Below, in pieces: positions 1 to 64,000 of a stretch of 64,000 nucleotides of DNA (positions within the stretch are counted from its first letter, which is position 1; each line of letters opens with the position of its first letter). Made by a program: the position numbers and the translations under genes. The notes under the pieces were generated by a model. It was not told the DNA's origin. It saw only the letters and a list, made by a program, of their open reading frames with translations, and searched no databases. Source of the stretch: Phycisphaerae bacterium (GTDB taxonomy: Bacteria > Planctomycetota > Phycisphaerae > UBA1845 > Fen-1342). The stretch lies in contig JANQNU010000060.1 in the NCBI GenBank assembly GCA_028279405.1, positions 1 through 64,000 of the forward strand. Reading direction: 5' to 3'.

Positions 1-1
1 G

Positions 2-1240
2 ATCGTGCGCGATTCGGACGCGACCGGCGACGCCGATGGTGATGAAGGCACGTTCGTTTGGGCAGACAGTGAAGCAGTAGAATTCACATCTACCGGACCC
101 GATCAATTCCTGATTCGCGCCGCCGGCGGTGTGGGAATCAACAAGAATAACCCGGCCAGTGCTCTCGACGTCAATGGCACGGTCACCGCGACAGCGCTCG
201 TCGGCGACGGCTCTGCCTTGACGAACTTGCCGAGTATGCTCGAAACGGCGGTGGGCGCATTACGCTTTGTCGACGGTGCCCAGCTCCTTACGCGGCCCCT
301 GCTACTCGATCAGCAAGCCAACAATGGTAGCGTTACCACTTCGAGAAGCAGCATTTGGCAGAGCTTCACGGCCGGCCTGACCGGCGACCTCGCCACCGTC
401 GCAATTCGACGGGATCCGGACTCGAATGAAGCGGGCGCGGCGACGGTGAATCTGTACGAAGGGGAAGGCACCAGTGGCACATTGCTCGCGACATCATCAT
501 TGCCATCCACGTCCAGCTTCGGCTGGCAGGTCGCCGCATTCGCGGAGGCAGTCGCTGTCCAGACAGACAGCGTATATACCATCGAGTTCCTTTCGAGCGG
601 TAGCCTTTGGGTGCGTATGGAACGACCCGGCACCTACTCCGGCGGCGTCTCCTCCGTTTCCAATTGGGACATGGAGTTTCGAACCTACATCCTGGATCCT
701 GACGCGGAGTTGGAAACTGTTCTTGTCGCTTCGCCTGGCGGCCAAGTCGGCATCGGCCGCAATCCGTCGACGAACGCCCTCGAAGTTTCCGGCGACGCGT
801 CGAAATCCACCGCCGGTGACTGGTTGGCGAACTCCGACCGCCGCATCAAGACCGACATCCAGACGATCGACAATGCGCTCGACACGCTCGATCGCGTGCG
901 GCTCGTCAGTTTCGAATACACCGCAGACTACCAGGCGACCCATCCCGGCGTCGGCGATGGCCGCTACCTGAACGTCATCGCGCAGGAGTTCGCGCAAGTA
1001 TTCCCCGATCACGTGAAGGGCTCGGGCGAACGCCTTCCCGACGGCTCGGAAATCCTCCAGGTCGACACCTATCCACTCACGATCTACTCCGCCGCCGCGG
1101 TTCAGGAGCTGCGTTCTGAGAACCAGGGCCTGCGGTTGGAGGTAGATCGGCGCCTTGCGGAGAAGGACGTCGAGATCGCCACGCTCCGAGCAAGGCTCCA
1201 AAAGCTCGAAGCGTTGATCGAACGACTGACGGAACACTAG
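2..1240 (+). CDS. Tail-fibre-like surface protein with C-terminal peptidase S74 chaperone domain (5' partial)
   Basis: The frame is open to the window edge, so the true start lies upstream and at most the last 412 residues are present. The visible N-terminal part has short repeated beta-strand modules (VGINKNNPASALDVNG, then VGDGSALTNLP) typical of bacterial and phage tail-fibre-like proteins. Near residues 275-345 the SDRRIKTDI motif and the later NVIAQE segment match the intramolecular chaperone of endosialidases (peptidase S74), which trimerises fibres and usually cleaves itself off. The last 50 residues form a charged coiled coil, also usual after this domain. A dockerin-type secreted protein follows 61 bases downstream. 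It is probably a trimeric adhesin or surface fibre rather than part of a prophage, since no other phage gene is nearby. Domain assignment is confident; role is inferred. Confidence 0.8.
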   Translation: MVRDSDATGDADGDEGTFVWADSEAVEFTSTGPDQFLIRAAGGVGINKNNPASALDVNGTVTATALVGDGSALTNLPSMLETAVGALRFVDGAQLLTRPLLLDQQANNGSVTTSRSSIWQSFTAGLTGDLATVAIRRDPDSNEAGAATVNLYEGEGTSGTLLATSSLPSTSSFGWQVAAFAEAVAVQTDSVYTIEFLSSGSLWVRMERPGTYSGGVSSVSNWDMEFRTYILDPDAELETVLVASPGGQVGIGRNPSTNALEVSGDASKSTAGDWLANSDRRIKTDIQTIDNALDTLDRVRLVSFEYTADYQATHPGVGDGRYLNVIAQEFAQVFPDHVKGSGERLPDGSEILQVDTYPLTIYSAAAVQELRSENQGLRLEVDRRLAEKDVEIATLRARLQKLEALIERLTEH

Positions 1241-1301
1241 ACGACAACCGTAACTTAGGCGCCTGAAGATAGGCTGCTAATTTCGCGAAAGGACGCTCAA
1301 C

Positions 1302-1733
1302 GTGTTTCAAAAACGACTTTGTCCCGCCATGGTCGCCCTGGTTCTGATGTCCTGGGCCCCGGCGACGCTGGCGCAAAACTTCGATGTTTCGTGGTACACG
1401 ATCGATGGGGGCGGCGGAACGAGCGCCGGCAGCGGGTTCGCCGTCACCGGCACGATCGGCCAGCCGGACGCGGGTGTGATGGCGGGTGGCGGTTTCGAGA
1501 TCAAGGGCGGCTTCTGGCCCGGACCGCAGTTCGTGGGCCCGCCGATGCCCGGCGACCTCGACGCGGACGGTGATATCGATCTCGACGACTACAACGCGTT
1601 CCTCGCCGCCTACGGCAGCACCGTCGGCGATCCGGCCTACAACCCCAGCGCCGACTTCGACGGTGACAACTTCATCGGCATGACCGACTTCGGCATCTGG
1701 TACGGTCATTACCTGGCCTTCGCCAACAGCTAG
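1302..1733 (+). CDS. Small secreted protein with dockerin-like calcium-binding C-terminus
   Basis: A 143-residue exported protein. Start is GTG with a GAAAGGA ribosome site about 8 bases upstream. Residues 1-25 form a signal peptide ending in TLAQ. Residues 26-80 are a glycine-rich segment (GGGGTSAGSGFAVTGTIGQP) common in planctomycete secreted proteins. Residues 86-140 hold two Asp-rich loops (DLDADGDIDLDDY and ADFDGDNFIGMTDF) resembling the duplicated calcium loops of dockerin type I or EF-hand modules. Such modules probably anchor the protein to a surface scaffold or fold in response to calcium. It stands alone on the plus strand after the fibre-like gene, with a hairpin 31 bases after the stop. 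No catalytic domain is visible. Confidence 0.8.
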   Translation: MFQKRLCPAMVALVLMSWAPATLAQNFDVSWYTIDGGGGTSAGSGFAVTGTIGQPDAGVMAGGGFEIKGGFWPGPQFVGPPMPGDLDADGDIDLDDYNAFLAAYGSTVGDPAYNPSADFDGDNFIGMTDFGIWYGHYLAFANS

Positions 1734-1763
1734 CCGTCGGCTGACGCAATAGCGGAAACGGTG

Positions 1764-1783
1764 GGTGGGGCGTTTGCCCCACC
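1764..1783 (+). terminator. Hairpin downstream of the small dockerin gene
   Basis: A perfect 8-bp stem (GGTGGGGC / GCCCCACC) with a GTTT loop lies 31 bases after the stop at 1733. No T-run follows, so it is a weak intrinsic terminator candidate or an mRNA 3' end protector. Confidence 0.4.
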
Positions 1784-1882
1784 TGCTCGAGCTGGTAACG
1801 AACGGCTAGCGACGAGTCACCTTCCTCTGTAGGCCACGCCTGATTGCATCGGGGTGTCTCTTGTCAGGCGTGGGTGCTCCGA

Positions 1883-1918
1883 GACGGGGCCGGGAGCAGT
1901 GCTCGCTCCCGCCCCGTC
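1883..1918 (+). terminator. GC-rich hairpin in the duplicated leader, copy A
   Basis: A 14-bp stem (GACGGGGC, one bulged C, GGGAGC, pairing with GCTCCCG/CCCCGTC) has a 7-base loop and is followed by TATTATT. It is preceded at 1834-1873 by a second stem (CCACGCCTGA / TCAGGCGTGG). Both are conserved in copy B, where they follow the dockerin stop. Here no intact gene ends just upstream, so the element was probably carried along with the duplication. Confidence 0.55.
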
Positions 1919-2190
1919 GCTATTATTCGCATCCGTCGTGCGCCAAGCGCGTCATCTGTGCGCGCCTGTTCCCCCCCCCGCATCCGGCCATCCGCGATCG
2001 CCACACTGCGTCCATGATTGCGGCAGGCCATCAGATCAAATCCCGTCCCACGCCTCCGGCGTTGCTAAAAAACTGCATTCTCCTACCAGCCTCAGTCCGA
2101 GAGCGATCTAAGACGCCAAATGCGGGTGCGGCAGACGTTGCGACTCGGGTAGACTCAGTGTGTGTTGTTCGGGAAGCGGGCGCGATTGTT

Positions 2191-2196
2191 TACAAT
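2191..2196 (+). promoter_or_regulatory. Candidate -10 element of kinase copy A
   Basis: TACAAT lies 45 bases before the chosen GTG start. It sits in a short block (TTGTTCGGGAAG, then TTACAAT) kept in copy B although the surrounding leader has diverged. A TTGTTC 20 bases upstream is a poor -35 match. Support is by conservation only. Confidence 0.35.
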
Positions 2197-2240
2197 GGCA
2201 ATCGCCCAGGCGGTTCCGAGCTGGGAAACGAGGATCTGGC

Positions 2241-4649
2241 GTGAATCCATCTGAACGATACCAACTCGTGCTGACACTCTTCGATCAGGCATGTGACCTA
2301 CCCGCGAACGACCGCGCGCAGTTCCTGGCGGAGCACTGCACGGACCCGGAGGTGCGGAGCGAAGTCGACCAAATGCTGCGGCACAGCGAGGGTACGGACG
2401 CATTCGTGGATGCCTCCGATCCGGGTCGTGGTCTGAACCGGATGGCTGCCGACGTGCTGGGTGACGACGATGCCGATGCCCCGATGCCGGAACGGATCGG
2501 CCGCTACGTCGTGAAGGGCCTGATCGGTCGCGGGGGCATGGGGATCATTTACGAGGCGGAGCAGGAGTCGCCGAAACGGCGCGTCGCGATCAAAGTGCTG
2601 CAGCCGTCAGCGGTGAGCCGGATTCTGCTGCTGCGGTTCCAGCACGAGGCGCACATTCTCGGCCAGTTGCAGCACCCGGGAATCGCACAGATCCACGAAG
2701 CAGGTTGGGCGGAAATGCCGCACGGCCGCCAGCCGTACTTTGCGATGGAGTTCATCGACGGGGCGCCGATCGACGAGTTCGTGCAATCCAGCGGGCTACG
2801 CGTTCAGGAGATCCTGGAGCTGGTGGCGCGTGTCTGCGATGCCGTTCAGCACGCCCATCAAAAGGGCGTCATCCACCGCGATCTCAAGCCAAGCAACATC
2901 CTGGTCGTTCGACGGGAAGACGGTCAGGGTACGCGCGGCGCAGGTACGCGGACGGATTCGTCGGGCACGAGCAGCTACGCCAACGACAGCATCGGGCAGC
3001 CGAAGGTGCTGGACTTCGGGATTGCGCGCATCACGGACGCCGACCTGAAAGCAGTAACGGTTCAGACCGAGGTCGGGCAGTTGATCGGCACGCTGGCCTA
3101 CATGAGTCCCGAACAGGTGAGCGGCCGTTCGAACGACCTCGATACGCGCTGCGATGTCTACGCGCTGGGTGTGGTGCTCTACGAGTTGTTGACTGGCAAG
3201 CGACCGCACGATCTGACCGGGCTGGCGATGGCCGAAGCGGCGCGCGTCGTGTGCGAGCAGGAGCCGCCGGGGTTAGCGCAGATCGATCGTCGATTGCGCG
3301 GCGACATTGCGACGATCGTCGCGAAGGCGATGGACAAGGATCGCGATCGGCGCTATGACACCGCGGCCGAGTTGGCGGCGGACATTCGGCGTCACCTTGC
3401 GCATCAACCCATCCAGGCGCGCGCGGCTGGTACTTTCTATCAGTTGAGCAAGTTTTCCCGGCGCAACAAGGGGCTGGTCGCTGGAATGGCGATGGCATTC
3501 GTCGCGCTGGCGCTCGGATTGGTGGGCACGACCGTAAGCGCCATCCGGGCCAACGAAGAGAGTGCCCGCGCCAAGCGGGCTGTGGAAGATGTAGAGCTTG
3601 TTTCCACATTTCAGCAGGGCATCGTTCGCAACATTCGCCTGCCCGATATGGGACGTTTGATCCTGGATGAGGTCGCGAAGCAGCATTCGGATCGCGGCGG
3701 CTCAGCCGAACTGGCGGCGGCGCTGGAGATGCTGAATGCCACGAGCATTTCGCGCGCGGTCATCGATGGGAGCATCTTGACCCGGGCTTCCGCAGCGGCT
3801 GACAAGGAGTTTGCCGGGAGTCCGGTGCTATGCGCCGACATCCACGAATCGATAGGCAGTACGTATCACGCACTGGCCATGTACGAGCCCTGCCTGCGCG
3901 AGATGCGGCGCGCGTACGAGATTCGGCGGGAGCATCTTGGGGATGACCATCCGAATACGGTATCAGTGCTAAGCAATATCGCGACTTCCTTGGTCATGCT
4001 TCGGCGATTCGCAGAGGCCAGCCCGGTTAGGGAAGAAGTGCTGCGCCGCCGGGCGGCGCTGGACGAGGACGATCCGCTGCTCTTGGAGGCACGCGTACAC
4101 CTTGCAGACATTCAGCGGTTGCTCGGCCGACTGGATGAGGCAGAGGCCGAGCTCGCATCTCTGGTCGAAGTATGCCGGCGGATCCTTCCGCCGGACAGTT
4201 ACCTGCGGCTCTACGCAATGGAGACGCTCGGGGCCATCTATGCCCAAACCAACCGGCCGGATGAATCGCTGGCCCTTCGGCAGCAGGTGCTGAAGGCCCG
4301 TCGGGAGTATTATCCCCACGACATCAAGACCTTGGGCGCATGGAGTCAGGTTGCACTAACGCTTTTCCATTTGGGGCGCTACGACGAGGCGGAGGCTTCC
4401 AGTGCCGAGCTGCTCGAGTATGCCGAACATCGCTTGGGCGATCACGATCCACGAACGCACCTGATTTTGCATTGTCTTGCGCATTCCCGTGTTCGGCAGG
4501 GCAAGCTGGAAGCGGGTCGCGCCAATTTCGAGACGTTGCTTCAACGCCAGCGAGAGGCGCTTCCGGCGGAGCATCCCATCGTGCGGAAGACTACGCAAGA
4601 ACTCGCCGACGTCGTTCGTCGGATCGAGACGGAATCCGAAACCGAATAG
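2241..4649 (+). CDS. Membrane Ser/Thr protein kinase with TPR sensor region (copy A)
   Basis: An 803-residue eukaryotic-type Ser/Thr kinase. GTG at 2241 is preferred to the upstream open-frame start because GAGGATC lies just before it and copy B begins at the same codon. Residues 1-85 are a helical N-terminal segment seen in planctomycete kinases. The kinase domain (about 89-385) has glycine loop IGRGGMG 95-101, lysine 118, HRD 212-214, DFG 258-260 and SPE 289-291, so it should be active. A Ser/Thr/Gly-rich insert of about 30 residues separates the catalytic loop from DFG. One membrane helix (about 411-432) is followed by a C-terminal TPR region of about 360 residues that should lie outside the cytoplasm. 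No sigma gene adjoins it. It is a paralogue of 53499-55910 (kinase part nearly identical) and of 12523-15666. Confidence 0.93.
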   Translation: MNPSERYQLVLTLFDQACDLPANDRAQFLAEHCTDPEVRSEVDQMLRHSEGTDAFVDASDPGRGLNRMAADVLGDDDADAPMPERIGRYVVKGLIGRGGMGIIYEAEQESPKRRVAIKVLQPSAVSRILLLRFQHEAHILGQLQHPGIAQIHEAGWAEMPHGRQPYFAMEFIDGAPIDEFVQSSGLRVQEILELVARVCDAVQHAHQKGVIHRDLKPSNILVVRREDGQGTRGAGTRTDSSGTSSYANDSIGQPKVLDFGIARITDADLKAVTVQTEVGQLIGTLAYMSPEQVSGRSNDLDTRCDVYALGVVLYELLTGKRPHDLTGLAMAEAARVVCEQEPPGLAQIDRRLRGDIATIVAKAMDKDRDRRYDTAAELAADIRRHLAHQPIQARAAGTFYQLSKFSRRNKGLVAGMAMAFVALALGLVGTTVSAIRANEESARAKRAVEDVELVSTFQQGIVRNIRLPDMGRLILDEVAKQHSDRGGSAELAAALEMLNATSISRAVIDGSILTRASAAADKEFAGSPVLCADIHESIGSTYHALAMYEPCLREMRRAYEIRREHLGDDHPNTVSVLSNIATSLVMLRRFAEASPVREEVLRRRAALDEDDPLLLEARVHLADIQRLLGRLDEAEAELASLVEVCRRILPPDSYLRLYAMETLGAIYAQTNRPDESLALRQQVLKARREYYPHDIKTLGAWSQVALTLFHLGRYDEAEASSAELLEYAEHRLGDHDPRTHLILHCLAHSRVRQGKLEAGRANFETLLQRQREALPAEHPIVRKTTQELADVVRRIETESETE

Positions 4650-5068
4650 CCAGCGAGCTCGCATGGAGCATTTCCGTGCTGGCCGTTCGCGCGCCATGTC
4701 GCATCTCGGCGACGGCGTCGACCGCGGCATCAGGCCGCGACGTTTTGCCCCTGGGCGTCGCGGGAGCGCCCGGTCGTACCGATTACCAGCCGACGCGCCG
4801 AGTCGCCCAGGGTGGCCCTGTTGGCGCCCACCGCAAAAAACCGGACAGGCGAAATAAGTCTGTCTCCAACCGCGGCTGTTCCCGCCGCCCTCACCAGCCA
4901 TCCTGGCCAGGAAGGAAGCACACGCCTAAGCGTGAGTCTTCGCTTGGCACAGTCTCTTTGGGATGACTTTGTTGGAAAGGACGCCCAGCCCCACCGATTA
5001 GCGATGTTTGTCGATCTGTCGCCGACCAGTTCGCTATGGCGTGACTGGGCTACGCACCGTCCGCGCGA
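4650..5068. other. Gene-free convergent spacer
   Basis: This spacer lies between two kinase genes that converge. The first 45 bases still resemble the sequence after copy B. A short hairpin CACGC-CTAA-GCGTG lies near 4922-4935. A stretch near 4900-4920 (CCAGGAAGGAAGCA) recalls the SRP RNA tip but lacks the rest of that structure. No convincing gene is seen. Confidence 0.5.
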
Positions 5069-8000
5069 TTAGCCTGGCGCGCGCCAAACCGTGACGGTTC
5101 CGTCGTGAAAAGCACCCGCGATCGACTGGCCGTCAGGGCTGATTGCTACGCTCCAGCACGGCATAGCGCGGCGCGCGATCGCATACAGCATAGAACCGGT
5201 CTCCGCGTTCCAAAGCACTACTGTTCCATCTTCGTCGCATGAAACCAGGCGTGAGCCATCAGCACTGAATGCCACGCACCAGATCGTATTCGCATGGCCG
5301 TCGTCGTGCATGGTCTTGAGTATCTCGCCTGTTTCGCTGTTCCAGACGTAGATTGTTCGATCCACACCTGCGGTTGCGATCGTCATGCCGTCCGGGCTGA
5401 AGGCCACCGAGGTCATTTCGCCGCGAACTGGAGTCAGTTGCAGGAGCACCTTGCCGCTGTGTGCGTCCCACACCATCACCCGGACTCCACCAGCGGAAGC
5501 AAGCTTGTCTCCGTCCGGGCTGAATGTGACGTCGTACGTCCCCCATGAAGCAGAGTGGCCCTTCAATAACGAACGTGGTTCGCTCCTTTCCAGGTCCCAG
5601 ATGCGAACGACGTTGTCTCTTCCGGACGAAGCGAAACGTGTTCCATCGGGACTGAACGCGACCGAATACAGGCCTTCCTTATCGGCGACGAAGTCAGCGC
5701 GGACCTCGCCCGTCATCGCATCCCACGCTGTGATCGTGCTGCCGCCGCCGACGAGAATGCACTTACCGTCGGCCGAGTAATCCACCCCGCGACCGCGTCG
5801 TCCCTCCATTGACAAGAAGACAGCGCCCGTTTCGGTATCGAAGATACGCACCTTGCCGTCGTCGCCTCCGGTCAGAATACGCGTTCCGTCGGGACTGAAC
5901 GCAACTGAGCGGGCGGGACCGGAGTGGGCGTCGATTGTCAGATCGTCGTACGGCGACCGCACATCCCACACTCTGATCCCGTCCAGACCCTGCGTCGCGA
6001 GGCGCCGACCATCGGGGGAAAACGCGACGGTGTATACACGATCAGTGTGTCCCAACATGCTCAGGATCGAGGATCCGCCCTTATCCGACCACAGATGGAC
6101 ACACCGTTCGCGACATGCCGTGGCGAGCAGCCTGCCGTCGGGGCTGAACGCGACGCCGGCTACCGATGAGCGATCGGCTCGCATCGATCGCACGGACCGA
6201 CCGGAATCGGCATCCCAGTACGTTACCGTGCCGTCCTGATTCCCGGTGACGATCCGGCGACCGTCGGGAGAAAACGAAAGTGAGTAGGTTGTTGTTCCCG
6301 CGACGGTCAACACGTGCCGTAGTTCGCCGCTTGCCGCATCATAGACGTGGGCGCTGGACCAGTCCTGTGATTCCTCGGTGAGATAAGCGGCACACGCGAC
6401 AAATCGCCCGTCCGGGCTGAATGCGACCTCGCGCAGTTTATGGCTGTGGCGCTTCTCGAAAACCAGCGCGCCCGTAGATGCATCCCTGACGCGCAGGAGT
6501 CCGTCGAAGCTCAACGTGGCGACGAGCTCGCGGCGCGGGCCGATCGCGAGTTCGCCGATCGTCTTGCCGTGGGCCCGAGGAACGGACCAAAGCATGCTCT
6601 GCGAACCGACGTCCCACAGCTCGAGCGTCTGTTCGGCGTCGCTGGCCAGCACCCATTGGCCGTCAGCGCTGATGGAAACTGCGGTGAGCCCGGCGCCTTC
6701 TTCCCGGAAGCACCGCCGTAGCGCGCCCGTCGCCGCATCGTGGACGTAGATGGATGGATCGTTAAGCTCCTGGCCGAGCGAGATGATGAACCTGCCGTCC
6801 GGCGTGAACTGTGGCTTACCTCTCCCGGGAAACGCGATACCGCCCCGGTCGGACGCGCGCCAGCGCAACCGTCTCCATTCCCATTTCCGACACTGGCTCG
6901 GGCATTCCGCGAGCGCTTCGTGCGCGTGCTGAATCTGCCTCGACTGTAGGAAGAAATCCGCAAGCCGGATGCTGGAGTCGCACAGTCGCTTGGCGAGGGC
7001 AGCCCCCTGAGCGTCGGCCCGATTGCGCTGCACGATGGTCTCCCGATGCGCCCGCTCGGACCGAACGTAGAGCCAGGAAAAGGCGATGACGCCGCTCGTC
7101 ATGAGTACGAGAATGCTCATTGCCGCCGCGAACAAGCGCTTGTTGCGACGAATGACCTTGCGGATCCGCTGATGCACACTCGGCGAGGACGCGAGCACCG
7201 TCTCGTCATTCAGATGACGTCGGATGTCGGCGGCAAGCTCGGAAGCGGACTGGTAACGACTCGCCGGTTCCTTCTCCAATGCCTGATGCGCGACGGCGTC
7301 GATTTCGCCCCGAAACATCGATTGAATCGAACCCAATGGCGTCGGGTCTTCTTCGCGAATGATGCGGGCGGCCTGAGTAATCGATCGGCGACTCAGATCG
7401 AACGGCAGCTTGCCGCTGACCAGCTCATACAGGATGACGCCCAGCGCGTAGATGTCGCTACGCGTATCGAGCATCCGCGAATCTCCGAGCACCTGTTCCG
7501 GGCTCATGTACGATAGTGTGCCGATGAGTTGGCCGACTTCGGTTTGCAGAGTTGCCCGCGAGGCACCTGCGTCGGTAGCCCGAGCCACGCCGAAGTCGAG
7601 GATCTTCGGTTGCCCCAGACTCTCGAAACCGGTCGGTTCGGCGCGTCCAACCGCCGGCTCGCGGTCGACGACCAGTATGTTGTCCGGCTTGAGATCGCGG
7701 TGGATGATTCCGTTTTGATGAGCGTGGTTGACGGCGTCGCAGATGCGCGCCACGAGTTCGAGCCGCTCACGAACGCCCAGTTGATGCCGGGATGCGTATT
7801 GGCGCAGCTCGAGGCCATCGATGAACTCCATCGCGAAGTACGGCTGGTGCCCGGACTCGGTCTCGAGCATTCCGGCTTCGTAGACCTGCGCGATACCAGG
7901 ATGTTGAAGCCGACCGAGCAGGTCCACCTCGAGCTTGAACCGGCGCAGCGCACTGGAGGAGCGGGCTCCCGGGCGGATCATCTTGAGTGCGACGCGGCGA

Positions 8001-8326
8001 TACGGATGCTGCTGCTCGGCCAGATAGACGGCGCCCATCCCGCCCTGACCGATCTTTCGCAGGATGCGAAAACGCTCCTGCTGCTGCGAAAGCACCGGAT
8101 CAGCGACGTCGTCCGCGAAGGATCCGAATTGTTGTCCTGCACGAAGGGCGTGCTCGTCGAGCGGATCGCCGCGCTCGTCATTATGGCGCAGCAGCGCTTC
8201 AACCTCGGCGCGCAGCGCCGAGTCGTCGCCGCAACGGTCGGCCAGCAATGCGTTACGCTCCGGCGCCGACAGATCGTAGACTTCCATGAAAACACGGGTC
8301 ACGAGTTCGTGGCGCGCGCGATCCAT
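5069..8326 (-). CDS. Membrane Ser/Thr protein kinase with 14 WD40 repeats
   Basis: A 1085-residue protein. The kinase domain (about 86-372) has IGQGGMG 92-98, lysine 115, HRD 209-211, DFG 244-246 and SPE 275-277, all intact. A membrane helix lies at about 399-421. From about residue 480 to the end there are fourteen blade-like units, most carrying FSPDG, ISADG or close variants, which fits two seven-bladed propellers. The propellers should lie on the far side of the membrane from the kinase and bind a ligand or partner. The ATG is two bases after the stop of the ECF sigma gene upstream and has no strong ribosome site of its own, so translation is probably coupled. The kinase likely controls that sigma factor, as in other planctomycete sigma/kinase pairs; the target is inferred. 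Confidence 0.93.
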   Translation of the reverse strand: MDRARHELVTRVFMEVYDLSAPERNALLADRCGDDSALRAEVEALLRHNDERGDPLDEHALRAGQQFGSFADDVADPVLSQQQERFRILRKIGQGGMGAVYLAEQQHPYRRVALKMIRPGARSSSALRRFKLEVDLLGRLQHPGIAQVYEAGMLETESGHQPYFAMEFIDGLELRQYASRHQLGVRERLELVARICDAVNHAHQNGIIHRDLKPDNILVVDREPAVGRAEPTGFESLGQPKILDFGVARATDAGASRATLQTEVGQLIGTLSYMSPEQVLGDSRMLDTRSDIYALGVILYELVSGKLPFDLSRRSITQAARIIREEDPTPLGSIQSMFRGEIDAVAHQALEKEPASRYQSASELAADIRRHLNDETVLASSPSVHQRIRKVIRRNKRLFAAAMSILVLMTSGVIAFSWLYVRSERAHRETIVQRNRADAQGAALAKRLCDSSIRLADFFLQSRQIQHAHEALAECPSQCRKWEWRRLRWRASDRGGIAFPGRGKPQFTPDGRFIISLGQELNDPSIYVHDAATGALRRCFREEGAGLTAVSISADGQWVLASDAEQTLELWDVGSQSMLWSVPRAHGKTIGELAIGPRRELVATLSFDGLLRVRDASTGALVFEKRHSHKLREVAFSPDGRFVACAAYLTEESQDWSSAHVYDAASGELRHVLTVAGTTTYSLSFSPDGRRIVTGNQDGTVTYWDADSGRSVRSMRADRSSVAGVAFSPDGRLLATACRERCVHLWSDKGGSSILSMLGHTDRVYTVAFSPDGRRLATQGLDGIRVWDVRSPYDDLTIDAHSGPARSVAFSPDGTRILTGGDDGKVRIFDTETGAVFLSMEGRRGRGVDYSADGKCILVGGGSTITAWDAMTGEVRADFVADKEGLYSVAFSPDGTRFASSGRDNVVRIWDLERSEPRSLLKGHSASWGTYDVTFSPDGDKLASAGGVRVMVWDAHSGKVLLQLTPVRGEMTSVAFSPDGMTIATAGVDRTIYVWNSETGEILKTMHDDGHANTIWCVAFSADGSRLVSCDEDGTVVLWNAETGSMLYAIARRAMPCWSVAISPDGQSIAGAFHDGTVTVWRAPG

Positions 8327-8328
8327 GC

Positions 8329-8898
8329 TCAGTCACCGGACTCGAGCGCTCGGCGAAGCCAAGCGCGGGCGAGTTGCCACTCACCCGCCGCTGTGCGCTC
8401 GCTGATTTCGAGTACGTTCGCCGCCTCGGCGACGGTCATACCCCCGAAGAACCGCAGCTCCACGATCTGTGCGTGCCGCTCGTTCAGTTGAGCCAACTCC
8501 TGCAACGCCTCGTCGACATCCAACGCGTCGAAAATTCGGTCCGAACCGTCGCTGCCGTACCCGGTCAAAGCGACCTCGCCCCAGTCGCCGCCACGTTTCG
8601 CTGCCCGTCGGGACCGGGCATGGTCAGCTAGCACATTGCGCATGGCCCTAGCGGCAACCGCGAAGAAGTGTGATCGGCCGTCCCACTCGATCGCCGCGTT
8701 GCGGACGAGCCGCAGGTAGGCTTCGTGAACCAGGGCCGTTGGCTGGAGGGTGTGATTTCCGCGCTGCTGAGCGAAGTAGGACTGCGCGAGCGCCCGCAGC
8801 TCCTTGTAAACAACTGCCAGCAATCGGTCGGTGGCTTCCCGGCCGCCTTGCCGTGCGTCCGCAATCAGACGCGTCAATTCACTCGATGAAGGATCCAC
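8329..8898 (-). CDS. ECF-type sigma factor (TIGR02999-like)
   Basis: A 189-residue sigma-70 family regulator. GTG at 8898 is chosen because GGAG lies 7 bases upstream; the longer open frame starts with a segment that does not resemble the family. Region 2 contains ALVHEAYLRL and the RAMRNVLADHARSRRA block typical of this planctomycete/acidobacterial group. Region 4 (AQIVELRFFGGMTVAEAANV and the following SERTAAGEW) is the promoter -35 binding helix-turn-helix. It is the first gene of a two-gene operon with the WD40 kinase. No anti-sigma factor is present, so the kinase is the likely regulator. It is divergent from the gene at 9196, leaving about 300 bases for both promoters. Confidence 0.93.
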   Translation of the reverse strand: MDPSSSELTRLIADARQGGREATDRLLAVVYKELRALAQSYFAQQRGNHTLQPTALVHEAYLRLVRNAAIEWDGRSHFFAVAARAMRNVLADHARSRRAAKRGGDWGEVALTGYGSDGSDRIFDALDVDEALQELAQLNERHAQIVELRFFGGMTVAEAANVLEISERTAAGEWQLARAWLRRALESGD

Positions 8899-9195
8899 AC
8901 CCGGACTCCGCAGCCTGCATAGCACGCCCGTTTCGTTGCCCAATGATAGCGAATTCCGGTCGCCGACTCGACGATAACCGCTGACCTGACAGGAGATTGC
9001 AGCCCGGCGCACAGCGTTTGTGGAACCGGCGCTCGCAAGCACGCGAAGTCGAGGATCCGCCGAAAATCTGCAGCCTTCGCGCCCCTTTTTCGAGATCCGA
9101 CTGACGCTGGATCGTCGCTTCGACGCGCGCGGCGAACCGCGGGACTGCGAATTGGAAGAACACCTTAAATAGCAATGCCGGAAAGGAGCACGACC

Positions 9196-10674
9196 GTGTT
9201 AAGTCGACGGTTTTCGTACACGTGGGGGATCATCCTGCTCGGGCTCGCGTATTCCCCGTCTCGAGCGGAATCGATCGGAAGTGCCTTCACTTATCAAGGC
9301 CGGATCGAGGACGGTGGTGTGGGTATTACCGGACCGGCGGACTTCAGGTTCTCGCTTTGGAACGCCGAAACAGGCGGGAACGCGATCGGCACCGTCAATG
9401 CGCTGTCCAATGTCGAGGTGCAAGACGGGCTATTCAACGTGCAGTTGGATTTCAGCGCAGGCGCGTTCGATGGCGACACGCGCTGGTTGCAAATCGCCGT
9501 GCGCGCCCCGGCCGGGAGTGGGCCATTTACGACGCTCGCGCCGCGCCAGCCCGTCATCGGCACCCCGTACGCGACGCAGACGCGCGGCATCTTCGTCGCC
9601 GCCGACCTCGACGTCGGCATCGGAACCGTGGCACCAAACGCGAAACTTCACGTGTCCGCGGACACCGTGCACGCCGATCTCCACCTCCAGAACACGTACG
9701 GCGGGGTCGGCCCGCGTGCGCGGATCCTGATGAGCACACCGAACCGCCGATGGAGTATCGACAGTGACGATGGGCTCGATCTATGGACAGTGCGCGACGC
9801 CACCGCCAACGCGGACCGTCTCACGATCGACGCCAACGGCAATATTGGCATCGGGACGGTGGCACCGGACCGTCCCTTGACGATCCAGGGCGTCGCTCCG
9901 GCTGCCCAATGGTTGAGCCTGAAGGACGATCTCGGCGTTACCCAATGGCATCTGAACAATGTCGACGACGGGCTGAATTTTGTCGAGACCGGCGAAGCCG
10001 ACGGCCGGCTCTTCCTGGATGCCGGCGGAGATGTCGGTATTGGAACCACAGACCCCACCAATCCGCATGGTTTCGACCGGGTCCTCAACATACACACCAG
10101 CGGAGTCAACGCCGCCACCGTTTACTCGAGTGCCGGGACGGGCGACACCTGGTCCGCCGGCGTAACGTCTGGCGGAAACTTCGAGTTCTTTCATAGCGGG
10201 CCCGGACCGGACCTCGTGTCTGTTCCTGTGCTGAGAATCGTCGGTGGTGCCGACCTTGCGGAGCCCTTTGAAATCGGCGCCGCCGACGGGGTCGTCGCAG
10301 CGCCCGGCATGGTTGTCACCATTGACCCGGCGAAGCTCGGCGAACTGCGCGTCGCGGACCGGTCATACGACACGACGGTTGCCGGAATCATCAGCGGGGC
10401 CGGCGGCGTCAAATCCGGGCTCACGTTGCAGCAGAAAGGTAGCGTCGCGGACGGTTCCCTGCCGGTGGCGCTGACCGGTCGGGTGTGGTGCCTGGCGGAT
10501 ACCGCTGCGAGCGGGCCGATCAAACCGGGCGATCTGCTGACGTCGTCCGCCACGCCGGGCCACGCCATGAAGGCGGCGGACGCCGCGAAAGCGCAAGGGG
10601 CGATCATTGGCAAGGCGATGTCTTCGCTCGAAAACGGCCGCGGGCTCGTGCTCGTTCTGGTGAGTTTGCAGTAG
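9196..10674 (+). CDS. Secreted tail-fibre-like surface protein
   Basis: A 492-residue exported protein. The GTG at 9196 is preferred over ATG 9175 because GGAAAGGAG lies 7 bases before it and the signal peptide then begins directly (LSRRFSYTWGIILLGLAY, cleavage after SRA). The opening FTYQGRIEDGG with the FRFSLWNAETGG segment is a module frequent in planctomycete fibre proteins. Several repeats of the DVGIGTVAPNAKLHV type follow, as in phage tail fibres. The C-terminal 150 residues (DLAEPFEI, PGMVVTID, then GRVWCLAD and KPGDLLTSS) resemble the autoproteolytic C-terminal domains of fibre proteins (peptidase G2-like), but I cannot confirm the catalytic residues. It shares its architecture with the partial gene at the window start. 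Probably a surface fibre or adhesin. Confidence 0.8.
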   Translation: MLSRRFSYTWGIILLGLAYSPSRAESIGSAFTYQGRIEDGGVGITGPADFRFSLWNAETGGNAIGTVNALSNVEVQDGLFNVQLDFSAGAFDGDTRWLQIAVRAPAGSGPFTTLAPRQPVIGTPYATQTRGIFVAADLDVGIGTVAPNAKLHVSADTVHADLHLQNTYGGVGPRARILMSTPNRRWSIDSDDGLDLWTVRDATANADRLTIDANGNIGIGTVAPDRPLTIQGVAPAAQWLSLKDDLGVTQWHLNNVDDGLNFVETGEADGRLFLDAGGDVGIGTTDPTNPHGFDRVLNIHTSGVNAATVYSSAGTGDTWSAGVTSGGNFEFFHSGPGPDLVSVPVLRIVGGADLAEPFEIGAADGVVAAPGMVVTIDPAKLGELRVADRSYDTTVAGIISGAGGVKSGLTLQQKGSVADGSLPVALTGRVWCLADTAASGPIKPGDLLTSSATPGHAMKAADAAKAQGAIIGKAMSSLENGRGLVLVLVSLQ

Positions 10675-10719
10675 CCGAGCGGCGACGCTGCGCCCCCGAA
10701 CGCCTCAAGGAGAATAGCG

Positions 10720-11991
10720 ATGAAACGAAACAGAACAGGAACGGCGCTGACAGGCTGTCTGCTGACCGTCATGCTGTCGCTGCACGGCAAGGCCAATGCG
10801 CAATATGACGTAACGCCGCGCGGCTCATTCTCGCCGCCGCTCCGCGTTACCTGTCAGCCAGATCCTAAAGGATTCCCGGCGCCGTACATGCTCGTCAAGG
10901 CTGCCATCGTAGCGATGGCTGGCGACAACATCTCCCTTGCGCCCGGCGACTACAAGGAAACCGGCCTATTCAGAACCCGCTCGACGCTCCGCGCCCCCGA
11001 TGGCCCGGCCGTGATCGGCCGCGTGGCAGCCTTATCGACCACGACGTTGCGTCTCGCTACCCTCAATACTCACCTCGCGGGCGACGAGGGCGCTTTTTTC
11101 GGTTACTGGAACGATAGCCTCCGCGCGGTAGACATTGCCGACATTTGCGCAGACTGGGAGTGGGATTTCGTCGGATTCTCGGAAATCTGGGACGAGGATT
11201 ACTTCTGCAACGGTTGTTGCGAAGACTGTGACGGCGATAGTAGCGTGATCGCCCCCATTCTTTCGCGCGCTGGATATCCCCATGGAAGGGTTGGCGACCG
11301 TAACAATCTCGATTTTCAGCACTCCGGATTGGCGGTAATGAGCCGGCATCCGATTCTCGGGTTTCAACAGTACGATTTTTCAGATTGTCCGGAGAATCCC
11401 TGCGACGGGTTCGACTGTCTTGCGAACAAGGGCTTCGTCTGGGCAACGATTCGCAAAGGCGGCTTCGATATCCATATTATCAACACGCATATGCAGGCGG
11501 ACACCGGGAGTTCTGAAAACGTGCAAACGCGACACGAGCAGATGTCGTGTATTCGCGCGCGCGTGGTGTCTCATATGCAATCAAATCCCGATGATGTGTA
11601 CTTCATCCTGGGCGACCTCAACGTTCCCGGCGACTCTTCATGCGAGTATTACGTGGAGATGTCTGGTCAATTCGGACAATTCTTCAACGACGGTGCACCG
11701 AACACGGTGGGATTCGAGCCATGGCAACAATACACGAACAGCCGCGGCAACCCTCTTGCGCTGTGCTTCGATTGCTCGACAGGTGACAACCGCTTCGATT
11801 ACATCCTGTACACGCCGCAGTCTTTGAACGGAAGCGTCACCATCGTGCCGAGTTATACAACGGCCCTCAGGTTCCAGGGACCGGACCTCACGGGCAATTG
11901 CGGTGATTGCCCTGATGGGCGATTGACGACGGACGAGAAATCGGATCATTGGGGCGTGATCGGCGAATACAAGATCTATCGCGGCGGTTGA
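10720..11991 (+). CDS. Secreted endonuclease/exonuclease/phosphatase-fold hydrolase
   Basis: A 423-residue protein. AAGGAG lies 7 bases before the ATG, and a signal peptide of about 27 residues ends at ANA. Residues 40-100 look like the first coil of a beta-helix protein (LAPGDYKETG). From about 110 to the end lies an EEP (DNase I/sphingomyelinase) fold: LNTHLA (N116), FSEIWDED (metal-binding E155), HSGLAVMSRHPI, INTHMQAD (H257), LGDLNV (D299, N301) and SDHWGV (D409, H410). All key metal and acid/base residues are present. The arrangement resembles bacterial neutral sphingomyelinases more than DNases, and the cysteine pairs (FCNGCCEDC) suit an exported protein. The substrate may be a phosphodiester in lipid or nucleic acid; this cannot be decided from sequence alone. 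It follows the fibre gene by 45 bases and may be cotranscribed. Confidence 0.85.
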   Translation: MKRNRTGTALTGCLLTVMLSLHGKANAQYDVTPRGSFSPPLRVTCQPDPKGFPAPYMLVKAAIVAMAGDNISLAPGDYKETGLFRTRSTLRAPDGPAVIGRVAALSTTTLRLATLNTHLAGDEGAFFGYWNDSLRAVDIADICADWEWDFVGFSEIWDEDYFCNGCCEDCDGDSSVIAPILSRAGYPHGRVGDRNNLDFQHSGLAVMSRHPILGFQQYDFSDCPENPCDGFDCLANKGFVWATIRKGGFDIHIINTHMQADTGSSENVQTRHEQMSCIRARVVSHMQSNPDDVYFILGDLNVPGDSSCEYYVEMSGQFGQFFNDGAPNTVGFEPWQQYTNSRGNPLALCFDCSTGDNRFDYILYTPQSLNGSVTIVPSYTTALRFQGPDLTGNCGDCPDGRLTTDEKSDHWGVIGEYKIYRGG

Positions 11992-11992
11992 C

Positions 11993-12021
11993 AGACTCGT
12001 AGTGGCATCACTGAGGAGTCT
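11993..12021 (+). terminator. Imperfect hairpin after the EEP hydrolase gene
   Basis: AGACTC pairs with GAGTCT and inner AGTG pairs with CACT around a GCAT loop, directly after the stop. It lacks a clear T-run and may serve both converging transcripts. Confidence 0.35.
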
Positions 12022-12039
12022 TGGCTAACTAACGACTTG

Positions 12040-12522
12040 TCACGGATCGCGAGTCCTCGTTTTTTGCGCCAACAATCGTGCGTAGGCCTTGCATTCATAA
12101 TAACGTGCAAGCGGGCGCCAAATCTTCAAGCTGGACGTGGCGGGGTCGAGTTCTTCGTCACTTTCCGGCGCGTGACAGAAGGTCGCGACGTTCAAGAAGG
12201 GTGCCAACCACACACCGGCTTCGTCGGCAGCCTGGACCGCGTCAACGGCCTTCGAAAGGGCGCTGCGCGCTTCAGGCCTTCGGCCGAGTTGGGTCAGCGC
12301 GCGAGCGCGCAGTAGATGCGCCTCGGCACACAACGGCTCACCACGATTCGCTGATTCGGTTGCCGTCATGGTGTCACGCAGCGCTTGAAGGGGGTCGCCC
12401 AGCAGGAGCCTACAGCGCGCAACATCGTTGTTGGCGCGAACATTGCACGGGTGCTACGTGCTCCATTGTCGCGCCCGGAAGCCCCGGACCCGCTCCAGCA
12501 AAGGCAGCACGCCGCCTATCGA
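12040..12522 (-). pseudogene. Decayed TPR tail in frame with the upstream kinase
   Basis: Directly after the TGA of the kinase at 12525-12523 the same reading frame continues for 160 codons, interrupted only by TAG at 12456-12454. The reading includes ANNDVARCRLLLGDPLQALR and LLRARALTQLGRRPEARSAL, clear TPR-type helices, and ends at 12040. The longest intact part (start 12369) would be 109 residues without a convincing ribosome site. It is best read as the degraded 3' end of a longer TPR kinase, or the remains of a second TPR gene. Confidence 0.6.
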
Positions 12523-15500
12523 TCAGGATCGCTCCTGCCAAGCTCTCAACTTCTTGTCGAATCCGGCGCTGGGATCTGACTTGTGCCATGATTCATAACA
12601 GCGAATGATCCGATCATTCATTGTCTGGAGCAATTGCGTTCCGCGTTCGCTCTCTGCGAATGGGTGATGCTGCAGATTCTCGATCGCCTTGACCATGAGT
12701 TCTTCCGCTTCGGCGTAGCGGCGCGAGTCGGCAGCAATCGCTTCGCCCAGTTCGCTCTGCGTTGCCAGGATTTGCCACGCGCCAGGCGTCAATGTCTCTC
12801 GAATTCTCAGGGACTCTCGTAGCAAAGGTTCGGCCTCTGCCCCGCGACCTTGCCGATTGAGGTTGATTCCAAGGTCATCCATCGCCCTGACGCTATTGAT
12901 GCCGTCTTTTTGTTTCAGTTGTCGCATGGCCTTGAGGACGGCGCGACGGAACGGCTCTGCTTCCTTCCTTTTTCCTTGCAGTTCGAGATTCTTGGCAAGC
13001 TCTCTCGTAGCAGTGATCGTTTTTGGGTGATGCTCCCCAAATATCTGTCGCGCTCCGGCGACAGCTTCTTTGTAGTACTTGATTGCCTCGTCACGTTCGC
13101 CGTAACTCGCGTGCAACTTTGCTACGTGGTAAATCGCCCTTAGCGTGTCGGAATCCAGGTCGCCACGACCGCGTCGACGAATCGACAAGGCCTCCAGATA
13201 GAGCGTCTTCGACTCCTCACCTCGGTTGGTTTTGCGTAGCAGTGCCCCGAGGTTCTCCAGATACGTGATTGTTTCGGCATGCTCAGCGCCGAATACCTCT
13301 TTTGTCAGCTCCAGCGAAGCCCGAAACAGCGGCTCGGCTTCGTCGAATCGCTCCATGCGATAGAGGACGCCGGCCAGGTTGTTCATGCAACTGATCGTCT
13401 TGGGGTGCTTTGAGCCGCGGAGCCGCCGTGCCGACTCCAGGGCCCGACGATACAACGACTCTGCTTCTTCCAGGTCACCTTCGGCCCGAAACATCGCCGC
13501 AACGTAGTCCATCGCGACCAGTGTGTTCGGATGGTCTTCGCCGAGCACACGCCGTCTAGCTTCGTAATTTTCGACCAGAATCGGCTTCGCCGCTTTGAGG
13601 TCGCCCTTTTGCAGTAGCGCGATACCGAGGTTGCCGATATTGGCAAGCAGATCTTCATCGTCCGAGTCTAATGTTCGTTTCTGAATCTCGAGTGTTTTTC
13701 GAAACAGCGAAATTGCTTCGTCGATTCGCCTTTCCTTGAATAGCAATGCGGCGAGACTGTTGCTCCAGGAGAGCACGCCCGGGTGCTCCGGCCCAAGTAC
13801 CCGTGTGGCTGTGTCGAGAACGTCTCGGAGCGTCGCCTCGGCTTCGTCGAGCTTGCCCATTGCGACAAACAAGCCGCCGAGCGCGGCTCCGGCCCTCAAC
13901 GTGTCGATATGTTCCTCGCCAAGTGTCGAACGACGAATCTCAAGCGATCTTCGAAAGGGCTCCTCGGCTCTTTCGAAGAGCCCGAACGTTTGCAGAGTAG
14001 TGGCGGCCGTCGCTAGCAGCCTCGTTTGCAGTTGCGGCTGATCCGAGAATTCCTCGTCAATTGCCTGAATCGATGGCTCCAAGATGTCTTTCTCGATAAC
14101 GCCGAGCGCGACATCCGTGAAGTTGATCTGCGATAGTCGTTCGGCGAGCTGCCGGCGTTTCTCTTGAGGCACCGCATCGAGGATCGCCGCCTTCAGGTTT
14201 GCGCCCATCCGGGGTACGTCAACGCCTTCCAATTGTGTGGCCTGAAATCGGGCGGCCTGATCCGCATCGTCGCGTGATTCGTCCGCTGCTGCCCGAGCGG
14301 CGTCCGCTGCTTTGCGGGCTGCGATCGCCGTATTTTTCTCTTTTTCGGCTTCGCCGCGTGCCCGATTGCTTTCAATCAGGCCATAGCTTGTTCCGATCAA
14401 CGCGATGATCAGCATGACAAATGCCGCCGCCAGACCGAAAACAAGCCCCTTGTTTCGCGCCGCGAACTTGTTGATCTGGTAAAAGGTGCTGGCAGGGCGG
14501 GCGTCGATGGGTTGATGATTCCGATAGCGGCGAATGTCCGCGGCGAATTCGGCCGCGGTGGCGTAGCGGCGCTCCCGGTCCTTGTCCATCGCCTTGGCGA
14601 CGATGGTGGCAATGTCCCCTCGGAGGTTGCGATCAACCTGTCCGAGCGGTGTCGGTTCGTCTTCGCCGATCACGCGTGCCGCTTCCGCCATGGCGAGACC
14701 TGTCAGGTCCAGCGGACGTTTGCCGGAAAGCAGCTCGTAGAGCATGACTCCCAGCGCGTAGACGTCGCAGCGCGTGTCCACCTCCGTGGGATTTCCGCGC
14801 GCCTGCTCCGGGCTCATGTACGCGAGCGTCCCCACGAGTTGGCCGACTTCGGTCTGGACCGTCACCGTTTGCAAATCCGCGTCGGTCACCCGCGCAATGC
14901 CGAAGTCGAGTACCTTGGGTTGGCCGATACCGTCGCTTCGCCCGCTACCCGTCGAATGTGTATCCGCCGCATTCGTGCGCGTACCATCGTCTGGAGTCTG
15001 CACGAGAACGTTGCTTGGTTTAATGTCGCGATGAATGACGCCTTTTTGATGAGCGTGTTGTACAGCGTCGCAAACCCGCGCGACGAGCTCCAGAGTCTCG
15101 TTCACGCCGAGAGCGTGACGGTCGACGAACTTGTCGATCGGTTCGCCATCGATGTACTCCATGGCGAAGAAGGGCTGGCGATCGTGTTGCAATTCCGCCC
15201 AGCCCGCTTCGTGGATTTGGGCGATTCCGGGATGCTGCAACTGTCCCAGCACATGGGCTTCATGTTGAAATCGACGAAGGAGTTCACGGCTGATCAGTCC
15301 GGGTCGTAACACTTTCAACGCGACACGTCGCTTCGGCGAATCCTGTACGGCTTCGAAAATAACGCCCATGCCACCGTGCCCGATCCGGCGCCGTATACGA
15401 TACGTTCCAATTATCTCTGGTACCGGCGCCTCCCCGTCGTCTGCACAGAGCGCTTCGGCGGCCATCATCTCGAGACCACGGCCCGGCTCTGAAACGTCGA

Positions 15501-15666
15501 TAAACGCGTCGCTGGATTCATCCTTCCGCAATAAGGCCTTCACTTCTTCGCGGATCTCGCGGTCAGGGCAATGCGCGGTTAGAAACGGTGCGCGCTCATT
15601 ATGGGGCAGGTCGCAGGCCCGATCGAAAAGTGTAAGCACGAGTCTGTGCCGTTCCGCAGGATTCAT
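12523..15666 (-). CDS. Membrane Ser/Thr protein kinase with long TPR array
   Basis: A 1047-residue protein and a paralogue of the 803-residue kinases at both ends of the window (shared NPxERHRLVLTLFD opening). Kinase domain: IGHGGMG 95-101, lysine 118, HRD 212-214 (followed by IKPSN), DFG 254-256, with the same Ser/Thr/Gly-rich insert before DFG. A membrane helix near 415-435 is followed by a basic/acidic coiled coil and then at least ten TPR units (ALGEEHIDT, VLGPEHPGV, VLGEDHPNT, RGSKHPKT, FGAEHAET and FGEHHPKT mark the repeat joints, as in kinesin-light-chain type TPRs). The ATG overlaps the stop of a truncated sigma fragment (ATGA) and lacks a good ribosome site, a sign that it was once translated by coupling. 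The frame after its stop still shows TPR sequence. Confidence 0.92.
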   Translation of the reverse strand: MNPAERHRLVLTLFDRACDLPHNERAPFLTAHCPDREIREEVKALLRKDESSDAFIDVSEPGRGLEMMAAEALCADDGEAPVPEIIGTYRIRRRIGHGGMGVIFEAVQDSPKRRVALKVLRPGLISRELLRRFQHEAHVLGQLQHPGIAQIHEAGWAELQHDRQPFFAMEYIDGEPIDKFVDRHALGVNETLELVARVCDAVQHAHQKGVIHRDIKPSNVLVQTPDDGTRTNAADTHSTGSGRSDGIGQPKVLDFGIARVTDADLQTVTVQTEVGQLVGTLAYMSPEQARGNPTEVDTRCDVYALGVMLYELLSGKRPLDLTGLAMAEAARVIGEDEPTPLGQVDRNLRGDIATIVAKAMDKDRERRYATAAEFAADIRRYRNHQPIDARPASTFYQINKFAARNKGLVFGLAAAFVMLIIALIGTSYGLIESNRARGEAEKEKNTAIAARKAADAARAAADESRDDADQAARFQATQLEGVDVPRMGANLKAAILDAVPQEKRRQLAERLSQINFTDVALGVIEKDILEPSIQAIDEEFSDQPQLQTRLLATAATTLQTFGLFERAEEPFRRSLEIRRSTLGEEHIDTLRAGAALGGLFVAMGKLDEAEATLRDVLDTATRVLGPEHPGVLSWSNSLAALLFKERRIDEAISLFRKTLEIQKRTLDSDDEDLLANIGNLGIALLQKGDLKAAKPILVENYEARRRVLGEDHPNTLVAMDYVAAMFRAEGDLEEAESLYRRALESARRLRGSKHPKTISCMNNLAGVLYRMERFDEAEPLFRASLELTKEVFGAEHAETITYLENLGALLRKTNRGEESKTLYLEALSIRRRGRGDLDSDTLRAIYHVAKLHASYGERDEAIKYYKEAVAGARQIFGEHHPKTITATRELAKNLELQGKRKEAEPFRRAVLKAMRQLKQKDGINSVRAMDDLGINLNRQGRGAEAEPLLRESLRIRETLTPGAWQILATQSELGEAIAADSRRYAEAEELMVKAIENLQHHPFAESERGTQLLQTMNDRIIRCYESWHKSDPSAGFDKKLRAWQERS

Positions 15667-15830
15667 CGCGGTTCACCATCGCGCAGCGCGCGGGGCAGCC
15701 ATGCCCGCACGCGGCGCCATTCCATTTCTATGGTTGACAGAGAGACTTTTAGCACTCCCACAATCTCCTTGAGCGCCCAAACCGTCGAGAATCGCAGCTT
15801 AATGATTCTAGCCCAACAAGCATCCAAGAT
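15663..15830 (-). pseudogene. Truncated ECF sigma factor, region 4 only
   Basis: Upstream of and overlapping the kinase start (ATGA), the minus strand reads about 53 codons matching the C-terminus of this sigma family: IIKLRFSTVWALKEIVGVLK, then SLSTIEMEWRRVRAWLPRAL. This corresponds to the region 4 helix-turn-helix (compare IVELRFFGGMTVAEAANVLE in the intact gene at 8329-8898). No region 2 sequence is found further upstream and the frame has no plausible start. It occupies the place that an intact sigma gene takes in the other pairs. Confidence 0.7.
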
Positions 15831-15954
15831 AGCCAAGCACGTCGGCGTTTTGTCGACGCAAGAGACTCGATCCCTATTCGATGGACAGCGGTATCACGGC
15901 GGTAGTCTGGGCTCGTTCATCCAGGGCCGTACGGGCACTCGCACGGCGCTTGGC

Positions 15955-16000
15955 GTGATTGATCGCCCCTCGCGCACCTGTGCAAGGGGCGATCAATCAC
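15955..16000. repeat. Perfect 16-bp inverted repeat
   Basis: GTGATTGATCGCCCCT (15955-15970) and its exact reverse complement (15985-16000) flank a 14-base spacer. It lies 85 bases beyond the stop of the giant minus-strand gene and upstream of the sigma fossil. No T-run follows on either strand. It may end the ten-gene operon transcript or be a protein binding site. Confidence 0.6.
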
Positions 16001-16084
16001 CTTTGACGACCAAGCCGCTGACGTGCGCGTCAAGCCGTAGCGTTTCCGGACCGTTTCACAGTGCCGTCGCTTCGGCGCGAATCC

Positions 16085-19000
16085 TTATTGAGGTTTCGCG
16101 TGACAGGTCTGGGCAGCGCCGGCGCCCGCCCATCGTTTGACAACCGAGTTGAGTTCTTCCTGATCGGTATCGGATCCGGGCCCGAAGTACGCGTACTCCA
16201 ACGCGTGAATGTCTGCTTCCAAGGCATCGAGTTCACGCGCGGTCAGTTGCCCGTCGAGCTGCTCGTACCAGCGCCGAAGGGCGGTCACCACGCTGAGCGG
16301 CGTAAGGCGCGCCGGTGGCGTGAGGGGAGAGGCGAGGTTCGTGATAGGGCGCTTGCGCCGTCGAGCCCAAATCAACAGGAAAAGAACAAACGTGGCTACG
16401 ATCGCGCTGCCGGCAGCGACGTACGGCAACCGGCGGTGGCGTTGAAATCCCAAGTCGATCCATTCTCCGCTGATCGGAGCGATGTCCAAGGTGGCGTAGT
16501 GCTTCGATACCAACGTCGCTGGAGTTTCCGCGCCGAGACGTGGAAGTCGGAACCGGCCGGAACTGGCACTGCCGTCGGGTTGGTACGTAACGGTCCAGGA
16601 TCGCTCCACCACCGGGCGGACAATCCCATTGGCGTCGGGTTCCGGGTAACCCGACGAATCCGCCATGTCGCTCGACCGAGAGGGGGCCACGTCGAAGCCG
16701 TTCAGGATCAAGGTCGGCGCCGGCTCGATCCCATTCGGGCCCGCCGAGTAGCCCGGCAATGCACCTTCTATGCCGTCGAGCAAGTGGGCGAGCCCGGGAA
16801 CGCTGCCGCGCCCGCGCGCGGTGACCTCGAGGCGCACGGACCGATCGGTCGTCTGGGCCAGCGCATCACGTCCATCCACAACTTGCGTGATCAACAGCTC
16901 GTCGCACGGTCGCTCGGCAGGACCTTCACCCACCGCGATTTGCGGCGTATTCGACGACGTCACGACGTTCACATATCCGCGCCCTTCGTAAAACTGCATC
17001 TCCATCGTGATTTGCGGCAACCGATCCACGCTTGCGTCCTTCGGCGTTACGATCACATAGGCCAACGGCTTTTCGAGCCATTCGTCCTGCCCATCTTCGA
17101 GTACTCCCCACGGAGGGAACTCCGGATGATAAAAACCGATAACACAATGATCGAAACTCTTGCTGAACGCGGTTTCGATCGTACGCTCGAGCAGGTCGCG
17201 ATAGTTGATCTCACGTCCCGGAGCGATGGCGACATTGTTCCGCAGGTACTTCGAAAATCCCTCAGTCTCGCGGTCCACGGCGCTGGTGAACCGGACGGAC
17301 ACCGCCACGCCGAAGGGCACGCCAGCCCGGATCTCGGAGGGTCCGTCGATTGTCAGGCGGAGCTTGACCTCATCGTTCATCAGTTCGCGATAGAGCTGGT
17401 GACGTGCGCGAATCGGCGCGCCCGCCGGATGGTCGCCAACAATGCGTATGGCGGCATTTACGAAGCGTGGCTTGCCTTCCGGGGGAACGTTAGTGATGGC
17501 TTCATTGACCGCTTCCGCGAATTCCGCAATGTGGCGGTAGGACGCGTCGGGCGGCAGGCGGTGTAACGCCGCCGCGATGTGGTCGAACTGATTGTCTTGC
17601 AGCGTACCGGCGAGTGGCAGGACGTCCGCGGTCAGCCGCGATACGTCAGCCGCACCCATCGCCGTCTTGAACCATGCAACGAACAGGTCGGACGTCTCCT
17701 GTTGGGAGCCGCTCGCCAGCGCCTTGGCGTAGCTTGCAGCCGCGCGTTCAAAGACCGCGTATGCATCCCGGAGTTGCGCCAGCCGCTCGGCCTCGTCCAC
17801 GACGTCGGTCTTCGTGCGAAATGACAGCCAGCGAAGAGCGAGAGTGGCCTTGAGCTGATCGGTTTCCCAGTCGTCCGGGGCAGCGCGCTGCGCGCGGTCC
17901 GCGAGCTGGTTTGCCGTTTCCATTCCACGGTCGACGACGCGCACGATGACCGCATTCGGGCGCTGCGGCGGGGCTGGTTGGCCGGGCGTGTTCGTGCTCG
18001 ACGCCTGGCTTCGGCCGCGCCAATATCCGTCCACGGCGGCGCTCACGGCTTCGGCAAGATGACGCGCGGTGTCCGCGGGAAGCTGATCGATCGGACCGAA
18101 GACGCGTTCGATGTCGGCGAGTTGAAACGCTTCGGAAGGATTATGGCAGACCGTGAAAACGTCGCCGATACTGGGGAGATGCCGGGAATCGACACCGAGC
18201 GGTTCGAGGATTTCGAGCACTTCGCGGAGCTCGTCGAGGTTGCGCCGTTGCAAGCCGCGCGTGACCGGAGGCAGCATGGAGCGCTGGTACGCCATGTTAC
18301 TTCCAGGGGATTGGGTCCAGATCTTCGGTTCGCCGACGCGCCCGAGCCATGCCGCCCAGCGCTTGAGGAACCGCTCGGCAAGCACTTGGGCCTGTGCCGG
18401 ATCCGGAGTTCGATCAACAGCGTCCTCGAGCAGCACAACGGCGCGGCTGATGTCGCCGACGCCGGCAGCCAGCTCGATGCTCGCGCCGCTGATGCGCACG
18501 GCCAAGCTCGGATTGAGCGCATCGAGCCAGGCGGGGCTGGGGACGGCGCGCAGCAGCAGGGCCCGATCCACGCGGGACACACGCTTATTGGAGGCGTTCT
18601 CCAGCTCCTGCGCAATAGCCGTTGTGAGCATCCGTAGCGGAATGCGCAGTGACTCGCGCTCGGCAGGATCGCTCCCGAGCAGGATGTCGACGGCTTCTTT
18701 CAGCGTTACGAGTCGGCGGATGCGTTCCGCACGCTGGATGTTCGCGTTGCCGAGCGCAACCGCGTTGAGCGTAATCTTCTCAATCACCAACGGGCCCAGC
18801 GTCTCACTTGCGAACACTTCTCGTAGCCAGGGCTCGATCATGGGCCGTGGCAGTTGCTCCATGAGCCGAATCGCGCGCTCCATCGCATCCGTGCGGTCGT
18901 CCGGCGAGACCTTTGGGTGCACGGCTGCCTCGCACAAGAGCGCCCACGCCCGAGCCCGGTGTTGGTTGGTCTCGTCCCCTTGACGCAGGTGATTCGCAAG

Positions 19001-19918
19001 GTACTGCAGGTAGCGGCCATGTTCGAGGATCACGCGTGCATCACCGGCGGTGCGCGCCTCCTGCAGGGGTGGCAGGAACTCGTAGGCTTCGCGGTCGAGC
19101 CCGGCGTCCTTCAGCAGATCGAGCGTGCGGCTCCGCCGCGCATCGTCGGTGCCGAATGCCTTCGTTCCCGCGTGGATCGCGCGCATCAGCTCGCTCGTGC
19201 CGTGCTTGGAGGCGGCGTTTCGCAGGATCATGGCGAGCAGGTGAACCTGCTGCTCAGTCAGCTCGGCCGGGGCGGCGTCTGCGACTTTGAGGACCTCTTC
19301 CGGCAGCAGGCCGGACTCGCCGGCCCGCAGCGCGTTGAGCACGCATCCATACATGGCTTGCGACTGCACGCGCGGGAGCGGCGCAAGGAAATCTCCGATC
19401 GCCTCCCAGTTACCCGCGAGGACATGGTCGCGTACCCACACGACGACAAGCTGTACGTTTGCGTTGGCGGCATCCGGATAGGCCTGTGAACGGCTGAGCT
19501 TGGTACGAGCCGCCAGAACGGCAGCTGGTGAACGGGCCATACCCGCCTGCACTTGCGCGAGCGCGGCCCGGAGCCGCTGCGCCCGCTGCATGTCCCGCTT
19601 TTCCTGATTGCCCAAGTCCAGAAGCGTACCGATATCGACGCCGAGGTCGGCATAGTACGCCTTCAGGCTAGAGCGCTCCTCGGCCGAGGATGCCTCATAG
19701 GTCGCCTTGAGGCGGGCGATTCCCTCGGCGGACATTGTCGGCGCGTCGGGAGCAGTGGTCGATGGCAGGCCCGTGTCGGGCAGGCCGGGAATCAGAGGCC
19801 GGACCGGATTGCCGGTTGCTAGAGCGGGCAGCATCAGTGCGACGGCGAGCGCAATTGCCCTCCTGGGAGTAAGACTCCGCGACCCGATCGGTATGTTTTG
19901 TTGACTTCGCATGCTCAT
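16085..19918 (-). CDS. Giant BatD-like membrane protein, last gene of the MoxR/VWA operon
   Basis: A 1277-residue protein. An N-terminal signal segment (ALAVALMLPALATG) is followed by some 750 residues of mainly helical sequence with no recognised domain. A beta-rich region (about 830-1150) starts at VKLRLTIDGPSEIRAGVPF, and the stretch before the membrane helix (SWTVTYQPDG, GRFRLPRLG) resembles the BatD family. One membrane helix lies at about 1165-1185 (AGSAIVATFVLFLLIW), then a basic tail of about 90 residues. BatD proteins are exported, anchored by a C-terminal helix and encoded last or late in MoxR/Bat operons, which fits. The length is about twice the usual. GGGGAG lies only 3 bases before this ATG, so ATG 19912 is an alternative start. 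It is 59 bases after the TPR gene. Function is inferred from context. Confidence 0.75.
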   Translation of the reverse strand: MSMRSQQNIPIGSRSLTPRRAIALAVALMLPALATGNPVRPLIPGLPDTGLPSTTAPDAPTMSAEGIARLKATYEASSAEERSSLKAYYADLGVDIGTLLDLGNQEKRDMQRAQRLRAALAQVQAGMARSPAAVLAARTKLSRSQAYPDAANANVQLVVVWVRDHVLAGNWEAIGDFLAPLPRVQSQAMYGCVLNALRAGESGLLPEEVLKVADAAPAELTEQQVHLLAMILRNAASKHGTSELMRAIHAGTKAFGTDDARRSRTLDLLKDAGLDREAYEFLPPLQEARTAGDARVILEHGRYLQYLANHLRQGDETNQHRARAWALLCEAAVHPKVSPDDRTDAMERAIRLMEQLPRPMIEPWLREVFASETLGPLVIEKITLNAVALGNANIQRAERIRRLVTLKEAVDILLGSDPAERESLRIPLRMLTTAIAQELENASNKRVSRVDRALLLRAVPSPAWLDALNPSLAVRISGASIELAAGVGDISRAVVLLEDAVDRTPDPAQAQVLAERFLKRWAAWLGRVGEPKIWTQSPGSNMAYQRSMLPPVTRGLQRRNLDELREVLEILEPLGVDSRHLPSIGDVFTVCHNPSEAFQLADIERVFGPIDQLPADTARHLAEAVSAAVDGYWRGRSQASSTNTPGQPAPPQRPNAVIVRVVDRGMETANQLADRAQRAAPDDWETDQLKATLALRWLSFRTKTDVVDEAERLAQLRDAYAVFERAAASYAKALASGSQQETSDLFVAWFKTAMGAADVSRLTADVLPLAGTLQDNQFDHIAAALHRLPPDASYRHIAEFAEAVNEAITNVPPEGKPRFVNAAIRIVGDHPAGAPIRARHQLYRELMNDEVKLRLTIDGPSEIRAGVPFGVAVSVRFTSAVDRETEGFSKYLRNNVAIAPGREINYRDLLERTIETAFSKSFDHCVIGFYHPEFPPWGVLEDGQDEWLEKPLAYVIVTPKDASVDRLPQITMEMQFYEGRGYVNVVTSSNTPQIAVGEGPAERPCDELLITQVVDGRDALAQTTDRSVRLEVTARGRGSVPGLAHLLDGIEGALPGYSAGPNGIEPAPTLILNGFDVAPSRSSDMADSSGYPEPDANGIVRPVVERSWTVTYQPDGSASSGRFRLPRLGAETPATLVSKHYATLDIAPISGEWIDLGFQRHRRLPYVAAGSAIVATFVLFLLIWARRRKRPITNLASPLTPPARLTPLSVVTALRRWYEQLDGQLTARELDALEADIHALEYAYFGPGSDTDQEELNSVVKRWAGAGAAQTCHAKPQ

Positions 19919-19977
19919 GCTCTCCCCGGGATCGTACTTGGGATTCGTCGATGCTTGATTACCCTCGCGGGGACTGA

Positions 19978-20841
19978 TTACCAGCCGCCATTGAGGTTCG
20001 GATCCGCGATTCTGCCGTTGTCACTGCGTTTGCGTTTCTGGTTCTCCCTTTGGCCGGCGGGGCGCCGACTGAGCCCAAAATCGCAATCGCAGCCGGCGGG
20101 TGGATACGGCGTCGGGGTTGCCTCGATTTCGTCCAGGGAGTGCTGCTCCAGGTTGAGGACGACCTCGAGATTCTGCTGGTACGTCGCGCGGGCCGCGGCT
20201 TGGGCCGGCGTGGTGGCTGCTTGTTCGGAAAGGTGGCGGAAGTGCTGTCGCGACAACGCGGAGACCTGCCGCCATTGATCATCCGGTTGCCCCTGCATGC
20301 GCATCTCCCGTGCGCCCATGTAGTATGCCGAGGCGAGCTCCGCGCGAATCTGGCGCGCAATGGACACCGAATCACCGCCGGTCGAGCCTACGTTGTTCAG
20401 TAGCTTCTCCAGATTGTCCGCCGCTGCGAACACGTGGCCTGATCCAAGCAGGGCGCGCGCGTGCCGCAGGCGGACGCTGCGGGCGCGATCACTCGCTTGA
20501 GGCAGCTCGGCCTGTACGTCGTCCAGAGCCTCGGCAACGATCTTCCAAGCATCGCGCGCATCCTGCCAAGCGATTTGCTCCTCGGCGAATGCGCGTTCCG
20601 CCCGCTCGATATCTTCCGGCGTGCCGCTTGCGTCTGCCCGACGCTTGGCCACGACCCTGATTTCGTGCCGCGCCGTCGCACGCTCGTGCAACTGTTCCGC
20701 GGCTTGTCGCGCGGTCTCGGCTTGTGCGAACAGTGTTGCAGCACGTTGCTCGTGCAGCAATGCTCTACCCGGACCATAGTGGAAGCTCACGCCGGCGAGC
20801 AGTCCGAGCACCCAGCTAGTCCACAATAAGCTCCTCACCAT
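19978..20841 (-). CDS. TPR-like periplasmic protein (BatC position)
   Basis: A 287-residue protein with an N-terminal signal anchor (SLLWTSWVLGLLAGVSF) and long helices rich in Ala, Arg and Glu (residues 30-215) including RLRHARALLGSGHVFAAADN, which looks like degenerate TPR or coiled coil. The C-terminus is a basic, Pro/Asn-rich tail. The ATG overlaps the stop of the VWA gene by 7 bases, with GGAG 7 bases before it. In MoxR/Bat operons a TPR protein (BatC) sits between the VWA proteins and BatD, so this is the likely equivalent. Sequence alone would not identify it. Confidence 0.7.
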   Translation of the reverse strand: MVRSLLWTSWVLGLLAGVSFHYGPGRALLHEQRAATLFAQAETARQAAEQLHERATARHEIRVVAKRRADASGTPEDIERAERAFAEEQIAWQDARDAWKIVAEALDDVQAELPQASDRARSVRLRHARALLGSGHVFAAADNLEKLLNNVGSTGGDSVSIARQIRAELASAYYMGAREMRMQGQPDDQWRQVSALSRQHFRHLSEQAATTPAQAAARATYQQNLEVVLNLEQHSLDEIEATPTPYPPAGCDCDFGLSRRPAGQRENQKRKRSDNGRIADPNLNGGW

Positions 20842-21872
20842 GATGATGCTCCTACTCTGGTTGCCGGTGCGCTCGCCGAGACAGTGCGGGTGACGCGCGT
20901 CGCATCACGCTTCAAGCTGCGCTCTTCGCGGCGCGATAATCGCGAAATGCCAAAGAGCGCCAGGGCGGGGCCGATCGCCGCGAACAGCAATGCACCGCCG
21001 GCGAGGGCGGCAAGTCCTCGTTCGCGATCGTCCCAAGGCGTCCGCGGCTGCGGCGCAGTCATGGCCAACGAGTGAATCACACGTGTCGGCAAGAAGCCGC
21101 GGTTGCCATCGAAGTACTGTCCGCCAAGCCGCGCCGCGAGCAGTTTGAGCGATGTTGCGTCCTGCCGCGAAGCCCGTGACCCTAATAGCGACGTTCCGCG
21201 TGTGTCGCCTACGCCGACAACCAGCACATCAGCGATCGACGCGGGCAGTGGCCCGACGGTCATTGAACTCTCGGCGTCACCGTCACTGATGACCACGAGC
21301 GTCGCAGAGCGTCGACCCCATGGGCGGGCATGTTTCAGCGCCGCGTTGATGCCGCTGGCGATGTCCGTTTCGCCGGGTTCGAACCCCCTGTAGTACGGCA
21401 TGCCGCTGAGTACACGGAGCACGAGGTTCATGTCGTTGGTGTCGGTCAGGACGGGGATTGCCTTGGTGTAAAAGGCGACTAGCGTAATCCGCGAGTCGCT
21501 TGCGCCGACGCGGTCGAGCAACTCCTGCATAATCTGGCCCGCCCAGCGCGCGCGAGTCGTCTTCTGGCCCTGTGGGCCGGCGTCCTCCACGTACATGCTG
21601 GGGGAGACATCTAGGCAGATCAGCACCCGTTTCGACGCACGGGGCGAGCGAGTACGGTCCGCTGCCGTCGGGTCAAAGCGCAATAACGTCATTGCGCCGA
21701 ACGCGATGGCGCCCAGTGACACCGCCCGTAGCAGCGGTACGGCTCGCACCCAGGCCGCGGGTCGTCCGGCACCCCCGAACGCCAGATGAGCGACACGCCG
21801 AATGCGGCGCGCATGCAGCCACTCGGCCCCCAGTACTACCAGCACGACGGCGATCGTGGCTCCCGTTACCAT
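20835..21872 (-). CDS. VWA-domain membrane protein, second of a pair (BatB-like)
   Basis: A 345-residue protein. ATG 21872 is chosen over a longer open frame because GAGG lies 8 bases before it and it overlaps the previous stop (ATGGTAA). Two membrane helices lie at about 3-19 and 44-64; the VWA domain starts near 82 with MIDAS motif DVSPS (88-92), a GETD segment and VISDGDAE. A C-terminal helix (about residues 290-315) precedes a basic tail. This is the BatA/BatB layout: a VWA domain held at the membrane by flanking helices. VWA proteins of this type work with MoxR ATPases in maturation or stress tolerance of envelope complexes. It is translationally coupled to genes on both sides. Confidence 0.88.
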   Translation of the reverse strand: MVTGATIAVVLVVLGAEWLHARRIRRVAHLAFGGAGRPAAWVRAVPLLRAVSLGAIAFGAMTLLRFDPTAADRTRSPRASKRVLICLDVSPSMYVEDAGPQGQKTTRARWAGQIMQELLDRVGASDSRITLVAFYTKAIPVLTDTNDMNLVLRVLSGMPYYRGFEPGETDIASGINAALKHARPWGRRSATLVVISDGDAESSMTVGPLPASIADVLVVGVGDTRGTSLLGSRASRQDATSLKLLAARLGGQYFDGNRGFLPTRVIHSLAMTAPQPRTPWDDRERGLAALAGGALLFAAIGPALALFGISRLSRREERSLKRDATRVTRTVSASAPATRVGASSW

Positions 21873-22786
21873 GGCGTATACCTCAGTCCGAGCAACGCAA
21901 TGGTCTGCAGCAGCAGCGCAACAACTCCTGTCGCCGCACACAACCGCACGTCATCCATTTCGACTTTACCCTGCGGAACGATCCGGGCCGGCTGCATGCG
22001 ATTGATGTGATTGAACACGTCCGCGAGAGCGCCCTTATCCGTCGCCGTCAGTCCCTCGCCTCCGGTTTCGCGCGCCAGTTCAGCGACTTCCGGGATCATG
22101 GCGATGTCGTCGGCCACGTGGACGTAATACAGAACGCAGCGCGCATCGTTCAACTCGCGCGCTAACTCGTACTGACGGCCACCTTGCATATCGGGGCTTT
22201 CGCCGTCGGAGACCAGGATGATCAGACGATCACCCTCGAGCGCCTCCGCTTCGATGTTCCTGCAAACAAACCGCAGGCATGCGGCAATCGCCGTGCTCTG
22301 CATGTGCTCCGGCTGCTGATCCGGATTGGCGAAGGGCAGCGCGTTGCGGATCGCCTGCAGGTCCTTGGTCAGCGGAATCCAGCGCACTTGTTCGCCTCCG
22401 AACAATGTCAAGCCCATCGCATCGCCTTCGCGAGCGCGCGTGAAGTTCTCGATCGCCCGGGCGGCGAGTTGGTAGCGGCGGCCGCTGAAGAACCCCATGC
22501 TGCCCGAGACATCGAGGCAGATCTGGATATTCGTCACCGAACGGAGCGCGCGCGGTTGCTGCAATCGCTGTGGACGGGCGAGCAGGATGATCGCGAGGGC
22601 CAGCAGGATCGCCGGAAGCGTCGACGTTGCCGCCAGGCCCCAGCGCAGCCAGCGACGTCTCCGGTGCGGGCGATGATCGAACGGCAGCGTCAAGGGCCGG
22701 CCCGTCCGCCCGAAGAGCACGAGCGCCACCGGAACCACCAGCAGCATGAGAACCCAGGGATGTACGAAACTGTCCGGTAGCATCAT
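21866..22786 (-). CDS. VWA-domain membrane protein, first of a pair (BatA-like)
   Basis: A 306-residue protein with helices at about 10-26 and 53-71, then a VWA domain with the classical MIDAS motif DVSGS (92-96), a threonine-containing loop and VSDGES, and a final helix (residues about 285-303). It matches the BatA family in size and layout. It starts 5 bases after the previous gene and its stop overlaps the next start by 7 bases. The intact MIDAS motif implies metal-dependent ligand binding, probably to the MoxR ATPase or its client. Confidence 0.9.
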   Translation of the reverse strand: MMLPDSFVHPWVLMLLVVPVALVLFGRTGRPLTLPFDHRPHRRRRWLRWGLAATSTLPAILLALAIILLARPQRLQQPRALRSVTNIQICLDVSGSMGFFSGRRYQLAARAIENFTRAREGDAMGLTLFGGEQVRWIPLTKDLQAIRNALPFANPDQQPEHMQSTAIAACLRFVCRNIEAEALEGDRLIILVSDGESPDMQGGRQYELARELNDARCVLYYVHVADDIAMIPEVAELARETGGEGLTATDKGALADVFNHINRMQPARIVPQGKVEMDDVRLCAATGVVALLLQTIALLGLRYTPW

Positions 22787-22791
22787 GGCAA

Positions 22792-23649
22792 TTACCCTTG
22801 GGCGGTGGGTGACGGCGTTTCATTCACCGATGTCGTGTCGGTCGTCGCGAGGTCGTCGAGCCAGCGAAACAACGCGTCGGTCGGCGCGACGGCCACATCC
22901 TGCTGCGAACCGGCGTGCAGCCACGATTCCAGTGCCAACAGTACGTCCCGCGTGCGTGGATGCACGCGCAGCGCGCGAATCTGGCCGGCACGGTCCTCCG
23001 GCGGCAGCGCCTGCCGCACGTCCGGATGTTGGGCCAGCACGCGAAGGAACTGGAGTTCCAATCGAGCAAGTTCGTCGGTATCCAACGCAGCGTGGCATCC
23101 CTTCTTCAGAAGCAACCGCGCCTCGTCGAGCGGTCGGCACGGCCTCTCTTCGGGCGGCTGTACCGCATCATTCAAGCGGCGCGGCCAATACCGGCGGGCC
23201 GCGACGATCAATGGGACGGCGAGCCAAGCGACTCCAAGAAACGTCATCGCAAGGGCGTAGCCGGTGCGGAGATGTGGATCGGGCAGCTTCGTTGATTGCA
23301 ACGCTCCGGCATTTCCTGGATCAAGCAACGACACGACCCGGACCGGCATCGACGGGAGATGCTCGGCCGGTCGTCCGTCAGCGCGTTCAACGTAATCCCG
23401 TAGGTCGTAACGTCCCGGGACAAGTCCAATGAACAGGATCCGTTGCGGGCTACCGTTGGGGTCGTGCGACACGCGAACGAGCAGTGCCGAGGAGGGGGCT
23501 TGTACCGGCCGGGCGCGCAGCGTCCCCATGTTCGCGGGCACCGTGATGCTCGATTCTAGGCCGCGCGCGGCGGTGATGTCCTGGTCGGCGCGGGCGGCGA
23601 CCCATGTTGCAAGTAAAAGGACCGCGAGAGCGCCATAGTGGATCATCAT
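22792..23649 (-). CDS. Single-span membrane protein of the MoxR operon (DUF4381-like position)
   Basis: A 285-residue protein. ATG 23649 is chosen because GAGGAGG lies 5 bases upstream; it overlaps the DUF58 stop (ATGA). A signal peptide (about 1-20, ending ARA) is followed by an exported beta-rich part of about 100 residues, one membrane helix (YALAMTFLGVAWLAVPLIVA, about 130-150) and a cytoplasmic helical part of about 120 residues (LARLELQFLRVLAQHPDV). I see no named domain. In MoxR operons a small protein of this topology (DUF4381) lies between DUF58 and the VWA genes. Assignment rests on place and topology. Confidence 0.7.
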   Translation of the reverse strand: MMIHYGALAVLLLATWVAARADQDITAARGLESSITVPANMGTLRARPVQAPSSALLVRVSHDPNGSPQRILFIGLVPGRYDLRDYVERADGRPAEHLPSMPVRVVSLLDPGNAGALQSTKLPDPHLRTGYALAMTFLGVAWLAVPLIVAARRYWPRRLNDAVQPPEERPCRPLDEARLLLKKGCHAALDTDELARLELQFLRVLAQHPDVRQALPPEDRAGQIRALRVHPRTRDVLLALESWLHAGSQQDVAVAPTDALFRWLDDLATTDTTSVNETPSPTAQG

Positions 23650-24509
23650 CGGCACCTCCTCGTGAACCCGCCGCGCGACTTGAGGAAACGGCGAATGGGG
23701 GCGAGGGGGCGCTCGTCGGTGCGCACCGTCAGCACATCAATCCCGGCTGCCAGCAGCTCATCGTGCGCGGCGGTATGTGCGGGCCAGTTCGTCCGGCCAT
23801 ACCCGATGAACGCAGCGCCGCTTTCTGATTCGCGGCCGCGAAAGAAGCCGGCGCGCAGTCGACCCTGTTCGGCCGGATCGAACAGTCGAATCGCAACGCA
23901 GTCATGCCGCAGCGCGCAACGCACAAGACTCCGTGCCGCATCCGGATCGTGGAAGTCGCTCAGCACGACCACGAGGCTTGTGGAGAAGGCCGATGCTTCA
24001 ATTCGATTGACGGCGACGTGCAGGCCAGAGCTCGCCGACGGGCGCCGTCGAAGTGCATCGAGCGCAAGCCATAAATCGGGACGGCGCAAGCCGGGCTGCG
24101 GCGGATGATCGCTATGACCAAGCAGCGACACCGGGTTCATGTGGCGCAGACAAATCAGTCCGGTGGCTGCCGCAATCCAGACGGCCAGGTCGAACTTGCG
24201 CGTCGGCATGGATGTCACCATCATCGAAGCCGACGTGTCGACAACGATGTACGTAGGGAGCCGGCGCAGCACCTCGTATTGCTTGACGAACGGTTTTCCG
24301 CTTCGCCCCGTCAGGCGCCAGTCAAGCGCGCGTCGCGGGTCGCCGGGCTGGTAGGGGCGCGATGAAGCGTACTCCAATCCCTGCCCGACAAACAGCGAAA
24401 CGTGACTTCCGAAACCGACGTCGGCGGCGATTCGGCGGACGATCAGCTCGAAGTCCTCGTCGGCCAGTTCGCGCGGCGAACCGAGGGGGGTATGCGTCCA
24501 CGTGCTCAT
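23646..24509 (-). CDS. DUF58 protein of the MoxR operon
   Basis: A 287-residue protein. ATG 24509 has GGAGG 8 bases upstream; an earlier in-frame ATG (24548) overlaps the MoxR stop but lacks a ribosome site. The DUF58 signature YQPGDPRRALDW (53-64) is followed by GKPFVKQYE, then a VWA-like fold with DTSAS, and a later VLSDFHD segment. DUF58 proteins are encoded with MoxR ATPases in many bacteria and are thought to link the ATPase to the VWA proteins. Its length is typical. No membrane helix is seen. Confidence 0.9.
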   Translation of the reverse strand: MSTWTHTPLGSPRELADEDFELIVRRIAADVGFGSHVSLFVGQGLEYASSRPYQPGDPRRALDWRLTGRSGKPFVKQYEVLRRLPTYIVVDTSASMMVTSMPTRKFDLAVWIAAATGLICLRHMNPVSLLGHSDHPPQPGLRRPDLWLALDALRRRPSASSGLHVAVNRIEASAFSTSLVVVLSDFHDPDAARSLVRCALRHDCVAIRLFDPAEQGRLRAGFFRGRESESGAAFIGYGRTNWPAHTAAHDELLAAGIDVLTVRTDERPLAPIRRFLKSRGGFTRRCR

Positions 24510-24544
24510 CGTGCGCCTCCGCGTTCGGGTCCCTTCACTTGCGC

Positions 24545-25570
24545 TCATGTCAAACGGTCGAGAATGTCCCGCAACACGCTTTCCGGGCGCAGCCCCTGCG
24601 CCAGCGCCTCGTACCGCAGTCGCATACGGTGCAGCAGCGCATCTTCGGCGAGGGCGAAGATATCTTCCGGGATTACGTACTTCCGCCCGTGGAGCATCGC
24701 GCGGGCCCGCGCTGCGGTCACCAGTGCGATCGCCGCGCGCGGACTGCACCCCAGCTCGATGCGCTCATCATTTCGCGTCAGGTTGACCAACTCGACACAG
24801 TCACGGACGAAGACGTCGCTGACGTGGATCTGCTGGACGTCCTGCATCGCGCGGGTCAGATCCGCTAGCTGCAGTTGCCCTTCGTTCTCGATCATATCAA
24901 AGGCCGACATCGGCACTGCGCCTTCTCCGCGATGCCTAAGCTTCAGTGCAGCGCTGCGCCGCACGATTTCGGCCTCGTCCTCAGGCGATGGATATGTCAG
25001 TCGATGCCGCAGCAGAAAGCGGTCGAGCTGGGCTTCAGGTAATTCGAATGTACCCGCTTGTTCCACAGGATTCTGCGTGGCGATCACGACGAACGGCGTC
25101 GGCAGGTCGTACGTAACATCACCGATCGATACGCGGCGCTCCTGCATTGCTTCCAGCAGCGCCGACTGCACTTTTGGCGAGGCACGGTTGATCTCGTCAG
25201 CCAACAGCAGATTGGTGAAGACGGGGCCCTCGTGTATGCGGAACGCGCCGGTGCCCTGGTCGAGGACTTCGCCGCCGACGATGTCCGACGGTAACAGGTC
25301 GATTGTGAATTGAACGCGCTTGAACTGCAGCGAGATTGCATGTGCGACGCTGTGAACCAGCAGGGTCTTGGCAATCCCGGGGACACCTTCCAGCAACAGG
25401 TGTCCCCCTGTCAGCAATGCGATCAGCACACGCTCGACAACCTCCTGCTGGCCGACGACGGTGCGCGCGACGTGGCGACTCACCGCTTTGCCGAAGCGCT
25501 CCATGGTGTCGTTCTCGTCCGGTGCGACGGTAACACTCTCCGGCTCGTGCACGTTCGCGTTTCTGTCCAT
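24545..25570 (-). CDS. moxR: MoxR-family AAA+ ATPase
   Basis: A 341-residue ATPase. GAGG lies 7 bases before the ATG. Walker A GVPGIAKT (62-69), Walker B LLLADE (121-126), sensor-1 VIATQNPVEQ and the region with LPEAQLDRF and RHRLTYPSPEDE are all characteristic of the MoxR group. It is a hexameric chaperone-like ATPase working with VWA proteins to mature or remodel envelope or metal-containing complexes. It sits 36 bases after the thioredoxin gene and 35 before DUF58. Full length with all motifs, so probably active. Confidence 0.95.
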   Translation of the reverse strand: MDRNANVHEPESVTVAPDENDTMERFGKAVSRHVARTVVGQQEVVERVLIALLTGGHLLLEGVPGIAKTLLVHSVAHAISLQFKRVQFTIDLLPSDIVGGEVLDQGTGAFRIHEGPVFTNLLLADEINRASPKVQSALLEAMQERRVSIGDVTYDLPTPFVVIATQNPVEQAGTFELPEAQLDRFLLRHRLTYPSPEDEAEIVRRSAALKLRHRGEGAVPMSAFDMIENEGQLQLADLTRAMQDVQQIHVSDVFVRDCVELVNLTRNDERIELGCSPRAAIALVTAARARAMLHGRKYVIPEDIFALAEDALLHRMRLRYEALAQGLRPESVLRDILDRLT

Positions 25571-25606
25571 GCGTCGACCTCGAAAAAAGGGACGGATATT
25601 CGCTGT

Positions 25607-26749
25607 CTACTTACTTCCATTACGAGGAGCTCGCTCATCGTTTTCCACGGGCGGGTTGACGATCCGGTCGACGACATCCACAACCCGTGTCGCTCGCACA
25701 CCGGCTGCACGAACGACTCCATGTGCATCGACGATCACGGTGATGGGGACGAATCGAATGTTGAACGCCGCCATCGTCAGTCCGCCAGGGGTGCGCCGGT
25801 CGCCGGGTGGATCGGCGTCGCGCACGATCGTGCTACTCCAGTTTCCTTCGGCGGCGAGCGTCCGTACCTCGGCCCAATCGTCGCGATTGTCGCAGACGGC
25901 GATCAGACGTGCGCCGCGCTGAATCAGTTCTGGTTCGAGCGCGCGCAATTCGTCCAGCGCGCGAATTGAGTAGACGTTGCTCGTCGACCAGAAATGCAAC
26001 ACGGTGACGCTGCCGGATGACAATGACGGGTCTGGCCGTGGCCCGAGGCACTCGTCGGTCGTCATCACGGAAACAGCGCTCCCCTCCGTTGCGCGCAGGC
26101 CCGGGTCGCGTGTTACTCCGCCGAGAAAGAACTCAGGCGGAAACGAGGCCGTTTCCTCGATGGGGTCCTTCAGGATTCGCTCAATCACGTCCGCGACTTT
26201 CTCCGGACGTAGCCCTGCCGCCCGGACAATTCCCCGACGATCGATCACGACATAGGTCGGCCACGCCTCCAGTTTGTAGCGTCGAGCCGTGTTGTCCTGC
26301 TCGTCCGACGAGTCGAGGGCGATCGAGTAGCGGATCTGCCGTCTTTCGGCTTCGCGCTGCGCCTTGTCCCACGCTCGGTTCGAGTCATGCACGCCGATGA
26401 GCGTCACGCCGCGATCGGCGTATTGACGCACGAGGCTCGCATCCACGTTGAGCGCGGCGATGCAAGGCGCGCACCACGCCGCCCAGAAATCGAGCACGAC
26501 AATGCGGCCGCGCAGCTTCTCCAGTTCCTGTGGCGCTCCGATCCACGCCTGGGTGTTTAGCTCAGGTGCTGGCTGCCCTTGAAGTCGCCGCACGAGGAAC
26601 TGGTCCGAGAAGTACCAGTCCAATGGGAATTCATTGCGCGGTTCGCCGGCGCGGGTGCCGTGGTCGCTCCCACCGAGGATAAGCCCTAGGCCTAGTGCCG
26701 CGCAACGCAGCCGAGCGATTGTGATATTCATGCTCCGTCCGAATCGCAT
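25607..26749 (-). CDS. Exported tandem thioredoxin (TlpA-like), second domain lacking CxxC
   Basis: A 380-residue protein. ATG 26749 has GGAG 7 bases upstream; the longer open frame would run into the kinase gene. A signal segment (ARLRCAALGLGLILGG) ends near residue 35. The first TlpA/AhpC-type domain (about 55-195) has DFWAAWCAPC with active cysteines 93 and 96 and the WPTYVVIDRRG segment with cis-proline 164. The second (about 225-370) keeps the fold (VTVLHFWSTSNVYSIRALDE and VPITVIVDAHG) but has S-T-S-N where the cysteines should be, so it cannot do disulfide chemistry. A catalytic domain fused to a binding-only copy is plausible. It sits between the kinase and MoxR, tying the operon to redox control outside the cytoplasm. 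Confidence 0.87.
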   Translation of the reverse strand: MRFGRSMNITIARLRCAALGLGLILGGSDHGTRAGEPRNEFPLDWYFSDQFLVRRLQGQPAPELNTQAWIGAPQELEKLRGRIVVLDFWAAWCAPCIAALNVDASLVRQYADRGVTLIGVHDSNRAWDKAQREAERRQIRYSIALDSSDEQDNTARRYKLEAWPTYVVIDRRGIVRAAGLRPEKVADVIERILKDPIEETASFPPEFFLGGVTRDPGLRATEGSAVSVMTTDECLGPRPDPSLSSGSVTVLHFWSTSNVYSIRALDELRALEPELIQRGARLIAVCDNRDDWAEVRTLAAEGNWSSTIVRDADPPGDRRTPGGLTMAAFNIRFVPITVIVDAHGVVRAAGVRATRVVDVVDRIVNPPVENDERAPRNGSK

Positions 26750-26784
26750 CAACGGTCTCCAGAACGATAGAAGGTTCGTGCGAT

Positions 26785-29700
26785 CTACCGTGTCGCCCTC
26801 TTCGGTTGGTGGGGGTTTTCGATCGCGGTTTCTGCCGTTCGCAGCAAATCCCGGCACCTGGGGTGAGACGCATGAGCGGCGAGGACCAGCTTTCGTAGCA
26901 CTTTCAGGCCTGCCCGCGCTTTCAAAACTTCGCCCTGCTCGGCGTGCGCCATCACGATGTACGCCCAGTTGTCCGGCATCTGCGGTTCCGCCGGATCATC
27001 CTCAGTTTGCGCGGCGATCAGCGCTTCTGAACGATGAAATGCACTGATCGCCTCGGCGAACCTGTGCGCCCGGTAGAGCGCCACACCGAGCGTGTGCACG
27101 AGTTCGCCGTCGTTGGGATTCTGCCTGACACGAGCGCGCGCTTCGTTCACCAGGCCGGCAGCGCGCTCGTCGCTTAGTGTGTCGTTTGCCGTATTGACTG
27201 CGTCATTCAATCCGGCCGCATTGGCCGCTTCCCGCAGAACCGCATCCGTCACGAGGGCCTGTGCGGCCGAGCGCTGTTCGCGCCGCAGCGTGCGGTCTGC
27301 AGCAATCGCGTCGCGGACGGCCGCCACGTCCTTTCCGTTCATCATCTGCTCAACGTACGCTCGGACCGTCGCCTCTGTTTCGCGCGCCTGGTCCCACTGC
27401 TTGATTCGTGTATTCACTGGTACGCTGTCCCATATGCGTAACTCACCGTTCGACGCCGACGTGACCACCCAGGTACCATCCGGGCTAAAACTGCAGGAAA
27501 CGACCTGCTCCGAGTGTCCGCGCAGGGAGAGCAGCTCGCGACCGGATTCCGCATCCAACACGACCGCGAGCGCATTGCCCGAGCCGAACACAATACGATG
27601 GTTGTCGGGGCTGAAGGCGATCGCGTCGTGACGGCCGCGCCGTTGTCGGATCCGGCACACTTCACTGGCGCCTTGAATGTCCCACACCATCCATTCGCCT
27701 GTCGGCATCGGTACCAGCAGCCGCGATTCGTCCGGGCTGAAGATCGCGTCTTCGGGCCGGGCGTTGTTTGCGTCGGGTGCTCTGGTCGGCTCTGCTTCGA
27801 TCCGCTGTGATTGCGGACCGACATAAATTGTACTCGCCAGTCGACCGTCATCCGTGTTCCAGACGCGAATCGTCCGATCTCGAGAGAACGTTGCGATCTG
27901 CTTTCCGCCGAGGCCGAACTTGGTATCGTGGACGGCATCTTCATGTCCACTTAGCGTGCGAATCGACTGGAGCGTAGACGCGTTCCAGAGGGTCGCCGTC
28001 CGGTCATCCGAGACGGTCAGCATAAAGACGCCGTCCGGGCTGAAGGTCGCGTAGTTGACGCTGGCAGTATGTCCTTCGAGAATCGCGACGCGGCGACCGG
28101 TCGTTCGATCCCAGACTTCGGTCGTGTTTCCCTCGCCTGGGGCGATCAGGCGCATGCCATCTGCGCTGTAGCTGATTCTGGCATGGATCAGTGTCGCGGC
28201 GTGGAGCCCCGCCATCTCGCTCGGTGGGATCAGCGTCAGCAGTTTTTCGCCGGTCTCTGCGTCCCATACGGCGCCGCCCTCATCCTCCGACTGCGTGACA
28301 ATCCGCGACCCGTCGGGTGTGAACCAGGCGTACGAGGCCGAATCCGCTCGATCTCCACAGACCAGCAAACACCGACCGGTCGGCAGGTGCCAGACCGCCG
28401 CCGCGTGGTTCGCCGGACAGACGACGACGTGCTCGCCGTCGGGGCTCCACATATTGGGACAATCAGCGGCGCGTGAGGCCGAAATGCGTTCCAGGTACTG
28501 CTTTGTCGACGCATCCCACGCAAGGACGGCCCCGTCGCGGGCGCCGGAGTACATACGCCGATTGTCCGCCGAGATCGCACAGATCTGCGCCACGTCCGTG
28601 TGCCCGCGAAGCCAGCGTTGTCGTTGTCCGGTGGTGATATCCAGCAGCAGCACGCGCGCGCCCGCGGTAGCGGCGATGTGCTTTCCGTCTGGACTGAAGG
28701 CGACAGACGTGATTCGGTTTGCATCGTCATCCAGCATCACGATTCCCATGCCCGTTTGCGCGTCCCACAGCCAGGCTGGTTCGGAGTCGGCCGTACTGAC
28801 CGCCTGTTTGCCGTCCGGCGAAAGACGCACGCAGCGAACCGCGCGTTTGTGACGGGCGAATGTGGCGACCGGCGCGCCCTCGGGCAGGCGCCAAACACGG
28901 GCCGTACCGTCACAGGAGGCAGTCGCAAGCAGATCGGCGCTTACGGCCATGTCGTTGATTTCGGAATTGTGTGTGGGAAACGCGGTATGCAGTTGGAACG
29001 ATTCCGCATCCCACACATGGATCGTGCCGTCCGAAGTGGCCACGACGATACTGCGCCCATCGGGCGTGAACTCCGCCGCGCGCATTGTTGCATTCCGAAC
29101 TGCCGGGAGTATGCGCAGGTCATCTCCCGTGAGCAGGTCCCAGACGCGTGCGGCTTCGCTCGACGTGCTGACCACGCGCATTCCGTCGGGGCTGATAGAA
29201 ACGGTCCGCACGGGCCCCGCATGCCCTAGATAGGAAAACGTGCGTACCCCGGATCGCGCGTCCAGCACGGCGACCGAGTAGTCCGACCCACCCGTCAACA
29301 CGCGTGAGCCGTCCGGACTGACGGCGATTGCGTTCACGCCAGCTCGATGCGCGACCGCCGACCAGAGGCTGGAGTCCGCGCGGGCGCGCAGATAGGACCA
29401 TTCCCAGCCGCGCGCCAGCGCTGGCGCAGCCTCGATCCAGTCGCGGACGCGCTGGGGTTCATCCAACAACAGTGAAGTGTCCGCCGCCACGATGGTTGCG
29501 AGGTATGCTTCCTCTTCAGCGTTCTCCTTCTCGCGTACCGTAGCCAGACGAGCCGACTCCGCAGCTGCTTCAGCCGCCCGCGCTTGTCGCGAATGTTCCC
29601 GCGCTTCGAGCAGCGCTGTCTCCTTCTCCGAACGTTCGCGCGCGGCGCGCTCCCACGCGCGCGTCGCCCGGGACCACCCGATTGACGCGACCACCGATAG

Positions 29701-30957
29701 CAACAGCACGGCCATCGCGGCCGCGCCGCCGAGCAGGAACTTCCCACGATGGCGTCGAAATAGCTTCTGAAAGCGATAAACGGCTGACGGTGGGGCTGCA
29801 TGTACTGCTTTTCCCTGTAGAAACCGACGAACGTCACCGCTCAAGTCATTTGTGGTCTCGTAGCGCCGGCGCGGATCTTTGTCGAGCGCCTTCATGGCAA
29901 TCCAGTCAAGGTCGCCTCGCACGATTGCATCGAGTCTACGCGAATCGCAATGCCGGCTCGCCGCGATGGAAGGCAGCGTCTGGCCGGACTGCGATAGGCG
30001 CGTACTGGGTATGGGCGGCTCGACATCGCGCAGAATCCGCTGCATCTCGATCAGGGCGGCGCGCCGCAGCTGCGACCGCTCGAACGGAGTCGTGCCGGTC
30101 AGAAGCTCATACAGAATTACGCCGAGACTGTAGACATCGGTCCGCATGTCGACATCGAGGGCAGCGAGCGCCTGCTCCGGGCTCATGTACTCCGGGGTGC
30201 CGATAAACGCGCGATGCTCCGTGAAGAGCGTTTGCTCGGTCAGCGAGGCATTCGTCGCCTTGGCGATTCCGAAATCGATCACCTTGGGTAGGGGGCGGTC
30301 ACCAGCGACGACCGTGACCAGGATGTTGCTCGGTTTCAGGTCGCGGTGGATGATACCCTTGGTATGCGCGTGCTGAACGGCGTGGCAAACCTGCTCGAAC
30401 AGCTCCAGTCGTTCGACAATCGGCAAGCGGCGCTCATCGCAGAACGTCGTGATCGGGACGCCGTGCACCAACTCCATCACAAAGTAGGGACGGCCCGTGT
30501 CGGTCGCACCGGCGTCGAGCACCGTGGCGATGCTCGGGTGGTCCATCATTGCCAATGCCTGTCGTTCGGCCTCGAACCGTGCGACAATCGCCTTGGTGTC
30601 CATTCCAAGCTTGATGATCTTCAACGCCACACGCCGGCGGATCGGCCGCTCTTGTTCCGCCATGAAGACGGTACCGAAACCCCCTTCGCCGATGGTCTGA
30701 AGCAGTTTGTACGGACCGATTTGCGTGCCTGGACGCTCGGTCAAGGATGTGACGGGCGTCGTCGACGAAAATGCCGCGACATCGGTCGGTGAGGCGAGGA
30801 AGTCATCTTCCTTTTCCGCTGCGGTCAGGAGTGCCTCGACGCGATCGCGCAGCTCTGGCTGGTTCTTGCAAGCGCCATCGAGGTATTCACGCCGACGATC
30901 GCCACTGAGTTCTGCAGCCTCGTTAAACACTGCGCGAATTTGATCAAGCTCCGGCAT
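26785..30957 (-). CDS. Membrane Ser/Thr protein kinase with WD40 propellers and C-terminal TPR
   Basis: A 1390-residue protein. ATG 30957 (MPELDQ) is chosen because this opening recurs in planctomycete kinases and the longer frame overlaps the sigma gene. The kinase domain (about 83-385) has IGEGGFG 89-95, lysine 113, HRD 204-206, DFG 228-230 and GTPEYMSPEQ. A membrane helix (GGAAAMAVLLLSVVASIGW) is followed by an Ala/Glu-rich coiled coil, then about fourteen WD40 units (SPDGSRVLTGGSDYSVAVLD and similar) and a final helical TPR part (ALYRAHRFAEAISAFHRSEA). It starts 43 bases after the sigma stop and is followed after 35 bases by the thioredoxin gene, so it is the second gene of the ten-gene run. 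Probably the sensor of the whole operon. Confidence 0.93.
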   Translation of the reverse strand: MPELDQIRAVFNEAAELSGDRRREYLDGACKNQPELRDRVEALLTAAEKEDDFLASPTDVAAFSSTTPVTSLTERPGTQIGPYKLLQTIGEGGFGTVFMAEQERPIRRRVALKIIKLGMDTKAIVARFEAERQALAMMDHPSIATVLDAGATDTGRPYFVMELVHGVPITTFCDERRLPIVERLELFEQVCHAVQHAHTKGIIHRDLKPSNILVTVVAGDRPLPKVIDFGIAKATNASLTEQTLFTEHRAFIGTPEYMSPEQALAALDVDMRTDVYSLGVILYELLTGTTPFERSQLRRAALIEMQRILRDVEPPIPSTRLSQSGQTLPSIAASRHCDSRRLDAIVRGDLDWIAMKALDKDPRRRYETTNDLSGDVRRFLQGKAVHAAPPSAVYRFQKLFRRHRGKFLLGGAAAMAVLLLSVVASIGWSRATRAWERAARERSEKETALLEAREHSRQARAAEAAAESARLATVREKENAEEEAYLATIVAADTSLLLDEPQRVRDWIEAAPALARGWEWSYLRARADSSLWSAVAHRAGVNAIAVSPDGSRVLTGGSDYSVAVLDARSGVRTFSYLGHAGPVRTVSISPDGMRVVSTSSEAARVWDLLTGDDLRILPAVRNATMRAAEFTPDGRSIVVATSDGTIHVWDAESFQLHTAFPTHNSEINDMAVSADLLATASCDGTARVWRLPEGAPVATFARHKRAVRCVRLSPDGKQAVSTADSEPAWLWDAQTGMGIVMLDDDANRITSVAFSPDGKHIAATAGARVLLLDITTGQRQRWLRGHTDVAQICAISADNRRMYSGARDGAVLAWDASTKQYLERISASRAADCPNMWSPDGEHVVVCPANHAAAVWHLPTGRCLLVCGDRADSASYAWFTPDGSRIVTQSEDEGGAVWDAETGEKLLTLIPPSEMAGLHAATLIHARISYSADGMRLIAPGEGNTTEVWDRTTGRRVAILEGHTASVNYATFSPDGVFMLTVSDDRTATLWNASTLQSIRTLSGHEDAVHDTKFGLGGKQIATFSRDRTIRVWNTDDGRLASTIYVGPQSQRIEAEPTRAPDANNARPEDAIFSPDESRLLVPMPTGEWMVWDIQGASEVCRIRQRRGRHDAIAFSPDNHRIVFGSGNALAVVLDAESGRELLSLRGHSEQVVSCSFSPDGTWVVTSASNGELRIWDSVPVNTRIKQWDQARETEATVRAYVEQMMNGKDVAAVRDAIAADRTLRREQRSAAQALVTDAVLREAANAAGLNDAVNTANDTLSDERAAGLVNEARARVRQNPNDGELVHTLGVALYRAHRFAEAISAFHRSEALIAAQTEDDPAEPQMPDNWAYIVMAHAEQGEVLKARAGLKVLRKLVLAAHASHPRCRDLLRTAETAIENPHQPKRATR

Positions 30958-31000
30958 GATCCGTAACCTACCAGGTAACGAGTTCCGGCCTTCTGTGCCT

Positions 31001-31600
31001 TCATCGTTCCAACTCGTTGCGCAGCCAACCGCGCGCGAACTGCCAATCGCGTTTAACCGTGCGCGGAGAAACTCCCAACGTCTTGGCTGTTTGCTCAATG
31101 TCCAATCCTGCATAGAATCGCAGGCGAACGACGGCCCCTGCCTGCGTATCTATACCCTCCAAGCGGATCAGCGCTTCATCGAGGGCCAACAATCCGTCAG
31201 AATCTTCGTGGATTTGGACCGAACCCAGGCCGGAAAGGGCCAGGGCCCGTTGGCGCGACGCTCGGCCCGACTCTCCTCGCCCGTGTTTGGAGCGTGCATG
31301 ATCGATCAGGATCCGCCGCATTGCCTCCGCTGCCGCAGCATAGAATTGGGCGCGTCCTGCCCAAGGGACCTCACGCGCGCCGGTGAGCCGCAAGTACGCC
31401 TCGTGAACAAGCGCGGTTGCCGACAACGTGTGATCGCACCGCTCGTTGTTCATCTGCCTCTGTGCCGCGCGCCGAAGCTGTTCATAGACGGCCTGCATCA
31501 GCGCATTGCCTGCCCCAGGCCGTCCTCGCGCCGCGCCGAGCATCGACGTGATCGTGTCATTGTCCGCCGGCTTGTCGGGCGAGTCATGTGATTCCGCCAT
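31001..31600 (-). CDS. ECF-type sigma factor (TIGR02999-like), first gene of the MoxR/kinase operon
   Basis: A 199-residue sigma factor; AAGGA lies 6 bases before the ATG. Region 2 shows ATALVHEAYLRLTG and AEAMRRILIDHARSKHG. Region 4 shows AVVRLRFYAGLDIEQTAKTL followed by SPRTVKRDW, a normal helix-turn-helix. It heads a minus-strand series running without interruption to 16085. By analogy with other pairs it is probably controlled by the adjacent kinase and may transcribe its own operon. Confidence 0.93.
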   Translation of the reverse strand: MAESHDSPDKPADNDTITSMLGAARGRPGAGNALMQAVYEQLRRAAQRQMNNERCDHTLSATALVHEAYLRLTGAREVPWAGRAQFYAAAAEAMRRILIDHARSKHGRGESGRASRQRALALSGLGSVQIHEDSDGLLALDEALIRLEGIDTQAGAVVRLRFYAGLDIEQTAKTLGVSPRTVKRDWQFARGWLRNELER

Positions 31601-31922
31601 GGCGGGTCCTTAACAAGTGCACCAACCCGGGCAACATAATTCTCACGATGACCGGGCAGTTTCCGCCTAATCCACGCCTGTCTGGTACTTCAATCTTACA
31701 CGCAAACGGTTCTAGCTCGCTGGAATGAAGCAGTGCACGAGTCTTCTTTTTTCGTCACTCATTGACGATACATGATCGCGCCCAACAGGCGCAATGTGGG
31801 CCAACTTACGTACAGCTACAGCAATGAGCTTGCCGCTCCAATTAGATGCGCCTGAACCTGGTTCCTGGTTCGGTTGGAGGGGCGATCGCTTGGTTATTGT
31901 TTGGTCTTCGGCAGGAGGCTGA
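31601..31922. other. Upstream region of the sigma gene and left flank of an IS3 fragment
   Basis: No coding sequence is seen. The region is less GC-rich than its surroundings (for example GAGTCTTCTTTTTTCGTCAC near 31739). It must hold the promoter of the ten-gene operon. A left terminal repeat of the IS3 element would be expected here but I could not recognise one. Confidence 0.5.
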
Positions 31923-32054
31923 ATGATGAAGAAGAAGCGGTTTACGGAAGAGCAGCTTACATTTGCGCTGCGACAAGCCGAGAGCGGCATTGCGGTGACC
32001 GAGGTCTGCCGGAAGATGCAGATTAGCGAGCAGACCTTCTACGGGTGGAAGAAG
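31923..32054 (+). mobile_element. IS3-family transposase orfA, 5' fragment
   Basis: Codons 1-44 match the start of IS3-family OrfA proteins: KKKRFTEEQLTFALRQAESG, then EVCRKMQISEQTFYGWKK, the helix-turn-helix that binds the element ends. A GGAGG site precedes the ATG. After WKK the similarity stops abruptly; the following frame is only antisense of the membrane gene at 32023-32793. The rest of orfA and all of orfB are missing here, so this is a dead remnant. Confidence 0.8.
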
Positions 32055-32793
32055 TTTTCGGAATCTTGGACGTCGCTTTGGGGGCCGCTTCGACCGAACC
32101 CGGTCCGCCAGCAGCGTCCACAGGCTTCGGCGACTCGCCCCCTACATCTTGGGAGTTCGATGGCTGCTGATCGACGTCCTTCGAAGTTCGCCAATCGCTC
32201 CAGGCCGTCAAGGCCGCCCCCACGAGATACAGTATTGCGAGGGACCATTGAAAGAACCGATACTCGTGCATTCCCGCGACGCCGTCCGCGGGGATGCGCT
32301 CACGCCATAACACGTTATAGATACCGAGGCCGTAGACGACCATGGGCGCGGCCAGCACGACTAGCAGGAGGACGATCCTGACCTTGGACGCCCACCGTGG
32401 TGCGCCGACGGCGTACGAGACGTCGGCGGACCAGTCCACTTCTGCAGCGCTCGGTTCGCTGTTCGCGTCGCTTTCCAGCCAGGTGCGCCATATGCGCCGA
32501 TACCAGAGGCGGCGTGCATGTGCGATAAACACAAAGAAGCCGTAGACGAAGAACGCGATCGGCATCAGTCGAAAGAACTGCTTCAGGTTGTCTACCGCTG
32601 GCGATCCGAACAAACTACCAAAGGTCTTGGTCATCGCTTTGGCGCCATCGGCTGATCCGGTCGCGATGATGTAGAACACGCAAAACAGCAATAACGTCGC
32701 CTGCGCAAGGCGGCTCGCGCGCACAGAGGATGTGTAGTAGTCTCGAACGCGCTCCGCAGACGCCGGGTCCAATTGCAGCGCTCCCTCCGACAT
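32023..32793 (-). CDS. Multi-span membrane protein with 3' end rewritten by an IS3 fragment
   Basis: A 256-residue protein. ATG 32793 has a strong AAAGGAGG 6 bases upstream. Four hydrophobic segments are visible: LLLFCVFYIIA, FFRLMPIAFFVYGFFVFIA, VRIVLLLVVLAAPMVVYGL and FFQWSLAILYLVGAALTA. A hydrophilic Pro/Ser/Lys tail follows. The last eleven codons (about KTSSTRRRSAR) are the reverse strand of IS3 orfA, so the native C-terminus was replaced. It may still function because all helices lie before the junction. No family recognised. It follows the lipoprotein gene by 20 bases and is probably in an operon with it. Confidence 0.75.
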   Translation of the reverse strand: MSEGALQLDPASAERVRDYYTSSVRASRLAQATLLLFCVFYIIATGSADGAKAMTKTFGSLFGSPAVDNLKQFFRLMPIAFFVYGFFVFIAHARRLWYRRIWRTWLESDANSEPSAAEVDWSADVSYAVGAPRWASKVRIVLLLVVLAAPMVVYGLGIYNVLWRERIPADGVAGMHEYRFFQWSLAILYLVGAALTAWSDWRTSKDVDQQPSNSQDVGGESPKPVDAAGGPGSVEAAPKATSKIPKTSSTRRRSAR

Positions 32794-32813
32794 GCCCAGC
32801 CTCCTTTCTCGCG

Positions 32814-34307
32814 TCACCTGTTGAGCGGAACGCTCATGGTCCGTCCCCGAAACTGGTTCAGTGCACCGGGGATCGGGTTGCGGGCCGAGACTGTTTTACC
32901 GATGTAGTTGACACGCAGCTGTATCGGATCGGCCGTGAATGGATTGATGGTCCCCCAGGCGTTCGGCCCGTCGCCGATCGCGCCGACGCGAATGGAACCG
33001 CTCGGATTCCTCCACCCGTTGTACGTCAGGACCGCTTGCCTCCCTTGGAGCTTGGCCGCCAGATCGATGGTCATCGAGACATCGAAGGGTTCGATCACCA
33101 CCGGTTTCACGATCGTCACCCTGACGAACGCGATCTTCTTCTTGGCGGTCGCGGTCATGACACCCAGGCGTACGCCGCTTTGGAGCCGAATGGGAAGCGC
33201 GATGCTGGCGGTCGGGGCGCTCTGCGATAGATCAACCTCTATCGGCCGTGCTCCGAGCGTCGCCGTAAGATCCAGCCCATGACCCCGATCGGATTGTCCC
33301 GTTAGCCGAAACACGAACGGCTCCGTCTGAGCCGACAAGCGTTGCCGATCGAGATCGACGTTGATCTCCACATCATCCGCGCGAACCACCTCTACGCTAT
33401 GGACTCTGATCGCCCCGACTTTCAAGCCTTGCAACAACGGCGCTAGTTCGGCGGCGATCGGCGCGCCGCGCAATCGTGTGCGAATCGTTCCGCCGACACG
33501 TTGCTTCGGATCGCGTGGCAAGGTCAGTCGGCCGTCCGTCGGCCCCAGGACAACGGCGTTTCCGGCAACACGCACACTGGCGGAAGGTGCTGTAATCTCA
33601 ACCGTGGCCGCCGACCCTGACGCAGCGGTCAGTGGCAATCGAATCTCGCCGATTGTCGCCAGATGACCCGTTGCGCCCTGGGGCAATCGAAGCGCTACGC
33701 CCGCGGGCGCTTCCGTATCCCCCAGCACCGCGCCGCTGCGCAGCTTGACGTCGAGGCTGCTCACCGTAATCGCCGCCAAAAGACGATCCGCGTCGAACGA
33801 ATCGGGCGCGGGCCACGGCCGCAGCGCCAGCAACGTCAGTACGCGGCCGAACGACTCGGCCAGACCGAGACGAATCCGGGCTTCGACGTTGCCGTCATCA
33901 TCCTTCTTGATCAAGTGATCGAGTTTGAGAGACGCCGCTCCGCAGCCGATCGTCAGCGGCGGATCGAACGTCAGATCCAACGCGTCGATCGAAAACTGAA
34001 TCTTCTGCGGAGCGCCGTCGGTGACCAAGTTCGACGACAGTTTCTTAATGGTCACCTTGGTCCCGGCTGCGATTGCCAGGTCCACGTTCTGATCGCTAAC
34101 CTGGATGCGCTTGTCGAGTGCATTCAGCTCAGCTTCCCCCGCGATTGCAACGGATTCGATGGCCTCCAGAAGCTGCCCATAACTTCCGACGGGAATGGAG
34201 ATCGAGTTCGGCACGCTGAGCGCCGGTGGCCCGCAGCCGGCGGCCATCAAGGCATAGCTGAACGTGACGATGAACAAACAATAGCTTTGTGTTCGTGTGT
34301 TCCGCAT
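32814..34307 (-). CDS. Beta-rich lipoprotein of unknown function
   Basis: A 497-residue protein with a lipoprotein signal (lipobox LMAAGC, lipidated Cys 25). The mature part is dominated by alternating hydrophobic residues in beta-strand pattern (VTIKKLSSNLVTDG, IQFSIDALDLTF, RIRLGLAES), reminiscent of AsmA-like or lipid-binding beta structures, but I recognise no family. It is the first gene of a two-gene unit with the membrane protein downstream. An AT-rich stretch near 34430 could hold its promoter. Confidence 0.75.
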   Translation of the reverse strand: MRNTRTQSYCLFIVTFSYALMAAGCGPPALSVPNSISIPVGSYGQLLEAIESVAIAGEAELNALDKRIQVSDQNVDLAIAAGTKVTIKKLSSNLVTDGAPQKIQFSIDALDLTFDPPLTIGCGAASLKLDHLIKKDDDGNVEARIRLGLAESFGRVLTLLALRPWPAPDSFDADRLLAAITVSSLDVKLRSGAVLGDTEAPAGVALRLPQGATGHLATIGEIRLPLTAASGSAATVEITAPSASVRVAGNAVVLGPTDGRLTLPRDPKQRVGGTIRTRLRGAPIAAELAPLLQGLKVGAIRVHSVEVVRADDVEINVDLDRQRLSAQTEPFVFRLTGQSDRGHGLDLTATLGARPIEVDLSQSAPTASIALPIRLQSGVRLGVMTATAKKKIAFVRVTIVKPVVIEPFDVSMTIDLAAKLQGRQAVLTYNGWRNPSGSIRVGAIGDGPNAWGTINPFTADPIQLRVNYIGKTVSARNPIPGALNQFRGRTMSVPLNR

Positions 34308-35087
34308 GTTGTCGATCTCATGATCGGCTGACCAAATGCGCTGCTCGCATGAAGGGGACGAGCGCAGCGTGGTGGCACAACAAAAGACGATGCGCTAGAA
34401 CGCAGCCATTCCCGATGATTCCCGTCAGATACTATTAGGAAATTCGTTCGTCAAGGATCAAATGCTACAACTACCTTCAAACTTTCAAGGAATGCGAATC
34501 GCAACCGGCGGACAAGGCAATAGCACGCTTGCTCGAGTTGTACTTGGGGCGCCCTAGATCCGCGATATCAACGTCGTTGAACCTGTGGTAACCGAATCGC
34601 AGCACAAGGACCAAGAGCGAGGGAGTGTAGGAGCCAGCGCATGGTTGGGGGGAGAGCGTACTCACATGACGATCGGTGAATTGGCGGAAGGTTGCGCGCC
34701 GCCAAGCCCTGGTGTTTACCGCATCGAGATCCTCGAACCGCGGCCGCGAGGGAAAGAAACGTTTGAAACGCGTTCGGATCGGGGAGCTTCAACGGTCCGT
34801 CTCACAACGAGACGGACCCGTTTATTTACAGCGAGAGAGCCGCAGGCCCACCGGCCTTCGCTCGCCATGTCCCGTTGCCACCAAACCGTTACGGCGAATC
34901 CGACCCGCGCAGCCAGCGCTCTCTGTTTTGGAATCACGTCGCGGGGCCCCGCTCCGAACAGGCCATTTTCCGCCCAGTTCCGACCCCGACTCTCTGACTT
35001 TCCGCCCCTTGCAACCTCCGCGGCTAGCACACTCGTTCGGAACTTTCTCCAGGGAACCGGCGCTGTGTGCAAAACGCAACTTGCCTG
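34308..35087. other. Long gene-free region between divergent genes
   Basis: Open frames here (such as 34585-35091) have low-complexity Arg/Ser/Pro translations and no ribosome site. Recognisable content is an AT-rich stretch near 34420-34450, which suits a minus-strand promoter, and the strong hairpin at 34794-34818. No other feature is seen. Confidence 0.5.
34794..34818 (+). terminator. Strong hairpin with T-rich tail, orphan
   Basis: A perfect 10-bp stem (GGTCCGTCTC / GAGACGGACC) with ACAAC loop is followed by CGTTTATTTA, a good intrinsic terminator on the plus strand. No coding gene ends upstream on this strand, so it may end a small RNA or be a leftover. Confidence 0.6.
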
Positions 35088-35118
35088 TTGACACATGGTT
35101 ATGGCCTTGGGCTATAGT
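35088..35118 (+). promoter_or_regulatory. Candidate sigma-70 promoter of the 1575-residue secreted protein
   Basis: TTGACA (35088-35093) and TATAGT (35113-35118) are separated by 19 bases, or 17 if the -10 is read as GCTATA. It lies 100 bases before the chosen start codon. The -35 hexamer is a perfect consensus, unusual in this GC-rich window. Confidence 0.5.
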
Positions 35119-35217
35119 CCGCAACACAGCCTACGTTCAGTCACCGTCGTGATTTGCCGGCAAGCGATGGCGACTGATACCCTCGGTTCACTTCTTCTGC
35201 CGGCCCGGAGTAATGCA

Positions 35218-38200
35218 ATGAGTCGTGCATGGGGCGCGCCGGCGCTACGTCCTGTCTGCATCAAGTCTTGGGTTGCCTGGTCCGTTTTCTTGTTTGTGTT
35301 CATTGTCGCTCCGAGATGGGTTCACGGTCAGGGAGTGACGCCCGGCGGAAGCTCCGGTTTCATTGTTCCGGCACAAATGGTGCCATGGGAGAAGGTCAAC
35401 GATGGGAACTACGTCGATGCTGGCGCAGGCATTCCAAGTGCAAACGACGTGCGGACCTGTCGTCTGAGCACTGGCGAGTTGTTGTTCTTCTTTCGGATGT
35501 CGGGCAACGACTTCGTCGCCGGGCGGCTCAGTGCCGATCGGCGCTGGGAGATCTGGAGTGCGCCGACCTGGTCGAATGCTGCCGATCTCTTGCCGATCTC
35601 GGTGTCCCGGGCCTTTGGGAGCTACGGCCAGGTCTGGGTGTACGAACGTCCGTCGCGGCCCGGCGAACTCTTCGGCGTCGCAGGTCGGTGTGCGACGCGC
35701 TCCGGTCCGATCACCTTTAACGCGCACGGGTTCATCACGAGTTTTCGATTTGATGGCGACGATTTTGAGCAGTGGGGTGGCGGCGCAAACTATGCGCCCA
35801 ACAGCCTGTCGCCGGTCATTCGAGGTTGGCCGCACATCGTTGGGACCTTCGATTTCGACCCGGCGACCGGGACCGGAGTCGCCGTGCAGCGTGTCGGTCC
35901 GGGAAACCAGTTCAACGCCAAGCTCACCGCGGCGTTGTTTACCGACGTCGACGGTGCCCCTGCGTGGCGGCGCTGGACGCGGGACTCGACGGCCAGCGAT
36001 CCCGTAGATCCGATTGCCTGTAACGATCCCGGCTTTACCGTCTACGATGACGGCGACTGGGGCCCCGACGAAAGCGCGTCCTGTCAGCGCGCAACGCTCC
36101 TGTTCGATGCCAACGCGCCCTGGGACGAGAACAACCAGAGCGGTCCCGTCATCACGCACATTGATGGGACGGATCGTTATCTGGTCACGTTCACCGCCAA
36201 CTCGACAGCGACCGCCGGTCGATTTCGGTCGTCTGGCCCTGGCGCGCCGGCATGGGATTGGTGGAGTGATACAGGGTGGCAAACCGCTGGGAGCTACGAC
36301 TTCGCAGCCGTTCGCGCCGGTTCGTGGTCGGGCACTCGCAGGCAGATCGACTGGGCATCCGGCAAGGTGGCCATCTTCACGCGTCATGGTGGTCAGGTGC
36401 TGCAGACGATCTACGATGACGTCACCGAGACTTTTACGCCGGAAACCGCGATTGCGCCTGCGACGAGTTATTGCGTGAGCCGAGCGCCGGACGGAGCGCT
36501 CTGGCTCGTGACGATGGAAGATCCGCATACGATCATGCTGCGAAAGCGAAAGGCCAATCAAGAGATCTGGGGATCGGCGCACCGGATCTACCAGGACACG
36601 GAGTACCGCCTTACGTTGGCGGCGCTTGATTTCGTAGGTTCTAACGTGCCGGTGCTGTTCGTGGTTGCCGACGTTCCCGGTGACGGTCAACGTCTTTGCG
36701 CCATTTCGACGCAATCTCGATTCTGGAACTCCGAAACGCCGATCAACGTCGCAGCGCCGTCGGATCCGGTGGTGCTGGACCCGACGATGTTGGAGTATCG
36801 TCGCGAGGTGAGTAACGAAGCGCCTCCCGGCGCAAGCGATCCCGACGAGGGGCAGGCCTACCATGCCGGGCTGCCGGCGAGCATGGGCATCGATGCTGAC
36901 GGCTATGTCTACACGGGTCGGTATGCCAACACCTCTTTGATCGTTCATTCGCCTAACGGAGATACATGGGAAGACAATCACCAGTGGGGATTGCATTGGG
37001 ACTTCTTCGACCTGCCCGGCGGGGCCGCCGTGGACAACCGGCGCGGCAAGGTCTACGTCGCTGACCGGATAGCACTGACCGGACAAGGCGGGCTCTCGAC
37101 GGGAGGCAAGGTTCAGGTTTGGGAAACCACTCGTCGATACGAGAGCATCGGGTATCAGGCGGCGGGCTTCATCGGTTATTCGGTACCGGAGTATTTCAAC
37201 CGTACCTACTACAGCCAGATTTTCGGTAGCTTCTCATGGCCCGCGGACGTGGCCGTCGACGAATCGCGCGGGCTGCTATATGTGGTCAACGCGATTCCCG
37301 CGACCGTGATGGTGTATGACATCGAGAACCTCGTCGACAATCTTGTACCCTTCGATCGCGACGGGCTTTTTGCGACCGGGATCCCCTCCGCCTGGCACGA
37401 CGAGATCGAACAGCTCGTGAACGACCTGGTGGCGATCGGATTTCTCGCCGTCGATGACGATCCTACGAAGGTTCTGTGGGCAAGCGACGACCTCGAAGGT
37501 GGCGTCATTCGGTTTCTCGAGGGGCAGCCGAGTTTCGCCGTGCTCCCGGCGACCCGCCAGGAAAGGTTCCTGCGGAACGTACGGAAGCAGTACAAGCAGA
37601 GAAACGATCGTCCGGAGTTCCTCGTGTCGTTCGGGGGATACGGCTCGGGCGAGGGACGGTTCCGCTTCCCGCAGGGGATCGACGTGGACGCCGACGGCAA
37701 TGTCTATGTCGTGGACTGCGAGAACCACCGGATCCAGCGATGGCGTCTGGACGGCGGCGCCTATGTACCTGAATTGTCCTGGGGCGGTTTCGGTCGATCC
37801 GCAGGTTCGTTCGCTTACCCATTCGGAATCGCTATTGACGACACGTACGAGGTCGTGCACGTCACCGACTCAGCGAATCGACGCGTTCAGACCTTTACGC
37901 TGGACGGAGCATTCCTCTATGAATGGGGTGCTTGGGAGGACGATTCGGGGATACGTTTCCTCGAACATTCGTTGGGGATCGCTACGAATGATCGCGGTCG
38001 ACTCTACCTGGGAATGAATCGAAAGCTGGCTCAATTCAGCGTTCCGGATGCGGCTCCGAAAGTCGTTATCCTCGAGCCCGCAGCGTGTGCCGTGATCCCG
38101 TACGGCGTTTCGAGCGTTCGCGTGCAGGTCAACGATGACTACGGCGTGGACGGGCTGGACATGCGCGTCTTGGCCGACGATGTCGTTGTCTTCGAGGATA

Positions 38201-39945
38201 CTTACCCCTGGCAGCCGGGAGTTCTCAGTCTCGGCTGGACGCTCACGACCCTCGTCGCGCCGGGCACTCCTGGCAAAATCGAAGTGACAGCGACGGACAT
38301 CCTGGGTCAGAAGACCACCATTGTTAAGCGGGTCCGTCTGGGTGGTCCCGGCAACGAGGTCGATTCCGACGGTGACGGCGTGTTCGACAGTTGCGATAAC
38401 TGCCCGGACCATGCCAACCCCGATCAAGCGGATTGTGACGCTGATGGCGACGGTGATGTATGTGTCCTTGCGCTCGGACTGGCGCTCGACTGCAACGCGA
38501 ACGGAATTCCCGATACGTGTGATCTGGCCCAGCGGACCAGCTTTGACTGCAACGGGAATGGCATACCTGACGAGTGCGAGCTGGATTGCAACGGTAACGG
38601 CCTTCACGACCAATGCGACCTCGACCGCGGAACCAGCCTGGATTGCAACGGAAACGGTATCCCCGACGAATGCGATCTCGCCAATGGCGCGAGCCTGGAT
38701 TGCAACCTGAATGATATCCCGGACGAGTGCGATATCGACGTCGGCACGAGTGAGGACTGCAATCTGAACGATATCCCGGATGAGTGCGATATCGCCGATG
38801 GCACCAGCATGGATTGTGAGCCGGACGGCAGGCCCGATGAATGCAACATGGCCGGGCGGTTACTGGATGCAATCTTGGTTGGCGATCCGCTCAAGGGGCC
38901 GACGCACGTCGTCAGTGACCAATTCTCCACCGACATGTTCGTGCTGGAGCGCGAACGCGTCATGCGGTTGCAAACGGATGGAACGACCAGTGCCGTGACC
39001 GGTGCCATCGATTCCCCGCTGGCTACAGCCCAAGATCCGCTTACCGGTGATTTACTCATCTCGTCGTATCTGCTTCCCACGACCAGGATCCTTCGTGTGG
39101 ACGCCCTCGGTGGCGTGACGACGGTCGTCGAGCTGCCCGGCGAGCAAGTTGTCGGCATCGCGATCGAACCGCAGCAGGGACGCATCTTCGTGTCACGGGT
39201 TACGGGCGCTAGCGTCGATGAACTCCTGCCCGACGGCACTCTTCAAACGATCGCCAGCGGTGCGCCGTTCATTGCGCCGGGGACGCTGCTGTATGAAGCG
39301 ACCTCCGACTCCCTGATTTGCGCGGATGCGCGGGCGCAACGGTTGTTTCGGGTGTCACTAGCGGGGGCGGTCTCCGAACTCGCCGACCTGACGGACATGA
39401 GCAGGCTCCGAGCGATTGCCCGCGATCATCGAACGGGTCACTATGTATGTGCAACGGACAGCGGCCGCGTCATCCGCATCACACCAGCAGGCGCCGTCGA
39501 GGTGCTACTCGATCAGCCGATCATCGCGCGCGCGTCCGGGCTGGACCGCCACTCGGCGACCGGGAGGTTCGTCATGGTCACGGCGCCGCGCGAAGCAAGC
39601 ATGGTCGGAGCCTGGTGGTGCCTGCCGGATAGCGACTGCAACAGCAATGGCCGCCCGGATGTGTGTGATCTACTTGACGGCACATCCCAGGACGACAACG
39701 GCAACCAGGTACCCGATGAGTGTGATCCGATCGCGCGCCTCGGCGACATCAACTGCGACGGCTTGATCGATCAGCTGGACGTCGAAACGTTCGATCTTGC
39801 GATCGCCGGCGAGGAGTTCTACCTCGCGAGGTACCCGACTTGCGATTGGTACAATGCCGACGTCGATTGCGACGGCTTCATCACCAGTGCCGATCTGGAG
39901 CGGCTCATTATCTGCGCCGCAGCTGGCGTCTGTAACTGTCCGTAG
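35218..39945 (+). CDS. Giant secreted protein with NHL-type propeller, DCNxNGIPD repeats and dockerin-like end
   Basis: A 1575-residue protein. ATG 35218 has GGAG 7 bases upstream and opens directly into a signal peptide (SWVAWSVFLFVFIVAPRW, cleavage near HGQ). Residues 30-500 are beta-rich. About 540-960 contain NHL-like blades (FRFPQGIDVDADGNVYVVDC, FAYPFGIAIDDTYEVVHVTD). An Ig-like segment and a thrombospondin-3-type calcium segment (DSDGDGVFDSCDNCPD) follow, then the DCNxNGIPDxCD repeats (about 1090-1215), a second propeller-like region and a dockerin-like end (GDINCDGLIDQLDVETFDLA). The many Asp/Cys loops imply calcium binding and disulfides outside the cell. No catalytic motif is seen. 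Probably a surface or matrix protein. It is transcribed alone from its own promoter. Confidence 0.85.
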   Translation: MSRAWGAPALRPVCIKSWVAWSVFLFVFIVAPRWVHGQGVTPGGSSGFIVPAQMVPWEKVNDGNYVDAGAGIPSANDVRTCRLSTGELLFFFRMSGNDFVAGRLSADRRWEIWSAPTWSNAADLLPISVSRAFGSYGQVWVYERPSRPGELFGVAGRCATRSGPITFNAHGFITSFRFDGDDFEQWGGGANYAPNSLSPVIRGWPHIVGTFDFDPATGTGVAVQRVGPGNQFNAKLTAALFTDVDGAPAWRRWTRDSTASDPVDPIACNDPGFTVYDDGDWGPDESASCQRATLLFDANAPWDENNQSGPVITHIDGTDRYLVTFTANSTATAGRFRSSGPGAPAWDWWSDTGWQTAGSYDFAAVRAGSWSGTRRQIDWASGKVAIFTRHGGQVLQTIYDDVTETFTPETAIAPATSYCVSRAPDGALWLVTMEDPHTIMLRKRKANQEIWGSAHRIYQDTEYRLTLAALDFVGSNVPVLFVVADVPGDGQRLCAISTQSRFWNSETPINVAAPSDPVVLDPTMLEYRREVSNEAPPGASDPDEGQAYHAGLPASMGIDADGYVYTGRYANTSLIVHSPNGDTWEDNHQWGLHWDFFDLPGGAAVDNRRGKVYVADRIALTGQGGLSTGGKVQVWETTRRYESIGYQAAGFIGYSVPEYFNRTYYSQIFGSFSWPADVAVDESRGLLYVVNAIPATVMVYDIENLVDNLVPFDRDGLFATGIPSAWHDEIEQLVNDLVAIGFLAVDDDPTKVLWASDDLEGGVIRFLEGQPSFAVLPATRQERFLRNVRKQYKQRNDRPEFLVSFGGYGSGEGRFRFPQGIDVDADGNVYVVDCENHRIQRWRLDGGAYVPELSWGGFGRSAGSFAYPFGIAIDDTYEVVHVTDSANRRVQTFTLDGAFLYEWGAWEDDSGIRFLEHSLGIATNDRGRLYLGMNRKLAQFSVPDAAPKVVILEPAACAVIPYGVSSVRVQVNDDYGVDGLDMRVLADDVVVFEDTYPWQPGVLSLGWTLTTLVAPGTPGKIEVTATDILGQKTTIVKRVRLGGPGNEVDSDGDGVFDSCDNCPDHANPDQADCDADGDGDVCVLALGLALDCNANGIPDTCDLAQRTSFDCNGNGIPDECELDCNGNGLHDQCDLDRGTSLDCNGNGIPDECDLANGASLDCNLNDIPDECDIDVGTSEDCNLNDIPDECDIADGTSMDCEPDGRPDECNMAGRLLDAILVGDPLKGPTHVVSDQFSTDMFVLERERVMRLQTDGTTSAVTGAIDSPLATAQDPLTGDLLISSYLLPTTRILRVDALGGVTTVVELPGEQVVGIAIEPQQGRIFVSRVTGASVDELLPDGTLQTIASGAPFIAPGTLLYEATSDSLICADARAQRLFRVSLAGAVSELADLTDMSRLRAIARDHRTGHYVCATDSGRVIRITPAGAVEVLLDQPIIARASGLDRHSATGRFVMVTAPREASMVGAWWCLPDSDCNSNGRPDVCDLLDGTSQDDNGNQVPDECDPIARLGDINCDGLIDQLDVETFDLAIAGEEFYLARYPTCDWYNADVDCDGFITSADLERLIICAAAGVCNCP
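38490..38860 (+). repeat. In-gene tandem DCNxNGIPDxCD repeats
   Basis: About seven units of 13-20 codons read DCNANGIPDTCDLA, DCNGNGIPDECE, DCNGNGLHDQCDLD, DCNGNGIPDECDLA, DCNLNDIPDECDID, DCNLNDIPDECDIA and DCEPDGRPDECN. The DNA is similar enough between units for slippage or recombination. The same motif occurs once in the protein at 46476 (DCNSNGIPDLCELD). Confidence 0.85.
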
Positions 39946-40137
39946 CCCGATTCGCCCGTGTCTTTCACGACGTCGATCGGCGGCGCGGCGTGCGTCGCTC
40001 CAATTCGGTCGACACCAAGCGCGGTAGGAACGCGCGAGTTGCCGATCGGCGTCTCTTTGTTGCTGTCGTGAGTGGCCGCGGGCTACGATATGATCTGCCC
40101 TCGTGTCGTCGGACCGGTTCTGAGGCTGGTGTGGACT

Positions 40138-40323
40138 CCGGGATCGGGTCGGCTGAACGGCGACGACGTGTTGCACCGTCTGTCACGGCTGTTCGCGGAA
40201 CGTGGCGTTCCGCGGCACCTTCGCAGCGACAACGGTGCCGAGTTCACGGCGAAGTCGGTGCAGCAGTGGCTCGTTCGGCTCGGCGTCCGCACAGCAGTCT
40301 TGGGCTATCGACCACCGGCGCCA
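40138..40323 (+). mobile_element. IS3-family transposase orfB relic with internal deletion
   Basis: The frame reads LFAERGVPRHLRSDNGAEFT followed by AKSVQQWLVRLGV, the integrase core around the second catalytic Asp of IS3-type transposases. It is then joined directly to codons for RPHSSLG and, one frame over, YRPPAP, the usual C-terminus of these proteins. About 70 codons, including the catalytic Glu, are missing and a one-base insertion disrupts the join. No intact open frame or terminal repeats are seen. Confidence 0.7.
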
Positions 40324-40418
40324 GCCAGGGACATGTGAGTACGAAGCCCGCCAGATTGCCGCGCGACACGAGGTTGCTGGCACTGCGCTCGGGTACTACC
40401 GGAGGCAGTTGTGCCGGC

Positions 40419-40448
40419 AACCATCGTCCGTCATCAGCCCTCGGCTAC
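40419..40448 (+). mobile_element. Possible second IS3 orfB C-terminal scrap
   Basis: Ten codons read NHRPSSALGY, close to the NHRPHSALGY end of IS3-type OrfB proteins. It lies about 95 bases after the first relic and abuts the stop codon of the minus-strand TPR gene. Too short to be certain. Confidence 0.35.
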
Positions 40449-41492
40449 CTACAAACCATCAGCCACACAAGCGCGCGCAACCGCGTAAGCATGTACGATG
40501 TCAGGATGCTCGCACCCGGCATCGATCACCTGTTTTAGGCTGCGTTCAGCCTCGGCGCATTTACCCAACTCAAGCTGACTGAGCCCCACGGCACCGAACG
40601 CAATTACCATTGTCGGCCGAAACTGGGTTACGAGCTCGAACAGCTCGTACAAAGTGGCCCTTCCCAGATCTTGGTACCCTCCGCCATCCACCCGGAGCGG
40701 AGCGGCCGCCTCGTGAGCGACGATTCGAATGACGTCGTCAATTACGTCGATCGCCTCCCAGTGCCGCCCAAGCTCTTGCAAAGCGACACCGATCCCGAGC
40801 TTTGCGTCGAATGATCTACCATCTGCTGCCTTGTCCGCCGCGACAAGTGCGTCCAGCGCCTCCGGGTACCGTCCCAACATCCCCAGCACCTTGCCCTGAT
40901 TGAAGAGGAGCCCAGGCGTGTAGCGCTCGTGCAGCGTCTCGTCGTGTAGTGCTCTGTTAATCAAGTCAAGCGACTCGTACGCCTTCTTCGTGTTCTCTTC
41001 ATCAAAGGCCCCGCTCGTCGGCAGGGAGAGGATCAGGCATTCGGCCACCACGGCGTCCATCACCGCGGAATCGGGGTAGATTCCGGCCGCCGCGCGGGCG
41101 AGATGAAGCGCATCCCCGATGCGCCCTTCTGCCCGCAACAATTGGATCCGTACTCGAAGTATGCCCGGATGGTTCTCCCCAAGGACGGCACTCGCTTCGG
41201 TGCAAAGACGCCGTGCGTCACGGATCTTCTCAGGGTCGTTGGTGATCACACTCGAGATAACATCCCGGTCCGTGTCCAGCAGGGTGTTACTGGCATTCCT
41301 AAGGTGTGTCACGGCTTGGGCCTGGCGCCTACGAGCATCGCCGAATCCTTGGCTGCGAACGTAACTGGCACTTGAAACGCCCACGATTGCACTAACAACC
41401 GTTGCCCAAGTCTGTATTCGCGTGAAGCGGAAGCTCGCGCGGGCCTCCCGTCTCTTGATCGCGCGTTCGGCTTTTTCGTTCAGCAGCGTCAT
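40449..41492 (-). CDS. TPR membrane protein
   Basis: A 347-residue protein. ATG 41492 has GGAG 8 bases upstream; the earlier GTG overlaps that site. A basic N-terminus is followed by one membrane helix (WATVVSAIVGVSSASYV, about 28-46). The rest is helical with TPR units (ASAVLGENHPGILRVRIQLL, LFNQGKVLGMLGRYPEALDA, LGIGVALQELGRHWEAIDVI). The repeats resemble the sensor parts of the window's kinases, but no kinase domain is present. Its stop adjoins IS3 debris, so the C-terminus may be shortened. Divergent from the gene at 41679. Probably a protein-interaction scaffold. Confidence 0.75.
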   Translation of the reverse strand: MTLLNEKAERAIKRREARASFRFTRIQTWATVVSAIVGVSSASYVRSQGFGDARRRQAQAVTHLRNASNTLLDTDRDVISSVITNDPEKIRDARRLCTEASAVLGENHPGILRVRIQLLRAEGRIGDALHLARAAAGIYPDSAVMDAVVAECLILSLPTSGAFDEENTKKAYESLDLINRALHDETLHERYTPGLLFNQGKVLGMLGRYPEALDALVAADKAADGRSFDAKLGIGVALQELGRHWEAIDVIDDVIRIVAHEAAAPLRVDGGGYQDLGRATLYELFELVTQFRPTMVIAFGAVGLSQLELGKCAEAERSLKQVIDAGCEHPDIVHAYAVARACVADGL

Positions 41493-41637
41493 GACGTTCA
41501 CTCCGTTCCAAGAAGTCTAGCCTTGCACGGGCCACTTACTCGCCCGAATCGCTGCACAGAAAGTAGATGTTTGCGGCCAAGACTGCAAGAAAAACTATAT
41601 TTCAGCCAATAATCGCCATTATGAACGCAATGATTGA

Positions 41638-41643
41638 TATAAT
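41638..41643 (+). promoter_or_regulatory. Consensus -10 element and short hairpin before the 490-residue protein
   Basis: A perfect TATAAT occurs in an AT-rich island (41570-41660) 36 bases before the start codon; no clear -35 is seen. A small hairpin GCAGCA-TATC-TGCTGC (41645-41660) follows, just before the ribosome site AAGAAGGAGG. Confidence 0.45.
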
Positions 41644-41678
41644 TGCAGCATATCTGCTGCATAAGAAGGAGGCACCGA

Positions 41679-43151
41679 ATGACCAGCCGTCAGCCGCCCC
41701 GGCCGATGATCGATAACGCGAAAGATCGGCCGTCCTCCAAGAAAGCAAAATACAAACCGACGAGCGATGACATTAGCAAGCTCCGAGATTTCGGTGACTT
41801 CGTCCGCGTGTTCGAACAAATCCTTAGGAAGGCGCGCAGCGGTGACGTTGAACCGCGCCTGCGCAGCTTGCTACAAGAGGCGCGCGGCGCCCAATCGCGT
41901 GCGGCGTTGCCTGCGCAATGCGAGGAGGTGCCGTTCTGGCCAAGCTTGCAGCGACGGCTGCGCGAGGGTTTCCGGGACGGCCAGCCGATCTCTGCCCTCG
42001 AAATGCTGCGCAACACATCCGTGAATGACGTGCTCGTACTCCTCAAAGCCCTGCATTTGTTGGGTCACACATTCTCGCTCGACAAGCTGATCTTCGATCC
42101 GCCGCCGTACGATCCTGCCCTTCGCGATCAAATGGATCTTCTAGAAGAGTTACACGCGGCCCGGCAATCGTTCGACGACCAGATCGACCTCACGAAGGCG
42201 TTTGAATCCGTGCTCCACCTTGCCCCGACGCTGCTGGCGCCGGAGTTCGCACGTCAGGCCATGTACGTCCTGCAATCCAAGCGCGTCGCCGCGGATGACC
42301 ATTCATACCTAACGGGCGATCAGCTCGTATCACTCGCATCGCGCGCGGACCAAATACGAGTAGCGACGGCTCGACTCGACTACGGGATCCGATGGGACCA
42401 CGAGGGCGAACCGCGACCGCGCAAGAGCTTTCGGCGCGTTGCGGATCTGCTCAATCGTGGAAACCACACGTTCATCGTTCCGGCGGACGACAACCGACCA
42501 ATCGGCCCCTACCGGTTCTCGCCAACTCCGTTCGCAACCAACCCAACGAGCTGGAAGGAGCGCGCCGAGAAGTTTTGCCAGTACTACCTCGATAGTGGTG
42601 TCGACGAGGCATGCCTTCAACCGGACAAGCACTTCTTTCACGCAAATCCGATTGGCGGCGCCGGATTCGTCTTCTACGAACTGAGTTTCTCTGAACAGGA
42701 ATTGAAGGAGTGGCTTAGTATTGTTGATGACGGCGCGGACGGCAACGCCGTGCCCGGCCGTAGGCACCCTGGAGATTGGGTCCCTTTCACGCCGCAACTC
42801 CTTTCACGGCTCATCAACAATGAGCTGCTCCTGCTGAGCGATCACCCAACTGACGGCCACAAGAAACGGGCCTTTGCCGGAACGGTTATCGCCGGCTCCG
42901 ACCATCGAATGCTCGTACGGGCCGCCATGAATGCACGATCGATTCTGATCGCAATGGATCAATGGAACCGGCTTTGCGACACAGCCGATCCATCGCCAAA
43001 GGCCGCCAAGGTCGACCTCTCCACCGGCTTCTGGCATCCCGACAACGCCAAAAAGTGGTTGCGCGAGTTCCAACCAAACCGGGCCGGGGGCCAGCGATAC
43101 GGCCACCCTATCACAGTCGCCGTCTCCCGTGGAGGAGGTCCAAGCCACTAG
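41679..43151 (+). CDS. Uncharacterised cytoplasmic protein
   Basis: A 490-residue protein. ATG 41679 has AAGAAGGAGG 6 bases upstream; the longer open frame starts inside the promoter hairpin. No signal peptide or membrane helix is seen. The N-terminal 40 residues are Lys/Pro/Arg-rich. A helical part (residues 40-200) includes LLEELHAARQSFDDQIDLTK. A C-terminal mixed part has FCQYYLDSGVDEACLQPDKH and IGGAGFVFYELSFSEQELKE. I recognise no family and none of the common nuclease, kinase or methylase motifs. The AT-rich promoter island and lack of related neighbours suggest it could have been acquired, but codon usage looks ordinary. It converges on the lipoprotein gene with only 61 bases between. 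Confidence 0.75.
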   Translation: MTSRQPPRPMIDNAKDRPSSKKAKYKPTSDDISKLRDFGDFVRVFEQILRKARSGDVEPRLRSLLQEARGAQSRAALPAQCEEVPFWPSLQRRLREGFRDGQPISALEMLRNTSVNDVLVLLKALHLLGHTFSLDKLIFDPPPYDPALRDQMDLLEELHAARQSFDDQIDLTKAFESVLHLAPTLLAPEFARQAMYVLQSKRVAADDHSYLTGDQLVSLASRADQIRVATARLDYGIRWDHEGEPRPRKSFRRVADLLNRGNHTFIVPADDNRPIGPYRFSPTPFATNPTSWKERAEKFCQYYLDSGVDEACLQPDKHFFHANPIGGAGFVFYELSFSEQELKEWLSIVDDGADGNAVPGRRHPGDWVPFTPQLLSRLINNELLLLSDHPTDGHKKRAFAGTVIAGSDHRMLVRAAMNARSILIAMDQWNRLCDTADPSPKAAKVDLSTGFWHPDNAKKWLREFQPNRAGGQRYGHPITVAVSRGGGPSH

Positions 43152-43212
43152 GCTTCATGCGTCCGGCTGTTCAACGAGCGAACTGTGACATGGGCGTCAT
43201 CGGCGGTCGGCG

Positions 43213-45687
43213 TCACTGCGATTTAGCGGAAGCTTCCATGCTGGCACCGCCCTGGATCCTGAGGTCGAGATCAAGACTGTCGTCGCCGTTCAGCGCGTCC
43301 GCGATCAGGCGGAGCAGTTCCGCACCGTTTGCGACGCCGCCCTTCGTTTTCACGCCGGTGATGCGTCCTTCGTCGTCACGCGTGAGCGCGATTTCGGCGT
43401 CATTGGGGCGCGCGGTTTTCTTGTCCGGCGTAATCTTCTTGTTGAACATGATGCAGCCGAGGGAGCCGGCGCCGCCCGCGCTGCACGGCTCGGGGAAACT
43501 GTCAGCGCAAGTGGCGCACGTCTTTACGCGCACGCGCGCCGCGACGACGACTTCAGCGGTGAGATTGAGACGATCTGCGTGTTTCCGATAGGCCGCCGCC
43601 CGTCGATCGAGTTTCTCCAATCGTGTTTGTTGTGCCGGCGTCAGATTGGCGAGGTTCTTCAGGAGTGCGGCGCGCTCCGCCTCTTCAGAAGGTAACAGCG
43701 GCTCGGGCACAGGTACGGGCTGATCATCGACGTGGTGCAGGGCGGCCACCATTGTCTTGATCGGAATCTGCTTCGGTCCCGGCGTCCGGGCCGCGACAGC
43801 GTCGCTGAACGCGCTCAGGTTGGTGGGCGGCGCCGTGAGCGGCTGGGCCCACGGTGGCACCAGGACCAAGAGGGTTCGGTCATTGGCGACGTGGAACTCG
43901 CAAGAGCGTCCGCCGACCGTGACGAAGTCGACGTTTCCTTCGAACCCGCAGCCGCGGACGGTGAGCACGGTGTGCTGATCGAGCCAGCCGTTGGCGGGGA
44001 GCACGTCGCACACACTGATTTCGGGCCGCGGGCGCGTATGGAAAACGCGCGTGAGGGCCTGGGTGTCGAGCGCAAGCTGCCGCAGGCTGCGCAGGCGCGA
44101 GGAGAGTTGCTGGTGCTGGAACTTTGAGGGCACCTTCCCGCCGTGCGCCAGACTGACATCATTTTCGATTTTTTCCCCTAGAGTGAACAGGTTCCGGTGA
44201 TCGTTGACAATCCAGTCGTAGGCTTTGTCCAGTGCCCGGGCGCGCTCCCAGCTCTCGACTTCGGAGAACCGCCGCGGCCCCGCCCAGCCGGACTCCACCG
44301 GCGACCAGCGCACGCCGCTGCGAAAGACAAGGTAGTCAAACGCCTCCGTGGGCTGCTTTCCCGACGCACAACAGGCGCCGTTCGATTCGTCGTCGGCGGA
44401 GGGCCTGCTCAGGTACGCGCGGTCGACCAGCAGGACCGCCATTGCCGGAAAGGTCTTGGATTGCAGGACGTTGCCCGGCTTGGCCTCGAACGTGGCTGGA
44501 TTGGCGAGCGCCACGAACTGCGGCTCAACGCGGAAGCCGAACGCTGTACTTCCGATGGTGTACGCCGACGCGACGGTGAGCGCAGTGGCGGTCTGCGCAT
44601 CCTGCTCGAGCTTGCGGGCGTAGTCGACGAAGACATTGGCTTGACTGCCAAATCCCAAGAACGCGAGTTGAAAGGCCAAGGCATAGAGCTGTCGGCGGCT
44701 GCTGACCAGGTCCAGGACCTGGGCGTCGATCGCGGGGAACACGCCCGCGACCTGGATCGGCGGGTCGGACTCCGGAAAGCGCTCGCTGAGGAATACCAAA
44801 TGGTCGTTCTCCTGCCGGGCCAGGTCGACCGTGACGGTGACATCCGCCTGGTAGCCGCGGCGCGTTTCCCAGCCCGGTTTGACCGAAACAATCACCGGGC
44901 AGAGAAAGAGCTCGTAGTCGTTGAGCTTGTTGGCGCCGGGAACGAGCGTCCAGCGAAGTAGCGACTGCGTCATGGCGTCACCGCTGGCGATCAGGAGTGC
45001 CTCCCGCGCGCTGATTTGAAACGGGCCCGATGGCATTGCCAGCCCGGGGCTGAGCGTGCGCCCGACGGCGTCCAGCGCATTTCGCTCCACGCCTGCGAAC
45101 GGCGGCGTCGTCTCCACGGGTTGCGTCGTGGCGGAGAATTCCGGCAACGCATCCGCGTCCGGGTCCTCCTGGTTCGCGACGACGTCCAGCATCCCGAGTG
45201 TCGCGGCGACGAGCGGGTTGTCCTGGACCGGGACCGGTGCCGCGCCGGGCGTCAGGCCCGGCAAGGGTGGAAGCGTCTGCGCGACCCCCGACAACATGTC
45301 ATGCTGAATCTTCGCCTTGCGCTTGGCTTCGCGCACCTCCGCGATGGAGCGGGCCCGGTTGAACTGCGCGACCGTTTCGAGCGCCTGCTCGATGTTCACG
45401 CGCAGGGCCACCTGCGTGTCGACCGCGACCGCATCCAGCGCGCGGACGCCGCCCTGAGGCTTGAACGCCTGCTCGAAGAAGTAATCGGCAGGCTTGTCGA
45501 GATTGAACTGAAAGCCTTCGTTCGGTCCTGCCAGAAACGGCGACGAGATACCGGCGAATCCATAGCGATCCACGCTACGAGCGACTTTGTCAAGCTCCAT
45601 TGCGGTCATCCGTCCGGGAGCGCAGCTGACAACGCTGCAACTGGCCAGCACGAAAAGAATGAGACATCGAAAATGACACGCGCGCAT
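43213..45687 (-). CDS. Large lipoprotein with IPT/TIG-like domain
   Basis: An 824-residue protein. ATG 45687 has AGGAGAG 7 bases upstream and starts a lipoprotein signal (LFVLASCSVVSC, lipidated Cys 22). Most of the chain (residues 30-520) is mixed helix and strand without a known domain. Around 570-640, ISVCDVLPANGWLDQHTVL and VTVGGRSCEF look like an IPT/TIG immunoglobulin-like fold. A cysteine-rich stretch (KTCATCADSFPEPC) follows near residue 750. The C-terminal 60 residues are acidic. It stands alone on the minus strand. Likely an envelope-attached protein; function not known. Confidence 0.75.
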   Translation of the reverse strand: MRACHFRCLILFVLASCSVVSCAPGRMTAMELDKVARSVDRYGFAGISSPFLAGPNEGFQFNLDKPADYFFEQAFKPQGGVRALDAVAVDTQVALRVNIEQALETVAQFNRARSIAEVREAKRKAKIQHDMLSGVAQTLPPLPGLTPGAAPVPVQDNPLVAATLGMLDVVANQEDPDADALPEFSATTQPVETTPPFAGVERNALDAVGRTLSPGLAMPSGPFQISAREALLIASGDAMTQSLLRWTLVPGANKLNDYELFLCPVIVSVKPGWETRRGYQADVTVTVDLARQENDHLVFLSERFPESDPPIQVAGVFPAIDAQVLDLVSSRRQLYALAFQLAFLGFGSQANVFVDYARKLEQDAQTATALTVASAYTIGSTAFGFRVEPQFVALANPATFEAKPGNVLQSKTFPAMAVLLVDRAYLSRPSADDESNGACCASGKQPTEAFDYLVFRSGVRWSPVESGWAGPRRFSEVESWERARALDKAYDWIVNDHRNLFTLGEKIENDVSLAHGGKVPSKFQHQQLSSRLRSLRQLALDTQALTRVFHTRPRPEISVCDVLPANGWLDQHTVLTVRGCGFEGNVDFVTVGGRSCEFHVANDRTLLVLVPPWAQPLTAPPTNLSAFSDAVAARTPGPKQIPIKTMVAALHHVDDQPVPVPEPLLPSEEAERAALLKNLANLTPAQQTRLEKLDRRAAAYRKHADRLNLTAEVVVAARVRVKTCATCADSFPEPCSAGGAGSLGCIMFNKKITPDKKTARPNDAEIALTRDDEGRITGVKTKGGVANGAELLRLIADALNGDDSLDLDLRIQGGASMEASAKSQ

Positions 45688-46475
45688 AATCGCTCTCCTG
45701 TGGAACGGCGATGTGTGTTTTGGAAAATGGAGCGAGATCGATGATCGCGGCTCCACACGCACATCACTTGCTAAACCATAGGCCAATCACAACTACATTT
45801 TTTGTAGACACGTGGCGGTGATCAACCATCTCCGATAATGCAGCCGAAAAGAGGCGGCGTGATTGCGCAAAAAAAAGACCTTGGATCAAGGGCCGCGCGA
45901 GTCGACGACGTACATCGACAAGATGGCATTCATCTGGAGCGGTCAAAAAAAGTAATATGACGACGTGAATTCGCCGGACGTGACGGGGACCGTGACCGTG
46001 TTATTACAAAAAGCGCGGCACGGTGATGCTCAGGTGATGAATCAGCTATTCAACTACGTATACGACGATTTGCGCTGCATGGCCGTGGGCGAAGAGCGGT
46101 GCGCAGCAGGTGATCGACGGGATAGCCCTGGTTCACGCCGCCTGTGCCCGCTTGCTTATGCACGATTCGCTTGATGCGGATAGCGGATCGTCCTGGCCTG
46201 TCTGGTCGTCTTGGCGTTGATTCTGGTTCAGCTGCCGGCCGTTTGCGGCGACAACACGCTCGCCGGATCGGCCATGAGCCGGATGTGGACGATCGCACGA
46301 TCTCAGCGACCTCGAAATCCGGCTTGGCCGGTCGGGGCGGATGACCCTGATTCTCTACTCTATTTTTACGGGTTGGTGCCTTCTCGGTTGTTTACGGGGT
46401 GAAGGCCCTGCGGTTCGCAGTCGGCTGGACGACCCGAATACACCCGACAAACCTGACTATCAAAAGGACACCGAC
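45688..46475. other. Intergenic region holding a broken sigma gene
   Basis: Outside the sigma remnant (45965-46180) there is an AT-rich stretch near 45770-45960 (with a CTACA/TGTAG hairpin around T6 near 45795) that could hold promoters for both neighbours. Near 46190-46260 the plus strand reads a hydrophobic stretch (VLACLVVLALILVQLPAV) without a start codon. No intact gene is seen. Confidence 0.5.
45965..46180 (+). pseudogene. ECF sigma factor N-terminal fragment, frameshifted
   Basis: The first frame (GTG at 45965) reads VTVLLQKARHGDAQVMNQLF followed by NYVYDDLRCMA, the region before sigma region 2. Similarity then moves to another frame: QQVIDGIALVHAACARLL, matching the family hallmark ALVHEAYLRL. 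A frameshift between about 46090 and 46110 breaks the gene, and region 4 is absent downstream. Confidence 0.65.
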
Positions 46476-49400
46476 ATGATTCGGAAAGGACATCCCTCTA
46501 CCTTCACACTGATGACATTGCTGGCCGGGCTGGCCGCATTCGTCGCTGCCGCGAAAGCCGAAACAATCACCTGGCAAGGAACCTCCAACAGCAGTTGGGG
46601 GAACGCCGCGAACTGGTCGCCGGCCCGGGTTCCCGGAAGCGGGGACGTGGCCGTTTTCCCGAGCGGCGTGACGAACAATTCGATCAACCTCAACGGCAAT
46701 CGCGTCGTCGGCGCGATCGACTTCGCCAACGGTGCGCCGAACTACACGATCAATGGCAACAACGCGCTGACCCTCGAATCCGGGACCGTGAACGTCAGCT
46801 CCGGCGGTGCCATCCACACGCTCAACTGTCCAGTCGTGCTGATGGCTTCCGACCGCTGGACGGTTTCCGGCGCGTCGCAGCTCATTGCCAATGGCGTCGT
46901 CAGCGAGAACGGCGGGAGCTTCGGCATCGACAAGCGTGGCAACGGCCGGCTGACGCTCAACGCCGAGAACACGCTCACCGGCTTGGTCGAGATCCGCGGC
47001 GGCGCGATCGAGGTAGGCACTAACCGCGCGTTGCAACACAACACCATCGAATTGACCGGGCCGGACCAACTGTTCTTCTCGGCGAACGCCCCGAACGGCG
47101 TGATCGGGAACTTGAGCGGCAGTGGCGACTACAACACCGGCACCACGGCGCTGACCCTCGGCGGCAACAACGAAGACGTAACCTATACGGGCGTACTGAG
47201 CGGCAGCCAGGACATGACGAAAGTCGGGACCGGGACCTGGATCCTGACCGGCGACAGCTCAAGCTATCGTCGTACCATCGACGTGTCGGAAGGAACACTG
47301 CAACTCGATGGATCGCTCGGGAGTCAGAGCCAAGACAGAATCTGGGTGAGCCCGGGTGGCACACTTTCCGGCGTCGGCACGGTTGCAAACATCAAACTGG
47401 AAGGCGGCACGATTTCGCCCGGTAGCCCACTGGGCACGCTGAACACCATTTTTGATTTTGAGTTTGCTTTCACAGGTCTTTTTCAAGGCGAAACCGTTCT
47501 ATTCGAACTGGGCGGTACGACGCAGGGCGTCGACTACGATTCCTTCTACGCCGGGGAAATCTTCGCTGCCGCGCAAGCCCGGATCGTGATTCGCTACGTG
47601 AATGGATTTACGGCTTCACCAGGCGACGAGTTCGTCATTGCCGAGGCCGGTAGCGTGGTCTTCCACGAAGGGGAGGTCGAGTTTCCCGACGATCAAGGCT
47701 GGTACCTCATTCAGCAGAATCAAGGCGATGTGCACCGCCTCATCTTGCGCGTCTGCAACGAACTCGGTGTCGACTGCAACAGCAACGGCATCCCGGACCT
47801 GTGCGAACTGGACCAGGACGGCGACGGTGTCCCGGACGATTGTGATCTTTGCCCCGGGAGCGACGACACCCTCGACGACGACGGCGACGGTGTCCCGAAT
47901 GATTGCGATAGCTGCCAAGGCGACGACGCCAGCGGCGACAGCGATAACGACGGCATCTGCGATTCGGACGACATCTGCCCCGGCTCAGACGACGCCGGTC
48001 CTGACGGCGACGGCGACGGCGTTCCCGACGCTTGCGACTTTTGCGCCACCACCGAAACCGGCGACATCGACGGCGACCGCGACATCGACTTCGACGACTT
48101 GGCCGGATTCGACGCTTGCCTGACCGGGCCCGGCGTGCTCGCCAACGGCGCCTGCAACTGCTTCGACGCCGACGGCGACGGCGCGGTCACACTCGCCGAC
48201 TACGCCATCATTCAGGCGGCTGCGAGCGGCAGCGGCGTCATCGCGGAAGGCCCCGGCGAAATCAACATCGAAAACATGATTAACGGCGTCAGCGATTGGG
48301 GCTTCGCCATCCTCGGTCAGAACGGAGACGACTTCGCCGGCTACTCCGTCGCGATGATTGACGATCTCAACGGCGACGGCCTGAGCGAGATGCTCATCGG
48401 CGCTCCTTCCTGGGGCGGCGGTCAGCGCCGTCGAGCGGGTCGCGCCTACGTCGTCTACGGCCGCACCGACCTGCAAAACGTCGTGCTTTCTGATATCGCA
48501 GCAGGCATCGGCGGGTTCGCGCTCGAGGGCGAGTTCGGTCGCTTCGATCACGATTTTGCGATTGCGGAGATCGGAGAAGAATGGGTCAACGATGAGGGCC
48601 CCGACGGCGAAGGCGCCGGATTCGCCGTGGCATCGGCCGGCGACGTTAACGGCGACGGCCGCGCCGACATGCTGATCTCGGCACCATACGCCCCCGTCAA
48701 CGGCAACGAGCCCTGGGGTGGTCGCACGTATGTCGTATTCGGAAGTGACGACCTCGCCAGCCCGGCCCCGCTCGACCTGGGCGCCATCACCGCACCGGGT
48801 GCCGGCGGCGGCTTCTTTATCGAGGGTGTGCGCGGACGCTGCCTGCTCGACACCCCATGCGCCAATGCCCGCGGTGCCAGCAGCAGCGGCGACCTCGCCG
48901 GCTGGTCAGTCAGCGGCGCACGTGACGTCAACGGTGACGGCCTCGCCGATGTTGTCATCGGTGCTCCCCTCCGTGTCCAGAACGATCGCGGTTCGGGCTA
49001 CGTCGTCTGGGGTACTGCGGATACCGCGACCATCTCTCTCGCAGATGTGGAGGAAGACCCGGCGCTCGGTTTTAGACTCAGTAGCTCCACCGATCCCACG
49101 CGGCACGACCGGTTTGGGCACCGCGTTTCAGCGCTCGGCGACTTCACGGGTGACGGATTGGCCGACGTGCTCGTCCAGGCTTGGGCGCTCGGGCAGTTTC
49201 CTGCGTTCCTCACGCACGGTCGCGCCAATGGGTCCCCAGTCGACCTGACCACGGCGACGCCAGACCTCACGGTACTCGATCCCGGGTTCCGCGAGGAGCC
49301 CCAGAGCGGGGGTCTGATACTGGGCCGGCCATTCGCCGGAACTCCCGCGCAATGCGCAGGCGACTTCAACGGCGACGGTCGCGTGGACTGGGTCGCATCC

Positions 49401-52154
49401 GTTGTCAACATTCAGGAACAGCCCAGCGTCGTCCGCAACGAAGTCTACGTAATCTTCGGTAGCGCTGATGACGTCGGTACCACCATCGATCTCGATGATC
49501 GTTTCGGTATCTACAACGACACGTTCGCGACGCCGGATCGTGGCGTCAAGATCGTGTTGTCGGACTTCGACACCGTCGAAGAGTGGCGTTGGGAGATCAG
49601 CTCGGTCGGCGACGTCAACGCCGACGGCTTCGACGATCTCGTCATCGGTATGGGCAATCGTACCGCCGTCGTGTTCGGTCGGCCGGATTCGGTCGTCCTC
49701 GATTCCGCTACGGCGCTCGACGGCCAGCAGGGATTGCTCATCAGCGGGTCCGAGCCAGACGATCAGCACGGCTGGTCGGTAACGGCTGCGGGCGACATCA
49801 ATGGCGACGGCATCAACGACATCCTGATGGGGGCACCGCTGGATGATACCATCGACGTCGACGCCGGCGGCGCCTACCTGGTCTACGGCACCGACTTCAA
49901 CGGCGCCATCACCCACCACGGCACCGACGCGCCGGACGTGATCACTGGAACAGCCGGTGCCGACAACATCGTCGGCGGTCGCGGCAGCGATATCGTGACC
50001 ACCGACGGCGGCGCGGACACCGTCTACCTCGGCGCCGGCGATGATACCGTGATCCTGACCGATACCGACTTCCACCGCCTGCGAGGCGGCCCCGGTCTCG
50101 ATACGATTCGCATCTCCGACAGCGCGACGCTCGACCTCGAGGCCCTGCGCGGCCGTATCGAAGGCTTCGAGCAGATCCAGCTGCTGAGTGGCGGCGCCGA
50201 CATCGTGTCGATCCGCACGATCGATGTCCTCAACATGAACGCAACGAGCAACGACCTGACGATCACGGGCGCCGGCGCGCTCATCGCGCTCGGCGATAAC
50301 TGGGTCCGCGACCTTGGCTTCGCAACCGGCGGTAGTACCCTCATCAAGTTCACCGACGGCCGCGCCGAGCTGTACGTCGACGAACAGATCTCGTTGCGAT
50401 TCTCGCCGACGGTCACAACGACGGCAGTCAGCGTCGCCGAGAACAGCCCCGTGGACACCTCGGTCGGAATGATCGGGGCCGTCGATCCGGACGGCGGCAC
50501 GGTCGTCAGCTTTGCGATTGTCGGTGGCGATGGCCAGGGAACGTTTGCGATCGACGCCGACACCGGCGAACTCACCGTGATCGGTGCGATCGACTTCGAA
50601 ACGCATCCGACCTACACGCTCCAGATCGCCGTTACCGACAACAGCGGCGACATCGGCACACGCACGGTCTCCGTCAACGTCATCGGCGTCAATGAGGCGC
50701 CGGTCTGGACGGTCCAGGATTTCGTTGCCACGCTTGCTGAGCACGCTCCGACCGGTACATCGGTGGGTACATTCACCGCGGTCGATCCGGACGTCGGCGA
50801 CTCGGTGACCTACTTCATCGACGTCGAGGACGCGTCGTTGACGTCGCCGGCGCTGCTGGGCGCGTTCGCGATCGATGCGACCACCGGCGAGCTGACCGTC
50901 GCCGACGGTACGCTGCTGGATCGCGAAGCGAGTGAGATGCAGCAGTTGCTGGTCTACGCCCAGGATACCGAAGACCTGCGATCGGTTCCGAGCCTGGTCT
51001 CGATCACGCTCGACGACGTGCAGATGTGGCAAATCTCGCTCTCGTCCGCGTTCGTCACGACCGGCGCGAGCATGTGGGATACGGATGGCGCTGTCCTTCC
51101 TTCCACGCTGATGTTCGAGCAGCGCATCGACGGCTCCGATAGCGGCGCGCAAAACGCAGAGTTTCTCGGTGTCGACGTCTCGGTCGACGTCGAGGGCGCG
51201 CTCGAGTACTCCGCGGCGATTACAACCGGCCCCGGTAGCGTCGACGCGAATGTTCCTTTCGAGGCAGAGCTGTCGATCGACGACGAGATCGCGCTCGGGC
51301 AGCCGTTCATGATCGACTTCGACGTGTCGAACCTTGGTGATCCGACGCTCTCGGGCACGACGCCGAACGTTGATATGGACCTTCTGCTCGAGCTCGACGA
51401 ATTCGAAGTGTTGACAAGCTTCCGCAACTTCGGACCGTGGAGCGGCAGCAACAACGGTGAAGAGTACCTCGTGTCGGGCTTTCAGGATTCCTGGGAGGCG
51501 ACGGTTCAACCAGACGGCTCGCTTTCGACCGGTTCCTTCCGTACGACCCTGCTTCGGCTGGGCCAGCTCGACTGGGACTCCTACCTGCTCACGTTCCTGG
51601 AGCTTGCTGATCTGCCGGCCAACGAAGGCACGTTCGACGTTACCAGTATCCCCGGTTTCAACGTTGAGGTGCAGTACATTCTCTGGACGATGACGATCAC
51701 GGGCGCCTTGCACCTCGACCAGGAGCTGAGTCTGGATGTCGACGGTTATCAGGCAACGATCGTCTTCGAGAACGGCGACTCGCAGCCGCTTACCGTGGAC
51801 GGTGCGACGCAAGTCACGCTGCCGACGGATGCCGATACCAACGATGACGGTCGCGTCGATTTCGAAGTGCACATCGACGTTGATACGACCTTCTCGAACT
51901 ACAGCGACTATGTGGGCACGCTGACGCCCAGGTCAACGAAGGGCTACCTGCACATGACTGGCTTCTCGACCGACGTCCCCGGCCCGCCACAAGAAGCTGA
52001 GATCGGACCGGTGATCGATATCGAGGTCCCGGTCGATATCGGCGACGACGATGCCGGCGTGCCGACGCCCTGGCCCTCCGGCGAGACCGGACAGTTCCCG
52101 CTCGGCGGCTTCAACACCGTCGTGATGACCGGCTCGATCGACTTGATGAACTGA
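46476..52154 (+). CDS. Giant mosaic surface protein: autotransporter-type strands, FG-GAP, RTX-like, cadherin
   Basis: A 1892-residue protein. ATG 46476 (AAAAGGA 7 bases upstream) opens a signal peptide (MTLLAGLAAFVAAAKA). Order: autotransporter-associated beta-strand repeats (about 30-360; GNGRLTLNAENTLTG, VGTGTWILTG); calcium-rich TSP3-type loops (about 428-530; DQDGDGVPDDCDLCPG); a dockerin-like segment (530-590); FG-GAP integrin-like repeats (600-1145; AGDVNGDGRADMLISAP); a short RTX-like segment (about 1148-1195; GGRGSDIVTTDGGADTVYLG); two cadherin-type domains (about 1310-1510; VDPDGGTVVSFAIVGGDGQG); and about 380 C-terminal beta-rich residues without a known match. No hydrolase motif is seen. 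It is probably a calcium-stabilised adhesin or cell-cell contact protein. It is followed 69 bases later by a dockerin-type protein, perhaps its partner. Confidence 0.88.
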   Translation: MIRKGHPSTFTLMTLLAGLAAFVAAAKAETITWQGTSNSSWGNAANWSPARVPGSGDVAVFPSGVTNNSINLNGNRVVGAIDFANGAPNYTINGNNALTLESGTVNVSSGGAIHTLNCPVVLMASDRWTVSGASQLIANGVVSENGGSFGIDKRGNGRLTLNAENTLTGLVEIRGGAIEVGTNRALQHNTIELTGPDQLFFSANAPNGVIGNLSGSGDYNTGTTALTLGGNNEDVTYTGVLSGSQDMTKVGTGTWILTGDSSSYRRTIDVSEGTLQLDGSLGSQSQDRIWVSPGGTLSGVGTVANIKLEGGTISPGSPLGTLNTIFDFEFAFTGLFQGETVLFELGGTTQGVDYDSFYAGEIFAAAQARIVIRYVNGFTASPGDEFVIAEAGSVVFHEGEVEFPDDQGWYLIQQNQGDVHRLILRVCNELGVDCNSNGIPDLCELDQDGDGVPDDCDLCPGSDDTLDDDGDGVPNDCDSCQGDDASGDSDNDGICDSDDICPGSDDAGPDGDGDGVPDACDFCATTETGDIDGDRDIDFDDLAGFDACLTGPGVLANGACNCFDADGDGAVTLADYAIIQAAASGSGVIAEGPGEINIENMINGVSDWGFAILGQNGDDFAGYSVAMIDDLNGDGLSEMLIGAPSWGGGQRRRAGRAYVVYGRTDLQNVVLSDIAAGIGGFALEGEFGRFDHDFAIAEIGEEWVNDEGPDGEGAGFAVASAGDVNGDGRADMLISAPYAPVNGNEPWGGRTYVVFGSDDLASPAPLDLGAITAPGAGGGFFIEGVRGRCLLDTPCANARGASSSGDLAGWSVSGARDVNGDGLADVVIGAPLRVQNDRGSGYVVWGTADTATISLADVEEDPALGFRLSSSTDPTRHDRFGHRVSALGDFTGDGLADVLVQAWALGQFPAFLTHGRANGSPVDLTTATPDLTVLDPGFREEPQSGGLILGRPFAGTPAQCAGDFNGDGRVDWVASVVNIQEQPSVVRNEVYVIFGSADDVGTTIDLDDRFGIYNDTFATPDRGVKIVLSDFDTVEEWRWEISSVGDVNADGFDDLVIGMGNRTAVVFGRPDSVVLDSATALDGQQGLLISGSEPDDQHGWSVTAAGDINGDGINDILMGAPLDDTIDVDAGGAYLVYGTDFNGAITHHGTDAPDVITGTAGADNIVGGRGSDIVTTDGGADTVYLGAGDDTVILTDTDFHRLRGGPGLDTIRISDSATLDLEALRGRIEGFEQIQLLSGGADIVSIRTIDVLNMNATSNDLTITGAGALIALGDNWVRDLGFATGGSTLIKFTDGRAELYVDEQISLRFSPTVTTTAVSVAENSPVDTSVGMIGAVDPDGGTVVSFAIVGGDGQGTFAIDADTGELTVIGAIDFETHPTYTLQIAVTDNSGDIGTRTVSVNVIGVNEAPVWTVQDFVATLAEHAPTGTSVGTFTAVDPDVGDSVTYFIDVEDASLTSPALLGAFAIDATTGELTVADGTLLDREASEMQQLLVYAQDTEDLRSVPSLVSITLDDVQMWQISLSSAFVTTGASMWDTDGAVLPSTLMFEQRIDGSDSGAQNAEFLGVDVSVDVEGALEYSAAITTGPGSVDANVPFEAELSIDDEIALGQPFMIDFDVSNLGDPTLSGTTPNVDMDLLLELDEFEVLTSFRNFGPWSGSNNGEEYLVSGFQDSWEATVQPDGSLSTGSFRTTLLRLGQLDWDSYLLTFLELADLPANEGTFDVTSIPGFNVEVQYILWTMTITGALHLDQELSLDVDGYQATIVFENGDSQPLTVDGATQVTLPTDADTNDDGRVDFEVHIDVDTTFSNYSDYVGTLTPRSTKGYLHMTGFSTDVPGPPQEAEIGPVIDIEVPVDIGDDDAGVPTPWPSGETGQFPLGGFNTVVMTGSIDLMN

Positions 52155-52223
52155 CAAATCTGAACCCAACCGCGACCGGCGGCTTGCCGCTGCCGGTCGC
52201 CTTCTCCGAAAGGAACGGACATC

Positions 52224-53066
52224 ATGAAACGCAACACTCTCATCCCCAGCGTCTTGATACTGGCCAGCGCGGCCGTGGCGTGTGCCCAAACCGTAACGGT
52301 TTCGCTTGAATCGCCGCAACGCGGTCAGACCGTGGAACCGGCGAGCGTCATCGAGTGGGAAATCACCGTGTCGGTCTCGACAGGTGACAACGAAGGACTG
52401 GCGCTGTTTCACACCGATCTGGTTCAGTCGCCGAACAATCCCGCGACGCTCGATTTGTCACCGGCTGGCGGCGTACCCGCGGAATTGGCGAACTTTGCCC
52501 GTCCGCTCGGGATCTCGAACCCGGGCCCGAATGGCACGGACGGCTATGTCGGGCTCGTGCAGGGCTCGGACGGCGCGCGCAATCTGGTACAGATCGGCGG
52601 CGGTCAGAACAGTTTCGGTCAGGCTATGCCGGTCGGCACAGGTGTCGGCGAGAGCGCCGAGGTCGTCACCGGCGTCGGACATGCTGCCCCCGTGACCATT
52701 GCGAGCGGCACGTTCGTCGTGCCGAGCACGGCCGGCACGTATACCTTCACGCTTGAGAACGTCCAGGCCAACGTCCTGACTGCGATTGGTGCTGTCGATG
52801 CGGTTTCGCGTGCAGCGTCGGCGACGCTCGTTGACGCCGAGCCGTTGACGTTCGAGGTGCAGACGGAAGCGGTACCGGGCGACATGAACTGCGACGGCGC
52901 GGTCTCGGTCGGCGATATAAACCCGTTCGTGCTGGCCTTGACCAACCCGACGGGCTACGCCGACCAGTTCCCGGATTGCAACCTGCTCAATGGCGACTGC
53001 ACCGAAGACGGGACGTTGACGGTGGGCGACATCAATTGCTTCGTCGAGCTGGTAACGAACGGCTAG
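52224..53066 (+). CDS. Secreted protein with dockerin-type C-terminus
   Basis: A 280-residue protein with an AAAGGA ribosome site and a signal peptide ending ACAQ (about residue 22). Residues 23-205 form a beta-rich module (TVTVSLESPQRGQTVEPASV and the later GTFVVPSTAGTYTFTLENVQ) common in planctomycete secreted proteins. The C-terminal 65 residues have paired calcium-type loops (PGDMNCDGAVSVGDINPFV and NGDCTEDGTLTVGDINCFV) as in dockerin type I. Its final codons (ELVTNG) and stop are the left edge of the duplicated kinase block, and a copy of them is stranded at 1787. It follows the 1892-residue surface protein and could dock to it or to the same scaffold. Confidence 0.85.
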   Translation: MKRNTLIPSVLILASAAVACAQTVTVSLESPQRGQTVEPASVIEWEITVSVSTGDNEGLALFHTDLVQSPNNPATLDLSPAGGVPAELANFARPLGISNPGPNGTDGYVGLVQGSDGARNLVQIGGGQNSFGQAMPVGTGVGESAEVVTGVGHAAPVTIASGTFVVPSTAGTYTFTLENVQANVLTAIGAVDAVSRAASATLVDAEPLTFEVQTEAVPGDMNCDGAVSVGDINPFVLALTNPTGYADQFPDCNLLNGDCTEDGTLTVGDINCFVELVTNG

Positions 53067-53139
53067 CGATGAATCACATTCCTCTGTAGGCCGCGCCTGA
53101 TTGCATCGGGGTGTCTCCTGTCAGGCGTGGGTGCTCCGA

Positions 53140-53174
53140 GACGGGGCCGGGAGCAGTGCTCGCTCCCGCCCCGT
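53140..53174 (+). terminator. GC-rich hairpin after the dockerin gene, copy B
   Basis: GACGGGGC, bulged C, GGGAGC pairs with GCTCCCG/CCCCGT; TGCTATTGTT follows. It is preceded at 53091-53130 by a stem (CCGCGCCTGA / TCAGGCGTGG) in which one A-T pair of copy A has become G-U. Here it follows the dockerin stop by 74 bases and is a plausible terminator. Confidence 0.6.
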
Positions 53175-53448
53175 TGCTATTGTTCGCGTCCGTCGTACGC
53201 CGAGCGTGTCGTCTCCGCGCGCCAGTTCCCCGCCCCCGATCATCCGCGATCGCCGCATTGAGTCCAAGCTTGCAGCCGCGCCATCACGTCGAACCCCGTC
53301 CCACGCCCACGATATTGCTAAAAAAAACGGCATTCTCCCACGAGCCTTAGTCCGAAGGACGATCTGAGCGCCCTAATCCACGGTCGTGCCGAGCGTCGCG
53401 ACTCGGTAGATTCGGCGGGGTGTTGTTCGGGAAGGGGGTGCGATCGCT

Positions 53449-53454
53449 TACAAT
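53449..53454 (+). promoter_or_regulatory. Candidate -10 element of kinase copy B
   Basis: TACAAT in the same conserved block as in copy A (TTGTTCGGGAAG, then CTTACAAT), 45 bases before the GTG start. Supported by conservation between the copies only. Confidence 0.35.
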
Positions 53455-53498
53455 GATAATCGTCTAGTTCGCTCCGAGCTGCGTGACGAGGATCCAGC

Positions 53499-55910
53499 GT
53501 GAATCCGTCTGAACGACACCGACTCGTGTTGACGTTGTTTGATCAGGTATGTGAGCTCCCCGCGAACGACCGCGCGCAATTCCTGGCGGAGCATTGCCCG
53601 GACCCGGAGGTGCGGAGCGAGGTCGGCCAGATGCTGCAACACAGCGAGGGCACGGATGCCTTCGTGGATGCGTCCGATCCAGGGCGTGGTCTGAACCGGA
53701 TGGCAGCCGACGTGCTGGGCGACGGCGATGCCGATGTGCCGATGCCGGAGCGGATCGGCCGCTACGTCGTGAAGGGCATGATCGGCCGCGGCGGCATGGG
53801 GATCATCTACGAAGCGGAACAGGAGTCGCCGAAACGGCGCGTCGCGCTGAAGGTGCTGCTGCCGGCGGCCGTGAGTCGGATTCTCCTGCTGCGGTTCCAG
53901 CACGAGGCGCACATCCTCGGCCAGTTGCAGCATCCGGGAATTGCACAGATCCATGAAGCGGGTTGGGCGGAACTGCCGCACGGTCGCCAGCCGTACTTTG
54001 CGATGGAGTTCATCGACGGCGCGCCGATCGACGAGTTCGTGCAAACAATTGGGCTGCGTGTTCAGGAGACGCTTGAGCTGGTGGCGCGCGTCTGCGACGC
54101 CGTTCAGCACGCCCATCAGAAGGGCGTCATCCACCGCGATCTCAAGCCAAGCAACATCCTGGTCGTTCGGCGGGAAGACCGTCAGGGCACGCGCGGCGCA
54201 GGTACACGGACGGATTCGTCGGGCACGAGCGGCCATGCCAACGACAGCATCGGTCAGCCGAAGGTGCTGGACTTCGGAATCGCACGCATCACGGACGCCG
54301 ACCTGAAAGCAGTTACGGTTCAGACCGAGGTCGGGCAGTTGATCGGCACGCTGGCCTACATGAGCCCCGAACAGGTGAGTGGCCGTTCCAACGATCTCGA
54401 CACACGCTGCGATGTCTATTCGTTGGGCGTCGTGCTGTACGAGTTGTTGACCGGCAAGCGACCGCACGATCTGACCGGGCTGGCGATGGCCGAAGCGGCG
54501 CGTGTTGTGTGCGAGCAGGAGCCGCCGGGGCTGGCGCAGCTCGATCGTCGGTTGCGCGGCGACATTGCGACGATCGTCGCGAAGGCGATGGATAAGGATC
54601 GCGATCGACGCTACGACACGGCGGCCGAGTTAGCGACGGATATTCGCCGGCACCTTGCGCATCAACCTATCGAGGCCCGGCCGGCGGGTACCCTTTATCA
54701 GCTGGGCAAGTTTGCGCGGCGTAACAGGGGGCTCGTCGCTGGGATGACCACGGCGCTCGTCGCGCTGACGCTGGGGTTGGTGGGTACGACCGTGAGCGCT
54801 ATTCGCGCCAACGAAGAGAGCGCCCGCGCCAAGCGGGCCATGGAAGATGTGGAGCTCGTGTCCGGCTTCCAGGGGGGCATGGTCCGCAACATCCGCCTTC
54901 CCGACATGGGGCGTTTGATCCTGGATGAGGTCGCGAAGCAGCTTATGGATCGCGGCGGCTCAGCGGAGTTGGCGGCGGAATTGGAGACGGTTCAGGCTAC
55001 GAGTCTTGCACGGGCAGTGATCGATGGGAGCATATTGTCCAGGGCTTCCACTGTGGCTGACGAACAGTTCGCCGATAGCCCGGTGATTCGCGCGGACATC
55101 CTCGAATCGTTGAGTACGACCTATCACTCACTGGCCATGTACGAACCCTGCCTGCGCGAGATGCGGCGGGTGCTGGCGATTCGCCGGGAACACCTCGGAG
55201 ACGCCCATCCGGACACGATCAAGGCTCTGGGTAGCGTCGGAAGCGTATTGATGAATCTTCGTCAATTTGCGGAGGCGGAACCTGTTCTGAAGGAGGCGTT
55301 GCAGCGCCGCCGAGCGACACTGGACGAGCATGATCCGATGGTCTTCGAGGCGCGCATGCGGCTGGCCGAACTCCGGTTGCGGATTGGACCACTGGATCAG
55401 GCCGAGGCTGAACTCAAGTCGTTGGTCGAATTCGGCCAGCGAGTGTTTCCACCGAGCCATCGCCCGCTGCTCTATACGATGACGAGGCTCGCGGCCGTCT
55501 ATGCCCAGACCAACCGGCCCGCTGAGGCGCTGGCCCTCCGGCAGCAGGTGCTGGAGACTCGACGGAAGTTCCATGACGACGATCTCGAAACCCTTGCGCT
55601 ATGGAATCAGATTGCACAGACGCTTTCGAAATTGCAGCGCTATGACGAGGCAGAGGCATCTAGCAAGGAACTACTCGAACTTGCTGAACATCTTCTGGGT
55701 GATGATGATCCGCGGACATGCCTCGTGTTGGCCGGCCTTGCGCGGACCCGCCTCCGGATGGGCAAGCTGGAGGAGGGCCGCGCTGATTACGAACGTCTGC
55801 TCGAACGACGGCAGCGCGCGCAACTCGAGCAGATTCCGATGATTCAAACAGTGGAGCGCGAGCTTGCGGACCTGATTCGTCGGCTCGAGACACAACCCCG
55901 TACGGAATAG
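53499..55910 (+). CDS. Membrane Ser/Thr protein kinase with TPR sensor region (copy B)
   Basis: An 803-residue twin of the kinase at 2241-4649. GTG start with GAGGATC a few bases upstream. The motif positions equal those of copy A (glycine loop IGRGGMG 95-101, lysine 118, HRD 212-214, DFG 258-260). Across the kinase domain the two differ at few residues, and even the Ser/Thr/Gly-rich insert before DFG is nearly the same. Beyond the membrane helix (about 411-432) the TPR part differs at roughly four residues in ten by eye, with a shared core (NIRLPDMGRLILDEVAKQ and LAMYEPCLREMRR). The change is concentrated in the likely sensor. No sigma gene adjoins it; a dockerin-type gene lies upstream and a small unknown gene converges from downstream. 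Confidence 0.93.
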   Translation: MNPSERHRLVLTLFDQVCELPANDRAQFLAEHCPDPEVRSEVGQMLQHSEGTDAFVDASDPGRGLNRMAADVLGDGDADVPMPERIGRYVVKGMIGRGGMGIIYEAEQESPKRRVALKVLLPAAVSRILLLRFQHEAHILGQLQHPGIAQIHEAGWAELPHGRQPYFAMEFIDGAPIDEFVQTIGLRVQETLELVARVCDAVQHAHQKGVIHRDLKPSNILVVRREDRQGTRGAGTRTDSSGTSGHANDSIGQPKVLDFGIARITDADLKAVTVQTEVGQLIGTLAYMSPEQVSGRSNDLDTRCDVYSLGVVLYELLTGKRPHDLTGLAMAEAARVVCEQEPPGLAQLDRRLRGDIATIVAKAMDKDRDRRYDTAAELATDIRRHLAHQPIEARPAGTLYQLGKFARRNRGLVAGMTTALVALTLGLVGTTVSAIRANEESARAKRAMEDVELVSGFQGGMVRNIRLPDMGRLILDEVAKQLMDRGGSAELAAELETVQATSLARAVIDGSILSRASTVADEQFADSPVIRADILESLSTTYHSLAMYEPCLREMRRVLAIRREHLGDAHPDTIKALGSVGSVLMNLRQFAEAEPVLKEALQRRRATLDEHDPMVFEARMRLAELRLRIGPLDQAEAELKSLVEFGQRVFPPSHRPLLYTMTRLAAVYAQTNRPAEALALRQQVLETRRKFHDDDLETLALWNQIAQTLSKLQRYDEAEASSKELLELAEHLLGDDDPRTCLVLAGLARTRLRMGKLEEGRADYERLLERRQRAQLEQIPMIQTVERELADLIRRLETQPRTE

Positions 55911-55978
55911 CCGGCAAGCTCGTATGGGGCAGTTTCGTGGGCTCCGTCGCGCAGGCATTCCGTCCGACTTGGTGATTC

Positions 55979-56359
55979 TCAAATCATTCCGTCATTGCCG
56001 AGCTGCTCTTTCGCTTTCAAGCCTCGCATGTTCCATCGCTCGAAGTCATGTGGGTCAGCGTTGCCATCCAGCCATTCCTTGAGTTTGTGGATGTTTCTAA
56101 TTGCCTCGATCTTGTCCTCGTGCTCAAGTTGATCCTCGAAACAGACGCAGTACCACCAGATGAAGGTCTCGCCAAATAGCCCGGGCACCGACTCATCGTG
56201 CAAGTGCTGTAACTTTATCGACTGCCACAAGCGCCTATAGAAACCGAGGAGAATCCACAGCGGCTTGCATTCTTTCTCGCCTCTGTCGAACAGTTCTCCC
56301 AACGATAGGTGGGGTTGCTGCTTGATGTACGCGTTATCACGTACCCTTCGCGGCTTCAT
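55979..56359 (-). CDS. Small hypothetical protein
   Basis: A 126-residue open frame with an ordinary soluble-protein composition: basic N-terminus, an aromatic-rich middle (WILLGFYRRLW, FIWWYCVCFED) and a charged helical C-terminal part (IEAIRNIHKLKEWLDGN). No signal peptide, membrane helix or known motif. The ribosome site is poor (GAAGG about 12 bases upstream). It converges on the kinase and is divergent from the sigma gene. I cannot assign a function. Confidence 0.5.
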   Translation of the reverse strand: MKPRRVRDNAYIKQQPHLSLGELFDRGEKECKPLWILLGFYRRLWQSIKLQHLHDESVPGLFGETFIWWYCVCFEDQLEHEDKIEAIRNIHKLKEWLDGNADPHDFERWNMRGLKAKEQLGNDGMI

Positions 56360-56474
56360 ACATAATGACTGCCTTCATCGACAGGCGATCTCTCAGTAGT
56401 AATCCGATTGCTTTCGCAAGGCATGAAATGTACTATCGCCTTGGAGCGGATTTCCAGGGCCGAAGGGTGTGGGC

Positions 56475-57098
56475 ATGGATCATCGGCTGGTTCGGACAAA
56501 AACGACAACAGCTCTATTGCGCGCGCTCGCTGACCTCGAAAATGAGCAAGTCTGGGTAGAGTTCGACCGTCGATATCGGCCAATTCTTTGCGGCCTTGCG
56601 CGGCGATGCGGTCTGGGTGAAGAGGATGCAGCCGACGCGGCGCAGCAGACTCTATTTGAATTTGCCCGTGATTATCGCGCAGGCAAATACAAACAGGAGC
56701 GGGGGCGCCTCCGATCGTGGCTTATGGGCATCGCTCGGCATCGCATGCGCAATGCGCAAAGGGCTTGCTTCAGGGAAGCTGGGTGGCGCGGCGATTCAGC
56801 GCTGCGCACCGTCTCGGACGATGATGAACTCGATCGCATCTGGGACGACGAGCAGGAGAGAGCGATTATACAACGGTCCGTCGGTCTGCTTCGCGAGCGG
56901 ACGAATTTCACGGAGGGCACGTTGCAGGCGTTCGAGATGCTGATCTTCGACGGGCTGCCCGCGAACGAAGTGGCGTCGGCCTTCGGAAAGTCCAAGGCGG
57001 AGGTGTACCGGATCAAGAATCGTGTTTCCATGCGACTCAGAGAGATTGTGACCGAAGTGAGGCAATCATACGAGGAGCCAAGTGGAGACGACCCTTGA
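56475..57098 (+). CDS. ECF-type sigma factor paired with a zinc-finger kinase
   Basis: A 207-residue sigma factor. ATG 56475 has GAAGGG 7 bases upstream and opens the pattern DHRLVRTKTTTALLRALADL typical of another planctomycete ECF group. Region 2: WVEFDRRYRPILCGLARRCG and AADAAQQTLFEFARDYRAGK, then LRSWLMGIARHRMRNAQR. Region 4: LQAFEMLIFDGLPANEVASA followed by SKAEVYRIKNRV. It differs clearly from the two TIGR02999-like sigma factors in this window. Its stop overlaps the TTG start of the next kinase gene, so the two are translationally coupled. Confidence 0.92.
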   Translation: MDHRLVRTKTTTALLRALADLENEQVWVEFDRRYRPILCGLARRCGLGEEDAADAAQQTLFEFARDYRAGKYKQERGRLRSWLMGIARHRMRNAQRACFREAGWRGDSALRTVSDDDELDRIWDDEQERAIIQRSVGLLRERTNFTEGTLQAFEMLIFDGLPANEVASAFGKSKAEVYRIKNRVSMRLREIVTEVRQSYEEPSGDDP

Positions 57099-59827
57099 TC
57101 ACAGGCGGGCGCGCCGAGTGCCTCGATGATGCTGAACTAGAGGCCGTCGCCTCGGGCTTGGAGGTGGCCGAGGTGATTGAGCGACACCTTCGAGATTGTG
57201 GCGAGTGCCGAAGAAGGATCGAACAGGTAAAACAAAACAACGCGTTTCTTGAGAGCATTGCTCCCAAGTTTAGGAAACACGCTGCCGGTGTTTCGGCACG
57301 CGCCTCGTGCACCATTCCCGATTATGAGATTGTCGCCGAGATCCAGCAGGGTGGCCAGGGCGTCATCTACGAGGCGCGGCGAGCTGTGGACGGACAACGC
57401 GTCGCGTTGAAGGTGCTGCGGGGGGGCGTACTGGCGACGTCCGTCCAGAGACGCCGGTTTGAACGAGAGATCGAGCTGGCGAGCGAACTCCGTCATCCCC
57501 ATATTGTTACGATCATCGAGAGAGGATATTGGGCCTCAGATCAGCCGTACTACGCGATGGAGTACATCGAAGGCGTTTCCCTGCGCGAGTACGGTCACCG
57601 TGTTCGAACAGGGGGGTGTGATGAGGCGCTCCGCATCTTCGTGCTGATCTGTGAGGCTATTGCCTACGCACACCAGCGCGGCGTGATTCACCGCGATCTA
57701 AAACCCGGCAACGTGCTGGTCGACGAAACAGGGGCGCCCCGGGTCTTGGACTTCGGCGTGGCCAAGTCCATTGGCGAGCCGGCGCGTCTACGCTTGACGC
57801 GTACCGAGGATTTCGTGGGTACATTGGCCTATTCCGCGCCTGAGCAAGTCACTGGTAGTTCCGGCGACGTCGACACGCGCACGGACGTCTACTCACTCGG
57901 CATCCTTCTGTATGAACTCCTAACGGGGAAGCTGCCGTACTCGCTGGAGGGATCTGAGGCCGACGTGCGGAACACGATCTGCTACGTGGATCCGCATCCA
58001 CTCACGGCCCTTCGCCCTGATCTAGATGGTAAGCTCGAAATCATTCTGCTGAGATCGCTAGCGAAGGATCGCGCAAGACGATACCAGTCCGCTGGAGAAC
58101 TGGCTCGCGATATCAAGCGGTACCTGAACAAGGAACCCATCGAGGCCGAGCGGGACAGCCGCTGGTATCTGTTGCGCGCGACCCTGCGCAAGCATCGCAT
58201 GCTCGTGATGTCGACGCTGTGTTTGTTCTTCGCACTAATGACCGTTGCGGTCACGTTCAACTGGCTGTGGCATCAAGCCCGTACCGAGCGTGATCGAGCC
58301 ACTCATGCGGTTACCGTCGGCTTGTCAATCGTTGAAAAATTCGTTCACGAGTTGGACACGCACATTGTTGCCCTACCAGGCAGCGTCTCAGTCCGCGAAT
58401 CCCTGGTTCAGACGTTGTCCGAAGCAATCACCGATCTCGAGGAGTACGCGGAATCGGGCTCGGCCCCTGATTACGTCGTAGCCGGGGTGGAGATGTTAAG
58501 GGGGGATCTTGCGTATCTTCGCGGCACGTTCGAGATCGCGGCAGCGCACTACGCTCGATGCGTTGAGCTGAACGGTGAGGTTGCGTCGGGCCGGGACGCA
58601 TCGGCCAGAGAGATCCGATTACTTGCGAGGAGCCATCGAAAGCTCGCCGTCGTAGCAGGAGAGCACGCCAGCTTCGAGCAATCGATCACGATACTGGAGC
58701 AATTGCTCGATGATGATCGTGATGCTGAAACGCAGCTGGAGTTGTGCACTACGCTGCTTACCTATGCGCGCGAGTCCATATTGAGCGGATACTACGAGCG
58801 AATTGAGCAACCGATCGAGAGAGCCCTGGAATTAGCCGACTCGAAGGCTCACCGGGATGACTCTTCGGAAGTCTGGACGGCGCGTTTGGCCGAGGCCCGT
58901 GAGCTGGAGGGCGACGTCCATCTCGCGTTGGGCAATTGTGAGCGCGGCTTTGGTGCCTTGCAGGAGGCGAGAGATCTTGCGGACGCTTGGCACGAGGAGC
59001 ACCCGCATGATCTGTACGGCATGCGGAGACGCATGCGCGTCCATGTCAAGCTGGGACGAACTCTCGATGATGGCGGGCATGTCGAGGAGGCCCAAGCGGC
59101 CTTCGAGATTGCGGTTCAAATCGGGACCTCCTTGATGGAGACAGACCCCACCGTGGCGTTGTGGCAACGGGATCTCTGCGCTGCACACACAGGGCTTTTT
59201 ATTCTAAAGAGCAAGCGCGGTAATGAGACCGCTGCAACACACAGCGAAGCGCTGGTCGAGTTGGCGCGCGCTCTCGTGAATGTTGAGGCGGGGAATCGCG
59301 AGTGGTTGCGCATGCAGGGGTTTGCCTACATGCTGACCGGGAGGATGTTGGGCGCTCGCGGTGAGCGTACGTCGGCTCTCGCCAGCTTTGAAGCGGCGCG
59401 AATCATTCGTACACGTCTGCTGGACCAACAACCGACAAGTCCCGCGCTTCGAAGTGAACTGGCAACAACCTATGACCGGCTGGCTGACGTGTCTCAAGAT
59501 CTGGGAAAGTCGGACTTGGCGCGCACGTACCACGAGAAGGCCGTTACCGCGTGTAGTGGACTCGCGTCAGAGCACCCCCGGGTTGTTCCTCTCATGGCCA
59601 AGTTCACCTGGATCCTCAACAACGCTGCAAGGTGGCACATTAACGAGAAAACGGATACGCACAACCGGGAAGCGAGTTCGTTGATTGAGCAGGCTGAGAC
59701 GACGCTACGAACCATGCTTGACGAGCCTGGGCTCAGGGGTTGCGACCAAAAATATCACGCCTGGCTCGAGAAGATCCAGAAGAACCGACGTATCTTGGAG
59801 AAAAGGGCCGCGGCCGGGGATTCGTGA
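57095..59827 (+). CDS. Membrane Ser/Thr protein kinase with N-terminal zinc-finger-like segment and TPR region
   Basis: A 910-residue protein. The start is TTG 57095, overlapping the sigma stop (TTGA), with GGAG 8 bases upstream. Residues 28-45 contain H31-x3-C35-x2-C38 (HLRDCGECRR), the zinc pattern of anti-sigma factors, so the protein may hold its sigma partner directly. The kinase domain (about 77-350) has lysine 106, HRD 199-201, DFG 219-221 and SAPEQ. Its glycine loop reads IQQGGQG, with glutamine for the first glycine, a mild departure. A membrane helix (MLVMSTLCLFFALMTVAVTF) is followed by about 500 residues of TPR-like helices (RTLDDGGHVEEAQAAFEIAV). Likely mechanism: ligand binding outside alters kinase or zinc finger and frees the sigma factor; this is inference. 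Confidence 0.92.
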   Translation: MITGGRAECLDDAELEAVASGLEVAEVIERHLRDCGECRRRIEQVKQNNAFLESIAPKFRKHAAGVSARASCTIPDYEIVAEIQQGGQGVIYEARRAVDGQRVALKVLRGGVLATSVQRRRFEREIELASELRHPHIVTIIERGYWASDQPYYAMEYIEGVSLREYGHRVRTGGCDEALRIFVLICEAIAYAHQRGVIHRDLKPGNVLVDETGAPRVLDFGVAKSIGEPARLRLTRTEDFVGTLAYSAPEQVTGSSGDVDTRTDVYSLGILLYELLTGKLPYSLEGSEADVRNTICYVDPHPLTALRPDLDGKLEIILLRSLAKDRARRYQSAGELARDIKRYLNKEPIEAERDSRWYLLRATLRKHRMLVMSTLCLFFALMTVAVTFNWLWHQARTERDRATHAVTVGLSIVEKFVHELDTHIVALPGSVSVRESLVQTLSEAITDLEEYAESGSAPDYVVAGVEMLRGDLAYLRGTFEIAAAHYARCVELNGEVASGRDASAREIRLLARSHRKLAVVAGEHASFEQSITILEQLLDDDRDAETQLELCTTLLTYARESILSGYYERIEQPIERALELADSKAHRDDSSEVWTARLAEARELEGDVHLALGNCERGFGALQEARDLADAWHEEHPHDLYGMRRRMRVHVKLGRTLDDGGHVEEAQAAFEIAVQIGTSLMETDPTVALWQRDLCAAHTGLFILKSKRGNETAATHSEALVELARALVNVEAGNREWLRMQGFAYMLTGRMLGARGERTSALASFEAARIIRTRLLDQQPTSPALRSELATTYDRLADVSQDLGKSDLARTYHEKAVTACSGLASEHPRVVPLMAKFTWILNNAARWHINEKTDTHNREASSLIEQAETTLRTMLDEPGLRGCDQKYHAWLEKIQKNRRILEKRAAAGDS

Positions 59828-59854
59828 AACCCCGACCGCGGACGATCGGCCTAC

Positions 59855-60430
59855 CTAAAGGGGAATCTGGTCAAACCCTTCGATCTCAGCCGGCTCATCG
59901 TCATCTTCTGCGATCGGCCACAGATCGCCGATTGGGAAGAACGTATAACTGAGGCCCTGCGTTGGATCGAACGGTGGCACTGGACCGTTTGCGATGCCCT
60001 CGAAGTCGTAGTCCATGTTGGGGTCCGAAGCGGACTCCGCGTCGGCCGTACCCTCAACGAAGGGCGGCATTGTGAACTCGCCAACCAGGGGATCGTTCAG
60101 ATCGTCATGCTTCACCCACCAGAGCCCATCCGCCGTGTCGACAGACGGTGCGGAATCCGTCCACCGGCGATTGGCAGTAGGGGCTTGGTTGACCTCGATT
60201 ACCACGACACTCAGGATCGTGTAGCCGATCGAGGCGGCGCTGGAGTTGGTTTCCTCCAGTTCGAGCACGATCCGCCACTCAAGCACTGGATTCTGCGCGT
60301 TGGGGTCGTCGTAGAGGTTGTACGACACAATCTGATCAGCCCCCAACGCTCCTGTCATGGCCGATAGCAATGTGATGCACACTGCTCCGCTCCGCGCCCA
60401 ATGCGCGGATTGCAAACTAACAAGCAACAT
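59855..60430 (-). CDS. Small secreted protein of unknown function
   Basis: A 191-residue protein. ATG 60430 has GGAGG 8 bases upstream. A signal peptide (SGAVCITLLSAMTGALGA) ends near residue 30. The mature part begins with a beta-rich segment (IVSYNLYDDPNAQNPVLEW, SIGYTILSVVVIEVNQAPTA) and ends with an acidic tail. It resembles small planctomycete secreted proteins but I recognise no named family. It converges on the kinase gene with 27 bases between. Its ribosome site lies inside a hairpin (60439-60457). Confidence 0.75.
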   Translation of the reverse strand: MLLVSLQSAHWARSGAVCITLLSAMTGALGADQIVSYNLYDDPNAQNPVLEWRIVLELEETNSSAASIGYTILSVVVIEVNQAPTANRRWTDSAPSVDTADGLWWVKHDDLNDPLVGEFTMPPFVEGTADAESASDPNMDYDFEGIANGPVPPFDPTQGLSYTFFPIGDLWPIAEDDDEPAEIEGFDQIPL

Positions 60431-60438
60431 TGGCTTGT

Positions 60439-60457
60439 CCTCCACGCCACGTGGAGG
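60439..60457 (-). promoter_or_regulatory. Hairpin masking a ribosome binding site
   Basis: On the minus strand CCTCCACG-TGG-CGTGGAGG forms a perfect 8-bp stem (7 bp if the loop is five bases). Its 3' arm contains the GGAGG used by the gene starting at 60430. Translation may need the stem to open. Confidence 0.5.
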
Positions 60458-61205
60458 CGGATTCCGCGTACGCGTGCATGCGCGCAATCCTCAAGTGCAC
60501 CTGGACCGACGGTGAAATCGGTCTCGCTAGCGATGGATCTGCGGAGCGCCTCCGTCGGCGTTCAAACAGATCCGCGGTTTCAACACGCCACACGGCGCGC
60601 TGCAGAGCCGCCATCTCGTTGACGAGGGCTCAAGCGATGGGTCGACAACATCCCGCCCTGCGTCACCTCAATAGGCGCGATTGGGTATCGCGAACCTTAG
60701 GAAGAAGCGATCGTTTTTGGACCGCGAACATCGTTGCGCCGCACGACCATGGCGATTGCCGGCCGGGCGTCGTCGTCGCTTGTGGTGCCATGAACGAAGC
60801 CAGGATTCGGTACAAGGCAGGGTCGGCGCTTCGTGAATACTTGGACGAATTTCGCGGAATTGCTGAGAGATTCTGGAACGGGCACCGCAATCAGACTGAA
60901 CAGTGTCAAGAGTCGGGACGGTGTGATTGGAGGCCTGACCCCTTACGGGCGAGACTGAAGTCGCCGAATGAGCGTGGTGTTGCCGGACAGGCACCCGCTC
61001 GCAGGAACGAGTGCGGGAGGAAGAGGAAGATAGCTTTGACTTTCTCCAGCGCCCGGGCGGTAGGCCCGCTTCGGTGGAACTCAGTTCGTTGCGTACCTGG
61101 TAGCGCACTGGCAAGTAGGTGCGGATGAATCTGCAAATCAGCAAATGGTACGATCCTCCGTCCAAGCTATTGAGCACACAAATCAAATCACCAGGAGGTG
61201 CGAGG
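60458..61205. other. Gene-free divergent region
   Basis: This lies between the small secreted protein (minus) and the LpoB-like lipoprotein (plus). Open frames here (for example 60430-61128 plus and 60668-61186 minus) have Arg/Ser-rich, low-complexity translations and no ribosome sites. No RNA gene, repeat or clear promoter is recognised. Confidence 0.5.
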
Positions 61206-61916
61206 ATGCGATGGCGGCTGATGCTTATCTCGGGGATTGTACTAGCTACCGCAGGATCAGCAGGATGTGGAATAGTTATGGCGATACCTCGCTTGATTGG
61301 CGGGATCTTTCACGTAGTCGACGAAGCTGATGAACTAAAGACCAATCGGGAAAAGCGAGATATAGAACTCGCTCAGGCGCAGGAAGACGCCAATACCCGG
61401 GAAATGGAGCGGCGAGAACGAAGCCGCGATCGCTCCTTGCCGCAGGGTCTCGTGGAGCCGGCAGCGTCCAAGATTGCCAACGATATCGCCGGCGAGATTC
61501 TGGCGGACGAGTATGTCGCCAAGCATATCGAGCGGACCAATGCGAGGATGGTCCTGACCACCGGCAGTATCTCGTCGATGGCTCCGCACACGTCCGGAAC
61601 AGCGGTTAGGTCTCTTTCCGATCGTATTCTCGGTGCCCTGAGCAGTCATGCGGCGTTCAAAGGCTACGTCGACGTCATTATCAATCGAAAGGAAGCGGAC
61701 GATATCATGGATCGCGAGGCTGGTGGCAATGGGCGGATCTTCGAAGATGGTTCGGCATCGCCGCGATCGTACGATGCGCGCGAGATGGTCGTGCTTAACC
61801 TCGAGCTACGCGAGTTCGACCGGCCCGGGGAAACGAGCTGGGAGGTTGCCTACAAGGTCTACAATCCCAAGTCTCGTAGGTTTCTGGTTAATGGCGTTCA
61901 CAAGATCGATCAATAG
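61206..61916 (+). CDS. LpoB-like lipoprotein
   Basis: A 236-residue protein. ATG 61206 has AGGAGG 7 bases upstream and starts a lipoprotein signal (VLATAGSAGC, lipidated Cys 21). Residues 40-90 are a charged coiled coil (KRDIELAQAQEDANTREMER). From about 115 the pattern NARMVLTTGSISSMAP, then SDRILGALSSHAAFKGYVDV, and REMVVLNLELREF with WEVAYKVYN follows the LpoB/CsgG-type fold that serves as activator of penicillin-binding proteins in other bacteria. The match is at pattern level only. It is followed 8 bases later by an exported protein, whose ribosome site overlaps this stop, so both form one operon. Confidence 0.65.
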   Translation: MRWRLMLISGIVLATAGSAGCGIVMAIPRLIGGIFHVVDEADELKTNREKRDIELAQAQEDANTREMERRERSRDRSLPQGLVEPAASKIANDIAGEILADEYVAKHIERTNARMVLTTGSISSMAPHTSGTAVRSLSDRILGALSSHAAFKGYVDVIINRKEADDIMDREAGGNGRIFEDGSASPRSYDAREMVVLNLELREFDRPGETSWEVAYKVYNPKSRRFLVNGVHKIDQ

Positions 61917-61924
61917 GAGGCATC

Positions 61925-63997
61925 ATGACCGTTCGCTTGCTGTTGTACGGAGCGCTTGGCGTAGCGTGTTGTACGGCCCGGGCCGAGTTGCCCCCTCCTC
62001 CTACGCAGTCGGCGAATGAAGCTCACGACAACCGGGGGCGCGCGCGGCGTGCCGAACATGACGCCTTACTCGACAAGTTGGCGGATGCTTGGTTTGACGC
62101 AAGAGAGCCTCGAATACTTGTGCTCTGTGGCGCCCCGCGCAAATACGTAAACAGGCACTTGTCCCGGCGGTTCGGTCTGTTTCGGCCTGAGACGTCCCAG
62201 CAACTTGAACAAAAAGCGAGGCGAGATGCGGGCAATGAGCGAGCTACGGGAGTCCGTGGTGTTGACCGGGCAACTCTGACGCAACCGGGGACGATTGCAA
62301 GTTCCAACCTATCGTCCCGTCTCTACATTGGCGATGATTTGACCTTGAGCGGAGGTTTCGCATCGAAAATCGAGGCTGCCGTAGTGGGTCTGCTATCCAA
62401 ACGTGAGATGCGAATCGAAAGCGTGCAGGCGGAGGCTGAAGCGCAGCGGCGGCTGCTGACAGTGCTCCAGAACAACGCCGAGTATGATGCGATTGCTGCG
62501 ACGTTCGCCGAGACCAATGCGGATTATGTTCTCTACATCAAACTTCATCCGGAGCCGTTCGCTGACGACGGAACGCCGCGCGTCTCGGTCGAGTTACAGG
62601 TTCATCGTGTGGGCATGCCTGGTTTTGTCGATGCAGATGTATTGCCACCATCGCGCGTCGGATCGGGGAAGCGATTCCTCGATGCCTATGGGAGCCGGAT
62701 CACTGGCTGGTTTGCGAGAGCGATGTTGCGCCAGTTTCAAAGCAAACGCGGCTCTCTGACGCACGTCGTGCTCGTCGGTGGTCAGGCCCTGACACGGCCC
62801 CTCTATCAAGCGGTGCATAAGAACGAGCTCGACGGCATTTTGCGTATCGTGGATCGAGGAGGCAGCGACACGCAGGGTCTGCATCAGTACGATGTTCGGC
62901 ATCGGGGCGATTCGATGCAGTTGTTGTTTACGCTCCAAGACTTCGCACGAGAAAAACTCCAGGTGGAGTTGGTTCGGCAGGATGCGATCGATGGGGCGTT
63001 GACGCTAGGCGTTCAGCCGATCCGAGACAATGCAAACCGCCCGCGCCGACGCTGGGAAACCCTGGCCGATCTCAATGATACGGGACGTGCGGAAGTAATG
63101 GCCGCCGTTGCGGATGCCTACCAAGATCGAGGACGTCCTTCGATTGCCATTGTCATCAACCGGGAGCTGACGGACGTCGAGATACGGGCGATGGATGCCC
63201 AGACACAAAAAGCGGCGGGGCTTGACGCACAGGCAGTGTCCGGTAGGCGTATGGTAGCCTACGGCGCTGCGTTGCGTGGCTTCGACTCTGGCGAAGCACA
63301 GACCGATGCGATGAACACACGTACGATGGAGGACGTTGTACTACGTGTTTTTCGCGAGGAGTACGTTGAAGCAAACATTCAGCTGCGCGATCCGACGACG
63401 GTTGCAGCGCAGATTGCCAAGCAGGCCGACCGAGAGCAGATCGTCTTCGACGATGCGATGATGATGAAGCTGATTCGACAGGCCAACGTTGCCGATCTCG
63501 TGATTTATGGTCTCGGACGTGTGGATCAATCACGGGGGCGCCCGAAGTACAGCTATAGCTTTCGAATGGTGCAAACAGACAATGGCGAGGTCGCGGCGGC
63601 ACACAGCCTCGAATGGACAAAGCGGGAGTTTGCCGCTTCGAGCAATCCTTTCGAGCACATGGCGCGGGAGGTCACGGCCAGGCTGTTGGTTCAGTGTATG
63701 GACGCTTGGGCGCCGCCGGACCAGATCGTCATTGACGTCCTCAACGTCAAGTCATTAGTTCAATTGATGAGGATTCGTGATGTGTTCGACAAACGCATCC
63801 CTGGCGTGGAGCACTGCACGGTCAGCGAGTACACCGGGCAATCGCGAGGATCCATCAAGATCACCTATTCGGCTGGGATGGATCATCTTCTGCGATGGTT
63901 CAGCCAGGAGGCTCAGAGCCTGCCTTTCGAGGTGGCGAGTTCGGACCAATCCCGTTCGCGCCTCAGCATTCGCATTCTCGATGAGCTTCACGACTGA
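61925..63997 (+). CDS. Exported protein of unknown function, partner of the LpoB-like lipoprotein
   Basis: A 690-residue protein. TAGGAGG, overlapping the previous stop, lies 5 bases before the ATG. A signal peptide (LLLYGALGVACCTARA) ends near residue 20. The mature part has repeated alpha/beta units: ADYVLYIKLHPEPF, THVVLVGGQALTRPLYQAVH, LFTLQDFAREKLQVELVRQD, VADLVIYGLGRVDQSRG and a final GSIKITYSAGMDHLLRWFSQ. Several recall the CsgG/LpoB or flagellar FlgT fold, in which alpha/beta units build secretion-linked rings, but no firm match can be made by eye. Several in-gene segments appear duplicated in structure. Joint export with the lipoprotein suggests an envelope complex. Confidence 0.7.
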   Translation: MTVRLLLYGALGVACCTARAELPPPPTQSANEAHDNRGRARRAEHDALLDKLADAWFDAREPRILVLCGAPRKYVNRHLSRRFGLFRPETSQQLEQKARRDAGNERATGVRGVDRATLTQPGTIASSNLSSRLYIGDDLTLSGGFASKIEAAVVGLLSKREMRIESVQAEAEAQRRLLTVLQNNAEYDAIAATFAETNADYVLYIKLHPEPFADDGTPRVSVELQVHRVGMPGFVDADVLPPSRVGSGKRFLDAYGSRITGWFARAMLRQFQSKRGSLTHVVLVGGQALTRPLYQAVHKNELDGILRIVDRGGSDTQGLHQYDVRHRGDSMQLLFTLQDFAREKLQVELVRQDAIDGALTLGVQPIRDNANRPRRRWETLADLNDTGRAEVMAAVADAYQDRGRPSIAIVINRELTDVEIRAMDAQTQKAAGLDAQAVSGRRMVAYGAALRGFDSGEAQTDAMNTRTMEDVVLRVFREEYVEANIQLRDPTTVAAQIAKQADREQIVFDDAMMMKLIRQANVADLVIYGLGRVDQSRGRPKYSYSFRMVQTDNGEVAAAHSLEWTKREFAASSNPFEHMAREVTARLLVQCMDAWAPPDQIVIDVLNVKSLVQLMRIRDVFDKRIPGVEHCTVSEYTGQSRGSIKITYSAGMDHLLRWFSQEAQSLPFEVASSDQSRSRLSIRILDELHD

Positions 63998-64000
63998 CCG

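Follow-up and report, generated by a model that had tools for sequence, protein, structure and literature searches.

Partial gene conversion between old paralogues is already known from archaea and bacteria, and the kinase gene pair described here appears to be a case of the same kind. The conversion of mtrA-1 and mtrA-2 in methanogens has been followed over many genomes, one of the copies having gained a distinct domain (PMC4632066). That system resembles ours in that the paralogues are old and repeated conversion keeps one domain similar while the other part differs; it is unlike ours in that here a single genome is concerned, both halves of the genes are homologous, and the presumed conversion extends to noncoding DNA and a stranded gene end. 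RF1-RF2 conversion in bacteria is likewise limited to part of two diverged paralogous genes, but its direction is supported by phylogenetic evidence, whereas the present case offers divergence steps only (PMC4530459). The particular feature of our locus is the stranded gene end, which labels the source.

In Planctomycetota, Ser/Thr kinases that carry TPR or WD40 arrays have been described as having undergone lineage-specific expansion (PMC11032199). Our kinases share this architecture and phylum-level setting, with dozens of paralogues in the genome, but that study concerns gene families, and its abstract and outline do not treat the breakpoints of single duplications. The "planctosome" proposal concerns cohesin/dockerin modules of Phycisphaerae (PMC6461901). 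That proposal places dockerin-type modules in secreted proteins of this class, and here paired Ca-loop-like repeats stand at the C terminus of many proteins; unlike there, the modules go unrecognized by Pfam or NCBIfam, and the likeness comes from reading the sequence.

The window, meaning the whole stretch of 64,000 nucleotides analyzed, belongs to a planctomycete-group bacterium and carries a 2.9-kb kinase segment in two copies, A and B, 51 kb apart (Table 1). Compared with itself by BLAST, it contains one dominant direct repeat, 1787 to 4540 and 53044 to 55801 (82.7% identity, bit score of 2425, E value of 0). In the full alignment, similarity starts abruptly at 1787 and 53044 with 26 identical bases, TCGAGCTGGTAACGAACGGCTAGCGA, and fades just past the stop codons of both kinase genes; identity is about 82% overall but uneven along the repeat, from 95% to 62% per 100 bases. 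A sequence-only reading of the window had described direct repeats of about 2.9 kb, 51 kb apart, whose first 26 bases are identical and encode ELVTNG-stop, and the self-comparison and base-by-base alignment bear this out. Of the extents that it gave, 1787 to 4695 and 53044 to 55955, the left ends hold, but the right ends lie 15 to 20 bases too far, recognizable similarity reaching to about 4677 and 55941. The flanks of A and B are unrelated on both sides, as expected of a dispersed segmental direct duplication.

Table 1. Features of the two repeat copies and their neighbors in the window
Feature	Position	Strand	Basis
Secreted-type gene, 143 aa, C-terminal EF-hand/dockerin-like repeats; left neighbor of copy A	1302..1733	+	ORF; paralogues C59 82%, C46 83%
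GC-rich hairpin behind 143-aa gene, terminator-like, without T run	about 1761..1784	+	RNA fold
Stranded ELVTNG-stop codons of dockerin-like gene, left end of copy A	1787..1809	+	identical to 53044-53066
Zone 1 of copy A: dockerin-gene tail and 3' hairpins, 3.8% from B	1787..1917	+	change-point analysis; homologous to C38
Region ahead of the kinase A gene, where zone 2 begins	1918..2240	+	17-40% from B per stretch
Kinase A (Ser/Thr kinase part, TPR half), 802 aa	2241..4649	+	Pkinase E 2e-37, TPR_12 2.4e-29; 79% aa identical to B
Zone 3 of copy A: TPR half and last stretch of kinase part; synonymous sites 41% from B	3350..4646	+	change-point analysis
Right end of copy A, last bases recognizably similar to B	4650..4677	+	alignment
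Surface-type protein, 1937 aa (FG-GAP, cadherin, RTX repeats), upstream neighbor of dockerin-like gene	46341..52154	+	Pfam
Dockerin-like gene, 280 aa; native 3' end is left end of repeat	52224..53066	+	ORF; C38 copy 87% aa identical
Zone 1 of copy B: native tail and 3' hairpins	53044..53174	+	divergence zones, homology to C38
Kinase B (Ser/Thr kinase part, TPR half), 803 aa	53499..55910	+	Pfam
Right end of copy B	55911..55941	+	alignment

Both copies encode a bacterial Ser/Thr kinase with TPR repeats, with Pkinase and TPR matches above cut-off, the kinase part N-terminal and the TPR half C-terminal. The best start of the kinase A reading frame is a GTG at 2241, matching 53499 in B. The genome has dozens of related kinase loci; none comes as close to A or B as these two do to each other, the runner-up reaching 52% over the full length. 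When kinase B was compared broadly with GTDB genomes, distant relatives only were found (best, about 52%), the nearest records coming from Phycisphaerae and other Planctomycetota, and at the DNA level the repeat was absent from all 100 relatives searched. Could the C-terminal half have been swapped in from another kinase? This was rejected, since A and B are the best matches of each other in both halves separately. Pairs of a sigma factor gene and a Ser/Thr kinase gene lie directly beside both copies (5069 to 9042, minus strand; 56469 to 59827, plus strand), one of the kinases carrying WD40 repeats.

Where does the shared left end belong? In B, ELVTNG-stop closes the ORF at 52224 to 53066 (six codons and the stop), which is named dockerin-like after two Ca-loop-like repeats (DxNxDG-type) read in its sequence; for type I dockerin (Pfam PF00404) it has no match above cut-off, Pfam and NCBIfam both being silent. 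A third copy of B's left side is found on contig C38 of the same genome, which matches the window from 48227 to 53173 at 79% (4.9 kb). This match takes in the last part of the 1937-aa gene, the dockerin-like gene in full, and the stop and hairpins behind it, and then ends, with no kinase after it. In G011, a genome of another genus of the same family, a gene of the 1937-aa type and a dockerin-like gene stand in the same order. The ending VGDINCFVxLVTxG-stop terminates about 20 other genes of the genome and is the usual C terminus of the dockerin-like family; among the family genes read, ELVTNG is limited to B and C38. These observations agree with the earlier view that the codons are the true end of the dockerin-like gene. 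In the sequence past the stop codon, 5 of 107 sites distinguish A from B, and 30 of 105 distinguish it from C38. Because of the C38 copy, the gene order in G011, the roughly 20 gene ends with the same motif, and these site differences, the tail in A must have come from a B-type locus, most simply B itself. Another dockerin-like gene as its origin was rejected, since, of those found, only C38 also has ELVTNG and related hairpins and it lies 29% from A, against 5% for B.

The 1937-aa surface-type gene upstream belongs to a multicopy family, with members in the window (46341 to 52154), on contigs C38, C48, C46, and C55 of this genome (G000), and on C17 of G011; identity to the window copy is 70% for C38, 67% for C48, and 42% for G011. 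The C38 paralogue (L161, G000:C38:37588-43350) has two in-frame stops, TGA and TAG, in the search alignment and may be decaying. Kinase genes lie near several family copies, just upstream on C48, about 4 kb off on C55, and divergently in G011, which hints at a functional link.

In A, the tail stands alone between the hairpin of the unrelated 143-aa gene, which stops at 1733, and the shared hairpins, and it continues no dockerin-like ORF; the sequence preceding it is indeed unrelated, as had been proposed. The 143-aa gene itself matches Dockerin_1 at an E value of only 0.08, below the PF00404 cut-off. Its surroundings, the left flank of A from 746 to 1740, recur on contig C59 (81.6%), and part of them, 1128 to 1736, on C46 (85.9%). 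At both sites, homology to the flank ends ≤7 bases from the stop of the 143-aa gene, and neither the tail nor a kinase follows directly; in the alignment, C59 has its own equivalent hairpin at the same place. For the right flank, no paralogue was found in the genome, nor any site with the left and right flanks of A joined. The left flank thus exists elsewhere without copy A, but these loci do not amount to true empty sites, the right flank having no paralogue and none of the 100 relatives carrying the repeat. The end of the Peptidase_S74 gene and the 143-aa gene (746 to 1740 in the window, C59, and C46) make up another segmental duplication. A second widespread C-terminal module beside the dockerin-like one, FGIWYxHYLxFAxS, is carried by the 143-aa gene and by two adjoining C38 genes (L082, 71 to 1132 and 1282 to 3345).

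With the tail native at B-type loci and stranded in A, source and target of the dispersed duplication can be told apart. The sequence-only reading had named B the source and A the recipient, which the tail of C38 and the tailless A-type flanks of C59 and C46 support at the level of a B-type locus. It had also seen no transposase beside the segment, and none occurs among the flanking genes scanned; neither a target-site duplication nor a terminal inverted repeat rises above shuffles. A transposon-borne duplication was rejected on these grounds. A different history would place a B-like block of upstream gene, dockerin-like gene, and kinase at A from earlier times, everything ahead of the final 23 bases of the dockerin-like gene having been replaced by the duplicated Peptidase_S74 and 143-aa block that now lies on the left. 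The scar would then be a truncation mark and not the edge of an inserted copy, and later gene conversion would be compatible with it. Such a replacement is consistent with the left block being itself duplicated at C59 and C46, with the upstream-gene/dockerin block being duplicated at other loci (C38), and with the joined flanks of A being found nowhere, but it needs an extra event, and A retains no remains of the upstream gene or of other parts of a dockerin-like gene. We regard it as conceivable though on the unlikely side, and insertion at A is preferred over a truncated larger block for its economy.

Did copy A arise in one insertion event, as originally claimed? The divergence along the repeat makes this too simple. 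At near-neutral sites, defined as noncoding sites and, in codons for a shared amino acid, synonymous third positions, A and B differ in three steps: 3.8% (1787 to 1917), 22% (1918 to 3347), and 41% (3350 to 4646). In change-point analysis, a single break gained 25 log-likelihood units and two breaks, near 1917 and 3350, gained 40; in 300 permutations, a single break never gained more than 7.8. Because near-neutral divergence thus differs about tenfold along the repeat, parts of it were probably re-copied later. The repeat shows the pattern that gene conversion between paralogues would leave: sharply bordered stretches with little near-neutral divergence, within a pair that is otherwise more diverged.

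A single duplication from B to A would suffice if selection alone had made identity uneven, zone 1 and the kinase domain being conserved and the TPR half relaxed. Protein divergence is as expected of catalytic and sensor halves (dN of 0.02 versus 0.25, with 0.2 to 0.5 in zone 3), and the zone 1 hairpins keep their pairing at two A/B differences (G-U for A-U or G-C, as read in the alignment). However, synonymous sites differ twofold as well, fourfold sites diverging by 0.20 in the kinase part and 0.44 in the TPR part, and the older kinase pairs of the genome, at 0.51 to 0.71 and 0.59 to 0.73, respectively, have no such gap, so that a domain-specific codon constraint is not supported either. Zone 1, moreover, drifts freely between A/B and C38. 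Because its 29% difference from C38, 30 of 105 sites for either copy, approaches the 34 to 35% at fourfold sites of the adjoining genes, zone 1 is not itself strongly conserved. Selection as the sole cause is distinctly improbable, and we infer that recombination made the steps and that 1787 is the original left end. Relaxed or diversifying selection may still have sped up the divergence of zone 3, although the rise is seen at its synonymous sites as well.

The low divergence of zone 1 also invites the opposite order of events, in which an old pair of kinases was homologous from near 1918 and zone 1 came later, through a separate recombination that had its anchor in the upstream region of the kinase and an illegitimate end within the dockerin-like gene. 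Two observations fit: the divergence of zone 1 is about six to ten times below that of the rest, and at fourfold sites zone 3 differs more between A and B (0.44) than B and C38 do from each other (0.34 to 0.35). Yet it would have to be chance that the old homology begins so near the terminator's end, unless it was overwritten, and we consider this order unlikely. That zone 1 moved to A as an independent mobile or regulatory element is hardly credible: its 131 bases do form strong hairpins, but it was found only three times in the genome, twice following an intact dockerin-like gene, matches no Rfam family, and was not found in the 100 relatives. A mobile element or regulatory RNA was rejected on these counts.

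We therefore return to duplication followed by conversion, to which we assign a probability of roughly 0.58: an old duplication with copying from B to A, and then patchwise gene conversion, at least twice, from the 5' side. The segment at B, comprising the dockerin-gene tail, 3' hairpins, kinase upstream region, and kinase-TPR gene, would have been copied long ago to A, 51 kb off, its left end falling inside the last codons of the dockerin-like gene. Later homologous recombination between A and B would have re-copied an older tract, roughly 1787 to 3350, and more recently a tract of roughly 1787 to 1917, leaving the TPR half to diverge. Against this account, polarizing the tracts would take a close outgroup, the evidence on zone 1 comes from three sequences, and the end of zone 1 coincides approximately with the end of homology to C38, a border that also fits a selected module boundary. 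It would be a long shot that the 131-base tail-hairpin piece serves as an anchor or hotspot of repeated conversion between the kinase loci, most recent at the 5' end and of variable reach; if it does, a leftover gene end and terminator maintains the similarity of the kinase halves, the TPR sensor halves meanwhile diversifying.

The process is an ordinary one, and the locus is an instructive example that is unusually well dated internally. Whole-gene identity can misdate such duplicates, which calls for caution. Kinase families of Planctomycetota may grow in this way, by ragged-ended segment copies that carry a neighbor's last codons as a label of origin, with conversion refreshing parts of them later. 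Other stranded codons of this sort could be sought among the kinase and dockerin-like genes that abound in these genomes.

Follow-up and report, generated by a model that had tools for sequence, protein, structure and literature searches.

RESULTS AND DISCUSSION

A sigma factor remnant overlaps the start of an intact kinase gene

The window, the whole 64,000-nucleotide stretch of Phycisphaerae DNA analyzed here, carries a gene for a membrane Ser/Thr kinase that now has no adjacent sigma factor gene (Table 1). Its frame is unbroken over 1,047 codons and encodes a complete Pkinase domain with its catalytic motifs and TPRs, with a TM segment assigned by eye. Directly upstream lies a 57-aa open frame (15663-15836, reverse strand) matching positions 138 to 185 of the PF07638 profile with 26.7 bits (E 6e-6; cut-off, 21.1 bits); in a whole-genome PF07638 search the match widened to profile positions 122 to 185 at 15678-15869. 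The stop of this frame and the kinase start share bases, TGA (15665-15663) and ATG (15666-15664) together forming ATGA. The 68-aa fragment is closest to the sigma factor paired with a kinase on another contig, C90 (C90:11517-12356; 57% over 67 aa, 70 bits), the next best of the 43 sigma factors of the genome scoring 48.5 bits. Beyond chance, the fragment represents region 4, the C-terminal end of an ECF sigma factor of the planctomycete type.

Table 1 Features of the sigma factor remnant and its kinase, in positions of the window
Feature	Position	Strand	Basis or remark
Sigma fossil, region-4 part, open frame	15663..15869	-	PF07638 match; stop overlaps kinase start
Sigma fossil, linker and region 2.4, out of frame	15870..15963	-	DNA alignment to C90 sister sigma
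ATGA shared by sigma stop and kinase start	15663..15666	-	Usual geometry of intact pairs
Palindrome, two 22-nt arms; sigma homology breaks off inside	15955..16000		Kinase-side arm with sigma-derived bases
Intact membrane Ser/Thr kinase, 1,047 aa	12523..15666	-	N-terminal module, Pkinase domain, TM segment, TPRs

The preliminary description held that only region 4 remains; region 4 is indeed present, but it is not all that is left, as DNA homology continues through the linker into region 2.4. This remnant spans 298 nt between the kinase start and position 15963, a net 5 nt less than in the C90 sister, and several indels are scattered over the alignment. The region-2.4 stretch INHAKRRA can be read at 15939-15963, in a different frame from region 4, and the upstream part aligned on its own scores 39, compared to 33 for the best of 500 shuffles. 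The best alignment of region 4 places a paired -1/+1 frameshift over the conserved FFGG turn. The N-terminal ~95 codons are missing, and region 2 is not in frame with region 4. DNA and protein searches of the window with the C90 sigma factor did not find the missing 5' part elsewhere, returning otherwise two intact sigma factors.

The sigma homology stops abruptly at 15963, inside a palindrome whose RNA fold has a predicted energy of -49 kcal/mol. The outer arm resembles an inverted copy of sigma-derived bases, and a fold-back event at the break would fit such an arm. The palindrome does not recur as an element in the genome: outside its two arms, the 13-nt core has a single exact copy, on C38. 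A search of Rfam matched nothing at 15600-16200.

The window also contains a second, separate sigma fossil (45965-46200, forward strand), an ECF N-terminal part matching PF07638 positions 3 to 35, with no adjoining kinase; its frame breaks and is followed by an ALVHAACARLL remnant in another frame. An inversion between 15.9 and 46.2 kb that split one sigma gene was considered and rejected: by protein comparison the second remnant is nearest to the C46 sigma factor, not to that of C90, and at the DNA level it scores 24.5 against the C90 sigma gene, below the shuffle mean of 28.3.

Sigma-kinase pairs are common in this genome and its relatives

This genome (G000), 5.63 Mb long and split into 92 contigs, has 72 PF07638 matches and 84 kinases with a Pkinase match above the cut-off, two split genes being merged and one below-cut-off match excluded. 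With a sigma HMM built from first-pass hits, a complete sigma factor gene was found upstream, within 2.2 kb and on the same strand, for 42 of the 84 kinases (39 of them strong, E below 1e-30); 4 kinases have a partial match and 38 have none. HMM coverage is likewise partial for the other three kinases of the partial class (L097, L107, and L108). Sigma stop and kinase start share a four-base overlap in 28 of the 42 pairs, and the layout of the fossil locus is thus the one that intact pairs normally show. The profile match, the ATGA, and its frequency among intact pairs bear out the earlier view of a fossil sigma gene whose stop overlaps the kinase start as in an intact operon.

Among 29 kinases of relatives, a complete sigma factor gene lies upstream of 20, none upstream of 9, and a fragment upstream of none. 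Of the 19 whose match takes in the N-terminal module (a start no later than residue 13), 18 have a complete upstream sigma gene; these relatives and the C90 sister locus thus carry an intact sigma factor at the equivalent place. One relative's kinase, L044, carries the module with no upstream sigma gene found and is a possible case of a kinase left without its partner elsewhere. No orthologue of the exact fossil locus and no close kinase orthologue were found in other species, and the neighboring protein at 16088-19918 has one partial match among 60 other genomes; the argument for loss in place rests therefore on paralogues.

The fragment has decayed like neutral DNA

Compared to the C90 sigma factor, the fossil is less similar to all 38 of 38 other sigma factors, with a mean identity difference of -0.18, whereas the matching comparison of the two kinases gives -0.005. 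It has lost 7 of 16 strongly conserved columns; 39 intact sigma factors have lost a median of 2 and a maximum of 5. The extra divergence at the three codon positions (0.097, 0.124, and 0.050, against 34 comparable sigma factors) follows the pattern of a neutral simulation in which the C90 sequence was mutated, at ~0.25 substitutions per site. The fragment is a true pseudogene, with both frame-breaking changes and relaxed constraint.

The fragment could instead be a working small region-4 protein or a leader peptide, for example one coupling translation to the kinase. Its frame does stay open for 57 to 76 codons into the kinase overlap, and 9 of the 16 conserved columns are kept. However, the listed ORF begins at a TTG (15836), with no ATG upstream of the helix-turn-helix and no Shine-Dalgarno motif apparent by eye, the conserved turn is destroyed, and the extra divergence is that expected of neutral DNA; we regard a functional product as very unlikely. 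Still less credible is an assembly or binning error. The genome is split over 92 contigs, but one wrong join would not resemble scattered indels and raised substitution spread over 298 nt together with neutral-like drift.

Several related kinases have no adjacent sigma factor

An HMM of the N-terminal module, built from 25 sigma-overlapped kinases with that of C90 (L139) left out, picks up 39 of the 42 kinases linked to a sigma gene versus 10 of the 42 others, and the module thus marks sigma pairing. The kinase at 12523-15666 is among these ten. Two of them, L100 and L138, have a sigma gene nearby in a different orientation and are possible rearranged pairs; eight "widowed" kinases remain. Five widowed kinases and the C90 kinase form a clade of six (support, 95/95; our 17-kinase tree is the careful version and the 84-kinase tree the quick one), in which the sole intact sigma gene is that at C90. 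Within the clade the kinase halves are similar and the sensor halves mostly dissimilar: the first 385 residues are 64 to 94% identical, the remainder 24 to 29%, except for C90 and C11 (57.5%) and the pair W2241 and W53499 (65%). The kinase at 12523-15666 may itself be a mosaic, as its C-terminal half is nearest to C55 (39%) and its kinase half to C90 among the seven compared.

W2241 (kinase 2241-4646) and W53499 (kinase 53499-55907), both on the forward strand and sigma-less, lie 51 kb apart in the window. Their kinase halves are 94% identical and their upstream DNA 82% over 496 nt. The dN/dS of the kinase halves is 0.08, indicating that selection continued in both without an adjacent sigma factor. 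Short sigma-like tails precede W53499 and C11 (each 18 of 30 nt identical to C90) and W2241 (16 of 30 nt); null pairs average 9.7, with 18 or more in 1.1% and 16 or more in 4% of 351 pairs, so that these tails are suggestive rather than conclusive. No such tail was found upstream of the C1 kinase.

The sigma-less sisters are dispersed and are preceded by no more than a short sigma-like tail, which raises the question of whether a complete sigma gene was ever present upstream of the kinase at 12523-15666. The kinase might have been copied here with only the 3' part of its sigma gene, and the abrupt end of homology would suit such a truncated duplication. The ages of the two events argue otherwise. 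Over the kinase half, dS between our kinase and that of C11 is 1.5, and that with C90 is not computable, being near synonymous saturation; the fossil's ~0.25 substitutions per site is well below the branch since the sister split, so that loss of the sigma gene probably came long after the paralogues had separated. Moreover, fossil and C90 sigma factor agree at 43, 49, and 29 of 66 first, second, and third codon positions, which shows that selection acted for long once the lineages had split. Copying at a later date from a parent since lost would still fit, and on balance we consider truncated duplication unlikely.

The kinase has been retained

That the kinase outlived its sigma factor, as previously described, is supported by the comparison with C90: the fossil diverged further than its sister, and the intact 1,047-aa kinase, with its complete Pkinase domain and TPRs, did not. 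The two kinases are 73% identical over the kinase half. Equal kinase divergence and the intact frame suggest that the kinase has been under purifying selection since the sigma loss, as neutral drift over the same time should have introduced many stops and frameshifts, and none is present.

The preliminary description also raised the possibility that the kinase is losing function too. It has lost its partner and sits behind a strong hairpin, and a simple scan found no promoter-like site for it. This idea does not hold up well, because the kinases lack the divergence gap seen between fossil and C90 sigma factor: our kinase, its frame and catalytic motifs intact, is no more diverged than its C90 sister, which still has its sigma factor, and the sigma-less sisters are under selection. 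A dying kinase is thus quite improbable.

A probable history of sigma loss and possible new partners

We favor, at roughly four in five, partial loss of the sigma gene in place, followed by neutral decay and retention of the kinase, most likely with a target elsewhere. The locus would derive from a translationally coupled pair of an ECF sigma factor and a membrane Ser/Thr kinase, like that of C90 at about 9.6 to 13.2 kb. At the break now marked by the palindrome, the locus would have lost the 5' half of its sigma gene (regions 2.1 to 2.3, including the Thr target), and what was left of the gene went on to decay neutrally, accumulating frameshifts. The kinase would have been maintained by purifying selection, as measured in two sigma-less sisters and as seems probable for 12523-15666 itself. 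Less certainly, the C-terminal TPR part most likely remains the kinase's sensor, and the substrate would be either a sigma factor encoded elsewhere, that of C90 being the closest candidate, or another protein.

The same arrangement of a sigma factor and an adjoining Hanks-type kinase is known from the ECF43 pairs EcfP-PknT of Vibrio parahaemolyticus and EcfK-PknS of Xanthomonas citri. In these pairs, the target of the kinase is a Thr within motif 2.2 of the sigma factor (PMC8999054, PMC13147305), with further phosphorylation sites in the linker of the sigma factor (PMC13147305). The motif around this Thr is QTTA or STTA in ECF43 and QPTA in the intact paralogues here. The groups ECF59, ECF61, ECF62, and ECF217, typified in planctomycetes, are likewise sigma/Ser-Thr kinase pairs, and our paralogues are compared with them by arrangement. 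Unlike all these pairs, the sigma factor here is a broken remnant without region 2.2, and the pair cannot work as such.

Having lost the entire phospho-acceptor region, the fossil cannot be a substrate of its own kinase. Substitute targets do exist in the genome, since the position phosphorylated in ECF43 is a Thr in 42 of 43 sigma factors and a Ser in one. Judged from sequence, another sigma factor would be the most economical use for the retained kinase, and that of C90, whose own kinase closely resembles ours over the kinase half, would be the first candidate. It is also possible, if rather speculative, that repeated sigma erasures replaced a one-to-one pairing by a many-to-one circuit in which all five widowed kinases of the clade, alike in their sigma-facing kinase halves but mostly not in their sensor halves, report to the surviving C90 sigma factor.

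An event of this type is of an ordinary, known kind; what is unusual is that it is caught half erased and that one genome holds eight widowed kinases. Orphan sensor kinases, retained under selection after their adjacent regulator was lost or separated, are familiar from two-component systems. The present case differs from these in that a Hanks-type kinase and an ECF sigma factor are involved and the remains of the partner are still in place. TPR-bearing Ser/Thr kinases form a lineage-specific expansion in Planctomycetota, with many paralogues and evidence of duplication, in passages of PMC11032199 that do not cover sigma neighbors or sigma loss. In our literature search, sigma fossils beside kinases were not the subject of any title or abstract opening found. 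Sigma-kinase pairs of this type have been inferred mainly from gene neighborhood, and the combination seen here, an intact kinase next to a fossil whose age can be roughly estimated, suggests that a kinase can survive the breaking of its pair. The C90 sigma factor offers a testable substitute partner, and the eight widowed kinases are replicates within a single genome.

Upstream of the locus, 19978-26857 on the reverse strand encodes, all on one strand, a MoxR ATPase, a DUF58 protein, two VWA proteins, and an AhpC/TSA-like protein, a set resembling a Bat-type operon. Transcription of the kinase may now come from this set of genes.
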